A stretch of DNA of 64,000 nucleotides from positions 256,003-320,002 of the forward strand of contig NZ_FOUD01000001.1 of assembly GCF_900114765.1 (NCBI RefSeq), given 5' to 3'. The DNA is from Halopseudomonas pachastrellae (lineage in GTDB: Bacteria > Pseudomonadota > Gammaproteobacteria > Pseudomonadales > Pseudomonadaceae). The position numbers were made by a program, and so were the translations under genes. The notes under the pieces are model-generated. The model saw only the letters and a program-made list of their open reading frames with translations. It had not been told where the DNA came from and searched no databases. Shown here piece by piece: positions 1-64,000 of this stretch; within the stretch, counting starts at the first letter, position 1, and each line of letters opens with the position of its first letter.

Positions 1-537
1 TGTGGTGGTCACCCGGGTGAAGACGATATCCCGAACATGATCCTGCTGCCGCGTGCGGCCGAAGAGCTGGAAATCCCCTTTGTTGCTTCCGGTGGCATGG
101 CAGACGGCCGCTCGCTGGTGTCGGCCATGGCGCTGGGCGCTGAGGGCATGAACATGGGCACGCGCTTTATCGCCACCAAAGAAGCACCGGTTCACGAGAA
201 CGTGAAACAGGCCATCGTTGCTGCTTCCGAGCTGGACACCCGTCTGGTCATGCGTCCGCTGCGTAACACCGAGCGCGTGCTGAACAACGCGGCTGTTGAG
301 CGCATTGTCGAGAAAGAGAAGGCACTGGGCGACAAGCTGACCTTTGCCGACATCATCGACGAGGTGGCTGGTGTGTACCCGCGCATCATGCAGAACGGTG
401 AGATGGATCTAGGTGCCTGGTCCTGCGGTATGGTTGCGGGCCTGATCCACGATATCCCCAGCTGTGAAGACCTGATCGAGCGCATCATGAAGCAGGCTGA
501 AGGCATCATTCGCGAGCGTCTGCAGTCCATGCTGTAA
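1..537 (+). CDS. Nitronate monooxygenase / 2-nitropropane dioxygenase family flavoprotein (5' end outside window)
   Basis: The reading frame is open from the first base of the window, so the N-terminal half lies outside it. The visible part is the C-terminal half of an FMN-dependent TIM-barrel enzyme of the nitronate monooxygenase family, which oxidises alkyl nitronates or acts as an enoyl reductase-like flavoprotein. It opens with CGGHPGEDD. The phosphate-binding strand-loop elements of the barrel follow, VASGGMADG and GMNMGTRF, which hold the FMN phosphate in this family. The C-terminal helical part carries no obvious extra domain. A strong hairpin lies just after the stop. The physiological substrate cannot be read from this fragment; family assignment is firm. 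Confidence 0.85.
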   Translation, partial: CGGHPGEDDIPNMILLPRAAEELEIPFVASGGMADGRSLVSAMALGAEGMNMGTRFIATKEAPVHENVKQAIVAASELDTRLVMRPLRNTERVLNNAAVERIVEKEKALGDKLTFADIIDEVAGVYPRIMQNGEMDLGAWSCGMVAGLIHDIPSCEDLIERIMKQAEGIIRERLQSML

Positions 538-543
538 GGTGTT

Positions 544-570
544 CCACTGCCCGGCTGAGCCGGGCAGTGG
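544..570 (+). terminator. Hairpin terminator after the nitronate monooxygenase gene
   Basis: A perfect 12-bp stem (544-555 with 559-570) with a TGA loop begins 7 bases after the stop codon. It is followed by a short pyrimidine stretch (TCTCTCT) instead of a clean T run, so it is a strong hairpin but a less certain intrinsic terminator. Confidence 0.6.
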
Positions 571-586
571 TCTCTCTGGAGTACCC

Positions 587-1078
587 ATGTCGACCAGCCA
601 CATTGATTGCAGTGTTGTTAAAACCGCCGAGATCATCGGTGAATGGTGGTCGCTGCTTATTTTGCGCAATGCCTTTCACGGCATGCGTACCTTTGATGCC
701 TTCCAGCGTCAGCTGGACATCTCCAGCAGTGTGCTCAGCGCCCGGTTGAAAAAACTCACCGAGGCTGGCGTGCTGCAGAAAGTCCCCTCGGCGGCCGATG
801 GCCGCTCCTTTGAATACCGCCTGACACCGGCGGGCATGGACTTGTACCCGGTCATCATCAGCCTGATGCAGTGGGGCGAAAAGTGGCGCCCCAACGGCAA
901 GGGCGATCGCATGCTGCTGCTGGAAAAGGCCACTGGCGAGCCGATTACCGGCGCCGAGGTGCTGTCATCCGCTGGTCAGCCGCTCAAGGCCTGGGAGGTT
1001 CAGGTGCTTGCCGGGCCGGGCGCGGACGACTATGTGCGTGAACTGGTTGGCGAAGATGCCGCGGTGTACGAGTACTGA
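587..1078 (+). CDS. HxlR-family winged-helix transcriptional regulator
   Basis: This 163-residue protein has the MarR/HxlR winged-helix fold across residues ~10-100. HxlR markers include an early Cys in an IDCSV context, an EIIGEWWSLLILRNAF helix and an LKKLTEAGVL recognition region. The ATG at 587 is chosen because CTGGAG lies just upstream, while an upstream in-frame codon at 539 would fall inside the hairpin at 544-570. HxlR proteins often sense thiol-reactive aldehydes or quinones through the N-terminal Cys. The C-terminal ~60 residues extend beyond the minimal HxlR domain, without a motif I recognise. The target is unknown; it might control the preceding oxidoreductase, but that gene has its own terminator. 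Confidence 0.82.
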   Translation: MSTSHIDCSVVKTAEIIGEWWSLLILRNAFHGMRTFDAFQRQLDISSSVLSARLKKLTEAGVLQKVPSAADGRSFEYRLTPAGMDLYPVIISLMQWGEKWRPNGKGDRMLLLEKATGEPITGAEVLSSAGQPLKAWEVQVLAGPGADDYVRELVGEDAAVYEY

Positions 1079-1165
1079 CCTGCTCTGGCGCGGCGATTCC
1101 GTTATCATTTGCCACCCCTGCCGCGCTTCGCGCGGCCATACCAAAGCTACAGGGAAGGTTTTTTC

Positions 1166-2503
1166 ATGAGAGCACCCTCTTTGCTGGCACTGGGTTTTAC
1201 TGGTGTCTTGCTATCCATGCCGTTGCAGGCAGCCCCCGAATACGAGAAACGCGCCGATCTGAGTGATCAGCTTGCCCAGTGGGTCAAGCAGGCATTGGGC
1301 GGCGATGCCTCTGCGCAGCGTGAACTTGCTCAGCGCTACTACGACGGCGACGGTGTAGAGCAGGACTATGCCAAGGCGTTTGAGCTGTACAGTGACGCAG
1401 CAGAACAGGGCGATGCCGCTGCCGAGTTTTCGGTCGCGTACATGTACGACTTTGGCGAGGGCGTTGAGCTGGATGACCTCAAGGCTGTCGAGTATTACAC
1501 CCGCGCTGCCGAGCAGGGGCATGCTGCGGCGCAGTTCAACCTGGCGTTGATGTACGACGAAGGTGAGGGCGTGCCGGTCGATGATCTGAAGGCCATTGAC
1601 TGGTATCAGCGCGCGGCAGAGCTTGGCCATGCCGATGCGCAGTACAACCTGGCGATCATGTATGACGAGGGCGAGGGTGTGCCGGTCAACGACACACGCG
1701 CCGCCGAGTATTACCTGAAAGCTGCCGAACAGGGCCACGCCGACGCGCAGTACAACCTGGCGCTGCTCTATGACCACGGTGAGGGTGTGGCGCTGGATGA
1801 CCGTGAGGCGGTGCGCTGGTACACCGCGGCGGCTGAGCAGGGCGACGCTTCTGCGCAATACAACCTGGCCATCATGTATGACGAAGGTGAAGGCGTGCCG
1901 GTGGATGACCGCCGTGCCATCGAGTGGTATCGCAAGGCGGCCGAGCAGGGCCATGCCGATGCGCAGTACAACCTGGCGCTGATGTACGACGAAGGTGAAG
2001 GCACCAAGGTAGACGATGCCGAAGCCATCAACTGGTATACCTTTGCAGCCGAGCAGGGCCATGCCAGCGCTCAGTACAACCTGGCGCTGATGTATGACGA
2101 AGGCGAGGGCACCCCGGAAGACAACCAGGCAGCTATCCGCTGGTATACCGCAGCTGCCGAGCAGGGCGAAGTCAACGCCCAGTACAACCTGGCCATCATG
2201 CACGACGAGGGCGAGGGCACCCCGGAAGACAACCAGCTGGCCATCCACTGGTACGGCAAGGCCGCCAGCCAGGGTGAAGGCAACGCCATGTTCAATCTGG
2301 CCATCATGCACATGAACGGCGAAGGTACGCCGGTGAATACGCCGATGGCTTATATGCTGTTTGCCCTGTGTGCCGGTCAGGGTGTTGAGGGGGCCCGCAA
2401 CGCCCGTGACATCGTTGCCGAAGACCTGTCCGCCAGTGAGGTCAAGCGTGCCCAGCGCGCAGCTGCCGAGTGGCAGCTGGGTGAGCCGCTGCCGACGCTG
2501 TGA
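1166..2503 (+). CDS. Secreted Sel1-like repeat protein
   Basis: A 445-residue protein with a cleavable signal peptide (hydrophobic residues ~5-20, then LQAAPEYEK), so it is expected in the periplasm or outside the cell. The body is almost entirely ten consecutive 36-residue Sel1-like (TPR-related) units, most with the core AQYNLA(I/L)MYDEGEG and AAEQGHADAQYN junctions. The last unit degenerates into a C-terminal cap. The ATG at 1166 gives the signal peptide directly; an upstream in-frame start would add a charged leader. SLR proteins act as protein-protein scaffolds, and none of the enzymatic domains sometimes attached to them is present here. The partner is unknown. Confidence 0.85.
   Translation: MRAPSLLALGFTGVLLSMPLQAAPEYEKRADLSDQLAQWVKQALGGDASAQRELAQRYYDGDGVEQDYAKAFELYSDAAEQGDAAAEFSVAYMYDFGEGVELDDLKAVEYYTRAAEQGHAAAQFNLALMYDEGEGVPVDDLKAIDWYQRAAELGHADAQYNLAIMYDEGEGVPVNDTRAAEYYLKAAEQGHADAQYNLALLYDHGEGVALDDREAVRWYTAAAEQGDASAQYNLAIMYDEGEGVPVDDRRAIEWYRKAAEQGHADAQYNLALMYDEGEGTKVDDAEAINWYTFAAEQGHASAQYNLALMYDEGEGTPEDNQAAIRWYTAAAEQGEVNAQYNLAIMHDEGEGTPEDNQLAIHWYGKAASQGEGNAMFNLAIMHMNGEGTPVNTPMAYMLFALCAGQGVEGARNARDIVAEDLSASEVKRAQRAAAEWQLGEPLPTL
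1313..2392 (+). repeat. Ten tandem 108-bp units encoding Sel1-like repeats
   Basis: In-frame units begin at 1313, 1421, 1529, 1637, 1745, 1853, 1961, 2069, 2177 and 2285, each exactly 108 bp. Units 3 to 9 are very similar at DNA level around the AQYNLA...YDEGEG core, which points to recent unequal duplication or gene conversion. Units 1, 2 and 10 are more diverged. Confidence 0.85.
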
Positions 2504-2649
2504 GATTATTCATCGTGTGAATGCGCTGTATCACTGTGAACGGGGTCCAATCCGGTCGCAATTTGCGTACTGTATCGGACCCCGCCGGTGACCGCCTGGT
2601 CGCCGGCAAGCAATTTTCCGTTTTGTCATTTGAATTGGAGGTGGCTGCG

Positions 2650-3873
2650 ATGGCTGCGTTTGAGGATATCAAGAAGGTTGGCGTGATCGGCGCTGGCACC
2701 ATGGGTCGCGGTATCGTGATGAACTTCGTCAACGCCGGTTATCCGGTCACCTGGCTCGACGTTAACGGCGAAATGCTGGAAAAGGGCAAGGTTGAGATCG
2801 CTGCGGTTTACAAGCGCTCGGTTGCCCAGGAGCGTTTTGACGACGCCGAAGCTCAGGCCCGCCTGGCGCGCATCAGCACCACTCAGGAATACGCCGACCT
2901 GGCTGACCTGGACCTGGTGGTTGAAGCCGTTTACGAAAACATGGACCTGAAGAAGAAAATCTTCACCGAGCTGGACAAGGCCGTTAAGCCGTCTGCCATC
3001 CTGGCTACCAACACCTCTTACCTGGACATCGACGAAATCGCTTCTGCGACCCAGCGTCCGACTCAGGTTCTGGGCCTGCACTTCTTCAGCCCGGCGCACA
3101 TCATGAAGCTGCTGGAAGTGGTACGTGGCAAGGCGACTGCGCAAGACGTGATGGACGCCTGCCTGGCCGTTGGCAAGAAGATTGGTAAAGAAGCGGTACT
3201 GGCTGGTAACTGCCACGGCTTTATCGGTAACCGCATGCTGGAGAAATACTCCCGCCAGTCGCGTGAAGTCGTGCTGGAAGGCTCCACCCCGTGGGAAGTT
3301 GACCAGGCGCTGCAGGGCTTTGGCATGGCCATGGGCCCGTACCGCATGTACGACGTGGTCGGTGTTGACCTGGGCTGGCGCTCCCGTCAGCTGGCCGGTG
3401 TCGGCCGTGGTGAGCCGATCGTATGGCTGGACAACAAGCTGTGCGAAATGGAGCGTTTTGGTCAGAAGAGCGGCCACGGCTTCTACAAGTACGAGGCTGG
3501 CAGCCGTCAGGCGATCCACGATCCGGAAACCGACATGATGGCCCGCGAAGTAGCGGAAGAAGCCGGCTACACCGCCCGCGATGTCTCCTCCGACGAAATC
3601 GTTACCCGCTGCATCTTGGCACTTGTCAACGAAGGCGCGCGCATTCTGGACGAAGGTTTTGCCGAGTCTGCCGAAGATATCGACCGCGTTTACCGCTTTG
3701 GTTACGGCTTCCCGGCCGAGCGCGGCGGCCCGATGGCCTACGCTGACAGCCTGGGCCTGGACAAGGTACTGGCCGAGATTCGTGCGCTGGAAGCCGAACG
3801 CGGTGAGTTCTGGACCCCGGCTGCTGGCCTGGTCAAGCTGGCCGAAGCAGGTGGTCGCTTCACCAAGGCGTAA
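2650..3873 (+). CDS. 3-hydroxyacyl-CoA dehydrogenase
   Basis: A 407-residue protein that oxidises L-3-hydroxyacyl-CoA to 3-ketoacyl-CoA with NAD+. The N-terminal Rossmann domain carries VGVIGAGTMGRGI (residues ~11-23) and the acidic LDVN loop. The catalytic region includes NTSYLDID and LGLHFFSPAHIMKLLEVV, with the conserved His and Glu. Two consecutive C-terminal 3HCDH domains follow, the second containing GYGFPAERGGPM. It is the dehydrogenase half of FadB/FadJ-type enzymes without the enoyl-CoA hydratase domain. The ATG at 2650 follows TTGGAGGTG. An open frame upstream to 2521 has no support. It stands alone between two unrelated genes, and a strong terminator follows. Chain-length preference is not readable. 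Confidence 0.88.
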   Translation: MAAFEDIKKVGVIGAGTMGRGIVMNFVNAGYPVTWLDVNGEMLEKGKVEIAAVYKRSVAQERFDDAEAQARLARISTTQEYADLADLDLVVEAVYENMDLKKKIFTELDKAVKPSAILATNTSYLDIDEIASATQRPTQVLGLHFFSPAHIMKLLEVVRGKATAQDVMDACLAVGKKIGKEAVLAGNCHGFIGNRMLEKYSRQSREVVLEGSTPWEVDQALQGFGMAMGPYRMYDVVGVDLGWRSRQLAGVGRGEPIVWLDNKLCEMERFGQKSGHGFYKYEAGSRQAIHDPETDMMAREVAEEAGYTARDVSSDEIVTRCILALVNEGARILDEGFAESAEDIDRVYRFGYGFPAERGGPMAYADSLGLDKVLAEIRALEAERGEFWTPAAGLVKLAEAGGRFTKA

Positions 3874-3900
3874 TAGCCCAGTTGCCTGCTTTGCTGCAGG

Positions 3901-3954
3901 CAGCGCATAAAAAACCGCCGCACAGGCTGACTGTGTGGCGGTTTTTATGCGCTG
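3901..3954 (+). terminator. Intrinsic terminator after the hydroxyacyl-CoA dehydrogenase
   Basis: A long inverted repeat with A-rich and T-rich flanks; the core AACCGCCGCACAG pairs with CTGTGTGGCGGTT, and the arms extend to CAGCGCATA and TATGCGCTG. It is nearly identical, loop included, to the terminator at 4573-4611. Confidence 0.85.
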
Positions 3955-3989
3955 AAGTTCGTCTTGGCGCCAGAACAGCTTATGAGACT

Positions 3990-4570
3990 CAGATGGTCGA
4001 GTGTGCACAATGGGTTCGTCCCGTTTACGCGGGCGAGTAGCGCAGATTTATCGGGAAAAAGAGTCATAGGATGTCTGAGGCTCGAAGAGCCGAGTTTTAT
4101 GACTCACCTCGCCGGCCACCCCGATAAATCGAGCAACGCAGCGAACCCGAAGGGCCGCGTAGTCGGGTGCCCCGGGGGATTCAGGGAAGCACTAACCCAT
4201 TTCACATGCCCTCTGGCGCTCAGGCCGGTCCGCAATCAAGGCGTGGTTTCGATGGTATGTCGGGACCTGTCGAGAAATCACAACGCAGGCTGCGGACCGG
4301 CCTGAACGCCCCGTAGGGCGAGCGCTCAAGCATGCATCTGACTACGTTGCGCTGCTTGCCAATAGAACCACTATTGGCTGCACATCGCGCCTTGCATCTG
4401 CATGCTTGAGCACTCGCAGAGGGCGTGTGAAATGGGTTAGTGCTTCCCTTTGGGGGGGGGCCGGGCAAGCGGCCCCCCTTGGCTCGCCGTCAAAGGCGAA
4501 AGGCTGACTCAATAGCAGCAATACCTAGAGCAACGTGCGCTGAAGTCGGTATCCAGGCTGACGCCAAAAG
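3990..4570. repeat. Gene-free stretch with nested inverted repeats (dispersed-repeat-like)
   Basis: No credible gene lies between the two copies of the terminator. Left of the 267-bp element are an outer inverted repeat (GATTTATCGGG at 4045-4055 with its complement at 4120-4130) and, inside it, a hairpin around 4061-4105. The text GCAACGCAGCGAACCCGAAGGGCCGCG resembles, from memory, intergenic repeats common in pseudomonads and xanthomonads. Right of the element a G-rich/C-rich hairpin (4455-4462 with 4471-4478) follows. The simplest reading is a dispersed non-coding repeat into which the 4183-4449 element has inserted. Confidence 0.55.
4183..4449. repeat. 267-bp element of nested inverted repeats (MITE-like)
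   Basis: The ends are 33-bp inverted repeats (4183-4215 and 4417-4449) with one mismatch, starting AGGGAAGCACTAACCC. Inside lie two side-by-side hairpins: a 20-bp stem with one mismatch (4215-4234 with 4291-4310), and a 13-bp stem (4324-4336 with 4399-4411) that contains a further 8-bp hairpin (4358-4365 with 4371-4378). There is no open frame of note. The fold predicted is a cloverleaf on a long stem. No clear target-site duplication is visible. The outermost bases resemble the AGGGAAACGCTGATC sequence at the IS remnant near 44412, suggesting a non-autonomous transposable element. Confidence 0.6.
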
Positions 4571-4572
4571 TA

Positions 4573-4611
4573 CAAAACCGCCGCACAGGCTGACTGTGCG
4601 GCGGTTTTTTT
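4573..4611 (-). terminator. Bidirectional terminator after the DUF3108 gene
   Basis: AAAACCGCCGCACAG pairs with CTGTGCGGCGGTTTT, with A and T runs on both sides. It ends transcription of the minus-strand DUF3108-purN-purM group and could also work on the plus strand. It is a near copy of 3901-3954. Confidence 0.8.
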
Positions 4612-4654
4612 CAGCGCTTTACTGGGCGCTGTGTTCCGCGCCTCAACGACTGCG

Positions 4655-5416
4655 TCAGTCGCCCTTCACCGGAATGCCGCTGACCGGCTGGCCGTCCATG
4701 CTCGCTTCCTTGAGCATGATTTGATAATGCTGGCCGTCGGTTTCGGTCTGGCTCAGGCGCACCAGCAGGTAGTTCCAGTCCTTGGCGAACCAGAGGGTGG
4801 TTTCGCGCTTGGCGTCGGGCTCGCGGATGCGTTCTACCTCAACGGCGTCAAACTGCCCTACGCGGGTGGTCACGCGGTCTTCGCCGACTACGCGGAAGTG
4901 GTATTCCTCTACCTCGTCACCATCTACCACGCGGTACTGCATGTCCTGCTTGCCTGCGGCCAGGTCGGCTTGCAGGGCGAGCTGGTAGGTGGTCTTGTCG
5001 AGCAGGCCGGGCTCGGTCGGCAGGTTGAAGGCTTCGTCCTTGTACTCGCCGGTGACCAGGCCCTGCTGCCAGTCAAACTGCTGAGTGATCTCTTTGCCTC
5101 GGCCCAGGCCGCGACGCTCGTAGTGGTAGCTGAGCGGGCGGATCTGCTCGTCAACTACCTGCAGGCTGCTCTCTTCGGTCAGGCGTGCGACAAACATGCT
5201 CGCGCTGAAGGAGAGATGCCAGCTGCCATCAGGGTTCTGCTGCAGGCTGTGTACGGCTTCGCCGTTGACCGGGATGTTCTTCATGTCGGCGGCGTAGCTG
5301 GCGCTGAACGGGGTCAGCTCAAGGGCGCTGGCGCTACCGGCGGCCAAAGTTAGTGCGAGTGTCGCCAGTGGGGCAACAAGAAGTCGGGTAGTGCGCGATC
5401 TGATGTTGGCGTGCAT
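4655..5416 (-). CDS. DUF3108 domain periplasmic protein
   Basis: A 253-residue protein with a signal peptide (Arg-rich N-terminus, then a hydrophobic stretch ending SASALEL). The rest matches the DUF3108 family, seen in FSASYAADMKNIPVNGEA near residue 40, a YERRGLGRGK segment and a FDAVEVERIREP segment. Family members are beta-rich periplasmic proteins of unknown biochemical role. The gene lies 10 bp downstream of purN on the same strand, so it is probably co-transcribed with purM-purN, an arrangement also found in other pseudomonads. A terminator lies immediately after it. Confidence 0.82.
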   Translation of the reverse strand: MHANIRSRTTRLLVAPLATLALTLAAGSASALELTPFSASYAADMKNIPVNGEAVHSLQQNPDGSWHLSFSASMFVARLTEESSLQVVDEQIRPLSYHYERRGLGRGKEITQQFDWQQGLVTGEYKDEAFNLPTEPGLLDKTTYQLALQADLAAGKQDMQYRVVDGDEVEEYHFRVVGEDRVTTRVGQFDAVEVERIREPDAKRETTLWFAKDWNYLLVRLSQTETDGQHYQIMLKEASMDGQPVSGIPVKGD

Positions 5417-5426
5417 CTGTTGTGTC

Positions 5427-6086
5427 TCACATGCTGGATTCGATGGTTTCCAGTCTTAGTCCACCGGATGGAATCGGCGCGCCGTCCAGGCTTGCCAGTC
5501 CGTTAATCAGGCGCAGTCGGCCGCTGGCGAACCAGCGTACCACCAGCGGATACAGGCGGTGTTCCTGTTGCTGTACCCGCGTTGCCAGGCTGTCGGCGTC
5601 GTCATCCGGGTGGATGACCACTCGCCCCTGGAGCACCAGTGGGCCACCGTCCAGTTCCTCGGTCACAAAGTGAATGCTGGCGCCGGCTTCGGCATCTCCG
5701 GCATCCAGTGCCCGCTGGTGGGTCTGCAAACCTTTGTACTTCGGCAACAGGGACGGATGAATGTTCAACAGCCTGCCATGAAAATGTGTCACGAAGTTGG
5801 CGGTAAGGATGCGCATGAAACCCGCCAGCAGTACCAGATCAGGGGCAAATGTGTCGATCTGCTCAATCAGAGCCTGGTCGTAGGCGGCGCGGTCCGCGAA
5901 GCTGCGGTGGTCCAGTGTGCGGGTTGGGATACCGGCGCTGCGCGCGCGCTCAAGGCCGTAGGCCTCGGCCTTGTTGGAGATGACGGCGACAACCTCGGCC
6001 GGCGCGTCGGCACCGGTCAGGTCGTCGAGAACTGCCTGCAGATTACTGCCCGACCCGGAGATCAGGACGACAATACGGCAGCCCAC
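5427..6086 (-). CDS. purN: Phosphoribosylglycinamide formyltransferase
   Basis: A 219-residue GAR transformylase, the third step of de novo purine synthesis, which transfers a formyl group from 10-formyl-tetrahydrofolate to GAR. Visible motifs are the phosphate-binding loop ISGSGSNLQ at residues ~9-17, the folate and catalytic region VLLAGFMRIL, the catalytic NIHPSLLPKYKG with Asn and His, and HFVTEELDGG with the catalytic Asp. Length fits the family. It starts 3 bp after the purM stop, a tight two-gene purine unit. The C-terminal ~20 residues are a family-variable tail. Confidence 0.95.
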   Translation of the reverse strand: MGCRIVVLISGSGSNLQAVLDDLTGADAPAEVVAVISNKAEAYGLERARSAGIPTRTLDHRSFADRAAYDQALIEQIDTFAPDLVLLAGFMRILTANFVTHFHGRLLNIHPSLLPKYKGLQTHQRALDAGDAEAGASIHFVTEELDGGPLVLQGRVVIHPDDDADSLATRVQQQEHRLYPLVVRWFASGRLRLINGLASLDGAPIPSGGLRLETIESSM

Positions 6087-6089
6087 CGA

Positions 6090-7151
6090 TCAGTTGCCCT
6101 GCAGGACAACGGCTTCGGCGCCTTCAGCTGCGCTGCTGATCTGTCCAATCACCCAGGGTTGCTCGCCAGCGTCGCGCAGGCTTTGCAGTGCGGTGTCGGC
6201 CTGCTCGGCGGCAACGCAGATGACCATGCCGACGCCGCAGTTCAGCACGCGGTGCATTTCGGTTTCATCAACGTTGCCCTGCTCTTGCAGCCAGTTGAAA
6301 ACCGCCGGACGCTGCCAGCTGTTCAGGTCGATGATGGCCTGAGCGCCTTCGGGCAATACGCGCGGAATGTTTTCCAGCAGGCCGCCGCCGGTGATGTGGG
6401 CCATGGCCTTGACCGCGCCGGTCTGCTTGATCAGTTGCAGCAGTGCTTTGACGTAGATGCGGGTTGGTGCCATCAGCAGCTCGCTCAGCGGCTTGCCGTC
6501 GAGTTGCGTGCTGTGGATGTCGATGCCGGCCACTTCAATGATCTTGCGAATCAGCGAATAGCCGTTGGAGTGCGGGCCAGAGGAGGGCAGGGCGATCAGG
6601 GTGTCGCCGGCGATGACCTTGGTGCCATCGATGATCTCGGCCTTTTCTACCACGCCGACACAGAAACCGGCCAGGTCGTAATCTTCACCTTCGTACATGC
6701 CGGGCATCTCGGCAGTTTCGCCGCCAACCAGGGCGCAACCAGCCTGCTCGCAGCCGGTACCGATACCGGTGACCACCTGGGCGGCAACGTCGACGTTCAG
6801 CTTGCCGGTGGCGTAGTAGTCAAGGAAGAACAGCGGCTCGGCGCCGCAGACAATCAGGTCATTGACGCACATGGCGACCAGATCGATGCCGATGCTGTCG
6901 TGCATGCCCAGGTCCATGGCCAGACGCAGCTTGGTGCCGACGCCGTCGGTGCCCGATACCAGGACCGGCTGGCGGTAACCTTCGGGGATTTCGCACAGTG
7001 CGCCAAAGCCGCCCAGGCCGCCCATGACTTCGGGGCGGGCAGTGCGTTTTGCAACATGCTTGATGCGATCAACCAGGGCGTTGCCAGCGGCGATATCCAC
7101 GCCGGCGTCTTTGTAGCTGATCGAAGGTTTGGAGGGCGTCTGGCTGCTCAT
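6090..7151 (-). CDS. purM: Phosphoribosylformylglycinamidine cyclo-ligase (AIR synthetase)
   Basis: A 353-residue enzyme that closes the imidazole ring of FGAM with ATP to give AIR, the fifth step of purine synthesis. Characteristic segments are [13 protein letters not shown] at the N-terminus, [14 protein letters not shown] (nucleotide binding), [21 protein letters not shown], and the C-terminal [16 protein letters not shown]. Full length for the family. It is first in the purM-purN-DUF3108 group, divergent from the DUF2066 gene with ~280 bp between the two starts. That gap should hold both promoters, and PurR-type regulation is possible, but I saw no clear operator. Confidence 0.96.
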
Positions 7152-7431
7152 GAGCGGGTCTCGAAGGGATCAAGGGACAAAATAGGTCCGCCGCCCCGTC
7201 ATGCCTTGCCGGGCGCGGCGCCGGATAGCGGCATAGTCTACCAATTCATCGGCCTCAGAGCCATGCTGAAGGCGGCTCGGCCCGCATGGACGGCATCCTG
7301 GCGCAGGCGGCCACGCATCGCGTTACGCTGCGGTTGCTGCACACCGGAGGCTTGGTTAATGTAGAGGGCTTGGTCGGCTTGCAATACCTGCAGTCGAGCG
7401 TCCTGTGCCCGCCACCTTGACGGAACTGTTC

Positions 7432-8538
7432 ATGCCCCTGTCGCGCTTTTTCTCTGTCGGATTTTTCTCCCTTTGTCTGCCCTTGGCTGCCCACGCGGCG
7501 GTGCTGGACTCCCTGTATGAGGTGCAACTGCCGCCGCAAGCCGATGCTGAGCAGAGCGCGCAGTTGTCCAACGCGCTGGATGTCATGCTGGAGCGTTTGG
7601 CTGGCAACAGTCTGGATGAAGAGGCGCCGACGCTGGCCAAGGTACTCGCTGAGCCCAGCTCGGTTACCCGCCAGATCAGCTCACTGCAGGACGATGGCAG
7701 CATGCAGGTGGAGTTTGACCCGCTGCTGCTGCGCGATGCGCTGACCCAGGCGCAGGTGCCAATGCTGGGACGCAATCGCCCCGGTATACTGGTCTGGGCC
7801 GTGCAGCGTGACGAGCTGGGAGAAGATTTTATGGCGCCAGGCAGCGAGATGGGCCAGGCCCTGCGCACCGCTGCGCGTTTCCGTGGTGTGGCGCTGATGC
7901 AGCCACTGTCTGACTTGCAGGACCGCGCCAGCATCAGTGAAGAGGATGTGCTGGACGGCGACGTTGAAGCCCTCAAGGCGGCCAGCGAGCGCTACGCCAG
8001 CGAGGGTATTCTGGCGCTGGATGTTTACCACGATACGGGTGAAGACTGGCTGCTGGAATGGACCTTCTGGCTCAACGATCGCACGCTGGAGGGTAAAGAG
8101 CGCAGCGCTGATCCGGCGCAGCTGGCCGACGGCCTGATGCGCGGACTGGCGCTGGAGGTGCATAGCCAGTACGCGGTGGGCGCTCAGGCAGGTGGCAGCG
8201 CGGCCGGCTGGACGCTGCAGATCAGCGGTATCAACTCTGTTGGCGCCTTTGCCGACCTGCAGCGCAGCCTGCAGCAACTCAGCAGCCAGCACCAGCCAAG
8301 CCTGGTGTCCATCAGTGGCGATCAGGTGGTCTTTGCGATCGATTTTCCTGGTGATCAGGGCCAGCTGGAGCGCATGTTGATGCTGGATCAGCGCCTGATT
8401 CGTACCGAGGCCCCGGCGCCCGCGGCTGTCGAGCCGGATAGCGCCTTGCCGGTTGAAAGTGATGGCGTTGGTGAGCAGCCTGAGGAGCAGGTTGGGGCGG
8501 CGGCGCCGGCCAATACCCTGTATTATCGCTGGCGCTAG
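7432..8538 (+). CDS. DUF2066 domain protein, exported
   Basis: A 368-residue protein with a signal peptide (MPLSRFFSVGFFSLCLPL, cleavage near AHAAVLD). The body fits DUF2066: a conserved N-terminal part VQLPPQADAEQSAQLSNAL, LERLAGNS and the PGILVWAV segment. Function is unknown; family members are periplasmic or membrane-associated and lie between purM and hda in pseudomonads, as here. The ATG at 7432 is preferred over an in-frame GTG at 7405 because it gives a standard signal peptide. The C-terminal ~40 residues are Ala/Pro/Glu-rich and low in complexity. Confidence 0.75.
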   Translation: MPLSRFFSVGFFSLCLPLAAHAAVLDSLYEVQLPPQADAEQSAQLSNALDVMLERLAGNSLDEEAPTLAKVLAEPSSVTRQISSLQDDGSMQVEFDPLLLRDALTQAQVPMLGRNRPGILVWAVQRDELGEDFMAPGSEMGQALRTAARFRGVALMQPLSDLQDRASISEEDVLDGDVEALKAASERYASEGILALDVYHDTGEDWLLEWTFWLNDRTLEGKERSADPAQLADGLMRGLALEVHSQYAVGAQAGGSAAGWTLQISGINSVGAFADLQRSLQQLSSQHQPSLVSISGDQVVFAIDFPGDQGQLERMLMLDQRLIRTEAPAPAAVEPDSALPVESDGVGEQPEEQVGAAAPANTLYYRWR

Positions 8539-8688
8539 CCTTCGGGCTGGCTTGGCTTATCAGGTTATCTAAGGACTGTCCATGACCCCGGACTGTGGCT
8601 ACCGGGCGGCTGCTGTAGTAGTGCAGCCGGTGCCGATGTGTCTTGCGCTGCTGCGTGTGTCTGTCTCCGTTCCGGCGGAGGTGCGCTG

Positions 8689-9402
8689 ATGTCTGCCGGA
8701 CGGCCTATCCAGCTGCCGCTGGGTATCAAGCTGCGCGACGAGGCGACCTTTGCCAGCTATTACCCGGGCCCGAATGCCGGGGTGCTGGCCGCGACCCAGG
8801 CCTTTGCCGAGCCGCAGTCCTCGGTTGAAGAGTGCTGTTTGTACCTGTGGGGCAGCGAAGGTACCGGGCGTACTCACCTGCTGCAGGCTGCCTGTCATGC
8901 CCTGGCCGATGTGGGTGGGCTGGCGATGTATCTGCCATTGGATGAGCTTGCAGACGAGGGGCCGCTGCTGCTGGAGGGCATGGAGTCGGTAGACCTGTTG
9001 TGCTTGGACAAGCTGGAAGCGGTGGCCGGGCGCCCGGACTGGGAAGAGGCCCTGTTTCATCTCTACAACCGCCTGCGCGAGCAGGGCGGCCGCCTGCTGG
9101 TCGCCGCGGTGGCTGCGCCGCGTGCGCTTGGCCTGCAACTGCCGGATCTGGCGTCGCGTCTGGGCTGGGGGCTGGTGTTTCAGCTGCAACCGCTGGACGA
9201 TGCCGGCAAGCAGGAAGTGCTCAAACTACGCGCAGCTCAGCGCGGCCTGCAACTGACCGATGATGTGGCCCGCTACATTCTCAGCCGCGGCGCGCGGGGC
9301 ATGGGCGAGCTGTTTGCTGCGCTGGAAACGCTGGATCAGGCTTCATTGCGGGACCAGCACCGCTTGACGATTCCCTTCGTCAAGCGCGAGATGGGCTGGT
9401 AG
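8689..9402 (+). CDS. hda: DnaA regulatory inactivator Hda
   Basis: A 237-residue AAA+ protein homologous to DnaA domain III. With the DNA-loaded beta clamp, Hda stimulates DnaA-ATP hydrolysis after initiation and prevents re-initiation. The N-terminal IQLPLGIKLRD holds the beta-clamp-binding QLxLG-type motif at the very start. Walker A is WGSEGTGRTHLLQA, Walker B is LLCLDKLEAV, and sensor segments and RGARGMGELFAALETLD close the domain. The ATG at 8689 follows GGCGGAGGTG and puts the clamp motif near the N-terminus; an earlier in-frame start would bury it. The 150 bp before it hold no gene I can support. Confidence 0.92.
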   Translation: MSAGRPIQLPLGIKLRDEATFASYYPGPNAGVLAATQAFAEPQSSVEECCLYLWGSEGTGRTHLLQAACHALADVGGLAMYLPLDELADEGPLLLEGMESVDLLCLDKLEAVAGRPDWEEALFHLYNRLREQGGRLLVAAVAAPRALGLQLPDLASRLGWGLVFQLQPLDDAGKQEVLKLRAAQRGLQLTDDVARYILSRGARGMGELFAALETLDQASLRDQHRLTIPFVKREMGW

Positions 9403-9422
9403 CGGGTAATAGCCCCGGGCTT

Positions 9423-10787
<1,365 letters not shown>

Positions 10788-10873
10788 CGGTTGTCCTCCG
10801 GGGGCGCGGTGGCCTAAGGTTGGGGTTGGGGGTTATTCTAAGCGCTATTGCACCGGGCTGTCAGGGAGCAGGA

Positions 10874-12139
10874 ATGCCGCGTCAACTGAACCAGTATCTG
10901 CACTTTGGCCGCTATCTGGCGCGCCGCTTTATCGAAGACAACTGCATCAAGAACGCCGCAGCCCTGACCTATACCACGCTGTTTGCGGTGGTGCCGGTGA
11001 TGACCGTTGCCTACGCCATGCTGGCGGCTATCCCTGCTTTTGACCAGGTTGGCGGTCAGGTCGAAGCCTTTATCTTCAAGAATTTTCTGCCGGCCAGTGG
11101 CGCCGCCCTGCAGGAACACCTGAGCGCTTTTTCCAGTCAGGCTCGGCAGTTGACCGGCGCCGGTGTGGCGCTGTTGATGATTACCGCGCTGATGATGCTG
11201 GTGAATATCGAGAAAGCCTTTAACGCCATCTGGCGTATCCGTCAGCCTCGCCGTGGGCTGTCCAGCTTTCTGATCTACTGGGCGGTGCTGAGTATCGGGC
11301 CGCTTTTGCTGGGGGCGGGGTTTGTGGTCAGCACCTACGTTGCGTCCATGTCGTTCTTCCAGGAGGGTGCGTTTCTGGCCTCGGCCTGGAGCAGCATGCT
11401 GCGCTTCTTGCCGCTGCTGCTGAGTATCGCAGCCTTCACTCTGCTGTTTGTTGCTGTACCCAACACCCGTGTACCGCTGAAGTTTGGTGTGGCCGGCGGG
11501 GTGTTGGTGGCCTTGCTGTTTGAGGGCGCGAAGGGCTGTTTTGCCCTCTATGTGAAGCTGTTTCCCGGCTACCAGCTGATCTATGGTGCCTTTGCTGCGG
11601 TGCCGCTGTTTCTGCTGTGGATCTACGTCAGCTGGTTGATCATCCTGCTGGGGGCAGAGCTGGTCAGCAATATGGGCAATGGCTCAGCCTGGCGCCGGCC
11701 GGATTACCCCTGGATGATCAATCTCCTGGTGTTGTTGCGGCTGTTTTTGCTGGCTCAGCAGCAGGGGCGGCAGGTGGATCTGCCCCTCGTAAACAGCAGC
11801 GGTTGGCCGATGCATGAGGAGATGTGGCTGCAACTGACTGATTGGCTGGAGAGCGAGTCGCTGATCGCACGCACTCAGGGCGGTGGTTACGTCTTGTGTC
11901 GCGACCTCGGTCAGGTCGAGTTAAGCGCCATTTTGGAGCGGATGCCCGAGCCGCCGCTGACCCATGAGGCCTTGCCGGCAGCCTTGTCAGCCAATCAGGA
12001 CTGGTTCGCCGGTTTCAGCGAAGCCTTGGGTGAGGCTGATCGAGCGCGTCGCCAGGCACTGCGCGGCAGCGTTAAGCACTGGCTGCTGAACAAAGAATTG
12101 GTGGCCGCGCCCATGCCATCGCGGGAGGTCAGCTCATGA
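10874..12139 (+). CDS. YihY/UPF0761 family inner-membrane protein
   Basis: A 421-residue protein of the YihY/BrkB family (once misnamed RNase BN). The N-terminal signature KNAAALTYTTLFAVVPVMTV at residues ~26-45 is typical. About six transmembrane helices cover residues ~30-280, with the family segment IYGAFAAVPLFLLWIYVSW near 240-260. The C-terminal ~130 residues are cytoplasmic and winged-helix-like, as in proteobacterial members. The ATG at 10874 follows GGGAGCAGGA. It overlaps the following thioredoxin gene by 4 bp. Function is unresolved. Confidence 0.85.
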   Translation: MPRQLNQYLHFGRYLARRFIEDNCIKNAAALTYTTLFAVVPVMTVAYAMLAAIPAFDQVGGQVEAFIFKNFLPASGAALQEHLSAFSSQARQLTGAGVALLMITALMMLVNIEKAFNAIWRIRQPRRGLSSFLIYWAVLSIGPLLLGAGFVVSTYVASMSFFQEGAFLASAWSSMLRFLPLLLSIAAFTLLFVAVPNTRVPLKFGVAGGVLVALLFEGAKGCFALYVKLFPGYQLIYGAFAAVPLFLLWIYVSWLIILLGAELVSNMGNGSAWRRPDYPWMINLLVLLRLFLLAQQQGRQVDLPLVNSSGWPMHEEMWLQLTDWLESESLIARTQGGGYVLCRDLGQVELSAILERMPEPPLTHEALPAALSANQDWFAGFSEALGEADRARRQALRGSVKHWLLNKELVAAPMPSREVSS

Positions 12140-12603
12140 GAGTGCTGTTGCTGTGTGCGACGCTGCTGTTGGCTGCCTGTGACAGCCCAGGGCCCTGGCG
12201 TGATCAGCACGGTAAGGCGTTAGATGCCGCGGCGCTCGCTAAGGAGCGGGTGTTGGTGAATTATTGGGCCGAGTGGTGTGGCCCTTGCCGGGATGAGCTG
12301 CCCGAGCTGAACCGCCTGGCGGCGGAATTGCCGCTCGGTAGTGTGGTCGGTGTCGATTACGACGGCGCCACCGGCGAGCAGCTGCGCGAAACCAGCGAGC
12401 GTATGGGGATCGCTTTTCCGGTGTTGGGTGATGATTTTGTGCAAGATTTTGAGCTGCCGCGCCCCCAGGTGCTGCCAACCACCTATCTGCTGGATGCTGA
12501 CGGTCAAATTGTTGAGACGCTGCAAGGGCCGCAGCATTACGACAGCCTCAAGCCGCTGATGACAGTGACCTCTGACAACAACAAGGACCAGGGCAATGAG
12601 TGA
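12136..12603 (+). CDS. Thioredoxin-like lipoprotein (TlpA type)
   Basis: A 155-residue protein with a lipoprotein signal ending LLAAC (lipidated Cys15), so it is membrane-anchored and faces the periplasm. The thioredoxin fold carries WCGPC (active Cys48 and Cys51) in VNYWAEWCGPCRDELP, and a cis-Pro near VLPTTYLLD. TlpA-like proteins reduce periplasmic disulfides, for example in cytochrome c biogenesis or copper handling. It starts within the stop of yihY (ATGA) and overlaps the acylphosphatase gene by 8 bp, so translation of the three is coupled. Confidence 0.88.
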   Translation: MRVLLLCATLLLAACDSPGPWRDQHGKALDAAALAKERVLVNYWAEWCGPCRDELPELNRLAAELPLGSVVGVDYDGATGEQLRETSERMGIAFPVLGDDFVQDFELPRPQVLPTTYLLDADGQIVETLQGPQHYDSLKPLMTVTSDNNKDQGNE

Positions 12604-12871
12604 AATCTGTGTGCAGGGTAAAGTACGCGGTGTAGTGCAGGGCGTGGGGTTTCGTCAGGCAACGGTGCGTGAGGCCAATCGTCTGGGCATCAGCGGCTGG
12701 GTGCGCAATGAAGACGATGGCAGCGTGAGTGTTCTGCTCTGCGGCCCGGAAGATGCGCTGGAGGCCATGACCGGTTGGCTGCGCCGGGGGCCGCGCGCTG
12801 CCAAGGTAGAGAGCGTCGAGCTGGCCGGTTGCCTATGGCAGGACATCGCCGGCTTTGCTCAGCTGGGCTAA
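12596..12871 (+). CDS. acyP: Acylphosphatase
   Basis: A 91-residue enzyme that hydrolyses the carboxyl-phosphate bond of acyl phosphates. The signature KVRGVVQGVGFRQATVREA includes the active-site Arg (in GFRQ), and the catalytic Asn lies in SGWVRNEDDGSV. Length is standard. It is the last gene of the yihY-thioredoxin-acyP group. Confidence 0.94.
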   Translation: MSEICVQGKVRGVVQGVGFRQATVREANRLGISGWVRNEDDGSVSVLLCGPEDALEAMTGWLRRGPRAAKVESVELAGCLWQDIAGFAQLG

Positions 12872-12892
12872 CGACGGGCCGCCTGTTGCTGC

Positions 12893-13468
12893 TTACGGCG
12901 TGACGTACCAGTAGCTGTACCAGTAATCCAGCACCTTGTCCGGATAGCGATTGCTGCCCAGGCTGCCGTTGTAGCGCGCGAGCGCCCGGCGCAGGTTGCC
13001 GTTTTCCTTGTCCAGGTAGAACTTGAGAATGGCGCAACCGTACTGCAGGTTGGTTGCCAGGTCGATCAGGTTGTCATCGGGGCGGCCAATTTCAGCTTTC
13101 CAGAAGGGCATTACCTGCATTACCCCTTGGGCGCCTACGTAGGATAGGGCATAGGGGTCGAACAGGCTCTCGACATGCATCACGGCAAGCACCAGGTCCG
13201 GTTTCAGTCCGGCGCGGGTCGCAGCCTGATGCACCAGCCGCAGCAGCCGCAGGCGTTGCTGCTCGTCGCGAATATAGGGTGTCATGCGGGTCGACATGTC
13301 GAGCAGCCAGACCTCGGCGTCAAAGCGGTCCTGAAAGCTGTCGGCGCGCGCAATCGCTTGCTTGAGTTCGGCACGCAGCTCCGGGTCTACCGGCGGCGCG
13401 GACGGGTTGGCACTGGCCGGCGACGCGGCGAGTGCGAGCAGCAGGAGCAGCACTATCCCTGTGCGCAT
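12893..13468 (-). CDS. Lytic transglycosylase (SLT domain)
   Basis: A 191-residue secreted protein with a signal peptide (residues 1-20, cleavage near ASANP). The SLT domain covers residues ~80-185. The catalytic Glu is Glu100 in VMHVESLFDPYA, followed by GAQGVMQVMPFW and the ARYNGS element. It cleaves peptidoglycan between MurNAc and GlcNAc to form 1,6-anhydro ends. It lies 3 bp downstream of a lipoprotein gene, which follows proS by overlap, so the three probably share a transcript. Confidence 0.92.
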   Translation of the reverse strand: MRTGIVLLLLLALAASPASANPSAPPVDPELRAELKQAIARADSFQDRFDAEVWLLDMSTRMTPYIRDEQQRLRLLRLVHQAATRAGLKPDLVLAVMHVESLFDPYALSYVGAQGVMQVMPFWKAEIGRPDDNLIDLATNLQYGCAILKFYLDKENGNLRRALARYNGSLGSNRYPDKVLDYWYSYWYVTP

Positions 13469-13471
13469 GGT

Positions 13472-14179
13472 CTATTCCTGTGGCGTAGTGGCGTTATCCA
13501 GCGCCTGAACGAAGTCGCCCTGTAGCTGCGGGTCGCCCGTGGTCAGCAGAATCAGCATGTTTTCCAGTTGGCTGGCTTCTTCCTTCAACCCCAGCTGGCG
13601 CAGTCGCTCGATACGATCAACCCACTGCGAGACCTCGTCTTCTTCGAGGTTGTCGTAGATCAGCTCCGAGGCTTCGTGCAGCACGCTGCGCAGATCGCGA
13701 TCGATCAGCAGCATCGCTTCGGCGCGCACTTCGGGCGTTGCCTGCGCGTCCAGCTCGATAACGCGCAGCTGGTCAAAGTCCACGGGGACGATGTCTTCGT
13801 CCAGCAGGTTAAGACGCAGCTGGCCGTCGCTATCGGTCTGCCGGGTGACTGCCAGCTCGCCCAGTTGAATGGTCAGGGTGCGGTCGGCCCAGGGCAGGGT
13901 CTGGTACTGGCGGTGCTCGTCTTGCAGGGTGCCCTGAGCGTCGTACTGGCGAATGCTGAACAGTCTGCTTTCAGTAACACGAATGCTGCGGTGCGGCGTG
14001 TCCATCACCAGTGGTTCACCGGTTTCAATGTGCAGGCTGTGGCTTAGCAGCTCGCGTTCGATCTGCGGTGTACTGGCGGGGTCAGGTGTCGGTGTTGTGC
14101 TGCATGCCTGCAGCAGACCAAGCACGGCGCCCGCGCCAAGCAGGCGGGCGCCCCGAGGGGAAGCGGCGATGTGCATCAT
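13472..14179 (-). CDS. Putative lipoprotein of unknown function
   Basis: A 235-residue protein with a lipoprotein signal ending LGLLQAC (Cys26), so it is expected at the inner face of the outer membrane. The rest is hydrophilic and acidic, with an N-terminal beta-like half (IRVTESRLFSIRQYD, LTIQLGELAVTRQ) and a helical C-terminal third. I do not recognise a family. Its start codon overlaps the proS stop by one base (TGATG), and a lytic transglycosylase follows 3 bp later, which hints at a role linked to cell-wall turnover. That is inference from context only. Confidence 0.65.
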   Translation of the reverse strand: MMHIAASPRGARLLGAGAVLGLLQACSTTPTPDPASTPQIERELLSHSLHIETGEPLVMDTPHRSIRVTESRLFSIRQYDAQGTLQDEHRQYQTLPWADRTLTIQLGELAVTRQTDSDGQLRLNLLDEDIVPVDFDQLRVIELDAQATPEVRAEAMLLIDRDLRSVLHEASELIYDNLEEDEVSQWVDRIERLRQLGLKEEASQLENMLILLTTGDPQLQGDFVQALDNATTPQE

Positions 14180-15912
14180 CAGTTGCCCTGTACGCGCTCC
14201 AGCAGGTGCTGCAGCATCTGCTCGGCAGCGACAGTGGTGGCGTCCTGGTCCCGGCGGTACTTGTATTCGAGCTGACCGTCGGCCAGGCCGCGATCGCTGA
14301 TAACGACGCGGTGAGGAATACCGATCAGGTCCATGTCGGCAAACTTCACGCCGGGGCTGGTCTTCTTGTCGCGGTCATCCAGCAGTACTTCAACGCCGGC
14401 TGCCTGCAGGCCTTCGTACAGGGCCATGGTGGCTTGCTGTACCGCCTCGGAGCTTTCCATCTTCATCGGCACCAGTGCGACCTGGAAGGGCGCCAGAGCG
14501 TCGGGCCAGAGAATGCCGCGCTCGTCAAAGTTCTGCTCGATAGCGGCTGCCACAACGCGGGATACGCCGATGCCGTAGCAACCCATGGTCAGCAGCTGAG
14601 TCTTGCCTTGCTCGTTCAGTACGTTGCAGTTCATGGCTTCGCTGTACTTTTTGCCCAGCTGGAAGATATGACCCACTTCGATGCCCCGCTTGATGCTCAG
14701 TGTGCCTTCGCCATCCGGGCTGGTGTCGCCTTCAACGACATTGCGCAGGTCTGCTACCTGATCGCAGTGCGCGTCGCGCTCCCAGTTGGCGCCGGTGTAG
14801 TGCTTGCCGTCGACGTTGGCGCCACAGACAAAGTCGGCCAGATGGGCGGCGCTGTGGTCGGCGATGACAGTGATCGGCAGCTTGACCGGGCCGATGGAGC
14901 CGGGTTTGCAGCCGATGGTCTCGATGATCTGCGCTTCGCTGGCGAAGGTCAGCGGTGCGTGTACCAAGGGTAGGTGCTCAGCTTTGATCTCGTTCAGCTC
15001 GTGGTCACCGCGCAGGACCAGAGCCACTAGCGGCTGCGCCTCGCCTTCTTCGGCAGCGCCCAGCACGATCAGGGTTTTTACCGATTGTTCGGGCGGCAGC
15101 TGCAGGAACTCGCTGACCGCGGCGATGGTGACCTGGTTGGGGGTGTCGACCAGCGTCAGCTCCTGGCTGGCAGCGGGGCGGCTGCCCTGGGGCAGCTGGG
15201 CGGTGGCTTTTTCCATATTGGCGGCGTAGCTGCCGCTGGAGGAAAACACGATGGCATCTTCGCCGGAGTCGGCCAGCACGTGAAATTCGTGGGAGCCCTC
15301 ACCACCAATGGATCCGTTGTCCGCTACGACCGGGCGAAACTCCAGACCCAGGCGACTGAAAATGTTGCAGTACGCCTGGTACATGCCGTCATAGGTCTGC
15401 TGCAGGGACTCTTGGGTCAGGTGGAAGGAGTAAGCGTCCTTCATCAGAAATTCGCGGCCACGCATCAGACCAAAGCGCGGACGGATCTCGTCGCGGAACT
15501 TGGTCTGAATCTGATACATGTTGATCGGCAGCTGTTTGTAGCTGGTGATCTCGTTGCGCGCCAGATCGGTGATGACTTCTTCGTGCGTCGGGCCGACACA
15601 GAACTCGCGGTCGTGGCGATCTTTCAGACGCAGCAGCTCGGGGCCGTACTGCTCCCAGCGGCCGGATTCCTGCCAGAGTTCTGCAGGCTGAATGGCGGGC
15701 ATCAGCACTTCGAGTGCGCCGGCTTTGTCCATCTCGTCACGTACGACAGCCTCTACCTTGCGCAGTACGCGCAGGCCCATTGGCAGCCAGGTGTACAGGC
15801 CCGACGCAATCTTGCGGATCATGCCGGCGCGCAGCATCAGCTGGTGGCTGATGACGGTGGCGTCCGAGGGGGTTTCCTTGAGGGTGGAAATCAGATAATG
15901 GCTGGTACGCAT
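14179..15912 (-). CDS. proS: Prolyl-tRNA synthetase
   Basis: A 577-residue class II synthetase of the bacterial type, with an editing (INS) domain between motifs 2 and 3. The start [17 protein letters not shown] is typical. Motif 2 is seen in [20 protein letters not shown], the editing domain spans roughly residues 225-405, and motif 3 lies in [17 protein letters not shown]. The anticodon-binding domain ends at LEYKYRRD. It charges tRNA-Pro and hydrolyses mischarged Ala-tRNA-Pro. First gene of a minus-strand group with the lipoprotein and transglycosylase. Confidence 0.96.
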
Positions 15913-16022
15913 GAGCTAGTCAGGTCCTGAGCAGAGACGGGCAGAATGGGCGCTATTGTACGATTGTGCCGGTGCAGCGTACAGCCCGCGGGTCAGGCTG
16001 TTGTTGCCGACCGACGGGCAAC

Positions 16023-16050
16023 AAAAAACCCGGCCGAAGCCGGGTTTTTT
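16023..16050 (-). terminator. Bidirectional intrinsic terminator after the OprD-type porin
   Basis: AAAAAACCCGGC pairs perfectly with GCCGGGTTTTTT around a CGAA loop. It lies 18 bp after the porin stop. Confidence 0.9.
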
Positions 16051-16067
16051 GGTACTGCCTGGGCTGC

Positions 16068-17333
16068 TTAGAGCAGGGTCCAGGTGTAGCCGACGATCAG
16101 ACGGTTTTCGTCGACGTCGCCGCCGTCCAGGGCTGCGTCCTGGCGAACGGTGGCGTTACGCCAGCGAATATCTACACCTTCGAAGAAGCCAGCCGGTACG
16201 ATGTAGCGCAGCTCAGTATCGCGCTCCCAGCGAGAGTCGCGGTTGACGCCTGCTGCGGCGTGCTCCGCGGCGTTGGTGTTGATGTCGGTACCGGCGATGT
16301 AGCGGGTCATGAAGCTCAGGCCCGGGATGCCCAGGCCGGCGAAGTCATAGTCATAACGCGCTTGGTAGGACTTCTCCTCAACGGCGTTGAAGTCAGCGTA
16401 CTGAACCGAGTTGGCGATGAAGATTTCGCCGTCGTCGTACTCGTAACGGCCGTCGCCACTCATCTGCTGGTAAGCCAGACCAAAGCCGTGGTAACCAGTG
16501 TTCAGGGTCACTGCGATGGAGAAGGCCTGGTTGTCGAACTCGGTACCGTCGGTGGAGTCGTCGTCGCTGGTATCGTAGTAAGCAAAGTTGGTGTTCAGGC
16601 TGGTGCCTTCGCTCAGCGGGACAGTCCAGTCATAGCCGGCGAACACGCGCTTGTACTGGTCTTCGCTGTCGGCGCCGTACAGAGTGGCGCTGAAGTTGTC
16701 AGTGAAAGTGTAGGTACCGCCAGCGTAGGTCAGGTCTTTATCGTCGCCGTGGATGCCGTCGGTCTCACTGGAATCAGCCGTAGCGCCACGATCGGTCAGG
16801 CGACCGGCTTCAACAAACAGGCCGTTGATGGAGCTGTTGGTGATGCTGTAGCCCTGGTAGTGGTTGGGCAGCAGGCGGGCGTCGTAGTAGGCGGCAACCG
16901 GGTTTTCCGGCATGTGATAGCCGTAACGAAGGACGGTGTCATCCAGGATGGCCATTTTGATGGCGCCACGGATTTCCATGTACTCGGCTTCAGCACGACC
17001 GTTGCTGTCAACCGGCAGGAGGCCGGTACCGGAGCGGCCACGGCCACTGTCCAGCTTGATACCTTCCTGGGCCATGACGTCTGCACCAAAGCCGATCGGG
17101 CCCTGGGTGTAACCGGACTCAAAGTTCAGCAAAAAGCTGGTTGCGGTTTCTTCGCGCTTGCTTTGACCGACGTTGTCACGAAAATCGCGGTTGAAGTAAA
17201 CAGTGCGGTTGTACAGGGTGGCGGAGGCGCCTTCGACAAAACCTTCGCCCTCTGCCATTGCCTGGGAAGCGAGCAGACCATTGCCTGCAGCCACTGCCAG
17301 TGCCAGCGAGCTCCATTTAACTGCGTTCTTCAT
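16068..17333 (-). CDS. OprD-family outer-membrane porin
   Basis: A 421-residue outer-membrane beta barrel. The signal peptide has a basic start (MKNAVKWSS), a hydrophobic core and cleavage near QAMAEGEGF. OprD hallmarks include the N-terminal strand with FNRDFRDN, the LDSGRGRSGTGLLP loop, and C-terminal strands ending YTWTLL. OprD porins take up basic amino acids, carboxylates or aromatic acids; the substrate is not predictable here. It is monocistronic, with its own terminator and ~280 AT-rich bp upstream, consistent with a regulated promoter. Confidence 0.88.
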   Translation of the reverse strand: MKNAVKWSSLALAVAAGNGLLASQAMAEGEGFVEGASATLYNRTVYFNRDFRDNVGQSKREETATSFLLNFESGYTQGPIGFGADVMAQEGIKLDSGRGRSGTGLLPVDSNGRAEAEYMEIRGAIKMAILDDTVLRYGYHMPENPVAAYYDARLLPNHYQGYSITNSSINGLFVEAGRLTDRGATADSSETDGIHGDDKDLTYAGGTYTFTDNFSATLYGADSEDQYKRVFAGYDWTVPLSEGTSLNTNFAYYDTSDDDSTDGTEFDNQAFSIAVTLNTGYHGFGLAYQQMSGDGRYEYDDGEIFIANSVQYADFNAVEEKSYQARYDYDFAGLGIPGLSFMTRYIAGTDINTNAAEHAAAGVNRDSRWERDTELRYIVPAGFFEGVDIRWRNATVRQDAALDGGDVDENRLIVGYTWTLL

Positions 17334-17612
17334 TGTGTGCTCCTTTGATTAAAAGAAAACGGTTTTGGCTCCAAGCGGATCCGGTTTCTTGTTTTCGCCG
17401 TATATTAAAGCATCTGTATTGGAACAGTGAAAGCAAGCGCTGAAAAAACAGCACCTTGTTGTTGGATGTTTATAAGTTATTGCAGGCAAAATGGTGAGGT
17501 TCTCGGCTGTTTTTGTATTCGGCCTGTGCTGTATTACCGGAAATTGAAAGTTGCGATTGTTGTTTGAGACGGTTTTCTTTTTTGTACGTTGTGGTGAGGG
17601 GTGGGGGTTATC

Positions 17613-18044
17613 GTGTTTGAGTTGCATTCTCAATTGCGGGGCGATTGTGTGCCTGTGGGCGACTTTCCGCTCTGCCGGCTCTTGCTGCTGAATGATCGGC
17701 AGTATCCTTGGTTTGTATTGGTGCCGCGTCGATCTGAGTTGCGTGAGGTATTTGAGTTGTCCGATGCCGATCGTGCTCAATTTCATGCTGAATCGGACCT
17801 GCTGGCGCAGGTGCTGAGCGAGACCTTCAAGGCGGATAAGATGAATGTTGCAGCCCTCGGTAATATGGTGCCGCAACTGCACGTACATCATATTGTGCGC
17901 TATCGGCAAGACCCGGCCTGGCCTGCTCCGGTATGGGGCAAGTTACCGGCTGTTCCTTATGCCGAAAATGAACTGGCTGATATGTTGCAGCGAGTGCGCG
18001 TGGCGCTCGGCGACAAAGCGGGTTTTGGTGAGGTGTTGCAGTGA
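17613..18044 (+). CDS. HIT domain protein
   Basis: A 143-residue histidine-triad hydrolase/nucleotidyltransferase-like protein. The triad is QLHVHHIVRY near residue 90, preceded by DKMNVAALGNMVP. The N-terminal FPLCRLLLLNDRQYPWFVLVPRR is typical of the pseudomonad members. I chose the GTG at 17613, giving a start like VFELHSQL, over an in-frame GTG at 17601, because a GAGGGGTGGGGG tract sits just upstream and the shorter form fits homologues. It overlaps slyX by 4 bp (GTGA). Confidence 0.88.
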   Translation: MFELHSQLRGDCVPVGDFPLCRLLLLNDRQYPWFVLVPRRSELREVFELSDADRAQFHAESDLLAQVLSETFKADKMNVAALGNMVPQLHVHHIVRYRQDPAWPAPVWGKLPAVPYAENELADMLQRVRVALGDKAGFGEVLQ

Positions 18045-18259
18045 AAGAGACGCTGTTGAAAGAACGAGTGGACGAGTTGGAGTCACGCCTGGCGTTTCAG
18101 GATGACACTATTCAGGCGCTAAACGATGTGATTGCGGCGCAGCAGTTGGAGTTGGGGCGCTTGCGGCGTTCTTTGGAGTTGTTGGCTCAGCGCCAGGCCG
18201 AGTTTGCCGCGCAGTTGCCTGATACCGGAGGCGACGAAGCGCCGCCTCCGCATTACTAA
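18041..18259 (+). CDS. slyX: SlyX family protein
   Basis: A 72-residue, mostly coiled-coil protein. The heptad pattern runs through ERVDELESRLAFQDDTIQAL and AAQQLELGRLRRSLELLAQR, and the C-terminus is the SlyX-typical EAPPPHY. It starts at a GTG inside the stop of the HIT gene, so translation is coupled. The role of SlyX is unknown. The gene ends 3 bp before the convergent cold-shock-domain gene. Confidence 0.9.
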   Translation: MKETLLKERVDELESRLAFQDDTIQALNDVIAAQQLELGRLRRSLELLAQRQAEFAAQLPDTGGDEAPPPHY

Positions 18260-18262
18260 AAG

Positions 18263-18919
18263 CTAGTTGAGGATCGCTACTTCCTCGGCCTGCAGGCCTT
18301 TCTCGCGCTTGGCAACGGTGTACTCAACCCGTTGCCCCTCCTGCAGTACCCGGTGCCCGTCGCCCTGAATCGAGCGAAAATGCACGAACACGTCACTGCC
18401 TGAATCACGCGTAATAAAACCAAAGCCTTTACTGGTGTTAAACCATTTGACCGTGCCCATCTCGCGGCCGTCGTTGGCCTTGCCTTGACGTTCTGCCTTG
18501 GCGCGCGGCTTGCGCGCGGGCGCGGCTTCGGTGGCGGCAGGTTGGGGGTCGCTGCGCAGCTCCGTTACGAGTATGACCAGGCTGGACAGGCAGACGCCTA
18601 GAACGCCGGCGGCCAGAGCCCAGATGTTCCAGCCAATAAAATAGGGGCTGACCAGCAGACTGCAGAACGGTATGCAGGCTGCAATGATCAGTAGGGCAGA
18701 GCTGGCCAGCGTGACAGCGCCGCTGGCGCCCTGGCTGGGGAGTACGGGTTGATTGAATTGCTGCAGGTTGATCAGGCCGGTCAGTATGGCCAATAGGCCG
18801 ATATGGTTGATCGGAGCGGATTGAGTGAAAAACGGAATGCTGTGAAACAGGCCCGTCAGCAGAACGCCGACACCTGTCACCAGATGCAGATAACGAAGGG
18901 TTTTCAAGAGGCTCACCAT
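18263..18919 (-). CDS. Membrane protein with C-terminal cold-shock domain
   Basis: A 218-residue fusion. The N-terminal ~125 residues carry four hydrophobic helices (for example [15 protein letters not shown] and [19 protein letters not shown]). After a basic Ala/Lys/Arg linker (~128-150), a cold-shock domain occupies residues ~152-218, with RNP1 KGFGFI and RNP2 VFVHF, starting [15 protein letters not shown]. The domain should bind single-stranded RNA or DNA at the cytoplasmic face of the membrane. The same gene appears at this locus in pseudomonads. No terminator separates it from the convergent slyX. Confidence 0.85.
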
Positions 18920-18991
18920 GGATGCAACGATTTAGTATTGTCATGTGGGCAGGCCGATGGCTGTGGCGCTGCCGGATGGCACTCTAACCTG

Positions 18992-19021
18992 AAAACGCCC
19001 GGCCACCAAGGCCGGGCGTTT
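18992..19021 (-). terminator. Intrinsic terminator after the Dps-like gene
   Basis: AAACGCCCGGCC pairs with GGCCGGGCGTTT around an ACCAA loop, 25 bp after the Dps stop. Confidence 0.85.
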
Positions 19022-19045
19022 AGGTGTTGCGGTGAGCGGGGTTGA

Positions 19046-19519
19046 TCAGCCTTCGAGCAGGCTGCGCAGCATCCAGGCGGTTTTCTCGTGTGTCTGCATG
19101 CGCTGGGTCAGCAGGTCAGCGGTTGGCTCGTCGTGGGCTTCGTCGCAGGTCGGGAAGATGCTGCGGGCGGTACGAACGCAGGCTTCGTGGCCTTCGACCA
19201 GCAGACGGATCATGTCCTTGGCTTCCGGCACGCCGTCTTCTTCCTTGATGCTGCTGAGTTCGACGAACTGCTTGTAGGTGCCCGGCGCCGGGAAACCCAG
19301 GGTGCGAATGCGCTCGGCGATATCGTCAACCGCCAGGGCCAGCTCGTTGTAGTGGGTTTCGAACATCAGGTGAAGGGTCTGGAACATCGGCCCTTTCACG
19401 TTCCAGTGAAAGTTGTGCGTCTTCAGGTAGAGGGTGTAGGTGTCGGCCAGCAGGCGCGACAGGCCCTCAGCAATTTGTCCGCGATCCGTTTCGGTAATGC
19501 CGATATCGATTTTCATCAT
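19046..19519 (-). CDS. dps: Dps-family ferritin-like DNA-protection protein
   Basis: A 157-residue four-helix ferritin-like protein. The inter-subunit ferroxidase ligands are visible as His in [10 protein letters not shown] and the Asp/Glu of [13 protein letters not shown]. Dps proteins store iron using hydrogen peroxide and protect DNA; this branch lacks a Lys-rich N-terminal tail, so direct DNA binding is uncertain. A GAGGAG site precedes ATGATG. Monocistronic with its own terminator, divergent from aspS. Confidence 0.9.
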
Positions 19520-19784
19520 GGCTCCTCATGGTTGTCTGGCGGCGCAGCGTCTTCAGGCGCGGCGTCCACGTTAACAGGTCACTTGTTCTGTCACTTGTTC
19601 TGAGTGCGGATTTGCCGCTGGGTTCCCGCGGTGCGTCGTCCTGCCGCTGCAGGCCGCCTCGAGGCTCCCTCGTTGGCCAAGTTTCGGGTATATTATGGCG
19701 TTTTTCTTCGGGCGAACGTCGATGCGGTAAAACGCCGCTGCGACAACTGACGCCAAATTTGCCGACCACAGGAAGCACCACACC

Positions 19785-21560
<1,776 letters not shown>

Positions 21561-21569
21561 GTCTGTTAA

Positions 21570-21604
21570 CCCCGGTCACGTTTGCGTGATCGGGGCTGTT
21601 TTAT
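21570..21604 (+). terminator. Hairpin between aspS and yebC
   Basis: CCCCGGTCACG pairs with CGTGATCGGGG (one G-T pair) around TTTG, followed by CTGTTTTA. It lies within the 57-bp gap, so it may end aspS transcripts or only partly reduce read-through into yebC. Confidence 0.65.
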
Positions 21605-21617
21605 CTGGAGTTGTGTT

Positions 21618-22364
21618 ATGGCCGGTCATTCCAAATGGGCCAATATCAAGCACCGCAAGGCTGCGCAGGATGCCAAGCGGGGCAAGATCTTTACCAAGCT
21701 GATTCGCGAATTGACGGTGTCGGCCAAGGTGGGTGGCGGCAATCCTGCCGACAATCCGCGTCTGCGCGCTGCGGTGGACAAGGCGCTGGGCGCCAACATG
21801 ACCCGCGATACCATTGATCGTGCCATCGCCCGTGGTGCCGGCAGCAACGACGCCGACAACATGGAAGAGCTGACCTATGAAGGTTACGGCGCGGGCGGCG
21901 TGGCGGTCTTGGTTGAAGCCATGACCGACAACCGCAATCGCACGGTCAGCGAGGTGCGCCATGCCTTTGGCAAGTGCGGTGGCAATCTGGGCACCGACGG
22001 CTCGGTGGCGTACCTGTTCACCCGTCGCGGTCAGCTTGTCTTTGCCGCGGGCGTGGATGAAGACGCTCTGATGGAGGCGGCGCTGGAGGCTGGTGCTGAG
22101 GATGTTGTCGCCAATGACGATGGCTCCTTTGATGTGTTCACCAGCTTCGAGGAGTTCGGCGCGGTGCGTGACGCACTGGATGCCGCCGGCTTCGCTGCTG
22201 AATCGGCGGATGTGGCTATGATCCCGTCCACTGAAGCTGAGCTGGATCTGGATACTGCGCAGAAGGTGGTCAAGCTGATCGACATGCTGGAAGACCTGGA
22301 TGACGTGCAGAACGTCTATTCCAATGCATCGATCTCCGATGACATCATGGAGCAGTTGGGTTGA
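21618..22364 (+). CDS. yebC: YebC/PmpR-family translation or transcription regulator
   Basis: A 248-residue member of the highly conserved YebC family, starting [20 protein letters not shown]. The middle part includes [16 protein letters not shown] and [21 protein letters not shown]. Members were described as transcription repressors (PmpR of Pseudomonas quorum sensing), and more recently some relatives have been linked to relief of ribosome stalling on proline-rich sequence. The ATG at 21618 follows CTGGAG. Its place before ruvC is the standard arrangement, with a terminator in between. Confidence 0.93.
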
Positions 22365-22386
22365 CCCAATGCCGGCTGAGTAAGAG

Positions 22387-22413
22387 AAGGGAGGCGCAGG
22401 CCTCCCTTTTTTC
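22387..22413 (+). terminator. Intrinsic terminator between yebC and ruvC
   Basis: AAGGGAGGC pairs with GCCTCCCTT around a GCAG loop and runs into TTTTTT. Confidence 0.85.
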
Positions 22414-22440
22414 TATAACCCGCACGCTGATGGGGATGAT

Positions 22441-22968
22441 ATGGCGCTGATACTGGGTATCGACCCCGGCTCCCGCATTACCGGTTTTGGCATTGTGCGC
22501 CATGAAGCGGGCCGTCAGGAGTACGTCACCTCGGGGTGTATTCGGGTGGGCGAGGGCGCCTTTCCCGAGCGGCTGCAGAAAATCTTCCACTACCTCTCTG
22601 AGCTGATTGAGCAATATCGCCCGGATGTCGTCAGTATCGAGCAGGTTTTCATGGCGCGTAATCCAGACTCTGCGCTCAAGCTCGGGCAGGCGCGCGGCGC
22701 CGCGATTGTGGCTGCGGTCAATGCCGGCTTGGAGGTGCATGAATACAGCGCGCGCCAGGTCAAGCAGGCAGTGGTGGGAACAGGCGCCGCCGACAAGAAG
22801 CAGGTTCAGCATATGGTCACCCAGTTGCTGGGGCTGGCTGGTACGCCGCAGGCGGACGCCGCCGATGCGCTGGCCATCGCCCTGTGCCATGCGCATATGA
22901 GCGGGGTGCAGCAACAGATGGGTAATGTGGCGCTGGCGGTGCGCGCTGGCCGGGTACGGCGCCGTTAA
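22441..22968 (+). CDS. ruvC: Crossover junction endodeoxyribonuclease RuvC
   Basis: A 175-residue Holliday junction resolvase with an RNase H-like fold. The four acidic catalytic residues are visible at Asp8 (LGIDPGS), Glu67 (VSIEQVF), Asp139 and Asp142 ([14 protein letters not shown]). It nicks the two opposing strands of the junction held by RuvAB. It is followed by ruvA after 23 bp and ruvB, the usual order. Confidence 0.97.
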
Positions 22969-22991
22969 TCGACTACGAAGGAGCAGGGCTG

Positions 22992-23597
22992 GTGATAGGA
23001 CGTTTGAGTGGCGTTTTGCTGGAAAAACAACCGCCGCATATCCTGCTGGATGTGCAGGGCGTCGGCTACGAGCTGGACGCCCCGATGAGTACCTTCTACC
23101 AATTGCCGGCACTGGGCGAGAAGGTCACGCTGCATACGCACATGGTGGTGCGTGAAGATGCCCAGCTGCTCTACGCATTCTCCGACAAGCGCGGGCGTGA
23201 CCTGTTTCGCGAGCTGATCCGGCTAAACGGGGTCGGCCCCAAGCTGGCGCTGGCGCTGATGTCCGGCATGGATGTCGATGAGCTGGTGATGGCGGTACAG
23301 CACCAGGATGTCAGCGCGCTGGTGAAGATACCCGGCGTTGGCAAGAAAACGGCCGAGCGTCTGTTGATCGAGCTGCGTGACCGCTTCAAGGCCTGGGAGG
23401 CGGCGCCGGGCGCCATTACGCTGGCAGGCCCGGTTGTTGGCGGCGGCGTGCCGGTCAAGCCGAGCGCTGATGCTGTCAGTGCGCTGATTGCCCTGGGCTA
23501 CAAGCCGCAGGAGGCCAGCAAGGCGGTGGCGGCGATTGATAAAGATGGCCTCAGCAGTGAAGAGTTGATTCGCCGTGCGCTCAAGGGCATGGTGTAG
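22992..23597 (+). CDS. ruvA: Holliday junction branch-migration protein RuvA
   Basis: A 201-residue protein with three domains: an OB fold ([19 protein letters not shown]), a double helix-hairpin-helix region ([15 protein letters not shown] and [16 protein letters not shown]), and the C-terminal RuvB-binding three-helix domain ([17 protein letters not shown]). Start is a GTG at 22992 after GGAGCAGGGCTG. It binds the four-way junction as a tetramer and loads RuvB. Confidence 0.96.
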
Positions 23598-23643
23598 GGC
23601 GTTCCGTGCCGGAGGCATTGCTTCCTTTATTGATGGATAAGAC

Positions 23644-24705
23644 ATGCTGGAAGAAGATCGCCTGATTGCGGCAACGCCCAGGCAGCAGGAAGAAGTTATC
23701 GATCGGGCGATTCGCCCACTGAAGCTGACCGACTATATAGGTCAGCCGACGGTACGCGAGCAGATGGAGCTGTTCATCAAGGCGGCCAGAGGGCGCGGTG
23801 AGGCGCTGGACCACGTGCTGATCTTTGGTCCGCCCGGCCTGGGCAAAACCACCCTCGCCAACATCATCGCCCAAGAAATGGGCGCCAAGATCAAAAGCAC
23901 ATCCGGCCCGGTGCTTGAGCGCGCTGGTGATCTGGCTGCGCTGCTGACCAATCTGGAAGCGGGTGATGTGCTCTTTGTTGATGAGATTCATCGCCTGTCC
24001 CCCGTTGTTGAAGAGATTCTCTATCCGGCGATGGAGGACTACCAGCTCGACATCATGATTGGTGAGGGCCCGGCCGCGCGCTCGATCAAACTGGACCTCC
24101 CTCCCTTTACCCTGGTCGGTGCCACCACCCGCGCCGGCATGCTGACCAACCCCCTGCGTGATCGCTTCGGTATCGTTCAGCGTCTGGAGTTCTACTCGGT
24201 TGCGGATCTGTCCACCATCGTGGCGCGTTCGGCCGGGATTCTCGGTTTGCAGATGGATGACGGCGGCGCCCGTGAGATCGCGCGCCGCTCACGCGGTACG
24301 CCGCGAATTGCCAATCGCCTGCTGCGCCGAGTGCGCGACTTCGCCGAGGTGCGCAGCGCCGGCGTGATCAGCAGTGAGGTGGCCGATCAGGCGTTGAACC
24401 TGCTGGATGTGGATGAGCAGGGCTTTGATCATATGGACCGCCGCCTGCTGCTGACCATGATCGACAAATTCGACGGTGGCCCGGTGGGTGTCGACAACCT
24501 CGCCGCGTCCATCAGCGAAGAGCGTCATACCATCGAGGATGTGCTGGAACCCTACCTGATTCAGCAGGGTTTCATCATGCGCACCCCGCGCGGCCGGGTG
24601 GTCACCCGTCATGCCTATCAGCATTTTGGCCTGAACCTGCCAGCCCGCATGAGCCGTGCCTCTGCGGACCTGTTCGACGATCCGAATGCGCCGGATTCGC
24701 CCTGA
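23644..24705 (+). CDS. ruvB: Holliday junction branch-migration ATPase RuvB
   Basis: A 353-residue AAA+ motor. The N-terminus [20 protein letters not shown] is typical. Walker A is [12 protein letters not shown], Walker [13 protein letters not shown], sensor 1 LVGATTRAG and the arginine finger region [13 protein letters not shown], ending with the winged-helix domain ([14 protein letters not shown]). It drives branch migration on RuvA-bound junctions. Confidence 0.97.
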
Positions 24706-24766
24706 AAAATATTTTTGCAAATAGCGAGTAAACCCACTATGCAAAACCCCAGCTTGGCTCTACATT

Positions 24767-25201
24767 ATGCGCGTTGAACGTTCTGGGCCGCCGTTCGAGC
24801 TGAAAGCCCGCGTCTACTTTGAAGATACCGATGCCGGCGGCATCGTCTACTACGTCAATTACCTGAAGTTTATGGAGCGTGCGCGGACGGAGCTGGTCCG
24901 CACTCTCGGCTTTGATCAAAGCGCTCTGCAGAGAGAAAACGTCATTTTTGTTGTGCACTCTGTCACGGCACGCTATCACGCGCCTGCACGCCTGGACGAT
25001 GAACTTGTCGTAACTGCGACTGTCTTGGAAACCAAGCGAGCAAGTATTCGTTTCCGCCAGAGCGTAACTCGGGCGGGAGATTTGTTGTGTGAGGGTGATG
25101 TGCTGGTCGCCTGTGTGAGTGCTGATCAGTACCGTCCCCGGGCCATTCCGGACAAGTTGCGTGACGCATTCCGTAGCAGTGGCCCTGGGCGTGACGAGTA
25201 A
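24767..25201 (+). CDS. ybgC: YbgC-type acyl-CoA thioesterase of the Tol-Pal cluster
   Basis: A 144-residue hotdog-fold thioesterase. The family signature [20 protein letters not shown] contains the catalytic Asp, followed by ERARTELVR. YbgC hydrolyses acyl-CoA or acyl-ACP and has been linked to phospholipid metabolism at the cell envelope. First gene of the tol-pal operon, 38 bp upstream of tolQ. Confidence 0.94.
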
Positions 25202-25239
25202 ACCGAAAGATCGTATGAGATTGCGAGGAGTAGCAAAGC

Positions 25240-25926
25240 GTGCAGGCTGATCAAATGTCGATATGGCACCTGGTGTCCGGCGCAAGTGTGCTGGTGCAAC
25301 TGGTGATGCTGACCCTGCTGGCAGCATCGGTAGTGTCGTGGGTAATGATCTTTCAGCGCAGCAGTGTCATGCGCTCGGCAAAAAATGCCCTGGACGATTT
25401 TGAAGACCGTTTCTGGTCTGGTGTGGACCTGTCCCAGCTGTATCGCCAGGTGACGGGCTCGCCGGACGAGAACTCTGGCCTGGAGCAGATCTTTCGCGCC
25501 GGCTTCAAGGAATTTTCGCGCATGCGTCAGCAGTCCGGTGTAGACCCGGACGCGGTGATGGATGCGGTGCAGCGCTCGATGCGCGTAGCGATTTCGCGTG
25601 AGGAAGAAAAGCTGGAGCAACACCTGCCGTTCCTGGCGACCGTAGGCTCGACCAGCCCTTATGTCGGCCTGTTCGGTACCGTGTGGGGCATCATGAACTC
25701 GTTCCGCGGCCTGGCCACGGTTCAGCAGGCAACGCTGGCAACGGTAGCGCCGGGTATCGCTGAGGCATTGGTGGCCACGGCCATTGGTCTGTTTGCTGCG
25801 ATTCCGGCGGTGGTTGCCTACAACCGTTTCTCGGCTCGCTCGGAAATGTTGATTGGCCGGTATTACACCTTTGCTGAAGAGTTTTCCAGCATCCTGCATC
25901 GCCGCGTTCACGCGCGCGAGGAGTAA
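25240..25926 (+). CDS. tolQ: Tol-Pal proton channel subunit TolQ
   Basis: A 228-residue inner-membrane protein with three helices. The first lies at residues ~17-37 (LVQLVMLTLLAASVVSWVMI), and the second and third are in the MotA/ExbB domain (LPFLATVGSTSPYVGLFGTV and ATAIGLFAAIPAVVAYNRFS). With TolR it conducts protons to energise TolA. The start is the GTG at 25240, nine bases after GCGAGGAG; an ATG five codons later is too far from that site. Confidence 0.95.
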   Translation: MQADQMSIWHLVSGASVLVQLVMLTLLAASVVSWVMIFQRSSVMRSAKNALDDFEDRFWSGVDLSQLYRQVTGSPDENSGLEQIFRAGFKEFSRMRQQSGVDPDAVMDAVQRSMRVAISREEEKLEQHLPFLATVGSTSPYVGLFGTVWGIMNSFRGLATVQQATLATVAPGIAEALVATAIGLFAAIPAVVAYNRFSARSEMLIGRYYTFAEEFSSILHRRVHAREE

Positions 25927-25938
25927 GCGGAGGCCGCT

Positions 25939-26391
25939 ATGAGCATGCATATGCACAGGCGTCGCGAGAAGCGTAAACCGGTCGCAGAAATGAACGTGGT
26001 GCCTTACATCGACGTGATGCTGGTACTGCTGGTGATTTTCATGGTGACCGCGCCAATGTTGAACCAGGGCGTCAAGGTTGACCTGCCGCAAGTGTCCAGC
26101 GAAGTGCTGCCCAGCGACAGCAATCAGCAGGTGCTGACCTTGTCCGTGCTGGCCGATGGCACCTATTACTGGAACTTGGGCGAGGCGGTGGACACGGAGA
26201 ACCACTCCGACAGCGCTGTCTCTCTGGAGGCGATGACCGAAGGTGTGACCAAGATCATGCGTGCCAAGCCCGATACGCTGGTGTACATCCGTGGTGACAA
26301 GAACGCCAATTACGGCGTGGTCGTGACCGCCATGGGCGCCCTGCAGCAAGCGGGTGTGCCCAACGTAGGCTTGATTACCGAGGCGCCGTGA
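25939..26391 (+). CDS. tolR: Tol-Pal proton channel subunit TolR
   Basis: A 150-residue single-helix protein. The helix (VVPYIDVMLVLLVIFMVTAP) carries the essential Asp that takes part in proton translocation, and a periplasmic ExbD-like domain follows (VYIRGDKNANYGVVVTAMGA). Starts 12 bp after tolQ and overlaps tolA by 4 bp. Confidence 0.96.
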   Translation: MSMHMHRRREKRKPVAEMNVVPYIDVMLVLLVIFMVTAPMLNQGVKVDLPQVSSEVLPSDSNQQVLTLSVLADGTYYWNLGEAVDTENHSDSAVSLEAMTEGVTKIMRAKPDTLVYIRGDKNANYGVVVTAMGALQQAGVPNVGLITEAP

Positions 26392-27428
26392 GCACGCGAT
26401 ATCAATACCGACCGGCAGCCTCGGAGCGTTATTCGTCCCCGCTGCTGAAGGCGGTGGGACTGCACCTGTTGGTGGCGATTCTGCTGTTCGCCTCGTTCAG
26501 CAGTGCGCCGGAATTCGAGCCGGCCAGGCCGATCGTGCAGGCGACGTTGGTGCAACTGGACTCGATGAGTCCCAGCACGACACCGACCGATCAGAAGATC
26601 GCCGGCGAGGCGCAGCAATCGCGCTCGCCGCGCGCAGATGAAGAAGCGCTGGAGAAGCAGCGCGAACAGCAGCAGGCTGCCGAGGCGGCCAGGGCTGCCC
26701 AGGCAGAGCAGGCGCGTCAGGCCGAAGCCGAGGCGCAGCGTAAGGCTGCAGAGGCTGAGCGCCAGGCAGAGGCAGAAGCCGAGCAGAAAGCCGCCGATGC
26801 TGCAGCTGCCGCTGAACGCCGGCAGGCTGAAGAAGCGAGAAAAGCCGCAGAGGCGCAGGCCGCCCGCGAGCGCGCCGCCGCCGAGGCAGAGCGCAAGAAG
26901 GCTGAGGAAGAGGCGCGTCGCAAAGCGCAGGAAGAGGCCCGGCGCAAGGCGGCAGAAGAGGCTGAACGCAAGGCTGCGCAAGAAGCTGAGCGTCGCCGCG
27001 AGCAAGAACGTGTCGCCCGTGAGCAGCGTGAGCGAGAGGCTGCCAAGGCCAGCGCGCTGAACGAGCTGCTCGGTGAAGAGACTGAGTATCAGCAGGCGCA
27101 GGCTGATCGCATTGGCGACCAGGTAGCAGCCAGCTATGACGATGTTATTCGTCGTTACGTGAGTCAGCAGTGGCGCCGCCCGCCGACTGCACGCAACGGC
27201 ATGGTGGTGGAAGTGCGTCTGAGTATGTTGCCGACAGGGCAGATCACCGATGCGGTGGTGATTCGCTCAAGCGGCGACCCGGGTTTTGATCAGTCTGCCG
27301 TGCAGGCGGTGAAGAACGTGGGGCGCATCCCGGAAATGCAGCAACTGTCGAGCGAGAACCCTGCGGAGTTCAATCGCCTGTACCGTCAGCGTAACCTGCG
27401 CTTCAGACCAGAGGATCTGTCATTCTGA
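26388..27428 (+). CDS. tolA: Tol-Pal energy-transducing protein TolA
   Basis: A 346-residue protein that spans the periplasm. An N-terminal helix (residues ~24-42, [17 protein letters not shown]) anchors it to TolQR. Residues ~80-225 form a very long Ala/Glu/Lys/Arg-rich helix (domain II, with many EAERKAA-like repeats), and the C-terminal ~110 residues form domain III, which contacts TolB/Pal ([38 protein letters not shown]). Start is a GTG at 26388 inside the tolR stop. tolB follows with a one-base overlap. Confidence 0.95.
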
Positions 27429-28729
27429 TGAAAAGACTGAGTCAAGTATTTGCGGGCATTATTGCCCTGTGCGTGAGCCAGCTGCTGCTGGCCCAGGATG
27501 CCATTGAAATTACCAAGGGTACCGACAAGGCTACGCCGATTGCGGTAGTACCCTTCGGTTGGCAGGGCAGTGCGCCGCTGCCTGAGGATATGGCGCAGAT
27601 CGTCGGTAATGACCTGCGCAACAGTGGCATGTTTGCGCCGCTGGAGCGTAACAACATGCTGAGCTATCCGGTGCGCGGTGAAGAGATCAATGCCCGCGAC
27701 TGGCGCATGATTGGTGCCGATTACGTGGTAGTAGGGCAGGTGAACAGTACCGGTGGCGAGAACCTGGATCTCACCTATAGTCTGTACAGCGTGGCGCGGG
27801 AAGAAGTGCTGCTGTTGCGTTCGATCAGCGGCACCCGTACCCAGTTGCGCGATATCGCCCATCACCTGAGCGACGAGGTATTCAAGGAGCTGACCGGCAT
27901 CCAGGGCGCCTTCAATACCAAGCTTTTGTATGTTGCGGCTGAGCGCTTCTCGGTCGACAACACCCGTTACACCCTGCAGCGCAGCGATTACGACGGCGCG
28001 CGCGCAGTGACGCTGCTGCAGTCACGTGAGCCGATTCTGAGCCCGAGCTACTCGCCGGACGGTGAGCGCATTGCCTATGTGTCCTTTGAGTCGCGCCGGC
28101 CCGAGATTTATGTGCACTACATTCGCACCGGTCGCCGTGAGCGGGTGAGCAGCTTTGAAGGGTTAAATGGCGCGCCTGCCTGGTCTCCGGACGGCAATCG
28201 CCTGGCCTTTGTGCTGTCGCGAGACGGCAACCCCGAAATCTATGTGATGGAGTTGGCTAGCAAGCAGCTGCGTCGTGTTACCAATCATTTCGCGATTGAT
28301 ACAGAGCCGACCTGGATGGATAACAATACGATCGTGTTCACCTCCGATCGCGGCGGCCGCCCACAAATTTATAAGCAGAGTCTTGGCTCTGGCTCGCCTG
28401 AGCGCCTGACCTTTGTTGGCAACTACAATGCCAACGCCAAGCTGTCCGTTGATGGCCGTACCATGGTTATGGTGCACCGTCAGGAGGGCTACCGTAATTT
28501 TCAGATTGCCACGCAGGATCTTGAGCGCGGGAATTTGAGAGTTTTAACAGAAACGTCGCTGGATGAGTCGCCAACCGTCTCACCCAATGGCGCTATGTTA
28601 ATTTATGCTACCCGTCAACAGGGACGGGGCGTACTCATGCTGGTATCTACAAACGGGCGTGCGCGGTCGGAGATTCCGACACAGTTCACCGACCTGCGCG
28701 TACCTTCATGGTCCCCATACCTGCCATAG
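27428..28729 (+). CDS. tolB: Tol-Pal periplasmic protein TolB
   Basis: A 433-residue periplasmic protein with a signal peptide (cleavage near [10 protein letters not shown]), an N-terminal alpha/beta domain that contacts TolA, and a six-bladed beta propeller that binds Pal (repeated [20 protein letters not shown] and [10 protein letters not shown] units). It links the energised inner-membrane complex to Pal during envelope constriction. Its start overlaps tolA by one base (TGATG). Confidence 0.96.
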
Positions 28730-28769
28730 GGCGCACCAACACTAAACCATATGGGGTTAATAGGAGTTC

Positions 28770-29279
28770 ATGATGCAAGTTATCAAGTTTGGCAAAGCCG
28801 CTGCTCTGGTTGTCGCGTTCGGCGTGGTTGTAGGCTGTTCCTCCAAGGGTGGCGACACCTCTGGCGCTGGTGCAGTTGACCCGAACGCAGGCTACGGCGC
28901 TGGTACTTCCGGTGCAGGTTCCAACAGCGGCATGAACAGCGAAGAAGCTGCTCTGCGCGCTATCACTACCTTCTACTTCGAGTACGACAGCTCCGAGCTG
29001 AAGCCGGAAGCCATGCGCGCTCTGGACGTTCACGCCAAGGACCTGAAGTCCGCTGGCAACCGTGTTGTCCTGGAAGGTCACACTGACGAGCGTGGCACTC
29101 GCGAGTACAACATGGCTCTGGGCGAGCGTCGTGCTGCTTCCGTTCAGCGTTACCTGGTTCTGCAGGGTGTGTCCCCGGCTCAACTGGAACTGGTATCCTA
29201 CGGTGAAGAGAAGCCGGCAGCGATGGGTTCCAGCGAGGAAGCCATGGCTCAGAACCGCCGCGTAGAGCTGCGCAAGTAA
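28770..29279 (+). CDS. pal: Peptidoglycan-associated lipoprotein Pal (OprL)
   Basis: A 169-residue outer-membrane lipoprotein. The signal peptide ends VVVGC (lipobox), followed by a Gly/Ala/Ser-rich linker. The OmpA-like domain (residues ~62-169) begins [16 protein letters not shown] and carries [16 protein letters not shown], whose Asp and Arg bind diaminopimelate in peptidoglycan. The base use here is smoother than in the neighbouring genes, as expected for a highly expressed gene. Confidence 0.97.
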
Positions 29280-29292
29280 GAGACGAGGTCGT

Positions 29293-30075
29293 ATGAAGGG
29301 TTACAGAGGAGTACTGGTTGCCTTTGCCCTGTCGCCATTGGCGGCAATGGCACAGGTTCCAGTGATGGAAGGCAGTTCGAACAATGGCTCGAATGCCGTG
29401 TATCAGGGCTCCTCGGTGACCCAGCAGACCCAGGCTGGCCTTTCCAGTGAAGGCCAGCTGTTTCAGCAGCTCTATCAGTTGCAGCAGGAAGTAACGCTGC
29501 TGCGTGGCATGCTCGAAGAGCAGAGCTACAAGATCAAGCAGATGGAACAGGATCAGCTTGACCGTTACAAAGATATCGACAGCCGTCTGTCTGGCATGAA
29601 CAGCGCACCTGCTTCGGGCAGTGGCGGGGCAAGCCCTGACGTTGCTGACACTCAGGAGCCCGCCGCCAATGCCGGAGCTTCTGCCGCGCCGCCGGACCCG
29701 GAGCGCGAAAAACTGATGTACGACGCGTCCTTTGATCTGGTCAAGGCGCGCGATTTTGAAAAGGCCGCGCAGGCCTTTACCGCATTCCTGCGCCGTTACC
29801 CCGACAGTCAGTACGCGGGTAATGCGCAATACTGGCTGGGTGAAGTGTATCTGGTCCAATCTGACCTTGAGTCCGCCGGCCGGGCCTTTGCTCAGGTCAT
29901 CAGCCGCTATCCCGACCACCGCAAGGAGTCGGACGCGATGTACAAGCTCGGTGATGTCGAGCGCCGCCTGGGTAGGGACGACAAGGCGCGCGAGCTGTTT
30001 CAGCAGGTCATCAGCAAGTACCCTGACTCCTCTGCCGCGCAGCTGGCCGGGCGCGAGCTCAGCAGCCTGAACTGA
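29293..30075 (+). CDS. cpoB: Cell division coordinator CpoB (YbgF)
   Basis: A 260-residue periplasmic protein with a signal peptide ending LAAMAQVP. The N-terminal third holds a trimeric coiled coil (GQLFQQLYQLQQEVTLLRGM), then a linker rich in Ala/Ser/Gly, and C-terminal TPR repeats (AFTAFLRRYPDSQYAGNAQY, AFAQVISRYPDHRKESDAMY and a third). CpoB ties Tol-Pal constriction to peptidoglycan synthesis by PBP1B. Last gene of the tol-pal operon; a hairpin follows. Confidence 0.93.
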   Translation: MKGYRGVLVAFALSPLAAMAQVPVMEGSSNNGSNAVYQGSSVTQQTQAGLSSEGQLFQQLYQLQQEVTLLRGMLEEQSYKIKQMEQDQLDRYKDIDSRLSGMNSAPASGSGGASPDVADTQEPAANAGASAAPPDPEREKLMYDASFDLVKARDFEKAAQAFTAFLRRYPDSQYAGNAQYWLGEVYLVQSDLESAGRAFAQVISRYPDHRKESDAMYKLGDVERRLGRDDKARELFQQVISKYPDSSAAQLAGRELSSLN

Positions 30076-30082
30076 TCTTCCG

Positions 30083-30110
30083 CCGGGGGCTTTTGCCCCC
30101 GGTTTAGGTT
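30083..30110 (+). terminator. Terminator after cpoB
   Basis: CCGGGGGC pairs with GCCCCCGG around TTTT, followed by TTTAGGTTT. It separates the tol-pal operon from queC. Confidence 0.75.
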
Positions 30111-30126
30111 TCTATCGAGTGCTCCC

Positions 30127-30819
30127 ATGTCTGCCAAGCCTGATTCCTCTGCCCGCGCCGTCGTACTGCTGTCTGGCGGGCTGGACTCGGCGACGGTGCT
30201 GGCCATGGCGCAGGCCGAGGGCCTGGCCTGTTACACCATGAGTTTCGACTACGGCCAGCGTCATCGGGCGGAGCTGGCAGCAGCCGAGCGTGTGGCGAGC
30301 GCTGCCGGTGTGATCGAGCACAAGGTGATCGATATGAACCTCAACGGTATCGGCGGTTCGGCGTTGACCGACGACACTATTGCCGTGCCCGAGGGACCCC
30401 AGCAGGGTATTCCGGTCACCTACGTGCCGGCACGCAATACGCTGTTTCTCGCCCTTGCTCTGGGTTGGGCAGAGGTGCTGGAGGCGCGAGATATCTACAT
30501 TGGCGTTAACGCGGTGGATTACTCGGGATACCCCGACTGCCGCCCGGCCTTTGTGGAGGCCTTTGAGCGGCTGGCCAACCTGGCGACACGTGCCGGAGTG
30601 GAGGGCGAGGGATTTCGTATCCGGGCGCCGTTGCAGCACTTGAGCAAGGCGCAGATCATTCAGGCCGGCCAGGCGCTGGGCGTCGACTACAGCCAGACGG
30701 TGTCCTGCTATCAGGCGGATGAGCAGGGGCGCGCCTGTGGCGTTTGCGACAGCTGCCGCCTGCGCGCTGCGGGTTTTGCTGCTGCCGGCGTACCCGATGC
30801 GACCCGCTATCAGCGTTAA
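30127..30819 (+). CDS. queC: 7-cyano-7-deazaguanine synthase
   Basis: A 230-residue ATP-dependent enzyme that turns 7-carboxy-7-deazaguanine into preQ0 for queuosine. The N-terminal PP-loop [15 protein letters not shown] binds ATP, and the C-terminal zinc site is formed by Cys residues in [20 protein letters not shown]. In related pseudomonads queE lies just upstream of queC, but here queC follows cpoB directly with no queE in the 51-bp gap. Confidence 0.95.
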
Positions 30820-30844
30820 ATTTTGCGCAAATGCAAAAAAAGGC

Positions 30845-30872
30845 TTGAGTTTCCTCTGTAAATCAGTAGTAT
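30845..30872 (+). promoter_or_regulatory. Candidate sigma-70 promoter of tRNA-Lys
   Basis: TTGAGT (30845-30850) and TAGTAT (30867-30872) are 16 bp apart, with a GC-rich discriminator-like GCGCGC next, as expected for a stringently controlled stable-RNA promoter. The tRNA begins 18 bases downstream. Confidence 0.5.
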
Positions 30873-30889
30873 AGCGCGCTTCCAGCAGG

Positions 30890-30965
30890 GGGTCGTTAGC
30901 TCAGTTGGTAGAGCAGTTGGCTTTTAACCAATTGGTCGTAGGTTCGAATCCTACACGACCCACCA
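30890..30965 (+). tRNA. tRNA-Lys (anticodon TTT)
   Basis: 76 nt with encoded CCA. The acceptor GGGTCGT pairs with ACGACCC, the D arm has AGCTCAGTTGGTAGAGC, the anticodon loop is CTTTTAA with anticodon TTT, and the T arm contains GGTTCGAATCC. All four stems are intact. Confidence 0.97.
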
Positions 30966-31039
30966 CTCTGGAATCCCTCTTCGGCCGTCCCTGGCCTCAG
31001 TGTTTTGTCGCTTCCTATCTCGGTGTTTTCCTCAGGCAG

Positions 31040-31657
31040 TTATCCGTTTTCTGGAATAACGTATCCGCCGTCCAGCGGTTGCCACCATAGTTCCATGAAA
31101 AAGAACCCTGATGTCAGTACGACCAGGACTGCGGCCGCCAGAATGCAGGTGGCGTAGAAGCGCTCCTGATCATTGCGCTTGAGTTGCATGTAGCCTGGCA
31201 GCCCACGATAGAGCAGCAGAATGCTGCAAAGTGCGCCCAGTGCCAGCGCAGGTATCAGTAGCCAGCGCCCCGGCAGAATGCTGATTACGCCCGCCAGTAG
31301 CAGTGGGATGGCAAGTACCGTGGTGAAGGTTGCTGCAATGGTAAAAGCCGGCCGCTGATCGGTGCGAAACAGGACCCAGCGCGTTGCCAGGGCGCTCAGT
31401 AGTACGCTGGTCAGGCAGGTGAGGTACAGCATCAATGCCAGCAAGCCTGCGCTAGTGCTGCTGAGCTGGCGCTCCTGGTTCGAGCCGAACAGACTCCAGC
31501 CCACATCGGTTGCGCCAACATAGACGCAGAGTGCGGGTAGCAGGGGCAGTAGGATGAGTGTGGGCACAAAGCTCCACGGATGGCGGTTGGCATGCTCGCG
31601 GATCGGGCTCCATCCGCGTGAGGGTGATGAGATAAGCCCTGGGATCAAATGAATCAT
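31040..31657 (-). CDS. Yip1-family membrane protein
   Basis: A 205-residue inner-membrane protein with five predicted helices, among them FVPTLILLPLLPALCVYVG and LLALMLYLTCLTSVLLSAL, and a last one TCILAAAVLVVLTSGFFFM. The cytoplasmic N-terminus holds the Yip1-type PGLISSPSRGWSPIRE. Start at 31657 is set by AGGAGG seven bases upstream; an earlier ATG has no ribosome site. Function in bacteria is unknown. It lies convergent to tRNA-Lys and divergent from nadA. Confidence 0.75.
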   Translation of the reverse strand: MIHLIPGLISSPSRGWSPIREHANRHPWSFVPTLILLPLLPALCVYVGATDVGWSLFGSNQERQLSSTSAGLLALMLYLTCLTSVLLSALATRWVLFRTDQRPAFTIAATFTTVLAIPLLLAGVISILPGRWLLIPALALGALCSILLLYRGLPGYMQLKRNDQERFYATCILAAAVLVVLTSGFFFMELWWQPLDGGYVIPENG

Positions 31658-31795
31658 GTCAGGCCTCCTCTTGGGGGACGAGTTTTGGTACTGCAGACGG
31701 TTGACTGGCCTGAAGCGCGATGGGTTCATTTTTGCGTGGGCCGCGCGGCCGGCATGCTACAATCGCCCGTTCCGTTGTTCCTGATGGGTTGAAAC

Positions 31796-32854
31796 ATGTC
31801 CCAGATTTCAGAGCGTCTGCTGGTACAGGCGCACCTGGACGCCAAGGCGCCTGCGCCATTGAGCGATGCCGAAAAGGCCGACTATAAGGCCCGTATTGCC
31901 GCTGCGCTGAAGGCGCATAATGCGGTACTGGTTGCCCACTATTACACTGATCCACTGCTGCAGGAGCTGGCCGAAGAGACCGGTGGTTGCGTGTCTGACT
32001 CGCTGGAGATGGCTCGTTTTGGGCGTGACCACGAGGCAACCACGCTGATCGTGGCTGGTGTGCGTTTTATGGGCGAGACCTCCAAGATTCTCAGCCCGCA
32101 CAAGCGCGTTCTGATGCCGACTCTGGAGGCGACCTGTTCGCTGGATCTGGGCTGTCAGATTGACGAGTTTTCGGCTTTCTGCGATCAGCATCCCGACCGC
32201 ACCGTGGTGGTGTACGCCAATACCTCGGCGGCGGTAAAGGCGCGAGCTGACTGGGTGGTTACCTCGAGCTGCGCACTGCCGATTGTCGAGCACCTGATCG
32301 ACAAGGGTGAAAAAATCCTCTGGGCTCCGGACCAGCACCTGGGTAACTACATCCAGCGTGAAACTGGCGCCGATATGCTGCTGTGGCAGGGCTCCTGTAT
32401 CGTGCACGAGGAGTTCAAGGCCAAAGTGCTCGAAGACCTGCGCAAGGTGCACCCCGAGGCAGCCATTCTGGTGCATCCGGAGTCGCCCCAGGCGGTGGTA
32501 GAACTGGCAGACGTGGTTGGCTCGACCAGCCAGCTGATTCAGGCCACCCGCGACTTGCCGAACCCCACGTTTATCGTGGCAACGGATCGCGGCATCTTCT
32601 ACAAGATGCAGCAGGCCGCGCCCGACCGCTTGCTGATCGAGGCGCCAACGGCCGGCAACGGGGCTACCTGTCGCAGCTGCGCGCACTGCCCGTGGATGGC
32701 GATGAACACCTTGCCGCGCGTGCTGGCTGCGCTGGAGACCGGCGCCGATGAGATCCATGTGGACCCCGACCTGATTCCCAAGGCCGTCAGGCCGCTGGAT
32801 CGCATGCTGGACTTTACCCGCAACGCCAACCTTGCCGCCAAAGGCAACGCCTGA
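31796..32854 (+). CDS. nadA: Quinolinate synthase A
   Basis: A 352-residue [4Fe-4S] enzyme that condenses iminoaspartate with DHAP to quinolinate in NAD synthesis. Conserved parts include [31 protein letters not shown], and the cluster Cys residues: one in ATCSLDLGC, one in [11 protein letters not shown] and one in the C-terminal [14 protein letters not shown] possible extended -10 (TGCTACAAT, ending at 31763) lies 32 bp upstream. A strong terminator follows. Confidence 0.96.
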
Positions 32855-32856
32855 CA

Positions 32857-32890
32857 CAACACAGCCGCCCTAGGGCGGCTGTGTTGCTTT
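32857..32890 (+). terminator. Terminator between nadA and bepA
   Basis: CAACACAGCCGCCC pairs perfectly with GGGCGGCTGTGTTG around TA, then CTTTAT. Likely serves both convergent genes. Confidence 0.8.
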
Positions 32891-32916
32891 ATGGGGTGTA
32901 TGTACTTTTCCGGCGC

Positions 32917-34383
32917 TTACATGGATTCAACCAGGGCGCGTTGGCGGCGCAGGGCGTTTTGCTGCTCCTTGATGCGCGAGGTGGTAACAAAATTGCCGCC
33001 GGCGCGCTCCAGTGCCAGGGTCAATTGCTGCTCCGCCTGCTGCAGATCACCGGTCAGCTTGAAGTAGTGCGCGCGGGCCAGATGAACACCCAGGATATTG
33101 CCCGCCAGGCCGCGAATCTCGGCGGCCAGGTACCACACGTCCGGGTCGTCATCGCGGCGGCTGGCCAGGCGATCAATGGCGCGTTCGGCGTCGGCGTACT
33201 GCTGCTGTTTGAGCAGCAGATCGGCTTCGACAAAATCCAGCGGGAAGTTGTTCGGAAAGCGCTGCTGCATGGTGTGCGTGCGCTCCAGTGCCTGAGCAAG
33301 CCGGCCAGCGTTGGTGTCCAGCTCAATCTGAGCCAGGTTAAACAGCCGGCTGTTCGGGCTCTCTGTCAGTAGTGGGGCAAGGGCCTCGTTTGCCTCGTCG
33401 TGCTGGCCGCTGCGCGACAGCGCCAGCGCCAGGCCATAGCGAGCTGCATCATGATTGCCGTCGTGGTCGTCCAGCAGAGCGCGGAAGCGCTTGGCCGACA
33501 GGCCTGGGCTCTGCTCGTACTTGAGTTGCACTCGGGCCCGCATTAACTGGTATTCAAGCGTGTCGGTTTCGCCGCCGGCAGGCAGCTGGTCCGCACGGTT
33601 GCGAGTGTCGGCCATACGTGACTGGCTGACCGGGTGGGTGAGCAGAAACTCTGGCGGGTTGCTGTCATAGCGGCTCAGTTGGGCAAGCCGCTCGAACATG
33701 GTCGGCATGGACTTGGGGTCATAGCCGGCGCGTTCCAGGTTGACCAGGCCAATGCGGTCGGCTTCTTGTTCGTTCTGGCGGGAGAAGCGTCGCTGCTCCT
33801 GGATGGCGGCCGCCTGCGTTGAAGCCAGCGCCGCAAAGCCTGCATCGCCGCCGCCTGCAGCTGCCAACACGATCGATGCCAGCATCGCAGTCATGAAGGG
33901 CACCTGCATGCGTTGTTGCTGTTCCAGGCCGCGGGCAAAGTGGCGCTGAGACAAGTGCGCCAGTTCGTGCGCCATGACCGAGGCAAACTCGGCCTCGCTC
34001 TGGGCATGCAGAAACAGGCCGCCGTTGACGCCAACCACACCGCCGGGAGCGGCAAAGGCGTTGAGTTGCGGGCTGTCGATCAGAATAAAGGCCAGGCGCC
34101 GATCACTCAGTTGGCTGGTTTCGGCCAGGCGGTAGGTGCGTTCTTCGACAAAGTCCTTGAGTTGCGGGTCGTCCAGGGTGGGCACGGCGCCGCGCAGCAT
34201 GGTCAGCCAGGTGCGGCCGAGTTGATACTCCTGCTCGCGCGACATCATTGACGAGCTGGTGTCGCCCAGCGAGGGCAGGTTGAATTCATCCGCACTGGCG
34301 CCGGGGGCGGCGGGCAGGCTGAGTGTGCCGACCAGTAGCGCCGCAGCCAGCAGGCGTTTCGCGGACATGGTTTCTTGCATCAT
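32917..34383 (-). CDS. bepA: Periplasmic M48 metalloprotease/chaperone BepA-like
   Basis: A 488-residue protein with a signal peptide (cleavage near GASADEF). The M48 domain carries VMAHELAHLSQRH, the zinc HExxH site, and a downstream Glu in NEQEADRIGL as third ligand. The C-terminal ~190 residues form TPR repeats. BepA degrades or helps assemble LptD and other outer-membrane proteins. The start is uncertain: ATGATG at 34383 or an internal ATG at 34368; neither has a strong ribosome site. Convergent to nadA, divergent from tusA. Confidence 0.9.
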   Translation of the reverse strand: MMQETMSAKRLLAAALLVGTLSLPAAPGASADEFNLPSLGDTSSSMMSREQEYQLGRTWLTMLRGAVPTLDDPQLKDFVEERTYRLAETSQLSDRRLAFILIDSPQLNAFAAPGGVVGVNGGLFLHAQSEAEFASVMAHELAHLSQRHFARGLEQQQRMQVPFMTAMLASIVLAAAGGGDAGFAALASTQAAAIQEQRRFSRQNEQEADRIGLVNLERAGYDPKSMPTMFERLAQLSRYDSNPPEFLLTHPVSQSRMADTRNRADQLPAGGETDTLEYQLMRARVQLKYEQSPGLSAKRFRALLDDHDGNHDAARYGLALALSRSGQHDEANEALAPLLTESPNSRLFNLAQIELDTNAGRLAQALERTHTMQQRFPNNFPLDFVEADLLLKQQQYADAERAIDRLASRRDDDPDVWYLAAEIRGLAGNILGVHLARAHYFKLTGDLQQAEQQLTLALERAGGNFVTTSRIKEQQNALRRQRALVESM

Positions 34384-34466
34384 TTTTGTCTCATACCGGG
34401 TCTGGCTGTTGTCGAGAGGAGCGCCTGCAAGGCTATACTGTCGCCCACTTGCCGTGGAGCCCTTGC

Positions 34467-34709
34467 ATGCCTGTTGATCTGCCCATCGATGCTGTTGTTG
34501 ACGCCCGTGGACTTAGCTGTCCGCTACCCCTGCTGAAGGCCAAGCAGGCGCTGAACAGCATGTTAGCAGGCCAGACGTTGCATGTAATGGCTACCGATGC
34601 CGGTTCCGAGCGGGACTTTCAACGCTTTGCGGAACTGTCCGGAAATCACTTGCTTGAGGCCCGTGTCTTGGACGGCGAATTTCACTATTGGTTGCGTAAA
34701 GCAGATTAA
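34467..34709 (+). CDS. tusA: Sulfur carrier protein TusA
   Basis: An 80-residue SirA/TusA fold protein. The CPxP motif is in ARGLSCPLPLLKAKQAL, with the sulfur-carrying Cys. It passes persulfide sulfur from IscS to the tRNA 2-thiouridine pathway and to other acceptors. The ATG at 34467 follows GTGGAGCC. perM begins 5 bp after its stop, so the pair is co-transcribed. Confidence 0.92.
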   Translation: MPVDLPIDAVVDARGLSCPLPLLKAKQALNSMLAGQTLHVMATDAGSERDFQRFAELSGNHLLEARVLDGEFHYWLRKAD

Positions 34710-34714
34710 TTCAC

Positions 34715-35794
34715 ATGTTAAAAGTCTTTCAGGGCTGGGTTCAGCGTTATTTCTCTGATGAAGAAGCGGTCGTGCTGGCAGTGGTGCTGGCGCTGGGCTT
34801 TGCGATCGTCATTTCTTTTGGCGATAAGTTGGCACCGCTACTCACGGGTGTCGTGCTGGCCTACCTGCTGCAGGGGCTGGTGACGCGCCTGCAGCGCTGG
34901 TTGCCGCATTCGCTGGCGGTGTGGATTGTCTTTCTGTTGTTCCTGGGCGCGTTGGCGGCGTTGTTTGGCGTGGTCATTCCGCTGGTCTGGAAGCAGATGC
35001 TCAACCTGTTCAACGAGCTGCCGGGCATGCTGGGTGAGTGGCGTGCTCAGTTGCTGCACCTGCCTGAAGAATACCCCTCGTTTATCTCCGAGGCGCAGAT
35101 CGAGCGCCTGATGAACTCCATCAACGGTGAGGTGGGTGCCTTCGGGCAATGGGCGCTGTCGCAGTCGCTGGCCAGCCTGCCGGTGGTAGTGACCGTGCTG
35201 GTGTATCTGGTGCTGGTGCCGATTCTGGTGTTTTTCTTCCTTAAGGACAGCCAGACCCTGACGGCCTGGACTGTTAGCCACCTGCCGCGTGAGCGCAGGC
35301 TGATGCGGGTGGTGTGGACCGAGATGAATCAGCAGATTGCCAACTATATTCGCGGCAAGGCGGTGGAGATTTTGATCGTTGGCGCGGTGACCTATATTTC
35401 CTTCGCCATTCTGGGGGTCAACTACGCGGCGTTGCTGGCAGTGCTGGTGGGGTTGTCGGTGCTGGTGCCCTACATCGGCGCTACGGTGGTGACCATTCCG
35501 GTGGCGCTGATCGGCCTGTTCCAGTGGGGGCTAGGTAACGAGTTCATGGTGCTGATGATCGTTTATGCCGTGATTCAGGCGCTGGACGGTAACGTGCTGG
35601 TGCCCATCCTGTTCTCCGAGGCGGTGAACCTGCACCCGGTTGCGATTATCGCGGCCGTGCTGATCTTTGGCGGGTTGTGGGGCTTCTGGGGAGTGTTCTT
35701 CGCTATCCCGCTGGCGACCCTGTTCAAGGCCGTGCTCTACGCTTGGCCGCGTGGGCTGGAGGCGGCGCACGACGCCCAGGCCGAGCAGGCCTGA
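34715..35794 (+). CDS. perM: AI-2E/PerM-family transporter
   Basis: A 359-residue inner-membrane protein with about eight helices. Family landmarks include the N-terminal pair (AVVLALGFAIVISFG and LTGVVLAYLLQGLV), an amphipathic middle region (residues ~100-150), and the C-terminal GNVLVPILFSEAVNLHPVAI and FFAIPLATLFKAV. Members export various small molecules; the substrate is unknown. Downstream of tusA, convergent to bcp. Confidence 0.88.
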   Translation: MLKVFQGWVQRYFSDEEAVVLAVVLALGFAIVISFGDKLAPLLTGVVLAYLLQGLVTRLQRWLPHSLAVWIVFLLFLGALAALFGVVIPLVWKQMLNLFNELPGMLGEWRAQLLHLPEEYPSFISEAQIERLMNSINGEVGAFGQWALSQSLASLPVVVTVLVYLVLVPILVFFFLKDSQTLTAWTVSHLPRERRLMRVVWTEMNQQIANYIRGKAVEILIVGAVTYISFAILGVNYAALLAVLVGLSVLVPYIGATVVTIPVALIGLFQWGLGNEFMVLMIVYAVIQALDGNVLVPILFSEAVNLHPVAIIAAVLIFGGLWGFWGVFFAIPLATLFKAVLYAWPRGLEAAHDAQAEQA

Positions 35795-35821
35795 GCGCCG
35801 ACCATCAGGCGCTGTAGCAGG

Positions 35822-36286
35822 TTACAGCGCCTGGACTTCTGCCAGTACCTCGGCAACATGCCCCGGTACCTTCACCTTGCGCCACTCATGACGCAGCACG
35901 CCTTGTTCATCGAACACAAAGGTGCTGCGCTCGATCCCCTCGTATTCCTTACCGTAGAGCTTCTTGGGCTTGATCACGTCGAAAAGGCGGCAGAATGATT
36001 CGTCCGGGTCGCTGATCAGCTCGAACGGAAACTCATGCTTGGTCTTGAAGTTGGTGTGCGTGCGCAGGCTGTCGCGCGAGACGCCATAGATCACGGCGCC
36101 GGCCTCGGTAAAGGCCTCGTAGTTGTCGCGAAAATCCTGACCTTCGGTGGTGCAGCCCGGGGTGTTGTCTTTGGGGTAGAAGTAGATGACTACCTTTTTG
36201 CCGGCCAGGCTGGCAGGCGTGACGGTCTGGTCGCCGGTAGCGCTGGCGCTGAAGTCGGGGATGGGCTGATTCAGTTCAACGGACAT
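35822..36286 (-). CDS. bcp: Thioredoxin-dependent peroxiredoxin (Bcp/PrxQ)
   Basis: A 154-residue peroxiredoxin. FYPKDNTPGCTTEGQDFR contains the peroxidatic Cys, and no typical resolving Cys follows five residues later (the usual Bcp spacing CxxxxC is replaced by CTTEGQ), so it may be of the one-Cys form. Residues PDESFCRLF hold another Cys. The ATG at 36286 has AAGGAG upstream. It shares a transcript with gcvR, 21 bp upstream. Confidence 0.9.
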   Translation of the reverse strand: MSVELNQPIPDFSASATGDQTVTPASLAGKKVVIYFYPKDNTPGCTTEGQDFRDNYEAFTEAGAVIYGVSRDSLRTHTNFKTKHEFPFELISDPDESFCRLFDVIKPKKLYGKEYEGIERSTFVFDEQGVLRHEWRKVKVPGHVAEVLAEVQAL

Positions 36287-36307
36287 GGGCGGTCTCCTTG
36301 TCAAATA

Positions 36308-36865
36308 TCAGTGCAGTGGACGCCAGGGTTCGATCACTGCGTCCAGATTCAGTTCGTCGCAAAAGTCCAGAAACTGTTCGCGCAGCCAGCTCAGCTGGGT
36401 TTGCGCCGGGATGGCGATGGTCAGCGTCAGGTTGAGCATGGGGGTGCCGGTGTGCTGGGCCTGATAGGTGAAGCTCTGCAGCTCCTCTATGTCGATGCTC
36501 AGCTGCTGGAAGAAGTTGCACAGCTCACCGACCAGCTCCGGGCGTTGGGCGGCGGTCACAAAGACGTTGTAGGGCAGGGCCTGCGGGCGCTCGTCCAGGC
36601 TGTGGCTGCGCGACATGGAGAGCAAGATGTGTTCGCGCTTGGCCAGCGGCGGCAGCAGGGCTTCCAGTCGAGCCAGAGCGTCCCAGTTGCCGCTGACCTG
36701 CAGCAACAATACGGCGCAGCTGCCGTGGCGACTCATGCGGCTGCTGACAATCTGGCAGCGATGCTCGGTGCACAGGCGGGTCAACAGGCTGGCCAGCGAT
36801 GTGGTTTCCTGGCCCATGACGTTAATGACCAGATATTGCTCGCGTTGACCCGGTTGGGTGGACAT
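36308..36865 (-). CDS. gcvR: Glycine cleavage repressor-like ACT-domain protein
   Basis: A 185-residue protein with two ACT domains (residues ~10-85 and ~96-175), seen in EQYLVINVMGQETTSLASLL and NVFVTAAQRPELVGELCNFF. GcvR senses glycine and antagonises GcvA in enteric bacteria; in pseudomonads the protein sits, as here, between bcp and dapA and its target is less clear. Divergent from dapA with 245 bp between. Confidence 0.85.
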   Translation of the reverse strand: MSTQPGQREQYLVINVMGQETTSLASLLTRLCTEHRCQIVSSRMSRHGSCAVLLLQVSGNWDALARLEALLPPLAKREHILLSMSRSHSLDERPQALPYNVFVTAAQRPELVGELCNFFQQLSIDIEELQSFTYQAQHTGTPMLNLTLTIAIPAQTQLSWLREQFLDFCDELNLDAVIEPWRPLH

Positions 36866-37110
36866 GGTGATCCTCTAGTTCACGGAAGCGCCTTGTGGGC
36901 GCGATAGACAAGCGTCTATTGTCCCAGCCTGCCGGAAGCGGGGCAACTGCCCGTGCTGCATGCCCTGGCGCTTTTTGTCTGATGCGCTGGCTTCTGCTGC
37001 CAGGGCGCTTGAGTACCTGCCGCCGGCATGTGCAATTAATCGGCGCGTCGCTTGTACTGGCTGCGGGGCGAAAGTACCATTGTCGTTTATTGTTCCAAGT
37101 GGAGAGTTGC

Positions 37111-37986
37111 ATGATCTCGGGCAGTCTGGTGGCGCTGGTTACACCCATGGATTCAAACGGAGACCTGGATTGGCAGGCTCTGGAGCGCCTGATCGACTTC
37201 CACCTGGAAAAGGGTACCGACGGCATTGTTGCGGTAGGTACCTCAGGTGAGTCCGCTACTCTGGACATGGCTGAGCACAAGGAAGCCATTCGCCGCGTTG
37301 TGCAGCAGGTCGCTGGTCGTATCCCGGTGATTGCCGGTACCGGCGCCAACTCCACGCGCGAAGCCGTTGAGCTGACTGAAGCCGCCCGCAGCGTTGGCGC
37401 CGATGCTGCTTTGCTGGTTACTCCTTACTACAACAAGCCGACTCAGGAAGGCTTGTATCTGCACCACAAGCATATCGCTGAAGCCGTTGCCATTCCGCAG
37501 ATTCTCTATAACGTCCCCGGCCGTACCGCCTGCGACATGCTGCCGGAAACGGTTGAACGCCTGTCTGCCATCGACAATATCGTCGGCATCAAGGAAGCAA
37601 CCGGCGACCTGCAGCGCGCCCGTGAAGTGATCGAGCGGGTGGGTGATCGCATGGCCGTGTATTCTGGTGACGATGCCACTGCAGTTGAGCTGATCCTGCT
37701 GGGCGGCAAGGGCAATATCTCTGTTACCGCCAACGTAGCCCCCCTGCAAATGCATGAAATGTGCGCGGCCGCCCTGCGTGGCGATGAGGCAACCGCGCGC
37801 CGTCTGAACGAAGCGCTGATGCCGCTGCACAAGGCGCTGTTTATCGAAGCCAATCCGATCCCCGTCAAGTGGGCCCTGCTGGAAATGGGCCTGATTGCTG
37901 ACGGCATTCGCCTGCCGCTGACCCCGCTCAGTGCCCGTTGCCATGACACCGTTCATGGTGCATTGCGTCAGTGCGGCCTGCTCTAA
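37111..37986 (+). CDS. dapA: 4-hydroxy-tetrahydrodipicolinate synthase
   Basis: A 291-residue (beta/alpha)8 enzyme that condenses pyruvate with aspartate semialdehyde on the lysine/diaminopimelate path. The Schiff-base Lys is in [15 protein letters not shown], preceded by [25 protein letters not shown] (catalytic Tyr) and [11 protein letters not shown]. The ATG at 37111 follows GTGGAGAG. bamC starts 34 bp later, the usual dapA-bamC pair. Confidence 0.96.
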
Positions 37987-38020
37987 TCAATCGGAACACC
38001 TGTTGACCAAGGAAACATTT

Positions 38021-39160
38021 ATGAAGCCTGTGCTGAGTGCACTGACCCTGGGAGTTTTGGCCAGCCTGAGTGGCTGTGGGTATCTGATGGGAGACAACGG
38101 CTACTTCCGCGATCGGGCCGGTGACTATCAACAGGCCGAGGTCAAGCCGCGCATGACCGTGCCGGCAGATCTGGAAAGCAAGCCCATGGGCGATCTGCTG
38201 CCGGTGCCGGGCCAGGTAGCTGCCGCCCCGCAGCCGGGCGAAAAGTTCGAAACCCCACGCCCGCGTCCGATGGCCGCTGGTGTCGATACCTCTACTTTCT
38301 CTCTGCAGCAGGAAGGCAGCCAGCGCTGGGTTCTGGCTCAACTGCCGGCCTCCGACGTCTGGCCGCTGCTGCAGCGTTTCTGGTCTGACTACCGGGTCCC
38401 CATGGCGCAGAGCGATGCGGCCCTGAGCGAAGCCTCTACCCAGTGGGTCGATTTCAGCGAGTCGGCCGGTAACCCGCTGGTACGCCGCATGCTGCCGCTG
38501 GTGCAGGAAGGGCAGCGCATTGATAACGAGGAACAGCGTTTCCGCGTGCGCCTGGAGCCCGGCGTGAACAACGGCACCGCCGAGATCAAGGTGCTGCATC
38601 AGGCCCGTGACCTGGGTGATGACGACAGCGAGTGGCCGCGTCGCTCCGACAATGCCAACTTTGAGCGTGCACTGCTCGCCGAGCTGGAAACCTACCTGAA
38701 CCAAAGCACCAGCACCGATGGCCCGGCGCTGGTCTCAAGCATCATCAACAGTGGCCCGGTAGAGACCAGTCTTGAGCAGGATGGCGCCGGCAACAGCGTG
38801 TTGTACATGATGACCGACTTCAACCGTGCGTGGTCTGATGTGGGCGAAGCGCTGGCACGCGCTGATGTCTATGTCACCGACTACAACCGCAGCTCCGGCG
38901 TCTACTACGTCAATCTGGATCAGACCCGCTCCGAGCAAGAGGAGGAGCCCGGCTTCTTCGCGCGCTGGTTTGGCGGTGATGATAAAGACGAGCAAGTTGA
39001 AGACGACGGCAGCCAGCTGCAGGTGCGCCTGACGCCGACCTCCAACCGTATTGAAGTTAGCGTTGATGCCGGTATTGAGCATTCTGCCGACGGCACGACC
39101 GCCCGTGAGCTGCTCGAGCGTATCCAACGCGGCCTGAATGAGCGGCCGCCGCGGCAGTGA
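38021..39160 (+). CDS. bamC: Outer-membrane assembly lipoprotein BamC
   Basis: A 379-residue lipoprotein. The signal ends LASLSGC (lipobox, Cys19 on this start), then a long flexible N-terminal stretch that binds BamD, and two helix-grip domains (residues ~90-215 and ~240-375). It is part of the BAM complex that folds outer-membrane beta-barrel proteins. The ATG at 38021 is preceded by AAGGAAACA. It overlaps the next gene by 4 bp. Confidence 0.9.
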   Translation: MKPVLSALTLGVLASLSGCGYLMGDNGYFRDRAGDYQQAEVKPRMTVPADLESKPMGDLLPVPGQVAAAPQPGEKFETPRPRPMAAGVDTSTFSLQQEGSQRWVLAQLPASDVWPLLQRFWSDYRVPMAQSDAALSEASTQWVDFSESAGNPLVRRMLPLVQEGQRIDNEEQRFRVRLEPGVNNGTAEIKVLHQARDLGDDDSEWPRRSDNANFERALLAELETYLNQSTSTDGPALVSSIINSGPVETSLEQDGAGNSVLYMMTDFNRAWSDVGEALARADVYVTDYNRSSGVYYVNLDQTRSEQEEEPGFFARWFGGDDKDEQVEDDGSQLQVRLTPTSNRIEVSVDAGIEHSADGTTARELLERIQRGLNERPPRQ

Positions 39161-39918
39161 GGTATTGCTCCCTCGGCAGCGGTAGTCGCGGCAACGGCAC
39201 CTTGATTGAACAGGGTGCCAGCCGAGTGCTGGTAGATTGCGGTTTCAGTTTGCGTGCCACCGAGCAGCGCCTGCGCCAGGCCGGCACCAGTGGCGATCAG
39301 CTCAGTGCCATTCTGGTTACCCACGAGCACAGCGATCACATTCAGGGGGTCGCCAAGCTGGCCCGGCGGTATGAGCTGCCGGTCTATCTGACGCCGGGCA
39401 CAGGTTACGCACTGCGCGAGGAAGCGGGGCTGGACATTCGCCACGTCGACCTGCACGGGCGCTTTGTTGTTGGCGAGCTTGAGGTTACCCCTGTTGCCGT
39501 GCCCCATGATGCCAGAGAGCCTTGCCAGTACATCTTTGACAATGGGCGCCAGCGTCTTGGCGTGTTGACCGATACCGGCACCATTACGCCCTGGATTGTC
39601 GAGCAATATGCCGATCTGGATGCACTTTTCCTTGAAGCCAACTATGATCCGCACATGCTGTCGAGTGGCCCTTACCCAGCGTTTCTGAAGGCTCGGGTTG
39701 GCGGCAATCTCGGCCACCTGAGCAATCAGCAGGCAGCGGGTTTTCTGCGGATCGCTGGCCTGGAGCGGCTACGGCACATTGCCGTGGCGCATATCAGTGA
39801 AAAGAACAACCGCCCGGAGCTGGCGTTGGCAGCGTTGCAAGACGCACTGACAGACTGGTCCGGCGAGCTGCTGCTGGCGCAGCAGGACCAGGGGCTGCCC
39901 TGGCAATCAATTCAATAA
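39157..39918 (+). CDS. Metallo-beta-lactamase-fold hydrolase
   Basis: A 253-residue hydrolase of the YycJ/WalJ-like branch. Motif [10 protein letters not shown] holds the main metal ligands, preceded by [34 protein letters not shown] and LGHLSN carry further His and Asp ligands. Family members include exonuclease-like enzymes. Start is the GTG at 39157 inside the bamC stop. purC follows 37 bp later. Confidence 0.88.
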
Positions 39919-39955
39919 CTGCCCATCACCATTTTGCGGACAGCGGGAGCCGATA

Positions 39956-40669
39956 ATGGAAAAACGTAACGAACTCTATCGCGGTAAAGCCAAGTCGGTG
40001 TACACCACCGACGACCCGGATCGGCTGGTCCTGCTGTTCCGCAACGACACCTCCGCCTTTGATGGGAAGAAGATCGAACAGCTCGATCGTAAGGGCATGG
40101 TCAACAACCGCTTCAACGCCTTCATTATGCAAAAGCTCGAAGAAGCGGGCATCCCGACCCAGTTTGACGCCTTGCTGTCGGACAACGAGTGCTTGGTCAA
40201 AAAACTCGACATGATCCCGGTCGAATGCGTCGTGCGTAACTTCGCCGCCGGCAGTCTGGTCAAGCGTCTGGGTGTGGAAGAGGGCATGGCCCTGACGCCA
40301 CCCACCTTCGAACTGTTCCTGAAAGACGACGCCAAGGGCGACCCCTTCATCAACCAGTCCCACGTTGTTACCTTCGGCTGGGCGACCGCTGAACAGCTGG
40401 CGCGCATGCAGGAACTGACCCTCAAGATCAACGACATCCTCAAAGGCCTGTTTGACGATGCCGGCCTGTTGCTGGTGGACTTCAAACTGGAGTTTGGCCT
40501 GTTCAACGGCGAGATCGTACTGGGCGACGAGTTCAGCCCGGACGGCTGCCGCCTGTGGGACAAGGAAACCCGTAAAAAGATGGACAAGGATCGTTTCCGT
40601 CAGGGCCTGGGCGGCGTTATCGAAGCCTACGAAGAAGTAGCCCAACGCCTCGGCGTGCCGCTGTCCTGA
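39956..40669 (+). CDS. purC: Phosphoribosylaminoimidazole-succinocarboxamide synthase
   Basis: A 237-residue SAICAR synthetase that joins CAIR and aspartate with ATP. N-terminal [20 protein letters not shown] is the nucleotide-binding hairpin, followed by [19 protein letters not shown] and [20 protein letters not shown]. Length is standard for the short bacterial form. It is the last core gene before the tRNA-Ser boundary. Confidence 0.97.
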
Positions 40670-40722
40670 GCATCTTCGGCTACCGCATTGTCAGCAAAAG
40701 CTGGTAATATGCGCGCCGACTT

Positions 40723-40812
40723 GGAGAGTTGCCAGAGTGGTCGAATGGGACGGATTCGAAATCCGTTGTACGGGCAACCGTACCCAGGGTTCGAATCCCT
40801 GACTCTCCGCCA
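40723..40812 (+). tRNA. tRNA-Ser (anticodon CGA)
   Basis: 90 nt with a long variable arm, typical of class II tRNA. The acceptor GGAGAGT pairs with ACTCTCC, the anticodon stem ACGGA/TCCGT encloses the loop TTCGAAA with anticodon CGA, the variable arm is TGTACGGGCAACCGTACC-like, the T arm contains GGTTCGAATCC, and CCA is encoded. The 3' end is copied at 41065-41079. Confidence 0.97.
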
Positions 40813-40813
40813 A

Positions 40814-40852
40814 TAAACAAAAACGCCCAGCCTAGCTGGGCGTTTTTGTTTA
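40814..40852 (+). terminator. Terminator of tRNA-Ser
   Basis: A perfect 18-bp stem (40814-40831 with 40835-40852) around a 3-base loop, with A and T tracts built into it, immediately after the tRNA. The core is duplicated at 41001. Confidence 0.85.
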
Positions 40853-41068
40853 TCCGGAGGGTTCTCGGAGAGAACCCTCGTTCGACCGAGCCTGCAACGC
40901 AGGCGAGGAACGCCGGAGCAAAGCGACGGCGGCCCCTCGAAGAGGGGTGAGGCGCGCAGCGCCGAATAATCCCTGACGGGGTACCAGGCCACTCCATTCT
41001 CCAGCCTAGCTGGGCGTTTTTGTTTGTCCGGTGAGCTCTCGGTGAGAACCCTCGTTCGACCGAGCCTG
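40827..41068. repeat. Pair of 68-bp direct repeats flanking a GC-rich spacer
   Basis: Copy A (40827-40894) and copy B (41001-41068) share terminator core, a TCTCGG(A/T)GAGAACCC hairpin and CTCGTTCGACCGAGCCTG, with only a few differences. The spacer (40895-41000) holds a GCGACGGCGGCCCCTCGAAG segment and hairpins but no gene. Copy B runs directly into a copy of the tRNA-Ser 3' end. The arrangement looks like a duplication of the tRNA-Ser flank. Confidence 0.65.
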
Positions 41069-41079
41069 ACTCTCCGCCA
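41065..41079 (+). other. Partial copy of the tRNA-Ser 3' end (att-like)
   Basis: CCTGACTCTCCGCCA is identical to the last 15 bases of tRNA-Ser (40798-40812). Duplicated tRNA 3' ends mark integration of islands or prophages by tyrosine recombinases. No integrase gene is visible in the window, so this is a remnant or one boundary of a larger element. Confidence 0.6.
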
Positions 41080-41123
41080 TTGTTGTGCGTCAAGCCCGTT
41101 TTACGGGGCTTCAGAGTGCTGAC

Positions 41124-41156
41124 AAAGCCCCTAGCCGAAAGGCGGGGGCTTTTGTT
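41124..41156 (+). terminator. Intrinsic terminator-like hairpin in the tRNA-Ser flank
   Basis: AAAGCCCC pairs with GGGGCTTT, enclosing a GCC-GAAA-GGC minihairpin, then TTGTTT. No gene upstream explains it except tRNA-Ser read-through. Confidence 0.6.
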
Positions 41157-41244
41157 TAATGGGTTGTCGTTTACTGCAGGCTGTAGTGGCCACTAATCCC
41201 GGACACCAAGTTAGGGGGTAGAATCGCCATCAGCGAGGTGTTCA

Positions 41245-41441
41245 ATGAGCAGACAACGTCGATCCTTTTCGGTCGAGTTCAAGCATGATGCAGCTGCCTT
41301 GGTCGTAGACCAAGGCTACAGCGTGGCAGAAGCCTGTAAGTCGATGGGTGTCGGAGAAACAGCTCTCCGGCGCTGGGTCGATCAACTGCGCGAGGAGCGT
41401 AGTGGAGTGACGCCAAAACTGCTTGCTCAAAAACCGGAGCA
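41245..41441 (+). pseudogene. Truncated IS3-family transposase OrfA
   Basis: The first ~65 residues (RRSFSVEFKHDAAALVVDQG, then ALRRWVDQLREERSGVTP) are the helix-turn-helix start of an IS3-family OrfA. Homology ends near KPEQ; the frame then continues into unrelated sequence, and the rest of OrfA and all of OrfB are missing. About 65 bp upstream, TGTAGTGGCCACTAATCC looks like the left end of the IS. Only the left tip of the element survives. Confidence 0.75.
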
Positions 41442-41589
41442 GTTCAAATCGTCTCAAACTACCTGTTGCAGCCCCACATCACGATCCCATCCAAGCCCTG
41501 ACTTGGTGGCTGTGCCCAGTCTCAGACGGGCATGTTCGCAAAGGGCGTGTTTGATGGGGCCGCAAAATGGGGCAGCTTCGTCAGGCGTT

Positions 41590-41596
41590 GTTAGGC
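41590..41596 (-). other. Possible attC remnant after the carboxylesterase gene
   Basis: On the minus strand, 14 bases after the esterase stop, is GCCTAAC followed by AACGCC. That is the form and place of the first core site of an integron cassette attC. A matching GTTRRRY partner and internal inverted repeats are not found before the IS3 remnant at 41441, so this is at best half a site. Confidence 0.2.
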
Positions 41597-41610
41597 ATAA
41601 GTTACCGCGT

Positions 41611-43224
41611 TCAGAATTTACTCCAAAAGCCACAATGATGAGCGTTTGCGATATTGGAAACAGACTGTACTTGAACGCCATTCGGTATGAATCTGACGAA
41701 CTGGCCTGAGGTAGCCAGATCTGGCCAGAATACAGCGTCACCGGCTTCAGGATTAGGGTCGCCGTTCCGGGCAAAGTTAGTCCAATAGCCAAGCATGGTT
41801 GCCGACAGCATTCGTTGAGAATCGGTGAACCCCAAAGCTTGAAGAAAAGCATCGTCCCCAAATAAGTAAGTCAGTTCGAAAGCGTGTGCCGCAGCAAAAT
41901 CAAAACCTTCGACCACTGGAATTATTGGTGGCGCCGTCACATCGGCGAACTCATAGCCGAAAAGGGGCGAGTCAACCAGCTTCATACTTTGGTCCAGTGC
42001 GTTGCAGACAAACACCGCATCGCTGAAAACGGCAGAAAGCGCGTATGCCGGAGTTTCATACGAGGATAAAGGGTATTGATTAGCAATTGCTGCGGTGACC
42101 TGATTTGGCGGAGAACTGATTCCTAGAAGTCCACCGATAGCCATCTCGTACTCTTCTTCCGGCAGACCCGCCAACCCTGTCCCTCCGACAAAGTACCGAC
42201 CTTCGTCCTGAGTGAAGCCAAGCATAGTTGGAACTACGCTAAAGGTCCCGGCATTGATTCCGTTTCTAATCGACAAAGGAAGGGAGTCAGTGGTTGTGGT
42301 CGGGATCAACCCAATACCCAGACTCAGCGAATCTTGGGCAGCGAGAAGCTCCTCAACTGGCAGGTTCCGCATACAATCAAGAGGATCATAGGCTGTGTCG
42401 CAGCCGGCTGCGCGCTCGAAAGCTAAACCGAGAGTCTCCGCTTCAGCTAGCGTCTTCTGGTCCGGGAAATACGAGCCACTTTGGATAATCGCTTTGTGGA
42501 AAAGGCCAGCAGAATCAGGCGCTACCAAATGAGTCAATACGCTATGCCCTCCGGCGGACTCACCAAACAGGGTAACGTTATTTGGATCCCCGCCAAAGTT
42601 CGCAATGTTGGACTGCACCCATCGCAGTGCCGCTTGCTGATCCATCAGGCCGTAGTTTCCGGAAGACCCTTCGCCCTCGGCTGTCAGGTCCGGATGAGAT
42701 AGCCAGCCAAGCATCCCTAAACGGTAGTTAACTGTCACAACTACTACTCCGCGCTCCACCAAACGAGCAGGGTTGTAACGGTCTGCGCCCGACCCCGTCA
42801 CGAATGCACCGCCATGCATCCATACCATCACTGGGAACTCCCCAGGAGTATTGGGGGCAAAAACGTTCAGGAAAAGGCAGTCCTCAGTGGAGGAAGCGGT
42901 TGAAGGATTGTTTGTGATGCGCGAGGGAGTCTGTGGGCAGCTCGCTCCGTACTCGGTTGCGTCCCGGGCTTGTGACCAACTAGTAGGCAATTTCGGCGGC
43001 TTGAATCGATTACTTCCAAGCGGGGGCTGGGCATAAGGGACACCAAGAAACCGAAGCATGTTCCCAGCGGTCTCTCCTCTTATCGCGCCGCTAACGGTCT
43101 CTACGGTCACACTGCCTTGTAGACCTTCGTGCGGCCCAGACGAGCCGCTGCCTGACCCGCCGCTTAAGCATCCGCTTAGGAAAAGGGTTGCCGATAAAGC
43201 CATAAAATTGCGTATGTTGACCAT
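41611..43224 (-). CDS. Type-B carboxylesterase, lipoprotein
   Basis: A 537-residue alpha/beta hydrolase. The signal ends LFLSGC (lipobox), followed by a Gly/Ser linker, so the enzyme is anchored in the envelope. Family marks are GAIRGETAGNMLRFLGVPYA near the start, EDCLFLNVFAPN, the oxyanion WMHGGAFVTGSG, and the nucleophile in VTLFGESAGGHSVL (GESAG). It hydrolyses carboxylic esters; the exact substrate is unknown. Base composition is visibly lower in GC than neighbouring core genes, consistent with acquisition. It is divergent from an AraC-type gene that may control it. Confidence 0.88.
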   Translation of the reverse strand: MVNIRNFMALSATLFLSGCLSGGSGSGSSGPHEGLQGSVTVETVSGAIRGETAGNMLRFLGVPYAQPPLGSNRFKPPKLPTSWSQARDATEYGASCPQTPSRITNNPSTASSTEDCLFLNVFAPNTPGEFPVMVWMHGGAFVTGSGADRYNPARLVERGVVVVTVNYRLGMLGWLSHPDLTAEGEGSSGNYGLMDQQAALRWVQSNIANFGGDPNNVTLFGESAGGHSVLTHLVAPDSAGLFHKAIIQSGSYFPDQKTLAEAETLGLAFERAAGCDTAYDPLDCMRNLPVEELLAAQDSLSLGIGLIPTTTTDSLPLSIRNGINAGTFSVVPTMLGFTQDEGRYFVGGTGLAGLPEEEYEMAIGGLLGISSPPNQVTAAIANQYPLSSYETPAYALSAVFSDAVFVCNALDQSMKLVDSPLFGYEFADVTAPPIIPVVEGFDFAAAHAFELTYLFGDDAFLQALGFTDSQRMLSATMLGYWTNFARNGDPNPEAGDAVFWPDLATSGQFVRFIPNGVQVQSVSNIANAHHCGFWSKF

Positions 43225-43399
43225 GATATTCCTCTATTTTTGTTTTTATCAAAGCCTTACCTTAGGCACGAGAGACGGTTTTGGTCACTACCACAACGCG
43301 CGTATGTGATGCCGTGATTGCGCAATGTGGCAGTGGTCACCTCGCTTAACTATCAATAATATTCTGATAAAAAAATGAGGCGAATAATGGTGCGCGCCA

Positions 43400-44395
43400 A
43401 TGCCTGAACCGCTATCGAATCAACGAACTGTGATGCTGCTGCAGCTCTGGGAGAGCATGGGGTATAACCCATACCCTGCACTAAGATCCTTGGGGCTCGA
43501 ACGGCCGAGAAGCAAGCGTGATATGCATTTATTATCTTCAAGCAGTCGAGGTCATTTGTGCGACAAGGTAGCCGATCAACACCATGAACCGCTTTTAGGC
43601 TTAAAAACTGGCGCCAAAACGGTCCAGCGAGACGTCGGAGTTATTGGCTTCGCGGCTCTGACTGGCGAAACTGTGGGAGCGTCGCTAAGGGTCGCGGCAA
43701 GATATATTCGTCTAATTAGTGATATTTGTGATCTTGCTATTGTTAATCGTGGCGATCTGACTGATCTTGTGTTTGATGTGCGGAGTACACCTTATGTAAG
43801 TCGCCATCAGATTGAGGCCTTACTCGCCGGTATAGTGTGCTTCGACCTCTATACAATGAGCGGGGAGCCGGTTTTTATAAAGATGGAACTAAATTATCCC
43901 AGTCCATGCGATCCAGAGAGATATCGGGACGTTATCGGCATGCCAGTAAAATTTGATGCCCCTGAGATAAAGCTTAGCTTGAGAACGTTGATGCTGGGCG
44001 AGAGGTTGCATACCGCGGATGCCATAAGTCATCAGATGCACCTTGTTTTAGTAGAACAAAAATATAAGCAACTCTCATGCTCTAAACGCAGGCTTGCCAG
44101 TCAAGTAAAACAACGGATTGACGCAAATCTAAAGCGGGGGGAGCTTTCGACTCTTGAGCAGATCGCTGATGAATATAACATGAGCCCGCGCGTGCTTCAG
44201 GGTACTCTTGCCGGCGAGGGCACTAGCTTCAGGCACATTCGAGAGAATGTGTGGTTAGATACGTCGAAGCAGATGCTGAGTTCGGGAGTCGATGTTCAAA
44301 CTGTGTCCCAATATCTGGGGTACAATGATGCAAGTGCTTTTTACCGCGCATTTAAGAGGTGGACCGGCAAAACACCATCTGAATACAAAAGATGA
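43400..44395 (+). CDS. AraC-family regulator (arabinose-binding-domain type N-terminus)
   Basis: A 331-residue regulator. The N-terminal ~230 residues are of the type seen in OruR/ArgR-like AraC regulators (GVIGFAALTGETVGASLRVA, FDAPEIKLSLRTLMLGERL). The C-terminal AraC HTH pair covers residues ~235-331: LEQIADEYNMSPRVLQGTLAGEG, then VSQYLGYNDASAFYRAFKRW and GKTPSEYKR. Low GC and many A/T-ending codons mark it as foreign relative to the core. Divergent from the esterase with ~175 AT-rich bp, suggesting that it regulates that gene. The start is uncertain, since no clear ribosome site precedes 43400. Confidence 0.85.
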   Translation: MPEPLSNQRTVMLLQLWESMGYNPYPALRSLGLERPRSKRDMHLLSSSSRGHLCDKVADQHHEPLLGLKTGAKTVQRDVGVIGFAALTGETVGASLRVAARYIRLISDICDLAIVNRGDLTDLVFDVRSTPYVSRHQIEALLAGIVCFDLYTMSGEPVFIKMELNYPSPCDPERYRDVIGMPVKFDAPEIKLSLRTLMLGERLHTADAISHQMHLVLVEQKYKQLSCSKRRLASQVKQRIDANLKRGELSTLEQIADEYNMSPRVLQGTLAGEGTSFRHIRENVWLDTSKQMLSSGVDVQTVSQYLGYNDASAFYRAFKRWTGKTPSEYKR

Positions 44396-44695
44396 AGCAC
44401 TTAGGGAAACGCTGATCAAATCAGATTTGCGCATCACCCGCGCCGAAAAACTGAGCTTTTGATGCAGCCAACCTGTTCTTGGCGACAATGCCCCACATAT
44501 CGCCTTCAATTCCGGTCATTTTGAATTGCCCCTAGTTTCGTAGAAACCTCCAGGCTTTATGATCAGGTTGCCCCTGAACGTCCGTTCCTGGCCGGAACTA
44601 GCCTGTTGTATCCGGCTGGAGACGGCCAAAAGCGGCCAGTTGGACGGGGGAGAACTGGGGCCGAAAGATTCTGCTCTCAGCCCCGGAAATGTCGA
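44396..44695. mobile_element. IS remnants between the AraC and oxidoreductase genes
   Basis: No intact gene. AGGGAAACGCTGATCAAATC near 44402-44421 looks like an IS terminal repeat. On the minus strand the adjacent ~100 bases translate to IVAKNRLAASKAQFFGAGDA followed by a stop just before this repeat, the look of a transposase C-terminus. The rest (for example around 44530-44640) reads like the scrambled end of another element. Too short for a family assignment. Confidence 0.4.
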
Positions 44696-45685
44696 TTAGA
44701 CTGTAACCACGACCTTTCCAATCTGCTGATTGGCCTCAAGGTAACGATGGGCTTCCTGGATGTCACTTAGGGTAAAGGTCTTGGCGATAATCGGGCTCAG
44801 TGCACCAGACTCCAGCCCCTGCAGAATAAACGCCTTGGCCCGTTCAAGGGCTTCTGGATCGGCCACAATTTCTGCATAGATATAACCTTTGATGGTTAGG
44901 CTTTTGCCCAGCACGGTAAACAGCGGGAATGGCGTCGGTTCCGAGCTGAGTGCACCGTATTGCAGCAGAATGCCGCCTCGGGCCATGCTCTGCGTGAGGG
45001 GCTCGAATGACGGCCCGCCAACCGGGTCGAACACAACGCGAGCGCCTTGTCCTGCCGTTATCGCCATCACGCGCTCGACGATATCCTCTTCGTCACTGAC
45101 GATCACATACGCGGCACCAGCATCCAGAAGGGCCTGTTTCTTTGCGCGGGTTCGCGTGATTGCAATTGGTGTGGCGCCGACCATGCGAGCAACCTGGAAG
45201 GCAGCCAGACCAACACTGCTTGATGCAGCGGTGACAAGGACAAAATCGTGTTGCCCGAGTTTGGCCTGCTCGATGAGTGCGCCCCAGGCGGTGACGTACT
45301 GCATCCAGGACGCAGCAGCCTTCTCAAAGGACAAACCCTCGGGGCTCTTCACCACCAGGTGAGCAGGTACATTGGCCAGCTCTCCGTAGGTGCCCCAGCG
45401 GGCGATGTCCAGAGGCGGGATGAGAGCCACTGCATCACCCACCTTGATCTCGGTTACTGCGCTACCCACTGCAACCACGATGCCTGCGGCCTCGTAGCCC
45501 AAGCGGCTAGGGAACTCGGCTTCCTGTAGGTATGCGTGATTGCGAAACATCACCTCGGCTCGGTTCAAACCAATCGCTTTGACGCTAATCTGCACCTCGT
45601 TTGCCGCCGGTGCCGATACGTCCAAATTTTCCAGCGTCAGAACACTGGCGTCACCGTATTCATGGATTCTGACAATGCGTGCCAT
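44696..45685 (-). CDS. Zinc-independent quinone oxidoreductase-like MDR protein
   Basis: A 329-residue medium-chain dehydrogenase/reductase. The N-terminal catalytic domain has IGLNRAEVMFRNHAY and LGYEAAGIVVAVGSAVTEIKVGD. The nucleotide-binding domain carries VTAASSSVGLAAFQVARM, a variant of the usual AxxGxxG loop. Zinc ligands are missing, as in NADPH:quinone reductases. It is preceded on the other side by the dead start of a LysR gene, a frequent regulator pairing. Confidence 0.88.
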   Translation of the reverse strand: MARIVRIHEYGDASVLTLENLDVSAPAANEVQISVKAIGLNRAEVMFRNHAYLQEAEFPSRLGYEAAGIVVAVGSAVTEIKVGDAVALIPPLDIARWGTYGELANVPAHLVVKSPEGLSFEKAAASWMQYVTAWGALIEQAKLGQHDFVLVTAASSSVGLAAFQVARMVGATPIAITRTRAKKQALLDAGAAYVIVSDEEDIVERVMAITAGQGARVVFDPVGGPSFEPLTQSMARGGILLQYGALSSEPTPFPLFTVLGKSLTIKGYIYAEIVADPEALERAKAFILQGLESGALSPIIAKTFTLSDIQEAHRYLEANQQIGKVVVTV

Positions 45686-45826
45686 TGCGGATACCTCGTT
45701 TTTGAATGGGCTTCGAAGTGCGCAGGGAAAGGTCTGCGGCTAATCGAAGGATGAGGAAAATTTAATCATTGGTTGGTAGCGGATAAATGTCTACGATGAC
45801 GTAATACTTGAAACAGAGAGTTTTTA

Positions 45827-45895
45827 ATGGATCGCCTGACCCAGATGGCTACGTTCGCCAGAGCGGCTGAGCTGGGGTAATTCAGCGCTTGTTAA
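45827..45895 (+). pseudogene. LysR-family regulator remnant
   Basis: MDRLTQMATFARAAELG followed by a stop, then FSA in the same frame and a second stop, is the typical LysR N-terminal helix with the usual ELGSFSAAA motif broken by a nonsense codon. Nothing more of the gene follows. It lies divergent from the quinone oxidoreductase, where a functional LysR would be expected. Confidence 0.6.
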
Positions 45896-45989
45896 TGGCC
45901 ATTGACACTACAGAACCAGGGGGCGATTCACACAGATTTTCACTCGATATAAGCGGGGCCTGACGCCGAAGCGACAAGCCCCCAACTCA

Positions 45990-46733
45990 TTAGAATTCCT
46001 GCACGGTTGGGCGCAGAACGATCTCGTTAATATCCACGTCAGCAGGCTGCTCAATTGCGAAGGCGATAGCCCGAGCGACGGATTGAGCGGGGATTGCGTG
46101 CTTGTAGAAGTCCACCACGAAATCGCGGCTCTGTTGGTGGGAGCTGCCGAGTTTCAACTCGGAGTCCACGGCACCCGGTTCGATAGTCGTGGTGCGAATG
46201 CTGCCACCGACTTCGTGACGCAGTCCTTCGGAGATGGCCCGCACAGCAAACTTGGTGCCGCTGTACACCGTGCCGCCAGGGCTGAATACCTTCAGGCCTG
46301 CAACCGATGCGATGTTGATGAAGTGGCCACTGTTTTGTTTCTCGAAGACCGGCAATGCAGCCGCGACTCCGTACAGCAGCCCCTTGATGTTGATGTCGAT
46401 CATGCGATCCCACTCGTCAGTGCGAGCATCGCTGAGCGGTGCAATCGCCATCAGCCCGGCATTGTTGACCAGTACATCAATGCGCCCGTAGGTGTCCACG
46501 GCACCTTGAATGAGCGTTTTGACCTCTTCCTGAGAGGTGACATCGGTCTGATACGCGATTGCCTGACCACCTGCATTGGTCAGCTCAGTCACCAATGCGT
46601 CGAGTTTATCTTTGCGGCGTGCGGCCAGCACTACGCGCGCGCCAAGCGCAGCAAGGTGGCGTGCAGTCGCTTCACCCAAGCCACTGCTGGCGCCGGTGAT
46701 AACGACAACTTTTCCAGAAATGTTATTGCTCAT
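45990..46733 (-). CDS. Short-chain dehydrogenase/reductase
   Basis: A 247-residue classical SDR. The cofactor motif is VVITGASSGLGEATARHLA, NNAG appears in VLVNNAGLMAIAPL, and the catalytic Ser, Tyr and Lys lie in ASVAGLKVFSPGG, VYSGTKFAVRAIS. ARRKDK after the second beta strand suggests NADP(H) preference. The ATG at 46733 follows GTGAGGTT and is preferred over one 12 codons upstream. Divergent from a LysR gene that probably regulates it. The substrate is unknown. Confidence 0.88.
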   Translation of the reverse strand: MSNNISGKVVVITGASSGLGEATARHLAALGARVVLAARRKDKLDALVTELTNAGGQAIAYQTDVTSQEEVKTLIQGAVDTYGRIDVLVNNAGLMAIAPLSDARTDEWDRMIDINIKGLLYGVAAALPVFEKQNSGHFINIASVAGLKVFSPGGTVYSGTKFAVRAISEGLRHEVGGSIRTTTIEPGAVDSELKLGSSHQQSRDFVVDFYKHAIPAQSVARAIAFAIEQPADVDINEIVLRPTVQEF

Positions 46734-46876
46734 GTTGAGAACCTCACAGGCGGGTTTGTATTTCGCCATGGCTGGTTAACCTGGCAGTGAACAAATCTTA
46801 GATCCATGATTGATCTCAATAAATGGAAATGATTGGATTAAGCTATTCCTGAATATGGAACAAATAGGGGGGCAAC

Positions 46877-47791
46877 ATGCTTAACCGCATGGAGATGGTC
46901 AGGATTTTTTGCACAGCAGCAGAGGCAGGTAGCTTCCGCGAAGCCGCAACCCGATTAGGTATCTCCCCGCAAGGGGTTACCCGAGCCATTCAAGCCCTGG
47001 AAGCGGAGCTTGGCGAATCGCTGTTTCACCGTAATACCCGCCAGGTGAGCATCACTGCTTTCGGTCAGGATTACGCCAAAGATGCCAGATCAGCTCTGGA
47101 GCATTTCGATACGCTATTCCGGTCGCACAGGATGGAGCCTGAGCTGTCAGGGAGGGTGGGGATCACGGCGCCACATGCTATTGGCAGGCGTTTCCTAATA
47201 CCGTTTCTTCAGCCCTTGGCCGCAGCACATCCAGACCTGCAATTCGATCTCCGCCTGGAAGATCAGATGACCGATGCCGTTGAGTCGCATATCGATATTG
47301 GTATCAGGGTGGGTGTTATTCGCGACCGGCGCTACGTCGCACGGGCCTTAGCTCCTGTGCCGTTTTATGTTGTTGGAAGCCCGGCGCTAATAGAGCAAAA
47401 GACAATACCTAGATCTCTGGATGCCTTGGCTCAGCTGCCACTTTCAGTCCTGATCGACCAGAAAAATGGTCGCCCTTGGCCTTGGCTATTTGCCGACGGG
47501 CAAACATTCACGCCCAGGCAGCCAGCTCTTATCTGTGATGATCCTGACACGGAATTGGAAGCCACCCTGGCAGGCATGTGCTTTGGCCAAATTCCTGCCT
47601 ATCTGGCTGAGCCCCATCTGCGGTCAGGAAAGCTGGTTTCTGTTTTGGCTGATCTCGCTCCAGCGACATGGGATCTGTTCATATACCGCCCGCAGCAGGG
47701 CCCTGTATCGAAGCGGGTTCGATTGGTGTACGACCATCTTAAGCAGGCTTTCTCAAACCCCGAGTTATTTCCCCAAGGCCTAGAAGCATAG
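46877..47791 (+). CDS. LysR-family transcriptional regulator
   Basis: A 304-residue LTTR. The N-terminal winged helix-turn-helix covers residues ~1-60 (REAATRLGISPQGVTRAIQA, then LFHRNTRQVSIT), followed by the inducer-binding periplasmic-protein-like fold (GITAPHAIGRRFLIPFL, DIGIRVG). It is divergent from the SDR gene with ~140 bp between starts, the usual place for an LTTR operator controlling both. The ligand is unknown. Confidence 0.9.
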   Translation: MLNRMEMVRIFCTAAEAGSFREAATRLGISPQGVTRAIQALEAELGESLFHRNTRQVSITAFGQDYAKDARSALEHFDTLFRSHRMEPELSGRVGITAPHAIGRRFLIPFLQPLAAAHPDLQFDLRLEDQMTDAVESHIDIGIRVGVIRDRRYVARALAPVPFYVVGSPALIEQKTIPRSLDALAQLPLSVLIDQKNGRPWPWLFADGQTFTPRQPALICDDPDTELEATLAGMCFGQIPAYLAEPHLRSGKLVSVLADLAPATWDLFIYRPQQGPVSKRVRLVYDHLKQAFSNPELFPQGLEA

Positions 47792-47816
47792 CTATGCCTA
47801 CCTGCCAGCCAATCGT

Positions 47817-48323
47817 CCGCTTTTGGCCGATTCTGTTGAAAAAGTAGCTGCGATCTCATGCCGTTGGCAAAATTGGGCCATCAGCCAATGCGGGAGTAAG
47901 CAGCATGATGGGGCAGTTACCGGGAGGACAGCATCAGCTGTTCTACTCGTTCAACCTGGAAGACCACGTCCTGGCTCAGCACCTGTTTCGCAGCATCGAC
48001 CAGTGCCTGGATTTCTCAGATCTAGGTTCCTACCTCGCGGATTTCTATAGCCCCATTGGGCGACCCTCGGTTGATCCTGAGTTGATGGTGCGGATGCTCA
48101 TCGTCGGCTACTGCTACGGCATTCGTTGCGAGCGCAGACTGTGTGAACAAGTGCATTTGAATCCGGCCTATCGCTGGCTCTGCCGATTGGGCTTGGAGGA
48201 CGAGGTACCCAACCACTCAACCTTAAGGCTACTTGATGCCGCGATAACCGCTCAGGCGGCAACGGCTGAACAGGTCGTTACTCTCGTTGAACCGAGTTTT
48301 TCAACAGAATCGGCCAAAAGCGG
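47817..48323 (+). mobile_element. Internally deleted IS1182-family element with both terminal inverted repeats
   Basis: CCGCTTTTGGCCGATTCTGT and seven further bases (47817-47843) match the inverse of 48297-48323 without mismatch over 27 bp. Between them is only the N-terminal part of an IS1182-type transposase (47905 onward). The element is 507 bp instead of the ~1.5 kb of a full IS, so it is non-autonomous but could still be moved by a transposase from elsewhere. I see no clear target-site duplication. Confidence 0.75.
47905..48296 (+). pseudogene. IS1182-family transposase, N-terminal part only
   Basis: About 130 residues of the DUF772-type N-terminal domain are intact: IGRPSVDPELMVRMLIVGYC, then RRLCEQVHLNPAYRWLCRLG and EVPNHSTLRLLD. 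The homology stops there; the catalytic DDE half is missing, and the frame runs through the right terminal repeat into unrelated sequence up to 48555. Confidence 0.75.
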
Positions 48324-48626
48324 TCATCTGGTGATTAGGAAACCAGGGAAGATTCAGTTCAATTTCGAATGCCGCTCCACCCGGTTCAAGTGGCACCTAG
48401 GAGCGCTGCAGCATCCGTTGCGCATCACTCACTCCGCGATGGATGCCCTAGGTCGCAGCGCTGGGCCTGGCCCGCAGGGTAAACCCGAGACGAGGTTTTC
48501 CCCGCAGGTCAGTGGCTGCCACGGATTTAGCAGTACCAGTCCAGCCGACAGGTGAGATGGGTTGTTACTAATGCAGGTTCTGTACCTCGCCAAGTGAGAT
48601 CTGCTTCCCTCTGAGTCCTCGAAAAC
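48324..48626. other. Gene-free spacer between the IS1182 remnant and the catabolic module
   Basis: About 300 bp with no credible gene, tRNA or repeat that I can name. The open frame through its first part is only the run-on of the broken transposase. It may be old mobile-element debris. Confidence 0.4.
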
Positions 48627-48653
48627 AAAAAAAAGCCCGCATTGCGCGGGCTT
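48627..48653 (-). terminator. Terminator of the YCF48-RND-DUF1302-DUF1329 operon
   Basis: AAGCCCGC pairs with GCGGGCTT around ATTGC. On the minus strand the hairpin is followed by a long T run. It lies 28 bp after the DUF1329 stop. Confidence 0.85.
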
Positions 48654-48680
48654 AATACGGAGCAGTGTCGGTGTTGCTGA

Positions 48681-50000
48681 TCAGTTCCCGGTGGCGCGCA
48701 TGTGCTGAACGCTGAACATGTCCGGGGTGCTCAGGCTGGGGTCGACCTGGCCCTTGAATTGGCCGGTGGTGCAGTGCATGGCCTGTACGTCGATCATGCT
48801 GAAGCTGTCGTCAATGGATACGCCACTGCCCTGGTTGGCAGGCAGGTGGTGGTCCGGGTGGGCCTGGCCGATGGTGAAGGTTTTCCACATGCTGCCCTTG
48901 CGGTCATAGGCCACGGTGCGCGGGATGGTAAAGGTCTGGGCATCCATGAAGTGCACGCGGCGGGACAGCGGGTGGCTGCCGTCGACCGGGGTGGCCTCCA
49001 CTTCGTAGACCTTGCGCAGCTGCCAAGTGATGTTCGGGAAGCAACCGCCCTTGCCGGAGAACGCTACTACCTGATAACCGTCGCTGTCCTGATGGGTTTC
49101 GGTATCGAGTTGCAGCTCGTTGTGGTTGTAGAAAGGCATGAGCATGTAACGGGTGCCCTTGTAGGCCCAGTTCATGTCGGAAATACGGCCGTTGTAGCCC
49201 TCGAAGTCTTCGATCATCAGATCTGAACCAAGGAAGGCGTCGGTGACCTGACCGGTGGCCAAGCGGCGTACGCGGCGCTGAAAGCCCAGATACAGCCAGG
49301 AGTTGTCGCGCTTGAGGTCGTCCATGGCACGGTGGATGAGCAGCTGGGTATTACGCACATCATGCGGCTCGAGCACCTGCACGTAGATACCGCGGAACAG
49401 CTCCGACGGGTTGGGCGTGATCGCCGGCAGCGGCTCCTGATTGACCCGGCCGGTGAAGTTCAGGAAGTGAAAGTTGAACTTGATGGTGCGCTCAACCTTG
49501 TCGGTGTTCATGTCCCGATACTTCCAGTAGAACGGGGAGATGGCGGCACTGTCGCCCCAGTTGTAGCCGTACTTGTAGTTCCAGGCGAGTTTCTCGCCGG
49601 CACGCGGATCGTTGACATCCGGATCTTCCGGGAATGGCCGTCCGGCCTGCCAGCCATTCAGCTCGCCGGGCTTGGCGCCCAGACTGACGTTGCCGAGACC
49701 CGCCCGGCTGGCTTCCACGTAGTTGGGATGAAGGTCGAAGGAGGTGGTCTCGCCGACCTTGATTTCAACCCAGCCCTGTTCGATGAAGTTGTAGAACGCC
49801 GGGTCGATGATGTCCCGGAACTGGGCAACGTTGGCCTGATTGATGGTCATGCCGGTGGTGAGCCCCGGTGCGCTGGGCGCGGACTCACGATAGGGATAGA
49901 AGCTGTTGTCGACGACATCGGCCTGGGCCTGCGCGGTGCAGGCCATCGCCAGTGCCGTCAGTACACTGGCCAGGATACGGGTGTGCTTGTTGTTGTTCAT
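48681..50000 (-). CDS. DUF1329 periplasmic protein
   Basis: A 439-residue protein with a signal peptide (cleavage near AQAQADVV). The body fits DUF1329, which has a LolA/LppX-like fold predicted to carry lipids or hydrophobic compounds. Visible conserved parts are GYNWGDSAAISPFYWKYRDM, YLGFQRRVRRL and FEGYNGRISDMNWAYKGTRY. It is encoded 13 bp after a DUF1302 gene; the two families occur together with an RND transporter in many degraders of aromatics, alkanes and steroids. Last gene of a four-gene operon. Confidence 0.88.
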   Translation of the reverse strand: MNNNKHTRILASVLTALAMACTAQAQADVVDNSFYPYRESAPSAPGLTTGMTINQANVAQFRDIIDPAFYNFIEQGWVEIKVGETTSFDLHPNYVEASRAGLGNVSLGAKPGELNGWQAGRPFPEDPDVNDPRAGEKLAWNYKYGYNWGDSAAISPFYWKYRDMNTDKVERTIKFNFHFLNFTGRVNQEPLPAITPNPSELFRGIYVQVLEPHDVRNTQLLIHRAMDDLKRDNSWLYLGFQRRVRRLATGQVTDAFLGSDLMIEDFEGYNGRISDMNWAYKGTRYMLMPFYNHNELQLDTETHQDSDGYQVVAFSGKGGCFPNITWQLRKVYEVEATPVDGSHPLSRRVHFMDAQTFTIPRTVAYDRKGSMWKTFTIGQAHPDHHLPANQGSGVSIDDSFSMIDVQAMHCTTGQFKGQVDPSLSTPDMFSVQHMRATGN

Positions 50001-50013
50001 GTTGTTCTCCGAA

Positions 50014-51903
50014 TCAGAAGCTGTAGCGGACGGTCAGTTGCAGTTCGTCCTGGTTTTTGGCCATGCCCAGTGGGCCGGCGCGGAAGCGACCCAACGGCTC
50101 ATAGCCGGTCAAGCCCAGGCTGAAACCTTCGGGGTGGCCCGTGTACCCGGCGGTGAACGGGTCCCAGGGGTTACAGGTGCGGCAGTCATCGAACTTGTTG
50201 GCACCGCTGCCGACTTTCAGGTTTGCACCACCGATGACGCGCAGGTTGTCGCTGACCAGCCATTCGATGCTTGGTGCGATGGTGGTGGCACCGGCGCGGA
50301 AGTCATGCGCAGCCAGTAGTTGCGGGCTAAGCCGGTCATTCATCCACCAGCCCTTGACCAGCAGGGTGCCGGTCCAGTTGGCCTTCCAGTCCGGTATGCC
50401 TACCCGGCCCAGGAGACGCTGCTCACTCTGGTACTCGTGAATGTGCTGGCCGAAGATCTGGCCCGAGAACAGGAAGGCGCGGCGGCTGTTAAGCCATGGT
50501 ATGAAGATGTTCTTGTCGGCACCGACCACATAGCGCGTGACGTTGCTCTCCGAGAACAGTCTGGTCTGGATGGTGTTGGCGAACTCTTCGCCTTCGGTGT
50601 GAGCGAGTTCGACGCGGAACACGGTATCCAGACCCTGGGCGTAGTAGTCCAGCGAGCCGCCGATCAGGTTGACGCGGGGGAAGTGGATATCGAATGCGAT
50701 GAGGGATGGCCAGATTCCGGTGACGCCGGTGAATGCATTTTGCGCCGGGATACCGCCGCGCAGCGAAGGCAACTGGCTGCGGTAGGTGAGTGCATTGAGC
50801 GAGAAGCCAACGTCGCGGTACACACCCTCAAGCTTGATACCGAACTGGGTGTTGGACAAACTCCACGCGGGCATGTGGGCTTTGCGGATGCCGATCTGGC
50901 CGGGGCCGAAGTCGGTGGCAATGTTACCGTTGGCGAAATTAGCGACGGTGCCGCCGTACTCCCAGAGTGTGTTCATGCCGCGGAAGAAGCAACCCGCGTC
51001 GAGAATCACGTTGGGCGAGCCGCATTGGCCGATGTTGTGCGGGCGGAAGCGGTCGAAGTTCCAGACGAAGGATACGTTCAGGTCGTCGAAGATGTCGCCA
51101 GCGCCCATGCGGTAGTCGGATTTGAGGATCCACATCGGGATGCGGATGTCTTCCAGCTCGTCGTAAATATTATTGCGCGAGAAGTCGACCGGGTTGATGA
51201 CGTCCAGCACCCGGAACAGGTCGGTGCGGCCCCAGACGACCTGCTGCTTGCCCAGGCGGGTGCTGAGGATGTGGCCGTTGTCGAAGCTGTAGTCGAAGTC
51301 GACATACAGTTCGCGGATGAAGTCGAGCCGGTCATTGAACTCGGAGAAGCGCAGTTCGTTGGTGTCCTGGTCCAGATAGCCGTTGATACAACCGCGGCTA
51401 TCGACATCACAAGGCCGCACCGGCACGCCGAAGGCGACGCCGCCGTTGGTGCTGTGCAGGTTCTCGCCGAGCACAATCATGCCCTTGTTGGGGTGATCGG
51501 CCAGATTGAAGGTGTTGGGCAATTGCAGACCGCCACCGTGGGGGACACTGGTGCTGCCGCCTAAGCCGCTGGTGTTCTCCAGACGAATGCTGCCGCCGGC
51601 TCTGCGGCCGTATTCGTTGCTGTTGAGGTCGTAGACCCCGTCGTAGCTGCCACGAAATACGCCGTTCCAGGAAACGTTGCTGAAGATGCCGAGTTCGCCG
51701 AACTCGCGTTCAGCGTTAATCTGCACCGTGTTGCGAAATTTCGACAGACCGACGGAGTCGCGCACATAGGTAGCGTTTTCATAGAAGCCGGTGATCTCCG
51801 TTTCCTCACTGGCAATCGCGGCGCTAAGCGGGCTCAGCAGCAGCCCGGTGCCGCTCGCCAGAGCGAGGCTCCAGCGTCCGAGGCCTTTTATTTTTGTTTG
51901 CAT
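50014..51903 (-). CDS. DUF1302 outer-membrane protein
   Basis: A 629-residue protein with a signal peptide (cleavage near AAIASEETE). The DUF1302 features are a start in GFYENATYVRDS, repeated amphipathic beta strands with aromatic ends, the RLGKQQVVWGRTDLFRVLDV segment, and a C-terminus ending with an aromatic (TVRYSF), the signal for outer-membrane insertion. It is likely a beta-barrel channel for hydrophobic compounds, partner of the DUF1329 protein and the RND transporter. Confidence 0.85.
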   Translation of the reverse strand: MQTKIKGLGRWSLALASGTGLLLSPLSAAIASEETEITGFYENATYVRDSVGLSKFRNTVQINAEREFGELGIFSNVSWNGVFRGSYDGVYDLNSNEYGRRAGGSIRLENTSGLGGSTSVPHGGGLQLPNTFNLADHPNKGMIVLGENLHSTNGGVAFGVPVRPCDVDSRGCINGYLDQDTNELRFSEFNDRLDFIRELYVDFDYSFDNGHILSTRLGKQQVVWGRTDLFRVLDVINPVDFSRNNIYDELEDIRIPMWILKSDYRMGAGDIFDDLNVSFVWNFDRFRPHNIGQCGSPNVILDAGCFFRGMNTLWEYGGTVANFANGNIATDFGPGQIGIRKAHMPAWSLSNTQFGIKLEGVYRDVGFSLNALTYRSQLPSLRGGIPAQNAFTGVTGIWPSLIAFDIHFPRVNLIGGSLDYYAQGLDTVFRVELAHTEGEEFANTIQTRLFSESNVTRYVVGADKNIFIPWLNSRRAFLFSGQIFGQHIHEYQSEQRLLGRVGIPDWKANWTGTLLVKGWWMNDRLSPQLLAAHDFRAGATTIAPSIEWLVSDNLRVIGGANLKVGSGANKFDDCRTCNPWDPFTAGYTGHPEGFSLGLTGYEPLGRFRAGPLGMAKNQDELQLTVRYSF

Positions 51904-51947
51904 TGGCAGTTCCTCATTTCAGTGGGGTAGGGCAGGACGAGTCGAGC

Positions 51948-54383
51948 TCAACCTTGCCCCGTTATCAGCGCCCCGACAGGCTGCGGGGCACTGGCTGCCG
52001 GGCGATCGGCATGCAGGATGCCATCCTCGTCGGCGTAGACATCGGTGATGAAGCGCGGGCGCATCACCAGCACCCAGGAGGGCACCAGCAGCATGGCGGC
52101 CAGACCGTTGATGACGATCATCACGCACAGCAGCATTGCCGCGTCGGACTGGAAGCGAAGGTCCGACAGCAACACCCACATGACGATGCCGGCCATCAGG
52201 GTGACGGCGGTGAAACTGATGGCCATGCCGGTGGTGGCGATCGCCTGGCGAACGGCATCGACCAGCCTGCCGCTCTTGGCCATTTCCTCGCGGATGCGGT
52301 CCATCATGTAGATTGAGTAGTCGATGCCCACACCAATGCCGACGGCGATGACCGGCACTGTGTTGATGTCGATGTTGAGTCCGGCCAGGCCCATGTAGGC
52401 GTAGGTAAGGGTGGTCGCGAAGGTCATCGCCAGCAGCATCATCAGCCCGGCGTGCCAGGAGGTGTAGAACAGCATCACGAAGGCGAAGATCAGCAGAAAA
52501 ACCAGCGGCAGCACGACCAGATTGGTTTCGAAGGCCGACTCGTTCATGGCCGCGGCAACGCCGAGGGTGCCGCCGGCCAGCCGGATGGTCAGGCCTTCAA
52601 CCTGGCCGTCGTGTTCGGCGATCCATTCGCGCGCCATGTGAATGGCACGACGGATGGTCTCGCCTTGGCGATCCTTGTAGTAGAACACCAGGTTGGCGAT
52701 GCGATCGTCGGTATCGTTGAACTCGTTCAACGCCCCGGGAATCGGGCTCGACGCCATATAGGTAAACATCAGGCCGCCGACGTAGTCCGCTTCATGGGGG
52801 ATCTGGAACCAGCGTGGATCGTCGTTGTGCATCAGCCGGTTGACCTGCTTGATCAGGTCCGGCAAACCCTTGCTGCCACCGACCGCCGGATCGGCCAGCA
52901 TGTGCGCCTGCAAGTCCTGCAGGGCGCGCAGTACCTCGGGCTTTTTCAGCCCGCCTTTCTCGGCGTGTTCGGCGATGATGTACAGCTCTTCTGAGCCGGG
53001 GAAGCGGTCATTCACTTCCTTGGACGACAGGTTGTAGTCGTGGTCGGGGTAGAGGATGGGTGAACCCGGTTCCGAGTCGCCGATACGCACCTGGGAGGCG
53101 GCGACCAGACCCAGGGCAATGGTCAGCGCGGCAGCGCCAAGCACGACCCGCGCCGCGCCCGGACGGCTGACGGTGCGGGCGCAGGTGGCGCCGATATGGC
53201 GCAGGAAGGTTTCCTTGATCTCGGGGTTTTTCGGCGTCGGCAGGATCGACAGCAGCAGTGGTACGCCAATCAGCACGGTCAGGATGACGGTCATCGCCCA
53301 CAGCGAGGCATACACGCCCAGCTTGGTATTCAGGGCAATGGAGCCGATGGCGATCAGCGACAGGCCTACAGCGTCGGAGACCACGCCAAGCGAGCCCGGG
53401 CGGAACAGGCTGTCAAAGGTCGCCCTGGCCGCTTTCGGGCCGTTGCCAAGGACACGCACCTCGGCGTAGTAGCGCTCGACCAGTTGCACCCCGTGGCTCA
53501 TCGCCCGCGCGGCAATCAGGAAGGGAATAACCAGCCCCAGCGGATCCAGGTTGAAGCCCAGCAGGCTGATGATGCCCAGGCCCCAGATGGTCGAGATCAG
53601 CACGCCGCCGAGGGGAATCAGCACCCCGTAGGCCTTGCGGAAATGGAATACCAGCAGCGACAGCATGATCAGCACGGTAAAGATGAAGATCTGCAGAATC
53701 TGGTCCATGTAGGTGTAGGCCCAGCCCACCAGCACCGGCTGGCCGGTGGCATACAGGGTGACGCCATTGCCGCTTTCCGCCTCGCGCAGGGCCTGCAACT
53801 GGGCGAAGGTGGCGGCGTAGTCGAGCTGGCCTTCGATCAGTTGCGCCTTGACCAGCGCCATCTTGAAGTCGGAGGACACCAGCGGGCCGTAGATGCGCGG
53901 GTTGGCGGCTACATCCGCGCGCATCTGCGCCAGTTGCTCATCGCTGTAGTTGCCGTTTTGCGGGTCAAAGTAGGGCTCGGAGTTGATCGAGCCCACCTCG
54001 GTCAGCCAGATCTTGCGCGAGTTGCGGTGGGTGACGCTGGTCACCAGGTTGTGGTTGACGCCGGGCAGGTTGTCGACGGCCTGGGTGACCCGGTCAATGG
54101 TGGCCAGGTTGGCGTTGGAGAAAATGTCACCGTTGTCGAAGGCAACTCCCACGACCAGCACGTTGGCACCGCCGAAGCTGTCCTTGATGCTGTTGTGCAG
54201 CTCGATATAGGGGTGTTTCTGCGGCAGCAGATCGGCAAAGTCGGTATAGATTTTCAGCCCCGGTATGCGCAGCGCAAACAGCAGGGTCAGCAGGGCGATG
54301 GCGGCCAGCACCTTGCGTGGATTGTTGAACATCCACACCTCAAGACCGTGCATGGCATGGGTAAAACGATGTAATCCAGACAT
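51948..54383 (-). CDS. RND superfamily (MMPL-type) transporter
   Basis: An 811-residue inner-membrane protein with the two-fold MMPL/RND plan: a first helix at residues ~25-42, a large periplasmic loop (residues ~45-220), helices ~225-390, a second loop (residues ~430-620) and a second helix bundle to the C-terminus. Markers are RIPGLKIYTDFADLLPQKHP and INTVPVIAVGIGVGIDYSIY. Related proteins move hydrophobic molecules (hopanoids, lipids, mycolates). With the DUF1302 channel, the DUF1329 carrier and a YCF48-like lipoprotein it forms a putative trans-envelope system; direction (uptake or export) is not known. Confidence 0.88.
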   Translation of the reverse strand: MSGLHRFTHAMHGLEVWMFNNPRKVLAAIALLTLLFALRIPGLKIYTDFADLLPQKHPYIELHNSIKDSFGGANVLVVGVAFDNGDIFSNANLATIDRVTQAVDNLPGVNHNLVTSVTHRNSRKIWLTEVGSINSEPYFDPQNGNYSDEQLAQMRADVAANPRIYGPLVSSDFKMALVKAQLIEGQLDYAATFAQLQALREAESGNGVTLYATGQPVLVGWAYTYMDQILQIFIFTVLIMLSLLVFHFRKAYGVLIPLGGVLISTIWGLGIISLLGFNLDPLGLVIPFLIAARAMSHGVQLVERYYAEVRVLGNGPKAARATFDSLFRPGSLGVVSDAVGLSLIAIGSIALNTKLGVYASLWAMTVILTVLIGVPLLLSILPTPKNPEIKETFLRHIGATCARTVSRPGAARVVLGAAALTIALGLVAASQVRIGDSEPGSPILYPDHDYNLSSKEVNDRFPGSEELYIIAEHAEKGGLKKPEVLRALQDLQAHMLADPAVGGSKGLPDLIKQVNRLMHNDDPRWFQIPHEADYVGGLMFTYMASSPIPGALNEFNDTDDRIANLVFYYKDRQGETIRRAIHMAREWIAEHDGQVEGLTIRLAGGTLGVAAAMNESAFETNLVVLPLVFLLIFAFVMLFYTSWHAGLMMLLAMTFATTLTYAYMGLAGLNIDINTVPVIAVGIGVGIDYSIYMMDRIREEMAKSGRLVDAVRQAIATTGMAISFTAVTLMAGIVMWVLLSDLRFQSDAAMLLCVMIVINGLAAMLLVPSWVLVMRPRFITDVYADEDGILHADRPAASAPQPVGALITGQG

Positions 54384-54392
54384 GTCGGTTCC

Positions 54393-55388
54393 TCAGTCAG
54401 CGCTGGCCGCCAGGGCCTTTGGGAGTTGAATATTCAGCAGCGTGCCGCGCCCGCCGGCCGCCAGCAGATGCTGCTCGGGCACGAGCAGACCGGCACGCAG
54501 ATACAGGGGCTGATTGGGCGTGGCCAGCGGCTGCCAGCGGCTGCCGTGCAGGCTGAGTACGGTGGTGTTTTCGCCGAGGGCATAGAGTGCGTTGCCATCA
54601 CTGACAAAGCCGAAGATCGGCGCTTCGGTGCCGCTGGGCTGCTTGCGCCAGGTTTCTCCGGCATCGCGGGTGTGCCAGATAAAGCCGTTCAAGCCACCAA
54701 CCCAGCCTTCATTGAGGTCGCGGAAGAAGCTGGCGTGGGGGTAGAACTCGTCAGGCAGGCTGCCGGCCGGCTCCCAGCTGATCCCGGCGTCGCGGCTTTG
54801 ATAGACCAGCCCGTATTCGCCGGTTACCACGGCGTGCTCGGCGTCGATGAACTGCAGGGTGGTGAGAATGGCATCCTCATCCAGACTGGATTCGTTCCAG
54901 CTGGCGCCCTGGTCTGCACTGTGCTGCAGGGTGCTGAAACTGCCGACCGTCCACCAGCTGCCGTCCGGCGCACAGGCGGTGGCCATCATCTGCTCGCTGC
55001 TGGGCAGTGAGTGGCTGCGCCACTGGCTGGCATCCGGGCTGCCGTGCCAGAGCTGGTTGTCGAAACTCAGGGCGATGAAACTGCGGTCCGGACACACATC
55101 CAGATCGACCAGACTCATGCTGGTCGGTAGCGGCTGGCGTTGCCAGCTGGTGCCCTGATCACTGCTGCGCAGCACCACGCCATCGTTACCGACGATGAGG
55201 GTGGTTTCACCATTGCTGGCCATGGCCTGGTAGAAGTCGGTGCGTTGCAGGGCTTCGCTGTGCTGGCGGTCTACTGCGTCCAGATTCAGCGGCGCCTCGC
55301 AGCCGGTCAGGAACATTGAGCAAGCCAGTCCGGCAAGCAGATGCCGACGACCCGGCGCACCTCGGAGAGGTGTTGGTATGTTAAACAT
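54393..55388 (-). CDS. YCF48/BNR-repeat lipoprotein
   Basis: A 331-residue protein with a lipoprotein-like signal ending MFLTGC. The rest is a beta propeller of the Ycf48/Hcf136 type, with repeated Asp-box-like motifs SSDQGTSWQRQPL, SADQGASWNESSL, SRDAGISWEPAGS and TRDAGETWRKQP. Ycf48 proteins assist photosystem II assembly in cyanobacteria; in heterotrophs the family is found beside RND transporters and is thought to help in assembly or substrate handling. First gene of the operon, 9 bp before the RND gene, under a sigma-54 promoter. Confidence 0.85.
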   Translation of the reverse strand: MFNIPTPLRGAPGRRHLLAGLACSMFLTGCEAPLNLDAVDRQHSEALQRTDFYQAMASNGETTLIVGNDGVVLRSSDQGTSWQRQPLPTSMSLVDLDVCPDRSFIALSFDNQLWHGSPDASQWRSHSLPSSEQMMATACAPDGSWWTVGSFSTLQHSADQGASWNESSLDEDAILTTLQFIDAEHAVVTGEYGLVYQSRDAGISWEPAGSLPDEFYPHASFFRDLNEGWVGGLNGFIWHTRDAGETWRKQPSGTEAPIFGFVSDGNALYALGENTTVLSLHGSRWQPLATPNQPLYLRAGLLVPEQHLLAAGGRGTLLNIQLPKALAASAD

Positions 55389-55443
55389 GGTATGTCACCA
55401 ATCAGGGTTTTATTTTTATTCACGGAGCGACAAAAGCTCGGTA

Positions 55444-55458
55444 GCAAGCGCTGTGCCA
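55444..55458 (-). promoter_or_regulatory. Sigma-54 (-24/-12) promoter of the YCF48-RND-DUF1302-DUF1329 operon
   Basis: On the minus strand the sequence is TGGCACAGCGCTTGC, an exact TGGCAC-N5-TTGC match. The predicted transcription start is near 55432, about 45 bp before the ATG of the YCF48-like gene. An IHF consensus and a DmpR-like palindrome lie upstream. Confidence 0.85.
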
Positions 55459-55475
55459 GCGTTTCCGTATAATTA

Positions 55476-55488
55476 CAACTGACTGATT
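55476..55488 (-). promoter_or_regulatory. IHF-binding consensus upstream of the RND operon
   Basis: AATCAGTCAGTTG on the minus strand fits WATCARNNNNTTR at every fixed position. It lies between the -24/-12 promoter and the DmpR-like palindrome, where DNA bending is needed for activator contact. Confidence 0.6.
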
Positions 55489-55554
55489 GATAACGGTTTT
55501 TTATCGGGTGGTGGTTTTTTTGCGGTAATGCAGCTGCGTTTCGGGCAGGGTAAT

Positions 55555-55570
55555 TTGATCAATTGATAAA
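55555..55570 (-). promoter_or_regulatory. DmpR/XylR-type upstream activating site of the RND operon
   Basis: TTGATCAATTGATAAA differs by one base from the perfect palindrome TTGATCAATTGATCAA typical of DmpR/XylR-class sites. It lies at about -123 to -138 relative to the predicted start of the RND operon, within the normal range for such activators, and just downstream of dmpR itself. Confidence 0.7.
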
Positions 55571-55689
55571 AGTGCAGGCGGGGCTTGCTGATTTGGTAAA
55601 GCGCGGGTTCGGACTGGGCTGCTCTGACGGGTGAGAGGGCGCTCCTTGCCCGGTGCAAGGAGCTATTCGGGCGGGTGGCCGCTGCGGGG

Positions 55690-57405
55690 CTAGTGCTGTT
55701 CGCTCGCTTCCAGAATGCCGGACTTCTTCAGCCGATATGCCAGCGCCGGGCGTGTCAGCCCGAGCCTCCTGGCGGCCTCGGATACGTTTTGGCCGGCGTC
55801 ATCCATGGCGCGACGCATGAGGCTGTTTTCGACCTCTTCCAGGCTGACGCCAGAGGTCAGAATCTGCGATACCCAGTCGCCTCCGGTGGCGATGTCGCTG
55901 CCATGGACGATGGTGCCGAAATCGTTCAGACGGTCATCGCAGGATGTCTCGATAATCTCCGGGCTGACTGCGAACAGCGCGTCCTGGCTGATGCTCTCGT
56001 TGCTGTCGGTCAGAATCACGCCGCGTTCGATGACGTTTTCCAGTTCGCGGATATTGCCTGGCCAGTGGTAGTTCAGGCATAGCTCCAGCGCCTTGTCCGA
56101 CAGCCCCAGGGTGCGCTTCTGGTAGGCATGGTGCGACTTGCGCAGGAAGTGCTCGGCCAGCAGCGGAATGTCCTCCTGCCGCTCCCGCAGTGGCGGAATC
56201 TGAACCGGGAACACATTCAGGCGGTAGTACAGGTCAGCTCGGAAGCGTCCCTTTTCGACGGCATCGGCCAGGCTTTCGTTGGTGGCGGCAATCACCCGCA
56301 CATCGATCTTGCGGGTATGCGAATCACCCACCCGCTCCAGCTCGCCTTCCTGCAGCACGCGCAGCAGGGTGGCCTGGGCTCTTGGCGGCAGTTCGATCAC
56401 CTCGTCAAGAAAGATGGTTCCGCCATTGGCCCGTTCAAAACGGCCTGCACGCGCCTGGTGAGCCCCGGTGTAGGCGCCTTTCTCAACGCCGAACAGTTCT
56501 GCCTCGATCAGGTCGGGCGGGATCGCGGCGCAGTTGACGGCCACGAACGGCTTGTCGGCGCGCTCGCTGCGCTGATGCACACTGCGGGCAATCACCTCCT
56601 TGCCAACGCCGGTCTCGCCCAGCAACAGCACCGAGACCTTGCCCTTAGCGGCCTTGTCGATGGTTTTGCAGACCTTTTTGTAGGCGCCCGACTGGCCAAT
56701 GCCGTAGTACTGACCTTCCTGCTGATCCAGGTCGTTTTGCAGCGAACTCAGCCGCGATTGCAGGTCGTACAGCTCCTCGATAATGGGGTCTTCCTTGAAG
56801 TAGCTTTTGAAATGCTCCGCGTCATCCCATTCCTCCGCCGGCTTGCCGACGATTAGGCAGCGCTCATCGCCGCAACCGCGGCAGCTGACTTCGCGGTAGA
56901 TGATTTCACGCCGCATGAATGAGGAGCTGTAGGCACAGGCATAGCCCAGCAACGACCAGCAGGCAGGTTCATGCATCAGCCCCAATTCCGTCTGGCAAAT
57001 CTCGACCTCGAACGAGTCTACCCACTCCAGTTCGCCATAGAAATGGCCCTTCTGGTGGTCAAGATCAATCTGGATTGGCTTGACCTTGACCATGCCCTTG
57101 AGTGAATGCAGCTGCGGACCGACGAGGAAGATATCGAGCTCGTTGTTGTGTGGCCTGAGTTTGCGAGCCAGCTCGGCATCCTTGAGTCCCGACTGGTAGC
57201 CCATGCGCAGAAAGAAGCCCTTGGCGCGCTCGATACCGAGGGTGTTTACCAGCTCACGCCGGAAGGTGGCCATGGCGGACACCTGCATCAGCAGCATGCG
57301 CTGTTCGGCAAACCAGATTTTGCCGTCAGTGCTCTGAAAACGGATCTGCTCGGTCAGATCGTGATAGTCCGAATACTGCAGGTGCGGCTTGTAGCTGGTC
57401 GCCAT
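55690..57405 (-). CDS. dmpR: Phenol-sensing sigma-54 activator, DmpR type
   Basis: A 571-residue NtrC-class activator. The N-terminal XylR_N/V4R sensor covers residues ~1-210. His100 and Trp128 match the phenol-contacting residues known from DmpR/MopR, and Cys149, Glu172, Cys175 and Cys183 match the zinc site of that family. The AAA+ domain (~240-480) has Walker A GETGVGKE, a GAYTGA sigma-54-contact loop and [14 protein letters not shown] Fis-type HTH closes the protein ([20 protein letters not shown]). It activates the divergent dmp operon when phenols bind and, by site evidence, probably the RND operon downstream too. Confidence 0.95.
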
Positions 57406-57579
57406 GATGCATTAGCCCCTGTTGTTTTTGTTGGGCGGTTTGCGCTGTCTCACAACATGCTGTGACGCGCTGAGTGTCTCGGCATCTTGACGCTGTCTGC
57501 GGTTAAAAATCAACCAGATGATTAATTGGCCAAGGGGGCGTCGCGCTGGGTGAGCATTTGCTGACATGCGCAGCGCTGT

Positions 57580-57595
57580 TTCATCAAATCATCAA
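57580..57595 (+). promoter_or_regulatory. DmpR/XylR-type upstream activating site of dmpK
   Basis: TTCATCAAATCATCAA matches the inverse of the TTGATCAATTGATCAA palindrome at 13 of 16 positions. It lies at about -163 to -148 of the predicted dmp start, like the known arrangement of the dmp Po promoter. A second, weaker half-site cluster lies near 57508-57525. Confidence 0.55.
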
Positions 57596-57674
57596 ATTCC
57601 CCCCGTGATTCCCTCCGCCGCCGAGCGCTTACGGGGATGCGGCTTATCAATGCGTAAAAATAAAAAGTCTTAAA

Positions 57675-57687
57675 TATCAATTATTTG
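57675..57687 (+). promoter_or_regulatory. IHF-binding consensus upstream of dmpK
   Basis: TATCAATTATTTG fits WATCARNNNNTTR at every fixed position, in an AT-rich tract between the activating site and the -24/-12 promoter. Confidence 0.65.
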
Positions 57688-57716
57688 AGGTCTTATTTCG
57701 CTCCGTTCTCGCTGGC

Positions 57717-57732
57717 TGGCATAGCCGTTGCT
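57717..57732 (+). promoter_or_regulatory. Sigma-54 (-24/-12) promoter of the dmp operon
   Basis: TGGCATAGCCGTTGCT has the -24 GG and -12 GC elements with correct spacing and closely resembles the Po promoter of Pseudomonas dmp genes. The predicted start is near 57743, ~27 bp before dmpK. Confidence 0.88.
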
Positions 57733-57769
57733 GTAGGTCTGCTCACAACAACAAGCACGGTGAAGCCCT

Positions 57770-58021
57770 ATGAGCCAGACCGCCCAAAGCTTTGACCAGA
57801 TGACCCGCTGGATTCGGGTACGCAGCGAACCGGACGCCCGCTTTGTCGAGTTCGATTTTGCCATCGGTCACCCCGATCTGTTCGTCGAACTGGTGCTTCC
57901 GAAAGACGCTTTCGTTCAGTTCTGCAAACACAACAAGGTTGTTCACATGGATGAGGCCATGGCCCGTCAGGTTGACGAGGACATGGTGAAGTGGCGCTTC
58001 GGCGAGAAAGGCCAGCGCTGA
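57770..58021 (+). CDS. dmpK: Phenol hydroxylase assembly protein DmpK
   Basis: An 83-residue protein of the phenol hydroxylase subunit P0 family (FVEFDFAIGHPDLFVELVLP, then MDEAMARQVDEDMVKWRFGE). DmpK is not a catalytic part; it helps the diiron centre of the oxygenase form. It is the first gene of the operon, which fits the known dmpKLMNOP order. Confidence 0.93.
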   Translation: MSQTAQSFDQMTRWIRVRSEPDARFVEFDFAIGHPDLFVELVLPKDAFVQFCKHNKVVHMDEAMARQVDEDMVKWRFGEKGQR

Positions 58022-58066
58022 TTCCGATCCGACACACCCCCACAAAAACAAAACGGTACGGTTGTC

Positions 58067-59068
58067 ATGAGCATTGAAATCAAAACCAACTCGGTGGAGC
58101 CGATTCGGCACACCTACAGCAACATCAAGCGCCGCTTTGGCGACAAGCCTGCCTCGCGCTATCAGGAAGCCAGCTACGATATCGAGGCGGCCACCAACTT
58201 TCATTACCGCCCCCTGTGGGACGCCGAGCACGGTCTGAATGACCCGACCCGCACCGCCATCCGCATGCCCGACTGGTACGCGGTAAGCGATCCGCGCCAG
58301 TTCTTTTACGGTGCCTACGTGCAGAACCGCGCCAAGATGCAGGAAGCCGCCGAGCACAGCTTCAGCTTCTGCGACAAGCGCAATCTACTGACCCGCATGC
58401 CTGAGGCGCTGCAGGAAACCCTGCTGCGTCTGCTGGTGCCGCTGCGCCATATGGAGCTGGGCGCCAACATGAACAACAGCAGCATCGCTGGCGATGCGGT
58501 GGCCGGTACCGTGACCCAGCTGCACATCTATCAGGCCATGGACCGCCTGGGCATGGGCCAGTACCTGTCGCGCATTGCCCTGCTGATCGATGGCAGCACC
58601 GGCGAGGCACTGGATCGCTCGAAGACCTACTGGATGGAAGACGCTCTCTGGCAGCCGCTGCGCAAGCTGGTTGAGGACAGTTTGGTGGTCAAGGACTGGT
58701 TCGAGCTGACCGTACTGCAGAACCTGCTGATCGATGGCCTGCTGTACCCGCTGATGTATCACAAGTTCGATCAATGGCTGGCGGAGCAGGGGGCCGAGGA
58801 TGTCTCGATGCTCACCGAGTTCATGCGTGACTGGTACGCCGAATCCTGCCGCTGGGTCGACGCCATGCTCAAGACCGTGCGCGCGGAAAGTGATGCCAAT
58901 GCCGAGCAGTTGCAGCGCTGGATTGCTCACTGGCAGCCGCGGGTCATCGGTGCCCTGCAGCCGCTCGCCAACGCCAGCGTCAGTGTCGCAGCGCTGGACG
59001 AGGTGGTTGGCCAATTCGACCAGCGGCTGAAGAAGCTCGGCCTGGTCGCCGAGGAGGTCGCCGCATGA
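58067..59068 (+). CDS. dmpL: Phenol hydroxylase oxygenase beta subunit DmpL
   Basis: A 333-residue protein homologous to the beta subunits of bacterial multicomponent monooxygenases. It starts with IRHTYSNIKRRFGDKPASRY and carries PDWYAVSDPRQFFYGAYVQN and PLRHMELGANMNN. The ferritin-like fold lacks the metal ligands of DmpN; it forms the (LNO)2 hydroxylase dimer core. The next gene overlaps by 4 bp. Confidence 0.95.
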   Translation: MSIEIKTNSVEPIRHTYSNIKRRFGDKPASRYQEASYDIEAATNFHYRPLWDAEHGLNDPTRTAIRMPDWYAVSDPRQFFYGAYVQNRAKMQEAAEHSFSFCDKRNLLTRMPEALQETLLRLLVPLRHMELGANMNNSSIAGDAVAGTVTQLHIYQAMDRLGMGQYLSRIALLIDGSTGEALDRSKTYWMEDALWQPLRKLVEDSLVVKDWFELTVLQNLLIDGLLYPLMYHKFDQWLAEQGAEDVSMLTEFMRDWYAESCRWVDAMLKTVRAESDANAEQLQRWIAHWQPRVIGALQPLANASVSVAALDEVVGQFDQRLKKLGLVAEEVAA

Positions 59069-59337
59069 GCCAGCTCGCCTTCATCGTTTTTCAGGACAAC
59101 GACAACGCCCGCTATCTGGTAGAGGCGATGGCCGAAGACAACCCTCACGCCGAAGTGCAGTACCACCCGGCCATGATCCGCATCCAGGCTGAAAAGCGCC
59201 TGGTAATCAACCGTGCCACGGTTGAGGAAAAGATCGGCCGTGAGTGGGACGTGCAGGAGATGCTCCTGGACGTGATCAGCATCGGCGGCAACGTGGATGA
59301 GGATGATGACCACTTCATCCTCGAGTGGAAAAACTAG
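59065..59337 (+). CDS. dmpM: Phenol hydroxylase regulatory (effector) protein DmpM
   Basis: A 90-residue cofactor-free effector of the MmoB/DmpM family (AFIVFQDNDNARYLVEAMAE, EWDVQEMLLDVISIGGNV). It binds the hydroxylase and is required for efficient oxygen activation. Starts within the dmpL stop (ATGA); dmpN starts 10 bp after its end. Confidence 0.95.
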   Translation: MSQLAFIVFQDNDNARYLVEAMAEDNPHAEVQYHPAMIRIQAEKRLVINRATVEEKIGREWDVQEMLLDVISIGGNVDEDDDHFILEWKN

Positions 59338-59347
59338 GAGACCCCTC

Positions 59348-60892
59348 ATGGCTACCAAGAACAAGAAGCTCAGCCTCAAAGACAAGTACCAGTACCTGAC
59401 TCGCGACATGGCCTGGGAACCGAGCTACCAGAAGAAGGAAGACATCTTTCCCTACGAGCGCTTCGAGGGGATCAAGATCACCGACTGGGACAAGTGGGAA
59501 GACCCCTTCCGCCTGACCATGGATGCCTACTGGAAGTATCAGGCCGAGAAAGAGAAGAAGCTGTACGCCATCTTTGACGCCTTCGCCCAGAACAACGGCC
59601 ACCAGAATATTTCCGATGCGCGCTACGTCAACGCCCTCAAGCTGTTTCTGACCGGTGTTTCGCCGCTGGAATACGGCGCGTTTCAGGGCTACGCCAAGGT
59701 TGGCCGGCATTTCAGCGGTGCCGGTGCGCGGGTAGCCTGCCAGATGCAGTCGATTGACGAGCTGCGTCACGTGCAGACGCAGCTGCACGCCATGAGTCAC
59801 TACAACAAGCACTTCAACGGCCTGCACGATTTTGCCCACATGCACGACCGGGTCTGGTTCCTGTCGGTGCCCAAGTCGTTCTTTGACGACGCACGCTCGG
59901 CTGGCCCGTTCGAGTTTCTGACGGCCATTTCGTTCTCGTTCGAATATGTGCTGACCAACCTGCTGTTCGTGCCGTTCATGTCCGGCGCGGCTTACAACGG
60001 CGATATGGCCACCGTGACCTTCGGCTTCTCGGCGCAATCGGACGAAGCCCGTCACATGACCCTGGGCCTTGAGGTCATCAAGTTCATGCTCGAACAGCAC
60101 GAAGACAACGTGCCGATCGTGCAGCACTGGATCGACAAGTGGTTCTGGCGCGGTTACCGCCTGCTGAGCCTGGTCAGCATGATGATGGACTACATGCTGC
60201 CCAACAAGGTGATGTCTTGGAAGGATGCGTGGGAGGTCTATTACGAGCAGAACGGCGGCGCCCTGTTCAAGGATCTGGAGCGTTACGGCATTCGCCCGCC
60301 CAAGTATCAGGACGTGGCCAACGACGGCAAGAACCACATCAGCCATCAGCTGTGGTCGACCTTCTATCAGTACAGCCACGCCACCAACTTCCATACCTGG
60401 CTGCCCAGTGCAGCGGAAATGGACTGGCTGTCCGAGCAGTACCCGGACACCTTCGACAAGTACTACCGCCCGCGTTTCGAGCACTGGCAGAAGATGCGGG
60501 ACAAGGGTGAGCGTTTCTACAACAACACCCTGCCGCAGCTGTGCCAGGTGTGTCAGGTGCCGGCCCTGTTCACCGAGCATGGCGATCCGACCCAGCTGAG
60601 CCTGCGCACACTCGAGCACGAGGGCGAGCGTTATCACTTCTGCTCGGATGGCTGCTGCGACATTTTCAAGCACGAGCCCGAGAAGTACATCCAGTCCTGG
60701 TTGCCTGTGCACCAGATCTATCAGGGCAATTGCGAGGGTGCAGACGTCGAGACCGTGGTCTCGAAGTACTACCACATCAATATCGGCCAGGACAATTTCG
60801 ACTACGTGGGGTCGCCGGATCACCAGCGCTGGCAGGCGATCAAGGGCAATCGGCCGCTCGGGGGCGATGACGACTCCCGGGACGCCGCCTGA
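59348..60892 (+). CDS. dmpN: Phenol hydroxylase oxygenase alpha subunit DmpN
   Basis: A 514-residue diiron oxygenase subunit that hydroxylates phenol to catechol. Two Glu-x-x-His motifs bind iron, IDELRHVQTQ and SDEARHMTLG. The C-terminal YHS-type region (YHFCSDGCCDIFKHEPEKYI) contains extra Cys residues. The ATG at 59348, after TAGGAGACCC, is preferred over one at 59297 that lies inside dmpM. Length and motif order match known DmpN/TouA-class enzymes. Confidence 0.97.
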   Translation: MATKNKKLSLKDKYQYLTRDMAWEPSYQKKEDIFPYERFEGIKITDWDKWEDPFRLTMDAYWKYQAEKEKKLYAIFDAFAQNNGHQNISDARYVNALKLFLTGVSPLEYGAFQGYAKVGRHFSGAGARVACQMQSIDELRHVQTQLHAMSHYNKHFNGLHDFAHMHDRVWFLSVPKSFFDDARSAGPFEFLTAISFSFEYVLTNLLFVPFMSGAAYNGDMATVTFGFSAQSDEARHMTLGLEVIKFMLEQHEDNVPIVQHWIDKWFWRGYRLLSLVSMMMDYMLPNKVMSWKDAWEVYYEQNGGALFKDLERYGIRPPKYQDVANDGKNHISHQLWSTFYQYSHATNFHTWLPSAAEMDWLSEQYPDTFDKYYRPRFEHWQKMRDKGERFYNNTLPQLCQVCQVPALFTEHGDPTQLSLRTLEHEGERYHFCSDGCCDIFKHEPEKYIQSWLPVHQIYQGNCEGADVETVVSKYYHINIGQDNFDYVGSPDHQRWQAIKGNRPLGGDDDSRDAA

Positions 60893-60909
60893 GCTTTCAC
60901 AACACCCGT

Positions 60910-60929
60910 CCCCGACCGACAGGTCGGGG
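60910..60929 (+). other. Intergenic hairpin between dmpN and dmpO
   Basis: CCCCGACC pairs with GGTCGGGG around GACA, with no T run. It is more likely an mRNA-stability or processing structure than a terminator, since the operon continues. Confidence 0.45.
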
Positions 60930-60954
60930 CGACAACAAGAACAAGGTGATCTCC

Positions 60955-61314
60955 ATGAGCGTTAAAGCCCTTTATCAATACACCGCAGAGCCGCGTGACC
61001 TGCAGGCCAACTTCAATGGCATGCAACTGGTCTATCTGTACTGGCCGAACCATCTGCTGTTCTGTTCGCCGTTTTCCTTTCTAGCGTCGCCCGAGATGAG
61101 CATGGGCGAGTTCTGCGAGGAGGTTGTGCGCCCGGCCATTGCCGCCCACCCGCAGGCCGCCGGCCTGGACTTTGGCCAGGCCCAGTGGCAGCTCAACCAC
61201 CAGCCGTTCAGTCCGGACCCTGCGCTCAGCCTGGCGCAGAATGGGGTGACGCACAAAGCGATGCTGACCTTGCGCGTGCCCGGCCTTGACGGTATCGCCG
61301 GCGGCGTAGTCTGA
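60955..61314 (+). CDS. dmpO: Phenol hydroxylase oxygenase gamma subunit DmpO
   Basis: A 119-residue small subunit of the (LNO)2 hydroxylase. It starts SVKALYQYTAEPRDLQANF and carries YLYWPNHLLFCSPFSFLA. I chose the ATG at 60955, eight bases after AAGGTGAT; an in-frame GTG three codons earlier is less likely. It lies 10 bp before dmpP. Confidence 0.93.
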   Translation: MSVKALYQYTAEPRDLQANFNGMQLVYLYWPNHLLFCSPFSFLASPEMSMGEFCEEVVRPAIAAHPQAAGLDFGQAQWQLNHQPFSPDPALSLAQNGVTHKAMLTLRVPGLDGIAGGVV

Positions 61315-61324
61315 GGAGGCGGTC

Positions 61325-62386
61325 ATGAGCTACACAGTCACGATTGAGCCGACCGGCGAACAGATCGAAGTCGAGCAAGACCAGACCATCCTCCAGGCCG
61401 CGCTGCGTCAGGGCGTCTGGCTGCCGTTTGCCTGCGGCCACGGCACCTGCGCGACCTGCAAGGTGCAGGTGCTGGAGGGCGACGTGGATATCGGCGAGGC
61501 CTCGCCGTTCGCGCTGATGGATGTCGAGCGCGACGAAGGCAAGGTGCTGGCCTGCTGCGCCACGGTGCAGAGCGATGTGACCATTGAAGCCGATATCGAT
61601 GTGGATGAGGACTTCGAGGGCTATTCGGTAGAGGACTACCAGGCCACGGTCAGCGAACTGCTGCCACTGTCACCGACCATTTTGGGCGTGCGCCTGAAGC
61701 TGGATCGTGCGATGCAGTTTCAGGCTGGCCAGTACATCAACCTGGAACTGCCGGGCATTGAGGGCAGCCGTGCGTTCTCGCTGGCCAATCCGCCGAGCCG
61801 GCCGGACGAGGTCGAGCTGCATGTGCGGTTGGTCGAAGGTGGCGCAGCCACCGGCTACATCCATCAGCAACTGAAGGTGGGTGATCAGCTGTCGCTGTCC
61901 GGACCCTACGGCATGTTCTTTGTACGCAACTCGCAGCAGGGCGATCTCATCTTTATTGCCGGCGGCTCGGGGCTGTCCAGCCCGCAGTCGATGATTCTCG
62001 ACCTGCTGGAACAGGGCGACAGCCGCCAAATCACCCTGTTTCAGGGCGCACGCAACCGCAGCGAGCTCTATAACGCCGAGCTGTTCGAGCAACTGGCTGC
62101 CAGCCACGCCAATTTCACCTATGTACCGGCGCTCAGCCAGGCCGCCGATGACAGCGAGTGGCAGGGTTTCCGTGGCTATGTGCACGACGCTGCCAAGGCG
62201 CACTTTGACGGCCGCTTTGCCGGTCACAAGGCCTACCTGTGCGGACCGCCGCCGATGATCGATGCGGCGATTACCGCCCTGATGCAGGGCCGGCTGTTTG
62301 AGCGCGACATTTTTATGGAGCGTTTCTACACCGCCGCCGACGGCGCAGAGGACACCCAGCGCTCCGCGCTATTCAAGCGGATCTGA
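61325..62386 (+). CDS. dmpP: Phenol hydroxylase reductase DmpP
   Basis: A 353-residue NADH reductase that delivers electrons to DmpN. The N-terminal plant-type [2Fe-2S] domain shows LPFACGHGTCATCKVQV and VLACCATV (four Cys ligands), the FAD domain has SRAFSLANPPSRP, and the NAD domain has FIAGGSGLSSPQSMI and KAYLCGPPPMIDAAI. Complete and of standard length. A 99-bp gap separates it from dmpQ, with no gene and no clear promoter. Confidence 0.97.
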   Translation: MSYTVTIEPTGEQIEVEQDQTILQAALRQGVWLPFACGHGTCATCKVQVLEGDVDIGEASPFALMDVERDEGKVLACCATVQSDVTIEADIDVDEDFEGYSVEDYQATVSELLPLSPTILGVRLKLDRAMQFQAGQYINLELPGIEGSRAFSLANPPSRPDEVELHVRLVEGGAATGYIHQQLKVGDQLSLSGPYGMFFVRNSQQGDLIFIAGGSGLSSPQSMILDLLEQGDSRQITLFQGARNRSELYNAELFEQLAASHANFTYVPALSQAADDSEWQGFRGYVHDAAKAHFDGRFAGHKAYLCGPPPMIDAAITALMQGRLFERDIFMERFYTAADGAEDTQRSALFKRI

Positions 62387-62485
62387 ATCCGGGACGCGAA
62401 GGCCAGCCCTCGGTTGCGCATTGCCGCAGCGGCGGGTGACAGGGCCTTGGCGTGAGCAAACGAACGGCAGTCGAGAATAACAACG

Positions 62486-62815
62486 ATGACTGACACATTC
62501 GAAATGACCGAGCTGGTCAGAGGCCTGCGCTTCAACTGCGCAAGCGATAACTCGCTGCTCAAGGCGATGGAGCTGGCCGGCAAGCGCTGCATTCCGGTGG
62601 GCTGCCGCGGCGGTGGCTGCGGTCTGTGCAAGGTCCATGTGATCAGCGGCGAGTTCAGCTGCGGGCCCATGAGCAAAAAACACGTAGACGAGGCATCGCG
62701 CCGCTGCGGACGGGTACTGGCCTGTCGGGTCTATCCGCGCAGTGACCTGAGCTTTGAATATCGGCCAGCACCCGAGCTGGCAGGCACCAACAACAATTCC
62801 AATGAGGTGATGTGA
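62486..62815 (+). CDS. dmpQ: XylT/DmpQ-type [2Fe-2S] ferredoxin
   Basis: A 109-residue chloroplast-type ferredoxin. Cluster Cys residues lie in [20 protein letters not shown] and [12 protein letters not shown]. DmpQ/XylT re-reduces the oxidised, inactive iron of catechol 2,3-dioxygenase; its place right before dmpB fits that job. It overlaps dmpB by one base (TGATG). Confidence 0.95.
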
Positions 62816-63738
62816 TGAGAAAAGGTTTGATGCGTCCCGGTCACGTGCAGATCCGGGTACTGGATGCCGAAGCCGCCCTGAAACACTATCGCGACCTGGT
62901 CGGCCTGATTGAAACCGACCGCGACGAACAGGGCCGGATTTACCTGAAAGCCTGGACCGAGGTCGACAAATTCTCGCTGGTGCTCAATCCGTCCGATGAG
63001 CCCGGCATGGATTTCATGGGCTTCAAGGTGGTGGACGAGGCAACGCTGGTGCAGCTGGAGCAGGACCTGCTCGCCTGGGGCTGCCCAGTAGAGCATATTC
63101 CGGCCGGCGAGCTGCGCGGCTGTGGCCGCCGCATCCGCTTTGTCGCTCCCAGCGGGCACACCTTTGAGCTCTATGCCGAGAAGGAATACACCGGCAAGTG
63201 GGGCGTCACCGAGGTTAACCCGGAGGCCTGGCCAATGGACCTCAAGGGCATGCGCGCGGTGCGTTTCGACCACTGCCTGATGTATGGCGATGAGCTGGCG
63301 GCCACCTACGATCTGTTCGTCAATGTGCTCGGGTTTTACCTGGCCGAGCAGGTGCTGGACGAAAACGGCGACCGCATCGCCCAGTTCCTCAGCATCTCGA
63401 CCAAAGCGCATGACGTGGCTTTCATCATGCACCCCGAAAAGGGCAAGTTTCATCACGCCTCGTTCTTCCTCGAAACCTGGGAAGACGTGCTGCGCGCCGC
63501 CGACCTGATCAGCATGACCGATACCTCGATCGATATCGGCCCTACCCGCCATGGTCTGACCCACGGCAAGACCATCTACTTCTTCGACCCCTCCGGTAAC
63601 CGTAATGAGGTGTTCTGCGGTGGCGACTACAACTACCCGGACCACAAACCGGTTACCTGGGCCGCTGCGGACCTAGGCAAGGCGATTTTCTACCACGACC
63701 GTCAGCTCAATGAGCGTTTTCTCACCGTACTGACCTGA
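62815..63738 (+). CDS. dmpB: Catechol 2,3-dioxygenase
   Basis: A 307-residue extradiol dioxygenase that cleaves catechol to 2-hydroxymuconic semialdehyde. Iron ligands His153, His214 and Glu265 and the active-site His199, His246 and Tyr255 are all at their XylE positions. [20 protein letters not shown] is the extradiol signature. The ATG at 62815 is chosen over a GTG one codon earlier because it aligns with XylE and overlaps the dmpQ stop. It links phenol hydroxylation to the meta pathway. Confidence 0.98.
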
Positions 63739-63769
63739 CCTTACCTATTTTGGCGGGAGCTGTTTAGCC

Positions 63770-64000
63770 ATGAAAGAAATCAAGCATTACATCAACGGCG
63801 CGTACGTCGGCTCGGCCAGCGGTCGGCTGTTCGACAATATTAACCCGGCCAACGGCAGAGTGCTCAGCAAGGTGCACGAAGCCGGGCGCGAGGAAGTTGA
63901 TGCCGCCGTGCGCGCAGCGCGGGCGGCGCTGAAAGGGCCTTGGGGAAAGATGTCGGTCGAGGAGCGCACGGCCATCCTGCACCGGGTTGCCGATGGCATC
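63770..64000 (+). CDS. dmpC: 2-hydroxymuconic semialdehyde dehydrogenase (3' end outside window)
   Basis: The first 77 codons of an aldehyde dehydrogenase: KEIKHYINGAYVGSASGRLF, then NPANGRVLSKVHEAGREEVD and GPWGKMSVEERTAILHRVAD. This start is characteristic of DmpC/XylG. It oxidises the dmpB product to 4-oxalocrotonate. A GGCGGGAGC site precedes the ATG at 63770. The rest of the meta pathway is expected beyond the window. Confidence 0.9.
   Translation, partial: MKEIKHYINGAYVGSASGRLFDNINPANGRVLSKVHEAGREEVDAAVRAARAALKGPWGKMSVEERTAILHRVADGI

Follow-up and report, generated by a model that had tools for sequence, protein, structure and literature searches.

Does a phenol-responsive regulator whose gene lies between a phenol hydroxylase operon and a four-gene envelope system control the catabolic genes alone, or both operons? 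The classic descriptions of the DmpR/Po and XylR/Pu systems deal with catabolic operons. In the window, here the whole analysed stretch of 64,000 nt from Halopseudomonas pachastrellae, a gene for a DmpR/XylR-type sigma-54 activator is located between the phenol hydroxylase genes and a quartet encoding YCF48, RND, DUF1302 and DUF1329 proteins. For DUF1302 and DUF1329 we know of no agreed function.

The quartet is encoded on the reverse strand and starts with a YCF48/BNR-repeat protein (54393..55388; Pfam PSII_BNR, 4.1e-17), a predicted lipoprotein with the lipobox LTGC close to its N-terminus. It is followed by an RND/MMPL inner-membrane transporter (51948..54383; Pfam MMPL, 1.2e-21), whose top NCBIfam match was HAE3 (TIGR00921) with 122.6 bits against a cut-off of 351.9, by a DUF1302 protein (50014..51903; PF06980, 3.4e-42) with the terminal residue F, and by a LolA-like periplasmic DUF1329 protein (48681..50000; PF07044, 5.7e-73; LolA_like, 9.9e-16). 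These correspond to the AmeC, AmeD, AmeA and AmeB types, respectively, and hence all four components of an AmeABCD-type system are present in one cassette; by the AmeA precedent, the DUF1302 protein is predicted to reside in the outer membrane. A terminator-like hairpin of 9 pairs plus a T run is located 3′ of the DUF1329 gene on the same strand (48633..48653), one of 10 terminator-like sites found by a simple scan of the region versus 7.8 expected. The quartet transporter occurs on a conjugative plasmid as well.

The regulator gene dmpR (55690..57405) is also located on the reverse strand, and its product contains the domains XylR_N (PF06505, 6.1e-37), V4R (PF02830, 2.5e-07), Sigma54_activat (PF00158, 9.3e-71) and HTH_8 (PF02954, 3.5e-10) of the XylR/DmpR subfamily. 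Its loop reads GAYTGA where GAFTGA is expected for the subfamily. The protein matched CapR (6iy8) with 818.6 bits, while the NCBIfam MobR model NF041906 gave 719.4 bits, under the cut-off of 999, so that it is related to MobR proteins without being filed as one. Residues H100 and W128 of the sensor align with H106 and W134 of MopR, which we take to be phenol-contacting positions. An rpoN gene was found in the source genome. On the other side of dmpR, the phenol hydroxylase genes dmpK-dmpP (57770..62386) are encoded on the forward strand; the first two were recognized by Pfam (Phenol_hyd_sub, Phenol_Hydrox) and the others by NCBIfam, with the labels dmpK-dmpP assigned from gene order. The first-pass annotation had spoken of two divergent operons. 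This holds for the phenol operon, which is divergent from dmpR, but the quartet is transcribed from the same strand as dmpR.

Upstream of the quartet, the proximal DmpR-type palindrome (upstream activating sequence, UAS) TTGATCAATTGATAAA at 55555-55570 differs by a single mismatch from TTGATCAATTGATCAA, which we take to be the canonical form. A weaker distal UAS follows at a distance of 30 bp (55585-55600), with 5 mismatches in near-identical relatives (L088, L089). The sequence AATCAGTCAGTTG at 55476-55488 on the reverse strand matches the IHF consensus WATCARNNNNTTR exactly, and pattern and composite scans placed a candidate sigma-54 promoter with the -24/-12 elements TGGCACAGCGCTTGC (55458-55444) or, as the full promoter, TGGCACAGCGCTTGCT (55443-55458) on the same strand. 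At the phenol side, the proximal UAS TTCATCAAATCATCAA (57580-57595) has 3 mismatches, a weaker UAS with the core TGAGCATTTGCTGA lies about 30 bp distal to it (57550-57565), the sequence TATCAATTATTTG on the forward strand is again an exact IHF consensus (57675-57687), and the composite scan assigned TGGCATAGCCGTTGCT at 57717-57732 (forward strand) as the putative sigma-54 promoter of the phenol hydroxylase operon. Both regions thus have the layout of a putative DmpR-controlled sigma-54 promoter, with a -24/-12 element, paired UASs about 30 bp apart and 100-200 bp upstream, and an IHF site in between. The shared arrangement, and the RND-side palindrome being one base from perfect, had been proposed before and agree with the sequence in every coordinate. 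The proposed similarity of spacing stands for order and approximate distance, but the spacing between palindrome and TGG is not equal, amounting to 112 upstream of the quartet and to 137 upstream of the phenol operon.

Could two such regions resemble each other by chance? Palindromes with at most 3 mismatches occurred twice in the window versus 0.08 expected, a number reached in 1 of 100 shuffles. Throughout the 3.93-Mb genome there were 23 such places, and 55555-55570 was the only one with a single mismatch. The promoter pattern TGGCAY-N5-TTGC was found at 36 genomic places (23 + 13), of which only the two sites flanking dmpR have a palindrome with ≤3 mismatches at a distance of 1 kb or less. 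A composite scan of both strands of the 64 kb returned exactly these two matches, RND side and phenol side, and none in 1.28 Mb of Markov-simulated sequence. The one point in favor of coincidence is the IHF element. Its exact consensus occurs 10 times in the window versus 1.56 expected, and the IHF match was therefore dropped as strong evidence on its own. Chance likeness of the two control regions was rejected on the genome-wide and simulated counts, and with the comparison of relatives refuting it for practical purposes we give it next to no credence.

For this comparison, 80 named loci were fetched with the RND sequence, the best 80 of 236 relatives; two of them (L092, L163) had less than 250 bp upstream of YCF48 and were left out, leaving 78 usable loci. 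The composite promoter was found before YCF48 in 59 of these 78 loci from the best 80 of 236. The controls gave 1 match among 3900 Markov-simulated regions and none among the 78 opposite strands. Elsewhere in the same set (best 80 of 236), 10451 other windows contained 65 composite matches, 60 of them before dmpK or dmpL. Near the RND-side sites, the promoter TGGCA-N6-TTGCT aligned in 15 of 16 relatives, while the TGGCA-N6-TTGC element of the phenol side was kept in all 17 aligned relatives. Within the 59 composite-bearing loci (again from the best 80 of 236), a second palindrome was located 29-32 bp from the first in 51, and an IHF consensus with at most one mismatch was likewise present in 51 versus 13.3 in shuffles, with exact IHF matches in just 9. 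The sequences directly document that the sites exist, that they are conserved and that they accompany the quartet. The search for the same set of sites upstream of YCF48-RND clusters elsewhere, which the first-pass annotation had called for, was thus successful.

The position of the quartet suggests another source of expression. As dmpR is co-directional with the quartet and upstream of it, at a distance of 301 bp and with no strong terminator found in between by a simple scan, read-through is possible and could supply some expression. One might then suppose that the quartet is expressed mainly in this way and that its sigma-54 promoter is minor or residual. However, the order of genes seen in the window was present in 41 of the 59 composite-bearing loci, whereas promoter and palindromes were also kept in the 18 with another order (best 80 of 236), and the control sites are conserved while the intergenic DNA around them otherwise aligns poorly among relatives. 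We consider predominant read-through very improbable. Two of the 18 loci, L095 and L098, are short contigs in which dmpR is located upstream nonetheless. A sigma-70 promoter driving the quartet was considered as well and rejected, on the weak evidence of a simple scan of 48000-58100 that gave 0 matches versus 2.5 expected from shuffles.

The composite was absent at the thresholds used from 19 of the 78 loci (best 80 of 236), and 13 of these stretches include a gene for a hydroxylase or for a DmpR-type protein. In L071 and L080 of the order-level set the promoter is present with no palindrome within 4 mismatches, L085-L087 of the same set have neither promoter nor palindrome, and in L002 the -12 element is altered. 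No composites were found at 17 loci with distant RND paralogues (L014-L030); this is a soft control because these loci are short (about 5 kb each) and the region before YCF48 is missing from some of them. Another candidate explanation was that the site accompanies dmpR irrespective of the genes downstream. It was examined in twelve stretches with dmpR and/or hydroxylase genes but lacking a close quartet, namely G109 and 11 of the 13 genomes of the order that are positive for the hydroxylase and negative for the RND. No composite was found downstream of dmpR in any of them, 7 were located before dmpK, and this candidate was rejected. Because the quartet in the other families is usually not located behind dmpR, only four of these stretches (L169-L172, families f20 and f23) are close comparators.

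The spacing of the sites, in contrast, supports joint control. The distances between palindrome and promoter cluster at 112-116, 124-128, 134-138, 146 and 156-157, in steps of approximately one helical turn. On the RND side, the 18 distinct distances gave R = 0.593 at 10.5 bp, a value reached by 0 of 5000 random sets; this test comprised 54 of the 62 promoter-bearing loci (those with ≤9 pair mismatches) and took distinct distances as independent, which flatters the result. Phasing was weaker on the phenol side, where 128 of 5000 random sets were as high. Related loci are non-independent samples.

At the level of genomes, RND and DmpR orthologues were found in the same 13 of 37 genomes of the genus, and among 390 genomes of the order the hydroxylase was present in 22 of the 24 RND-bearing ones (Fisher p = 7.8e-25); longer stretches were covered for 20 of these 24. 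L077 and L154 carry additional DmpR-like genes. Such genes in some relatives, together with the similarity of UAS sequences among XylR/DmpR-type regulators (PMC6449761, accessible text), would fit a sigma-54-dependent quartet promoter that answers mainly to another enhancer-binding protein, e.g. a DmpR/TbuT-like paralogue or a stress regulator. In the source genome, however, there is a single DmpR match at E ≤1e-150 and its gene adjoins the control site, and the composite of the quartet is the same as that at the hydroxylase promoters, which account for the 60 of 65 further matches noted above. This makes another main activator very unlikely, slightly more so than predominant read-through.

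We conclude that DmpR very probably switches on the quartet, because the same type of control region is present at both operons and is kept before the transporter in rearranged relatives. For joint control of the phenol hydroxylase and quartet operons by phenol-bound DmpR, as put forward in the first-pass annotation, our estimate of the probability is about 0.85. In the proposed mechanism, the two operons flanking dmpR would form one phenol regulon. Upstream of each operon, phenol-bound DmpR would bind the two palindromes spaced by about 30 bp; with IHF bending the DNA between palindromes and promoter, the activator would then switch on the sigma-54 RNA polymerase at the -24/-12 element. The phenol hydroxylase would be provided by one operon, and the inner-membrane RND pump, the YCF48 lipoprotein, the LolA-like periplasmic carrier and the outer-membrane protein by the other.

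The function of the quartet is the less certain part. That it is a dedicated trans-envelope system fits its protein families and the AmeABCD literature, and we judge it somewhat probable that it is an AmeABCD-like exporter, a machine that, during operation of the pathway, most likely clears the envelope of phenol or related hydrophobes. Joint control would also be compatible with a quartet that imports or traffics substrate or repairs the envelope. The LolA-like and MMPL families serve lipid transport too, as their names indicate, insertion into ameB lowered growth on monoterpenes (PMC6394551, accessible part), and deletion of a DUF1329 gene in Delftia impaired growth on phenanthrene, as retold in the sections available of PMC13101534. 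Deletion of AmeABCD, on the other hand, led to lower monoterpene tolerance and higher dye accumulation according to PMC6394551, a phenotype that favors export; import or repair is still a serious if less likely alternative.

A motif scan revealed A-rich motifs of the Hfq/Crc type in the leaders of three transcripts: overlapping AANAANAA motifs before YCF48 (55410..55420) and before dmpR (57422..57432), both on the reverse strand, and AACAACAA before dmpK on the forward strand (57747..57754). Motifs of the AANAANAA type were present in the YCF48 leader in 47 of the 59 composite-bearing relatives from the best 80 of 236. If such leaders are functional, a two-level lock of catabolism and transport would follow, by DmpR (phenol) and by Hfq/Crc (carbon status). 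The wider proposition would be that, in marine and soil Gammaproteobacteria, a dedicated trans-envelope machine often accompanies the phenol hydroxylase pathway and belongs to the core DmpR regulon instead of being a chance neighbour, its DmpR promoter being kept through rearrangements with helical phasing; for this proposition, including the lock, we see the balance as even. Joint control by DmpR would place an envelope system of four proteins, which is widespread but poorly understood, in a clearly defined regulon that can be tested. With a single inducer, phenol, and a single regulator, DmpR, assigned to DUF1302 and DUF1329, assays of phenol or catechol movement would become feasible. A co-inherited transporter may also be part of the traits of phenol tolerance and degradation, and of strains that employ DmpR as a biosensor or for bioremediation.

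Compared with DmpR/Po and XylR/Pu, the locus shares paired UASs, IHF, a -24/-12 promoter, an aromatic-responsive activator and a phenol hydroxylase operon, and differs by the addition of a putative second DmpR operon for a transporter. AmeABCD of Castellaniella defragrans likewise combines DUF1302, DUF1329, YCF48-like COG4447 and RND proteins, its RND protein being of the HAE3 type, but its substrates are monoterpenes rather than phenol, its gene order is A-B-C-D instead of YCF48-RND-DUF1302-DUF1329, and DmpR-type control is absent from the accessible part of its description (PMC6394551). In Zoogloea, DUF1302 and DUF1329 genes are located near phenol hydroxylase and sigma-54 regulator genes (PMC7012976). 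In the open literature, subscription papers and supplements excluded, no paper on DmpR control of the quartet in Gammaproteobacteria was found. Nevertheless, the idea of joint control is less new than first supposed, because the EtpR and AphR/AphS/AphT regulons precede it. In Aromatoleum aromaticum EbN1, the gene for the sigma-54 regulator EtpR is located between a catabolic and a putative solvent-efflux cluster, sigma-54 motifs are present at both, and deletion of EtpR abolished both flanking clusters, regulator and aromatic inducer being required as judged from the mutant. This system differs in serving an anaerobic p-ethylphenol pathway in a betaproteobacterium; in the accessible text it is described without UAS or IHF analysis (PMC4630880). 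For Betaproteobacteria only, Suvorova and Gelfand (2019) predicted COG4447, COG1033, PF07044 and DUF1302 genes as members of Aph regulons with paired XylR/DmpR-type sites 29-42 nt apart; in the portions available, the text places the four genes under AphS or AphT, and AphR appears in a table row alone (PMC6449761). Co-control of catabolic and putative efflux genes is already known (EtpR) or predicted (Betaproteobacteria), and the association of dmpR with the quartet is a new, well-conserved further case.

The window (G000:C44:256003-320002 within the 3.93-Mb genome) carries dmpR, encoding a DmpR-like sigma-54 activator, on the minus strand at 55690-57405. On the same strand lie the quartet genes for a YCF48 protein (54393-55388), an MMPL/RND protein (51948-54383), a DUF1302 protein (50014-51903) and a DUF1329 protein (48681-50000), separated by 9, 44 and 13 bp, with a terminator-like hairpin 3′ of the DUF1329 gene. 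Just past this hairpin is a DUF772 transposase-type fragment (47905-48555). The phenol hydroxylase genes start at 57770 on the plus strand, opposite to dmpR and the quartet.

The first-pass annotation had predicted joint control of both operons by DmpR from a palindrome, an IHF consensus and a -24/-12 promoter on either side of dmpR. All of these were recovered, on the RND side before YCF48 (55555-55570, 55476-55488 and 55444-55458) as well as on the phenol side before dmpK (57580-57595, 57675-57687 and 57717-57732). No other place in the genome matches the canonical XylR/DmpR site as well as the RND-side palindrome, the sole one with a single mismatch; at up to 3 mismatches there are 23 such places. 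The promoter pattern TGGCAY-N5-TTGC occurs 36 times genome-wide (reversed control patterns, 9 and 5 times), and only the RND-side and phenol-side sites have a palindrome with at most 3 mismatches inside 1 kb. Scanning the window for the composite of promoter and upstream palindrome returned just these two sites, even with 2 mismatches allowed in the promoter and 4 in the palindrome; 1.28 Mb of simulated sequence, scanned at the stricter setting, contained none. A third TGGCAT-N5-TTGC match (28419-28433, minus strand) is without a UAS-like palindrome nearby. The exact IHF consensus occurs 10 times in the whole window (1.56 expected).

The same site set was found before YCF48-RND genes in other genomes, as had been anticipated. 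Among 80 loci fetched by RND alignment alone (the best 80 of 236; 78 usable), 59 have the composite before YCF48 when 1 mismatch is allowed in the promoter and 4 in the palindrome, and 47 when the palindrome is limited to 3, compared with 1/3900 and 0/3900 Markov control regions and 0/78 on the opposite strand. The 10451 other overlapping windows of these loci yielded 65 composites, 60 of them before dmpK or dmpL. By record title, composite loci come from genera including Halopseudomonas, Pseudomonas, Stutzerimonas, Marinobacter, Paraglaciecola, Neptuniibacter, Marinobacterium, Pontibacterium and Colwellia. The gene order of the window is shared by 41 of the 59; the hydroxylase lies upstream on the same strand in 7, downstream in 2, and is absent from the stretch in 9, two of which are short contigs. 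In Neptuniibacter marinus (L135, 1-1435) and a further locus (L077, 1-1773) an extra minus-strand composite on the other side of dmpR precedes genes for a 2Fe-2S ferredoxin and a catechol 2,3-dioxygenase-like protein, that of L135 being one of the five matches not before dmpK or dmpL; here the phenol regulon would be divided among three operons.

The 19 loci lacking the composite by these criteria, including Amphritea, Oceanobacter and a Porticoccaceae-like group (L158, L161, L162, L166), are real exceptions, and 13 of them have a hydroxylase or DmpR-type gene within the stretch. The Porticoccaceae-like loci show a variant promoter before YCF48 (TGGCAC, with TTGG instead of TTGC) and a palindrome-like site 136-155 bp upstream of it, which may function yet escape the scan.

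Within the genus, 13 of 37 genomes have an RND orthologue (at least 84% identity), and exactly these also have a DmpR orthologue; the two genes are neighbours on a single contig in 12, while in G012 a contig end separates them. More distant RND paralogues (about 25-34% identity) are present in 37/37; the genome of the window has a tandem pair at 29% identity (G000:C21:70396-76455). Among the best 80 of 236 relatives, the nearest named RND homologue outside this genome is from Halopseudomonas aestusnigri VGXO14 (100% identity, residues 1-810). When 16 dmpR-YCF48 spacers were aligned, 12 of them from the genus and 4 from other families, most of the spacer could not be aligned apart from a palindrome pair about 30 bp apart, the promoter and the leader. 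TGGCA-N6-TTGCT is kept in 15/16, with an altered -12 in the remaining locus (L002), and the leader comprises an A-rich stretch and GGTGAC ahead of the start. GTCGCT (55426-55431), near the predicted YCF48 transcript start, belongs to a stretch of the leader that relatives conserve as CAGTCGCTTT or CAGCCGCTT. On the phenol side TGGCA-N6-TTGC is kept in 17/17 aligned regions. Upstream of both phenol-side palindromes, a third element, AAAAATCAACCAGATGATTAA (57505-57525), is seen in most of these 17 relatives; this element, similar to a UAS half-pair, may act on dmpR itself.

A second palindrome lies 29-32 bp from the first in 51/59 composite loci, and the proximal palindrome stands 112-116, 124-128, 134-138, 146 or 156-157 bp from the promoter, with a single case at 131. 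At a period of 10.5 bp the 18 distinct RND-side distances give a vector length of 0.593 (0/5000 random sets as high) and the phenol-side distances 0.401 (128/5000); since related loci are not independent, we count this phasing as supporting, not decisive. Between palindrome and promoter, the IHF consensus is found exactly in 9/59 loci (0.67 in shuffles) and with at most one mismatch in 51/59 (13.3). Inside the 60 nt after the -12 element, 47/59 loci carry AANAANAA (6.5 in shuffles, highest 14), a motif with a background of 254/1250 stretches before mechanical ORFs of the same loci, and present in the YCF48, dmpK and dmpR leaders of the window. It is described as an Hfq/Crc target for Pseudomonas (PMC5429807), making these leaders candidate targets; some of the genera concerned may use the motif differently.

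Among 390 genomes of the order, RND (E 1e-180 or better) is found in 24, DmpR in 34 and the hydroxylase in 35. The hydroxylase is present in 22 of the 24 RND genomes, the other two being 75% and 83% complete, and RND is absent from 13 hydroxylase genomes (Fisher p 7.8e-25 for the association); the quartet is thus an accessory to the hydroxylase and not universal. Hydroxylase genes occur in 16 of 20 fetched order stretches, where hydroxylase and quartet flank dmpR on either side (L068-L072), or the quartet lies a few hundred bp (L074, L077, L084) or several kb (L075, L076, L080, L085, L086) behind dmpP, or divergent from dmpK (L081-L083). In 14 of the 20, YCF48 is preceded by a promoter with at most one mismatch, accompanied in 12 by a plausibly spaced palindrome (at most 4 mismatches); the -12 of L081-L083 is a weaker TTGG, and L085-L087 have neither element. 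Twelve order-genome stretches that lack a close quartet (11 carrying hydroxylase genes, and G109; only L169-L172 are close comparators) contain 7 composites, every one before dmpK, and 0/12 have one downstream of dmpR. The second composite therefore accompanies the quartet. In Pseudomonas veronii T1, a conjugative plasmid (L168, NZ_CP142043.1 256643-275089) bears genes for the hydroxylase, the meta pathway, a sigma-54 regulator and YCF48, plus an RND gene (80% identity) missing from the plasmid gene table; before YCF48 it has TGGCACAGGCGTTGCT and, 156 bp upstream, a 3-mismatch palindrome, as well as a site matching the IHF consensus exactly and a leader rich in A.

The activator has all expected domains, aligns with CapR (PDB 6iy8) at 818.6 bits over residues 17-479 and retains, as H100 and W128, the two sensor residues that contact phenol in MopR. 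Its loop reads GAYTGA instead of the usual GAFTGA. Judged by its components, the quartet would comprise an inner-membrane pump, a lipoprotein (70/78 relatives show a lipobox pattern), a LolA-like carrier and an outer-membrane protein. By composition its best-studied relative is AmeABCD, described as an exporter (PMC6394551). Phenol would induce the quartet, which would export compounds or protect the envelope; because of its parts and the behaviour of AmeABCD, we favour this reading over uptake, with a probability of roughly 0.6.

The concept is already known: EtpR is reported from mutant analysis to govern both flanking clusters, catabolic and efflux (PMC4630880), and for Betaproteobacteria a 2019 comparative study lists these four families as predicted members of AphS, AphR and AphT regulons (PMC6449761). 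The present sequence comparison adds a putative DmpR branch in Gammaproteobacteria with its own conserved promoter persisting through gene rearrangement, together with predicted paired, phased sites and a leader motif common to the operons.
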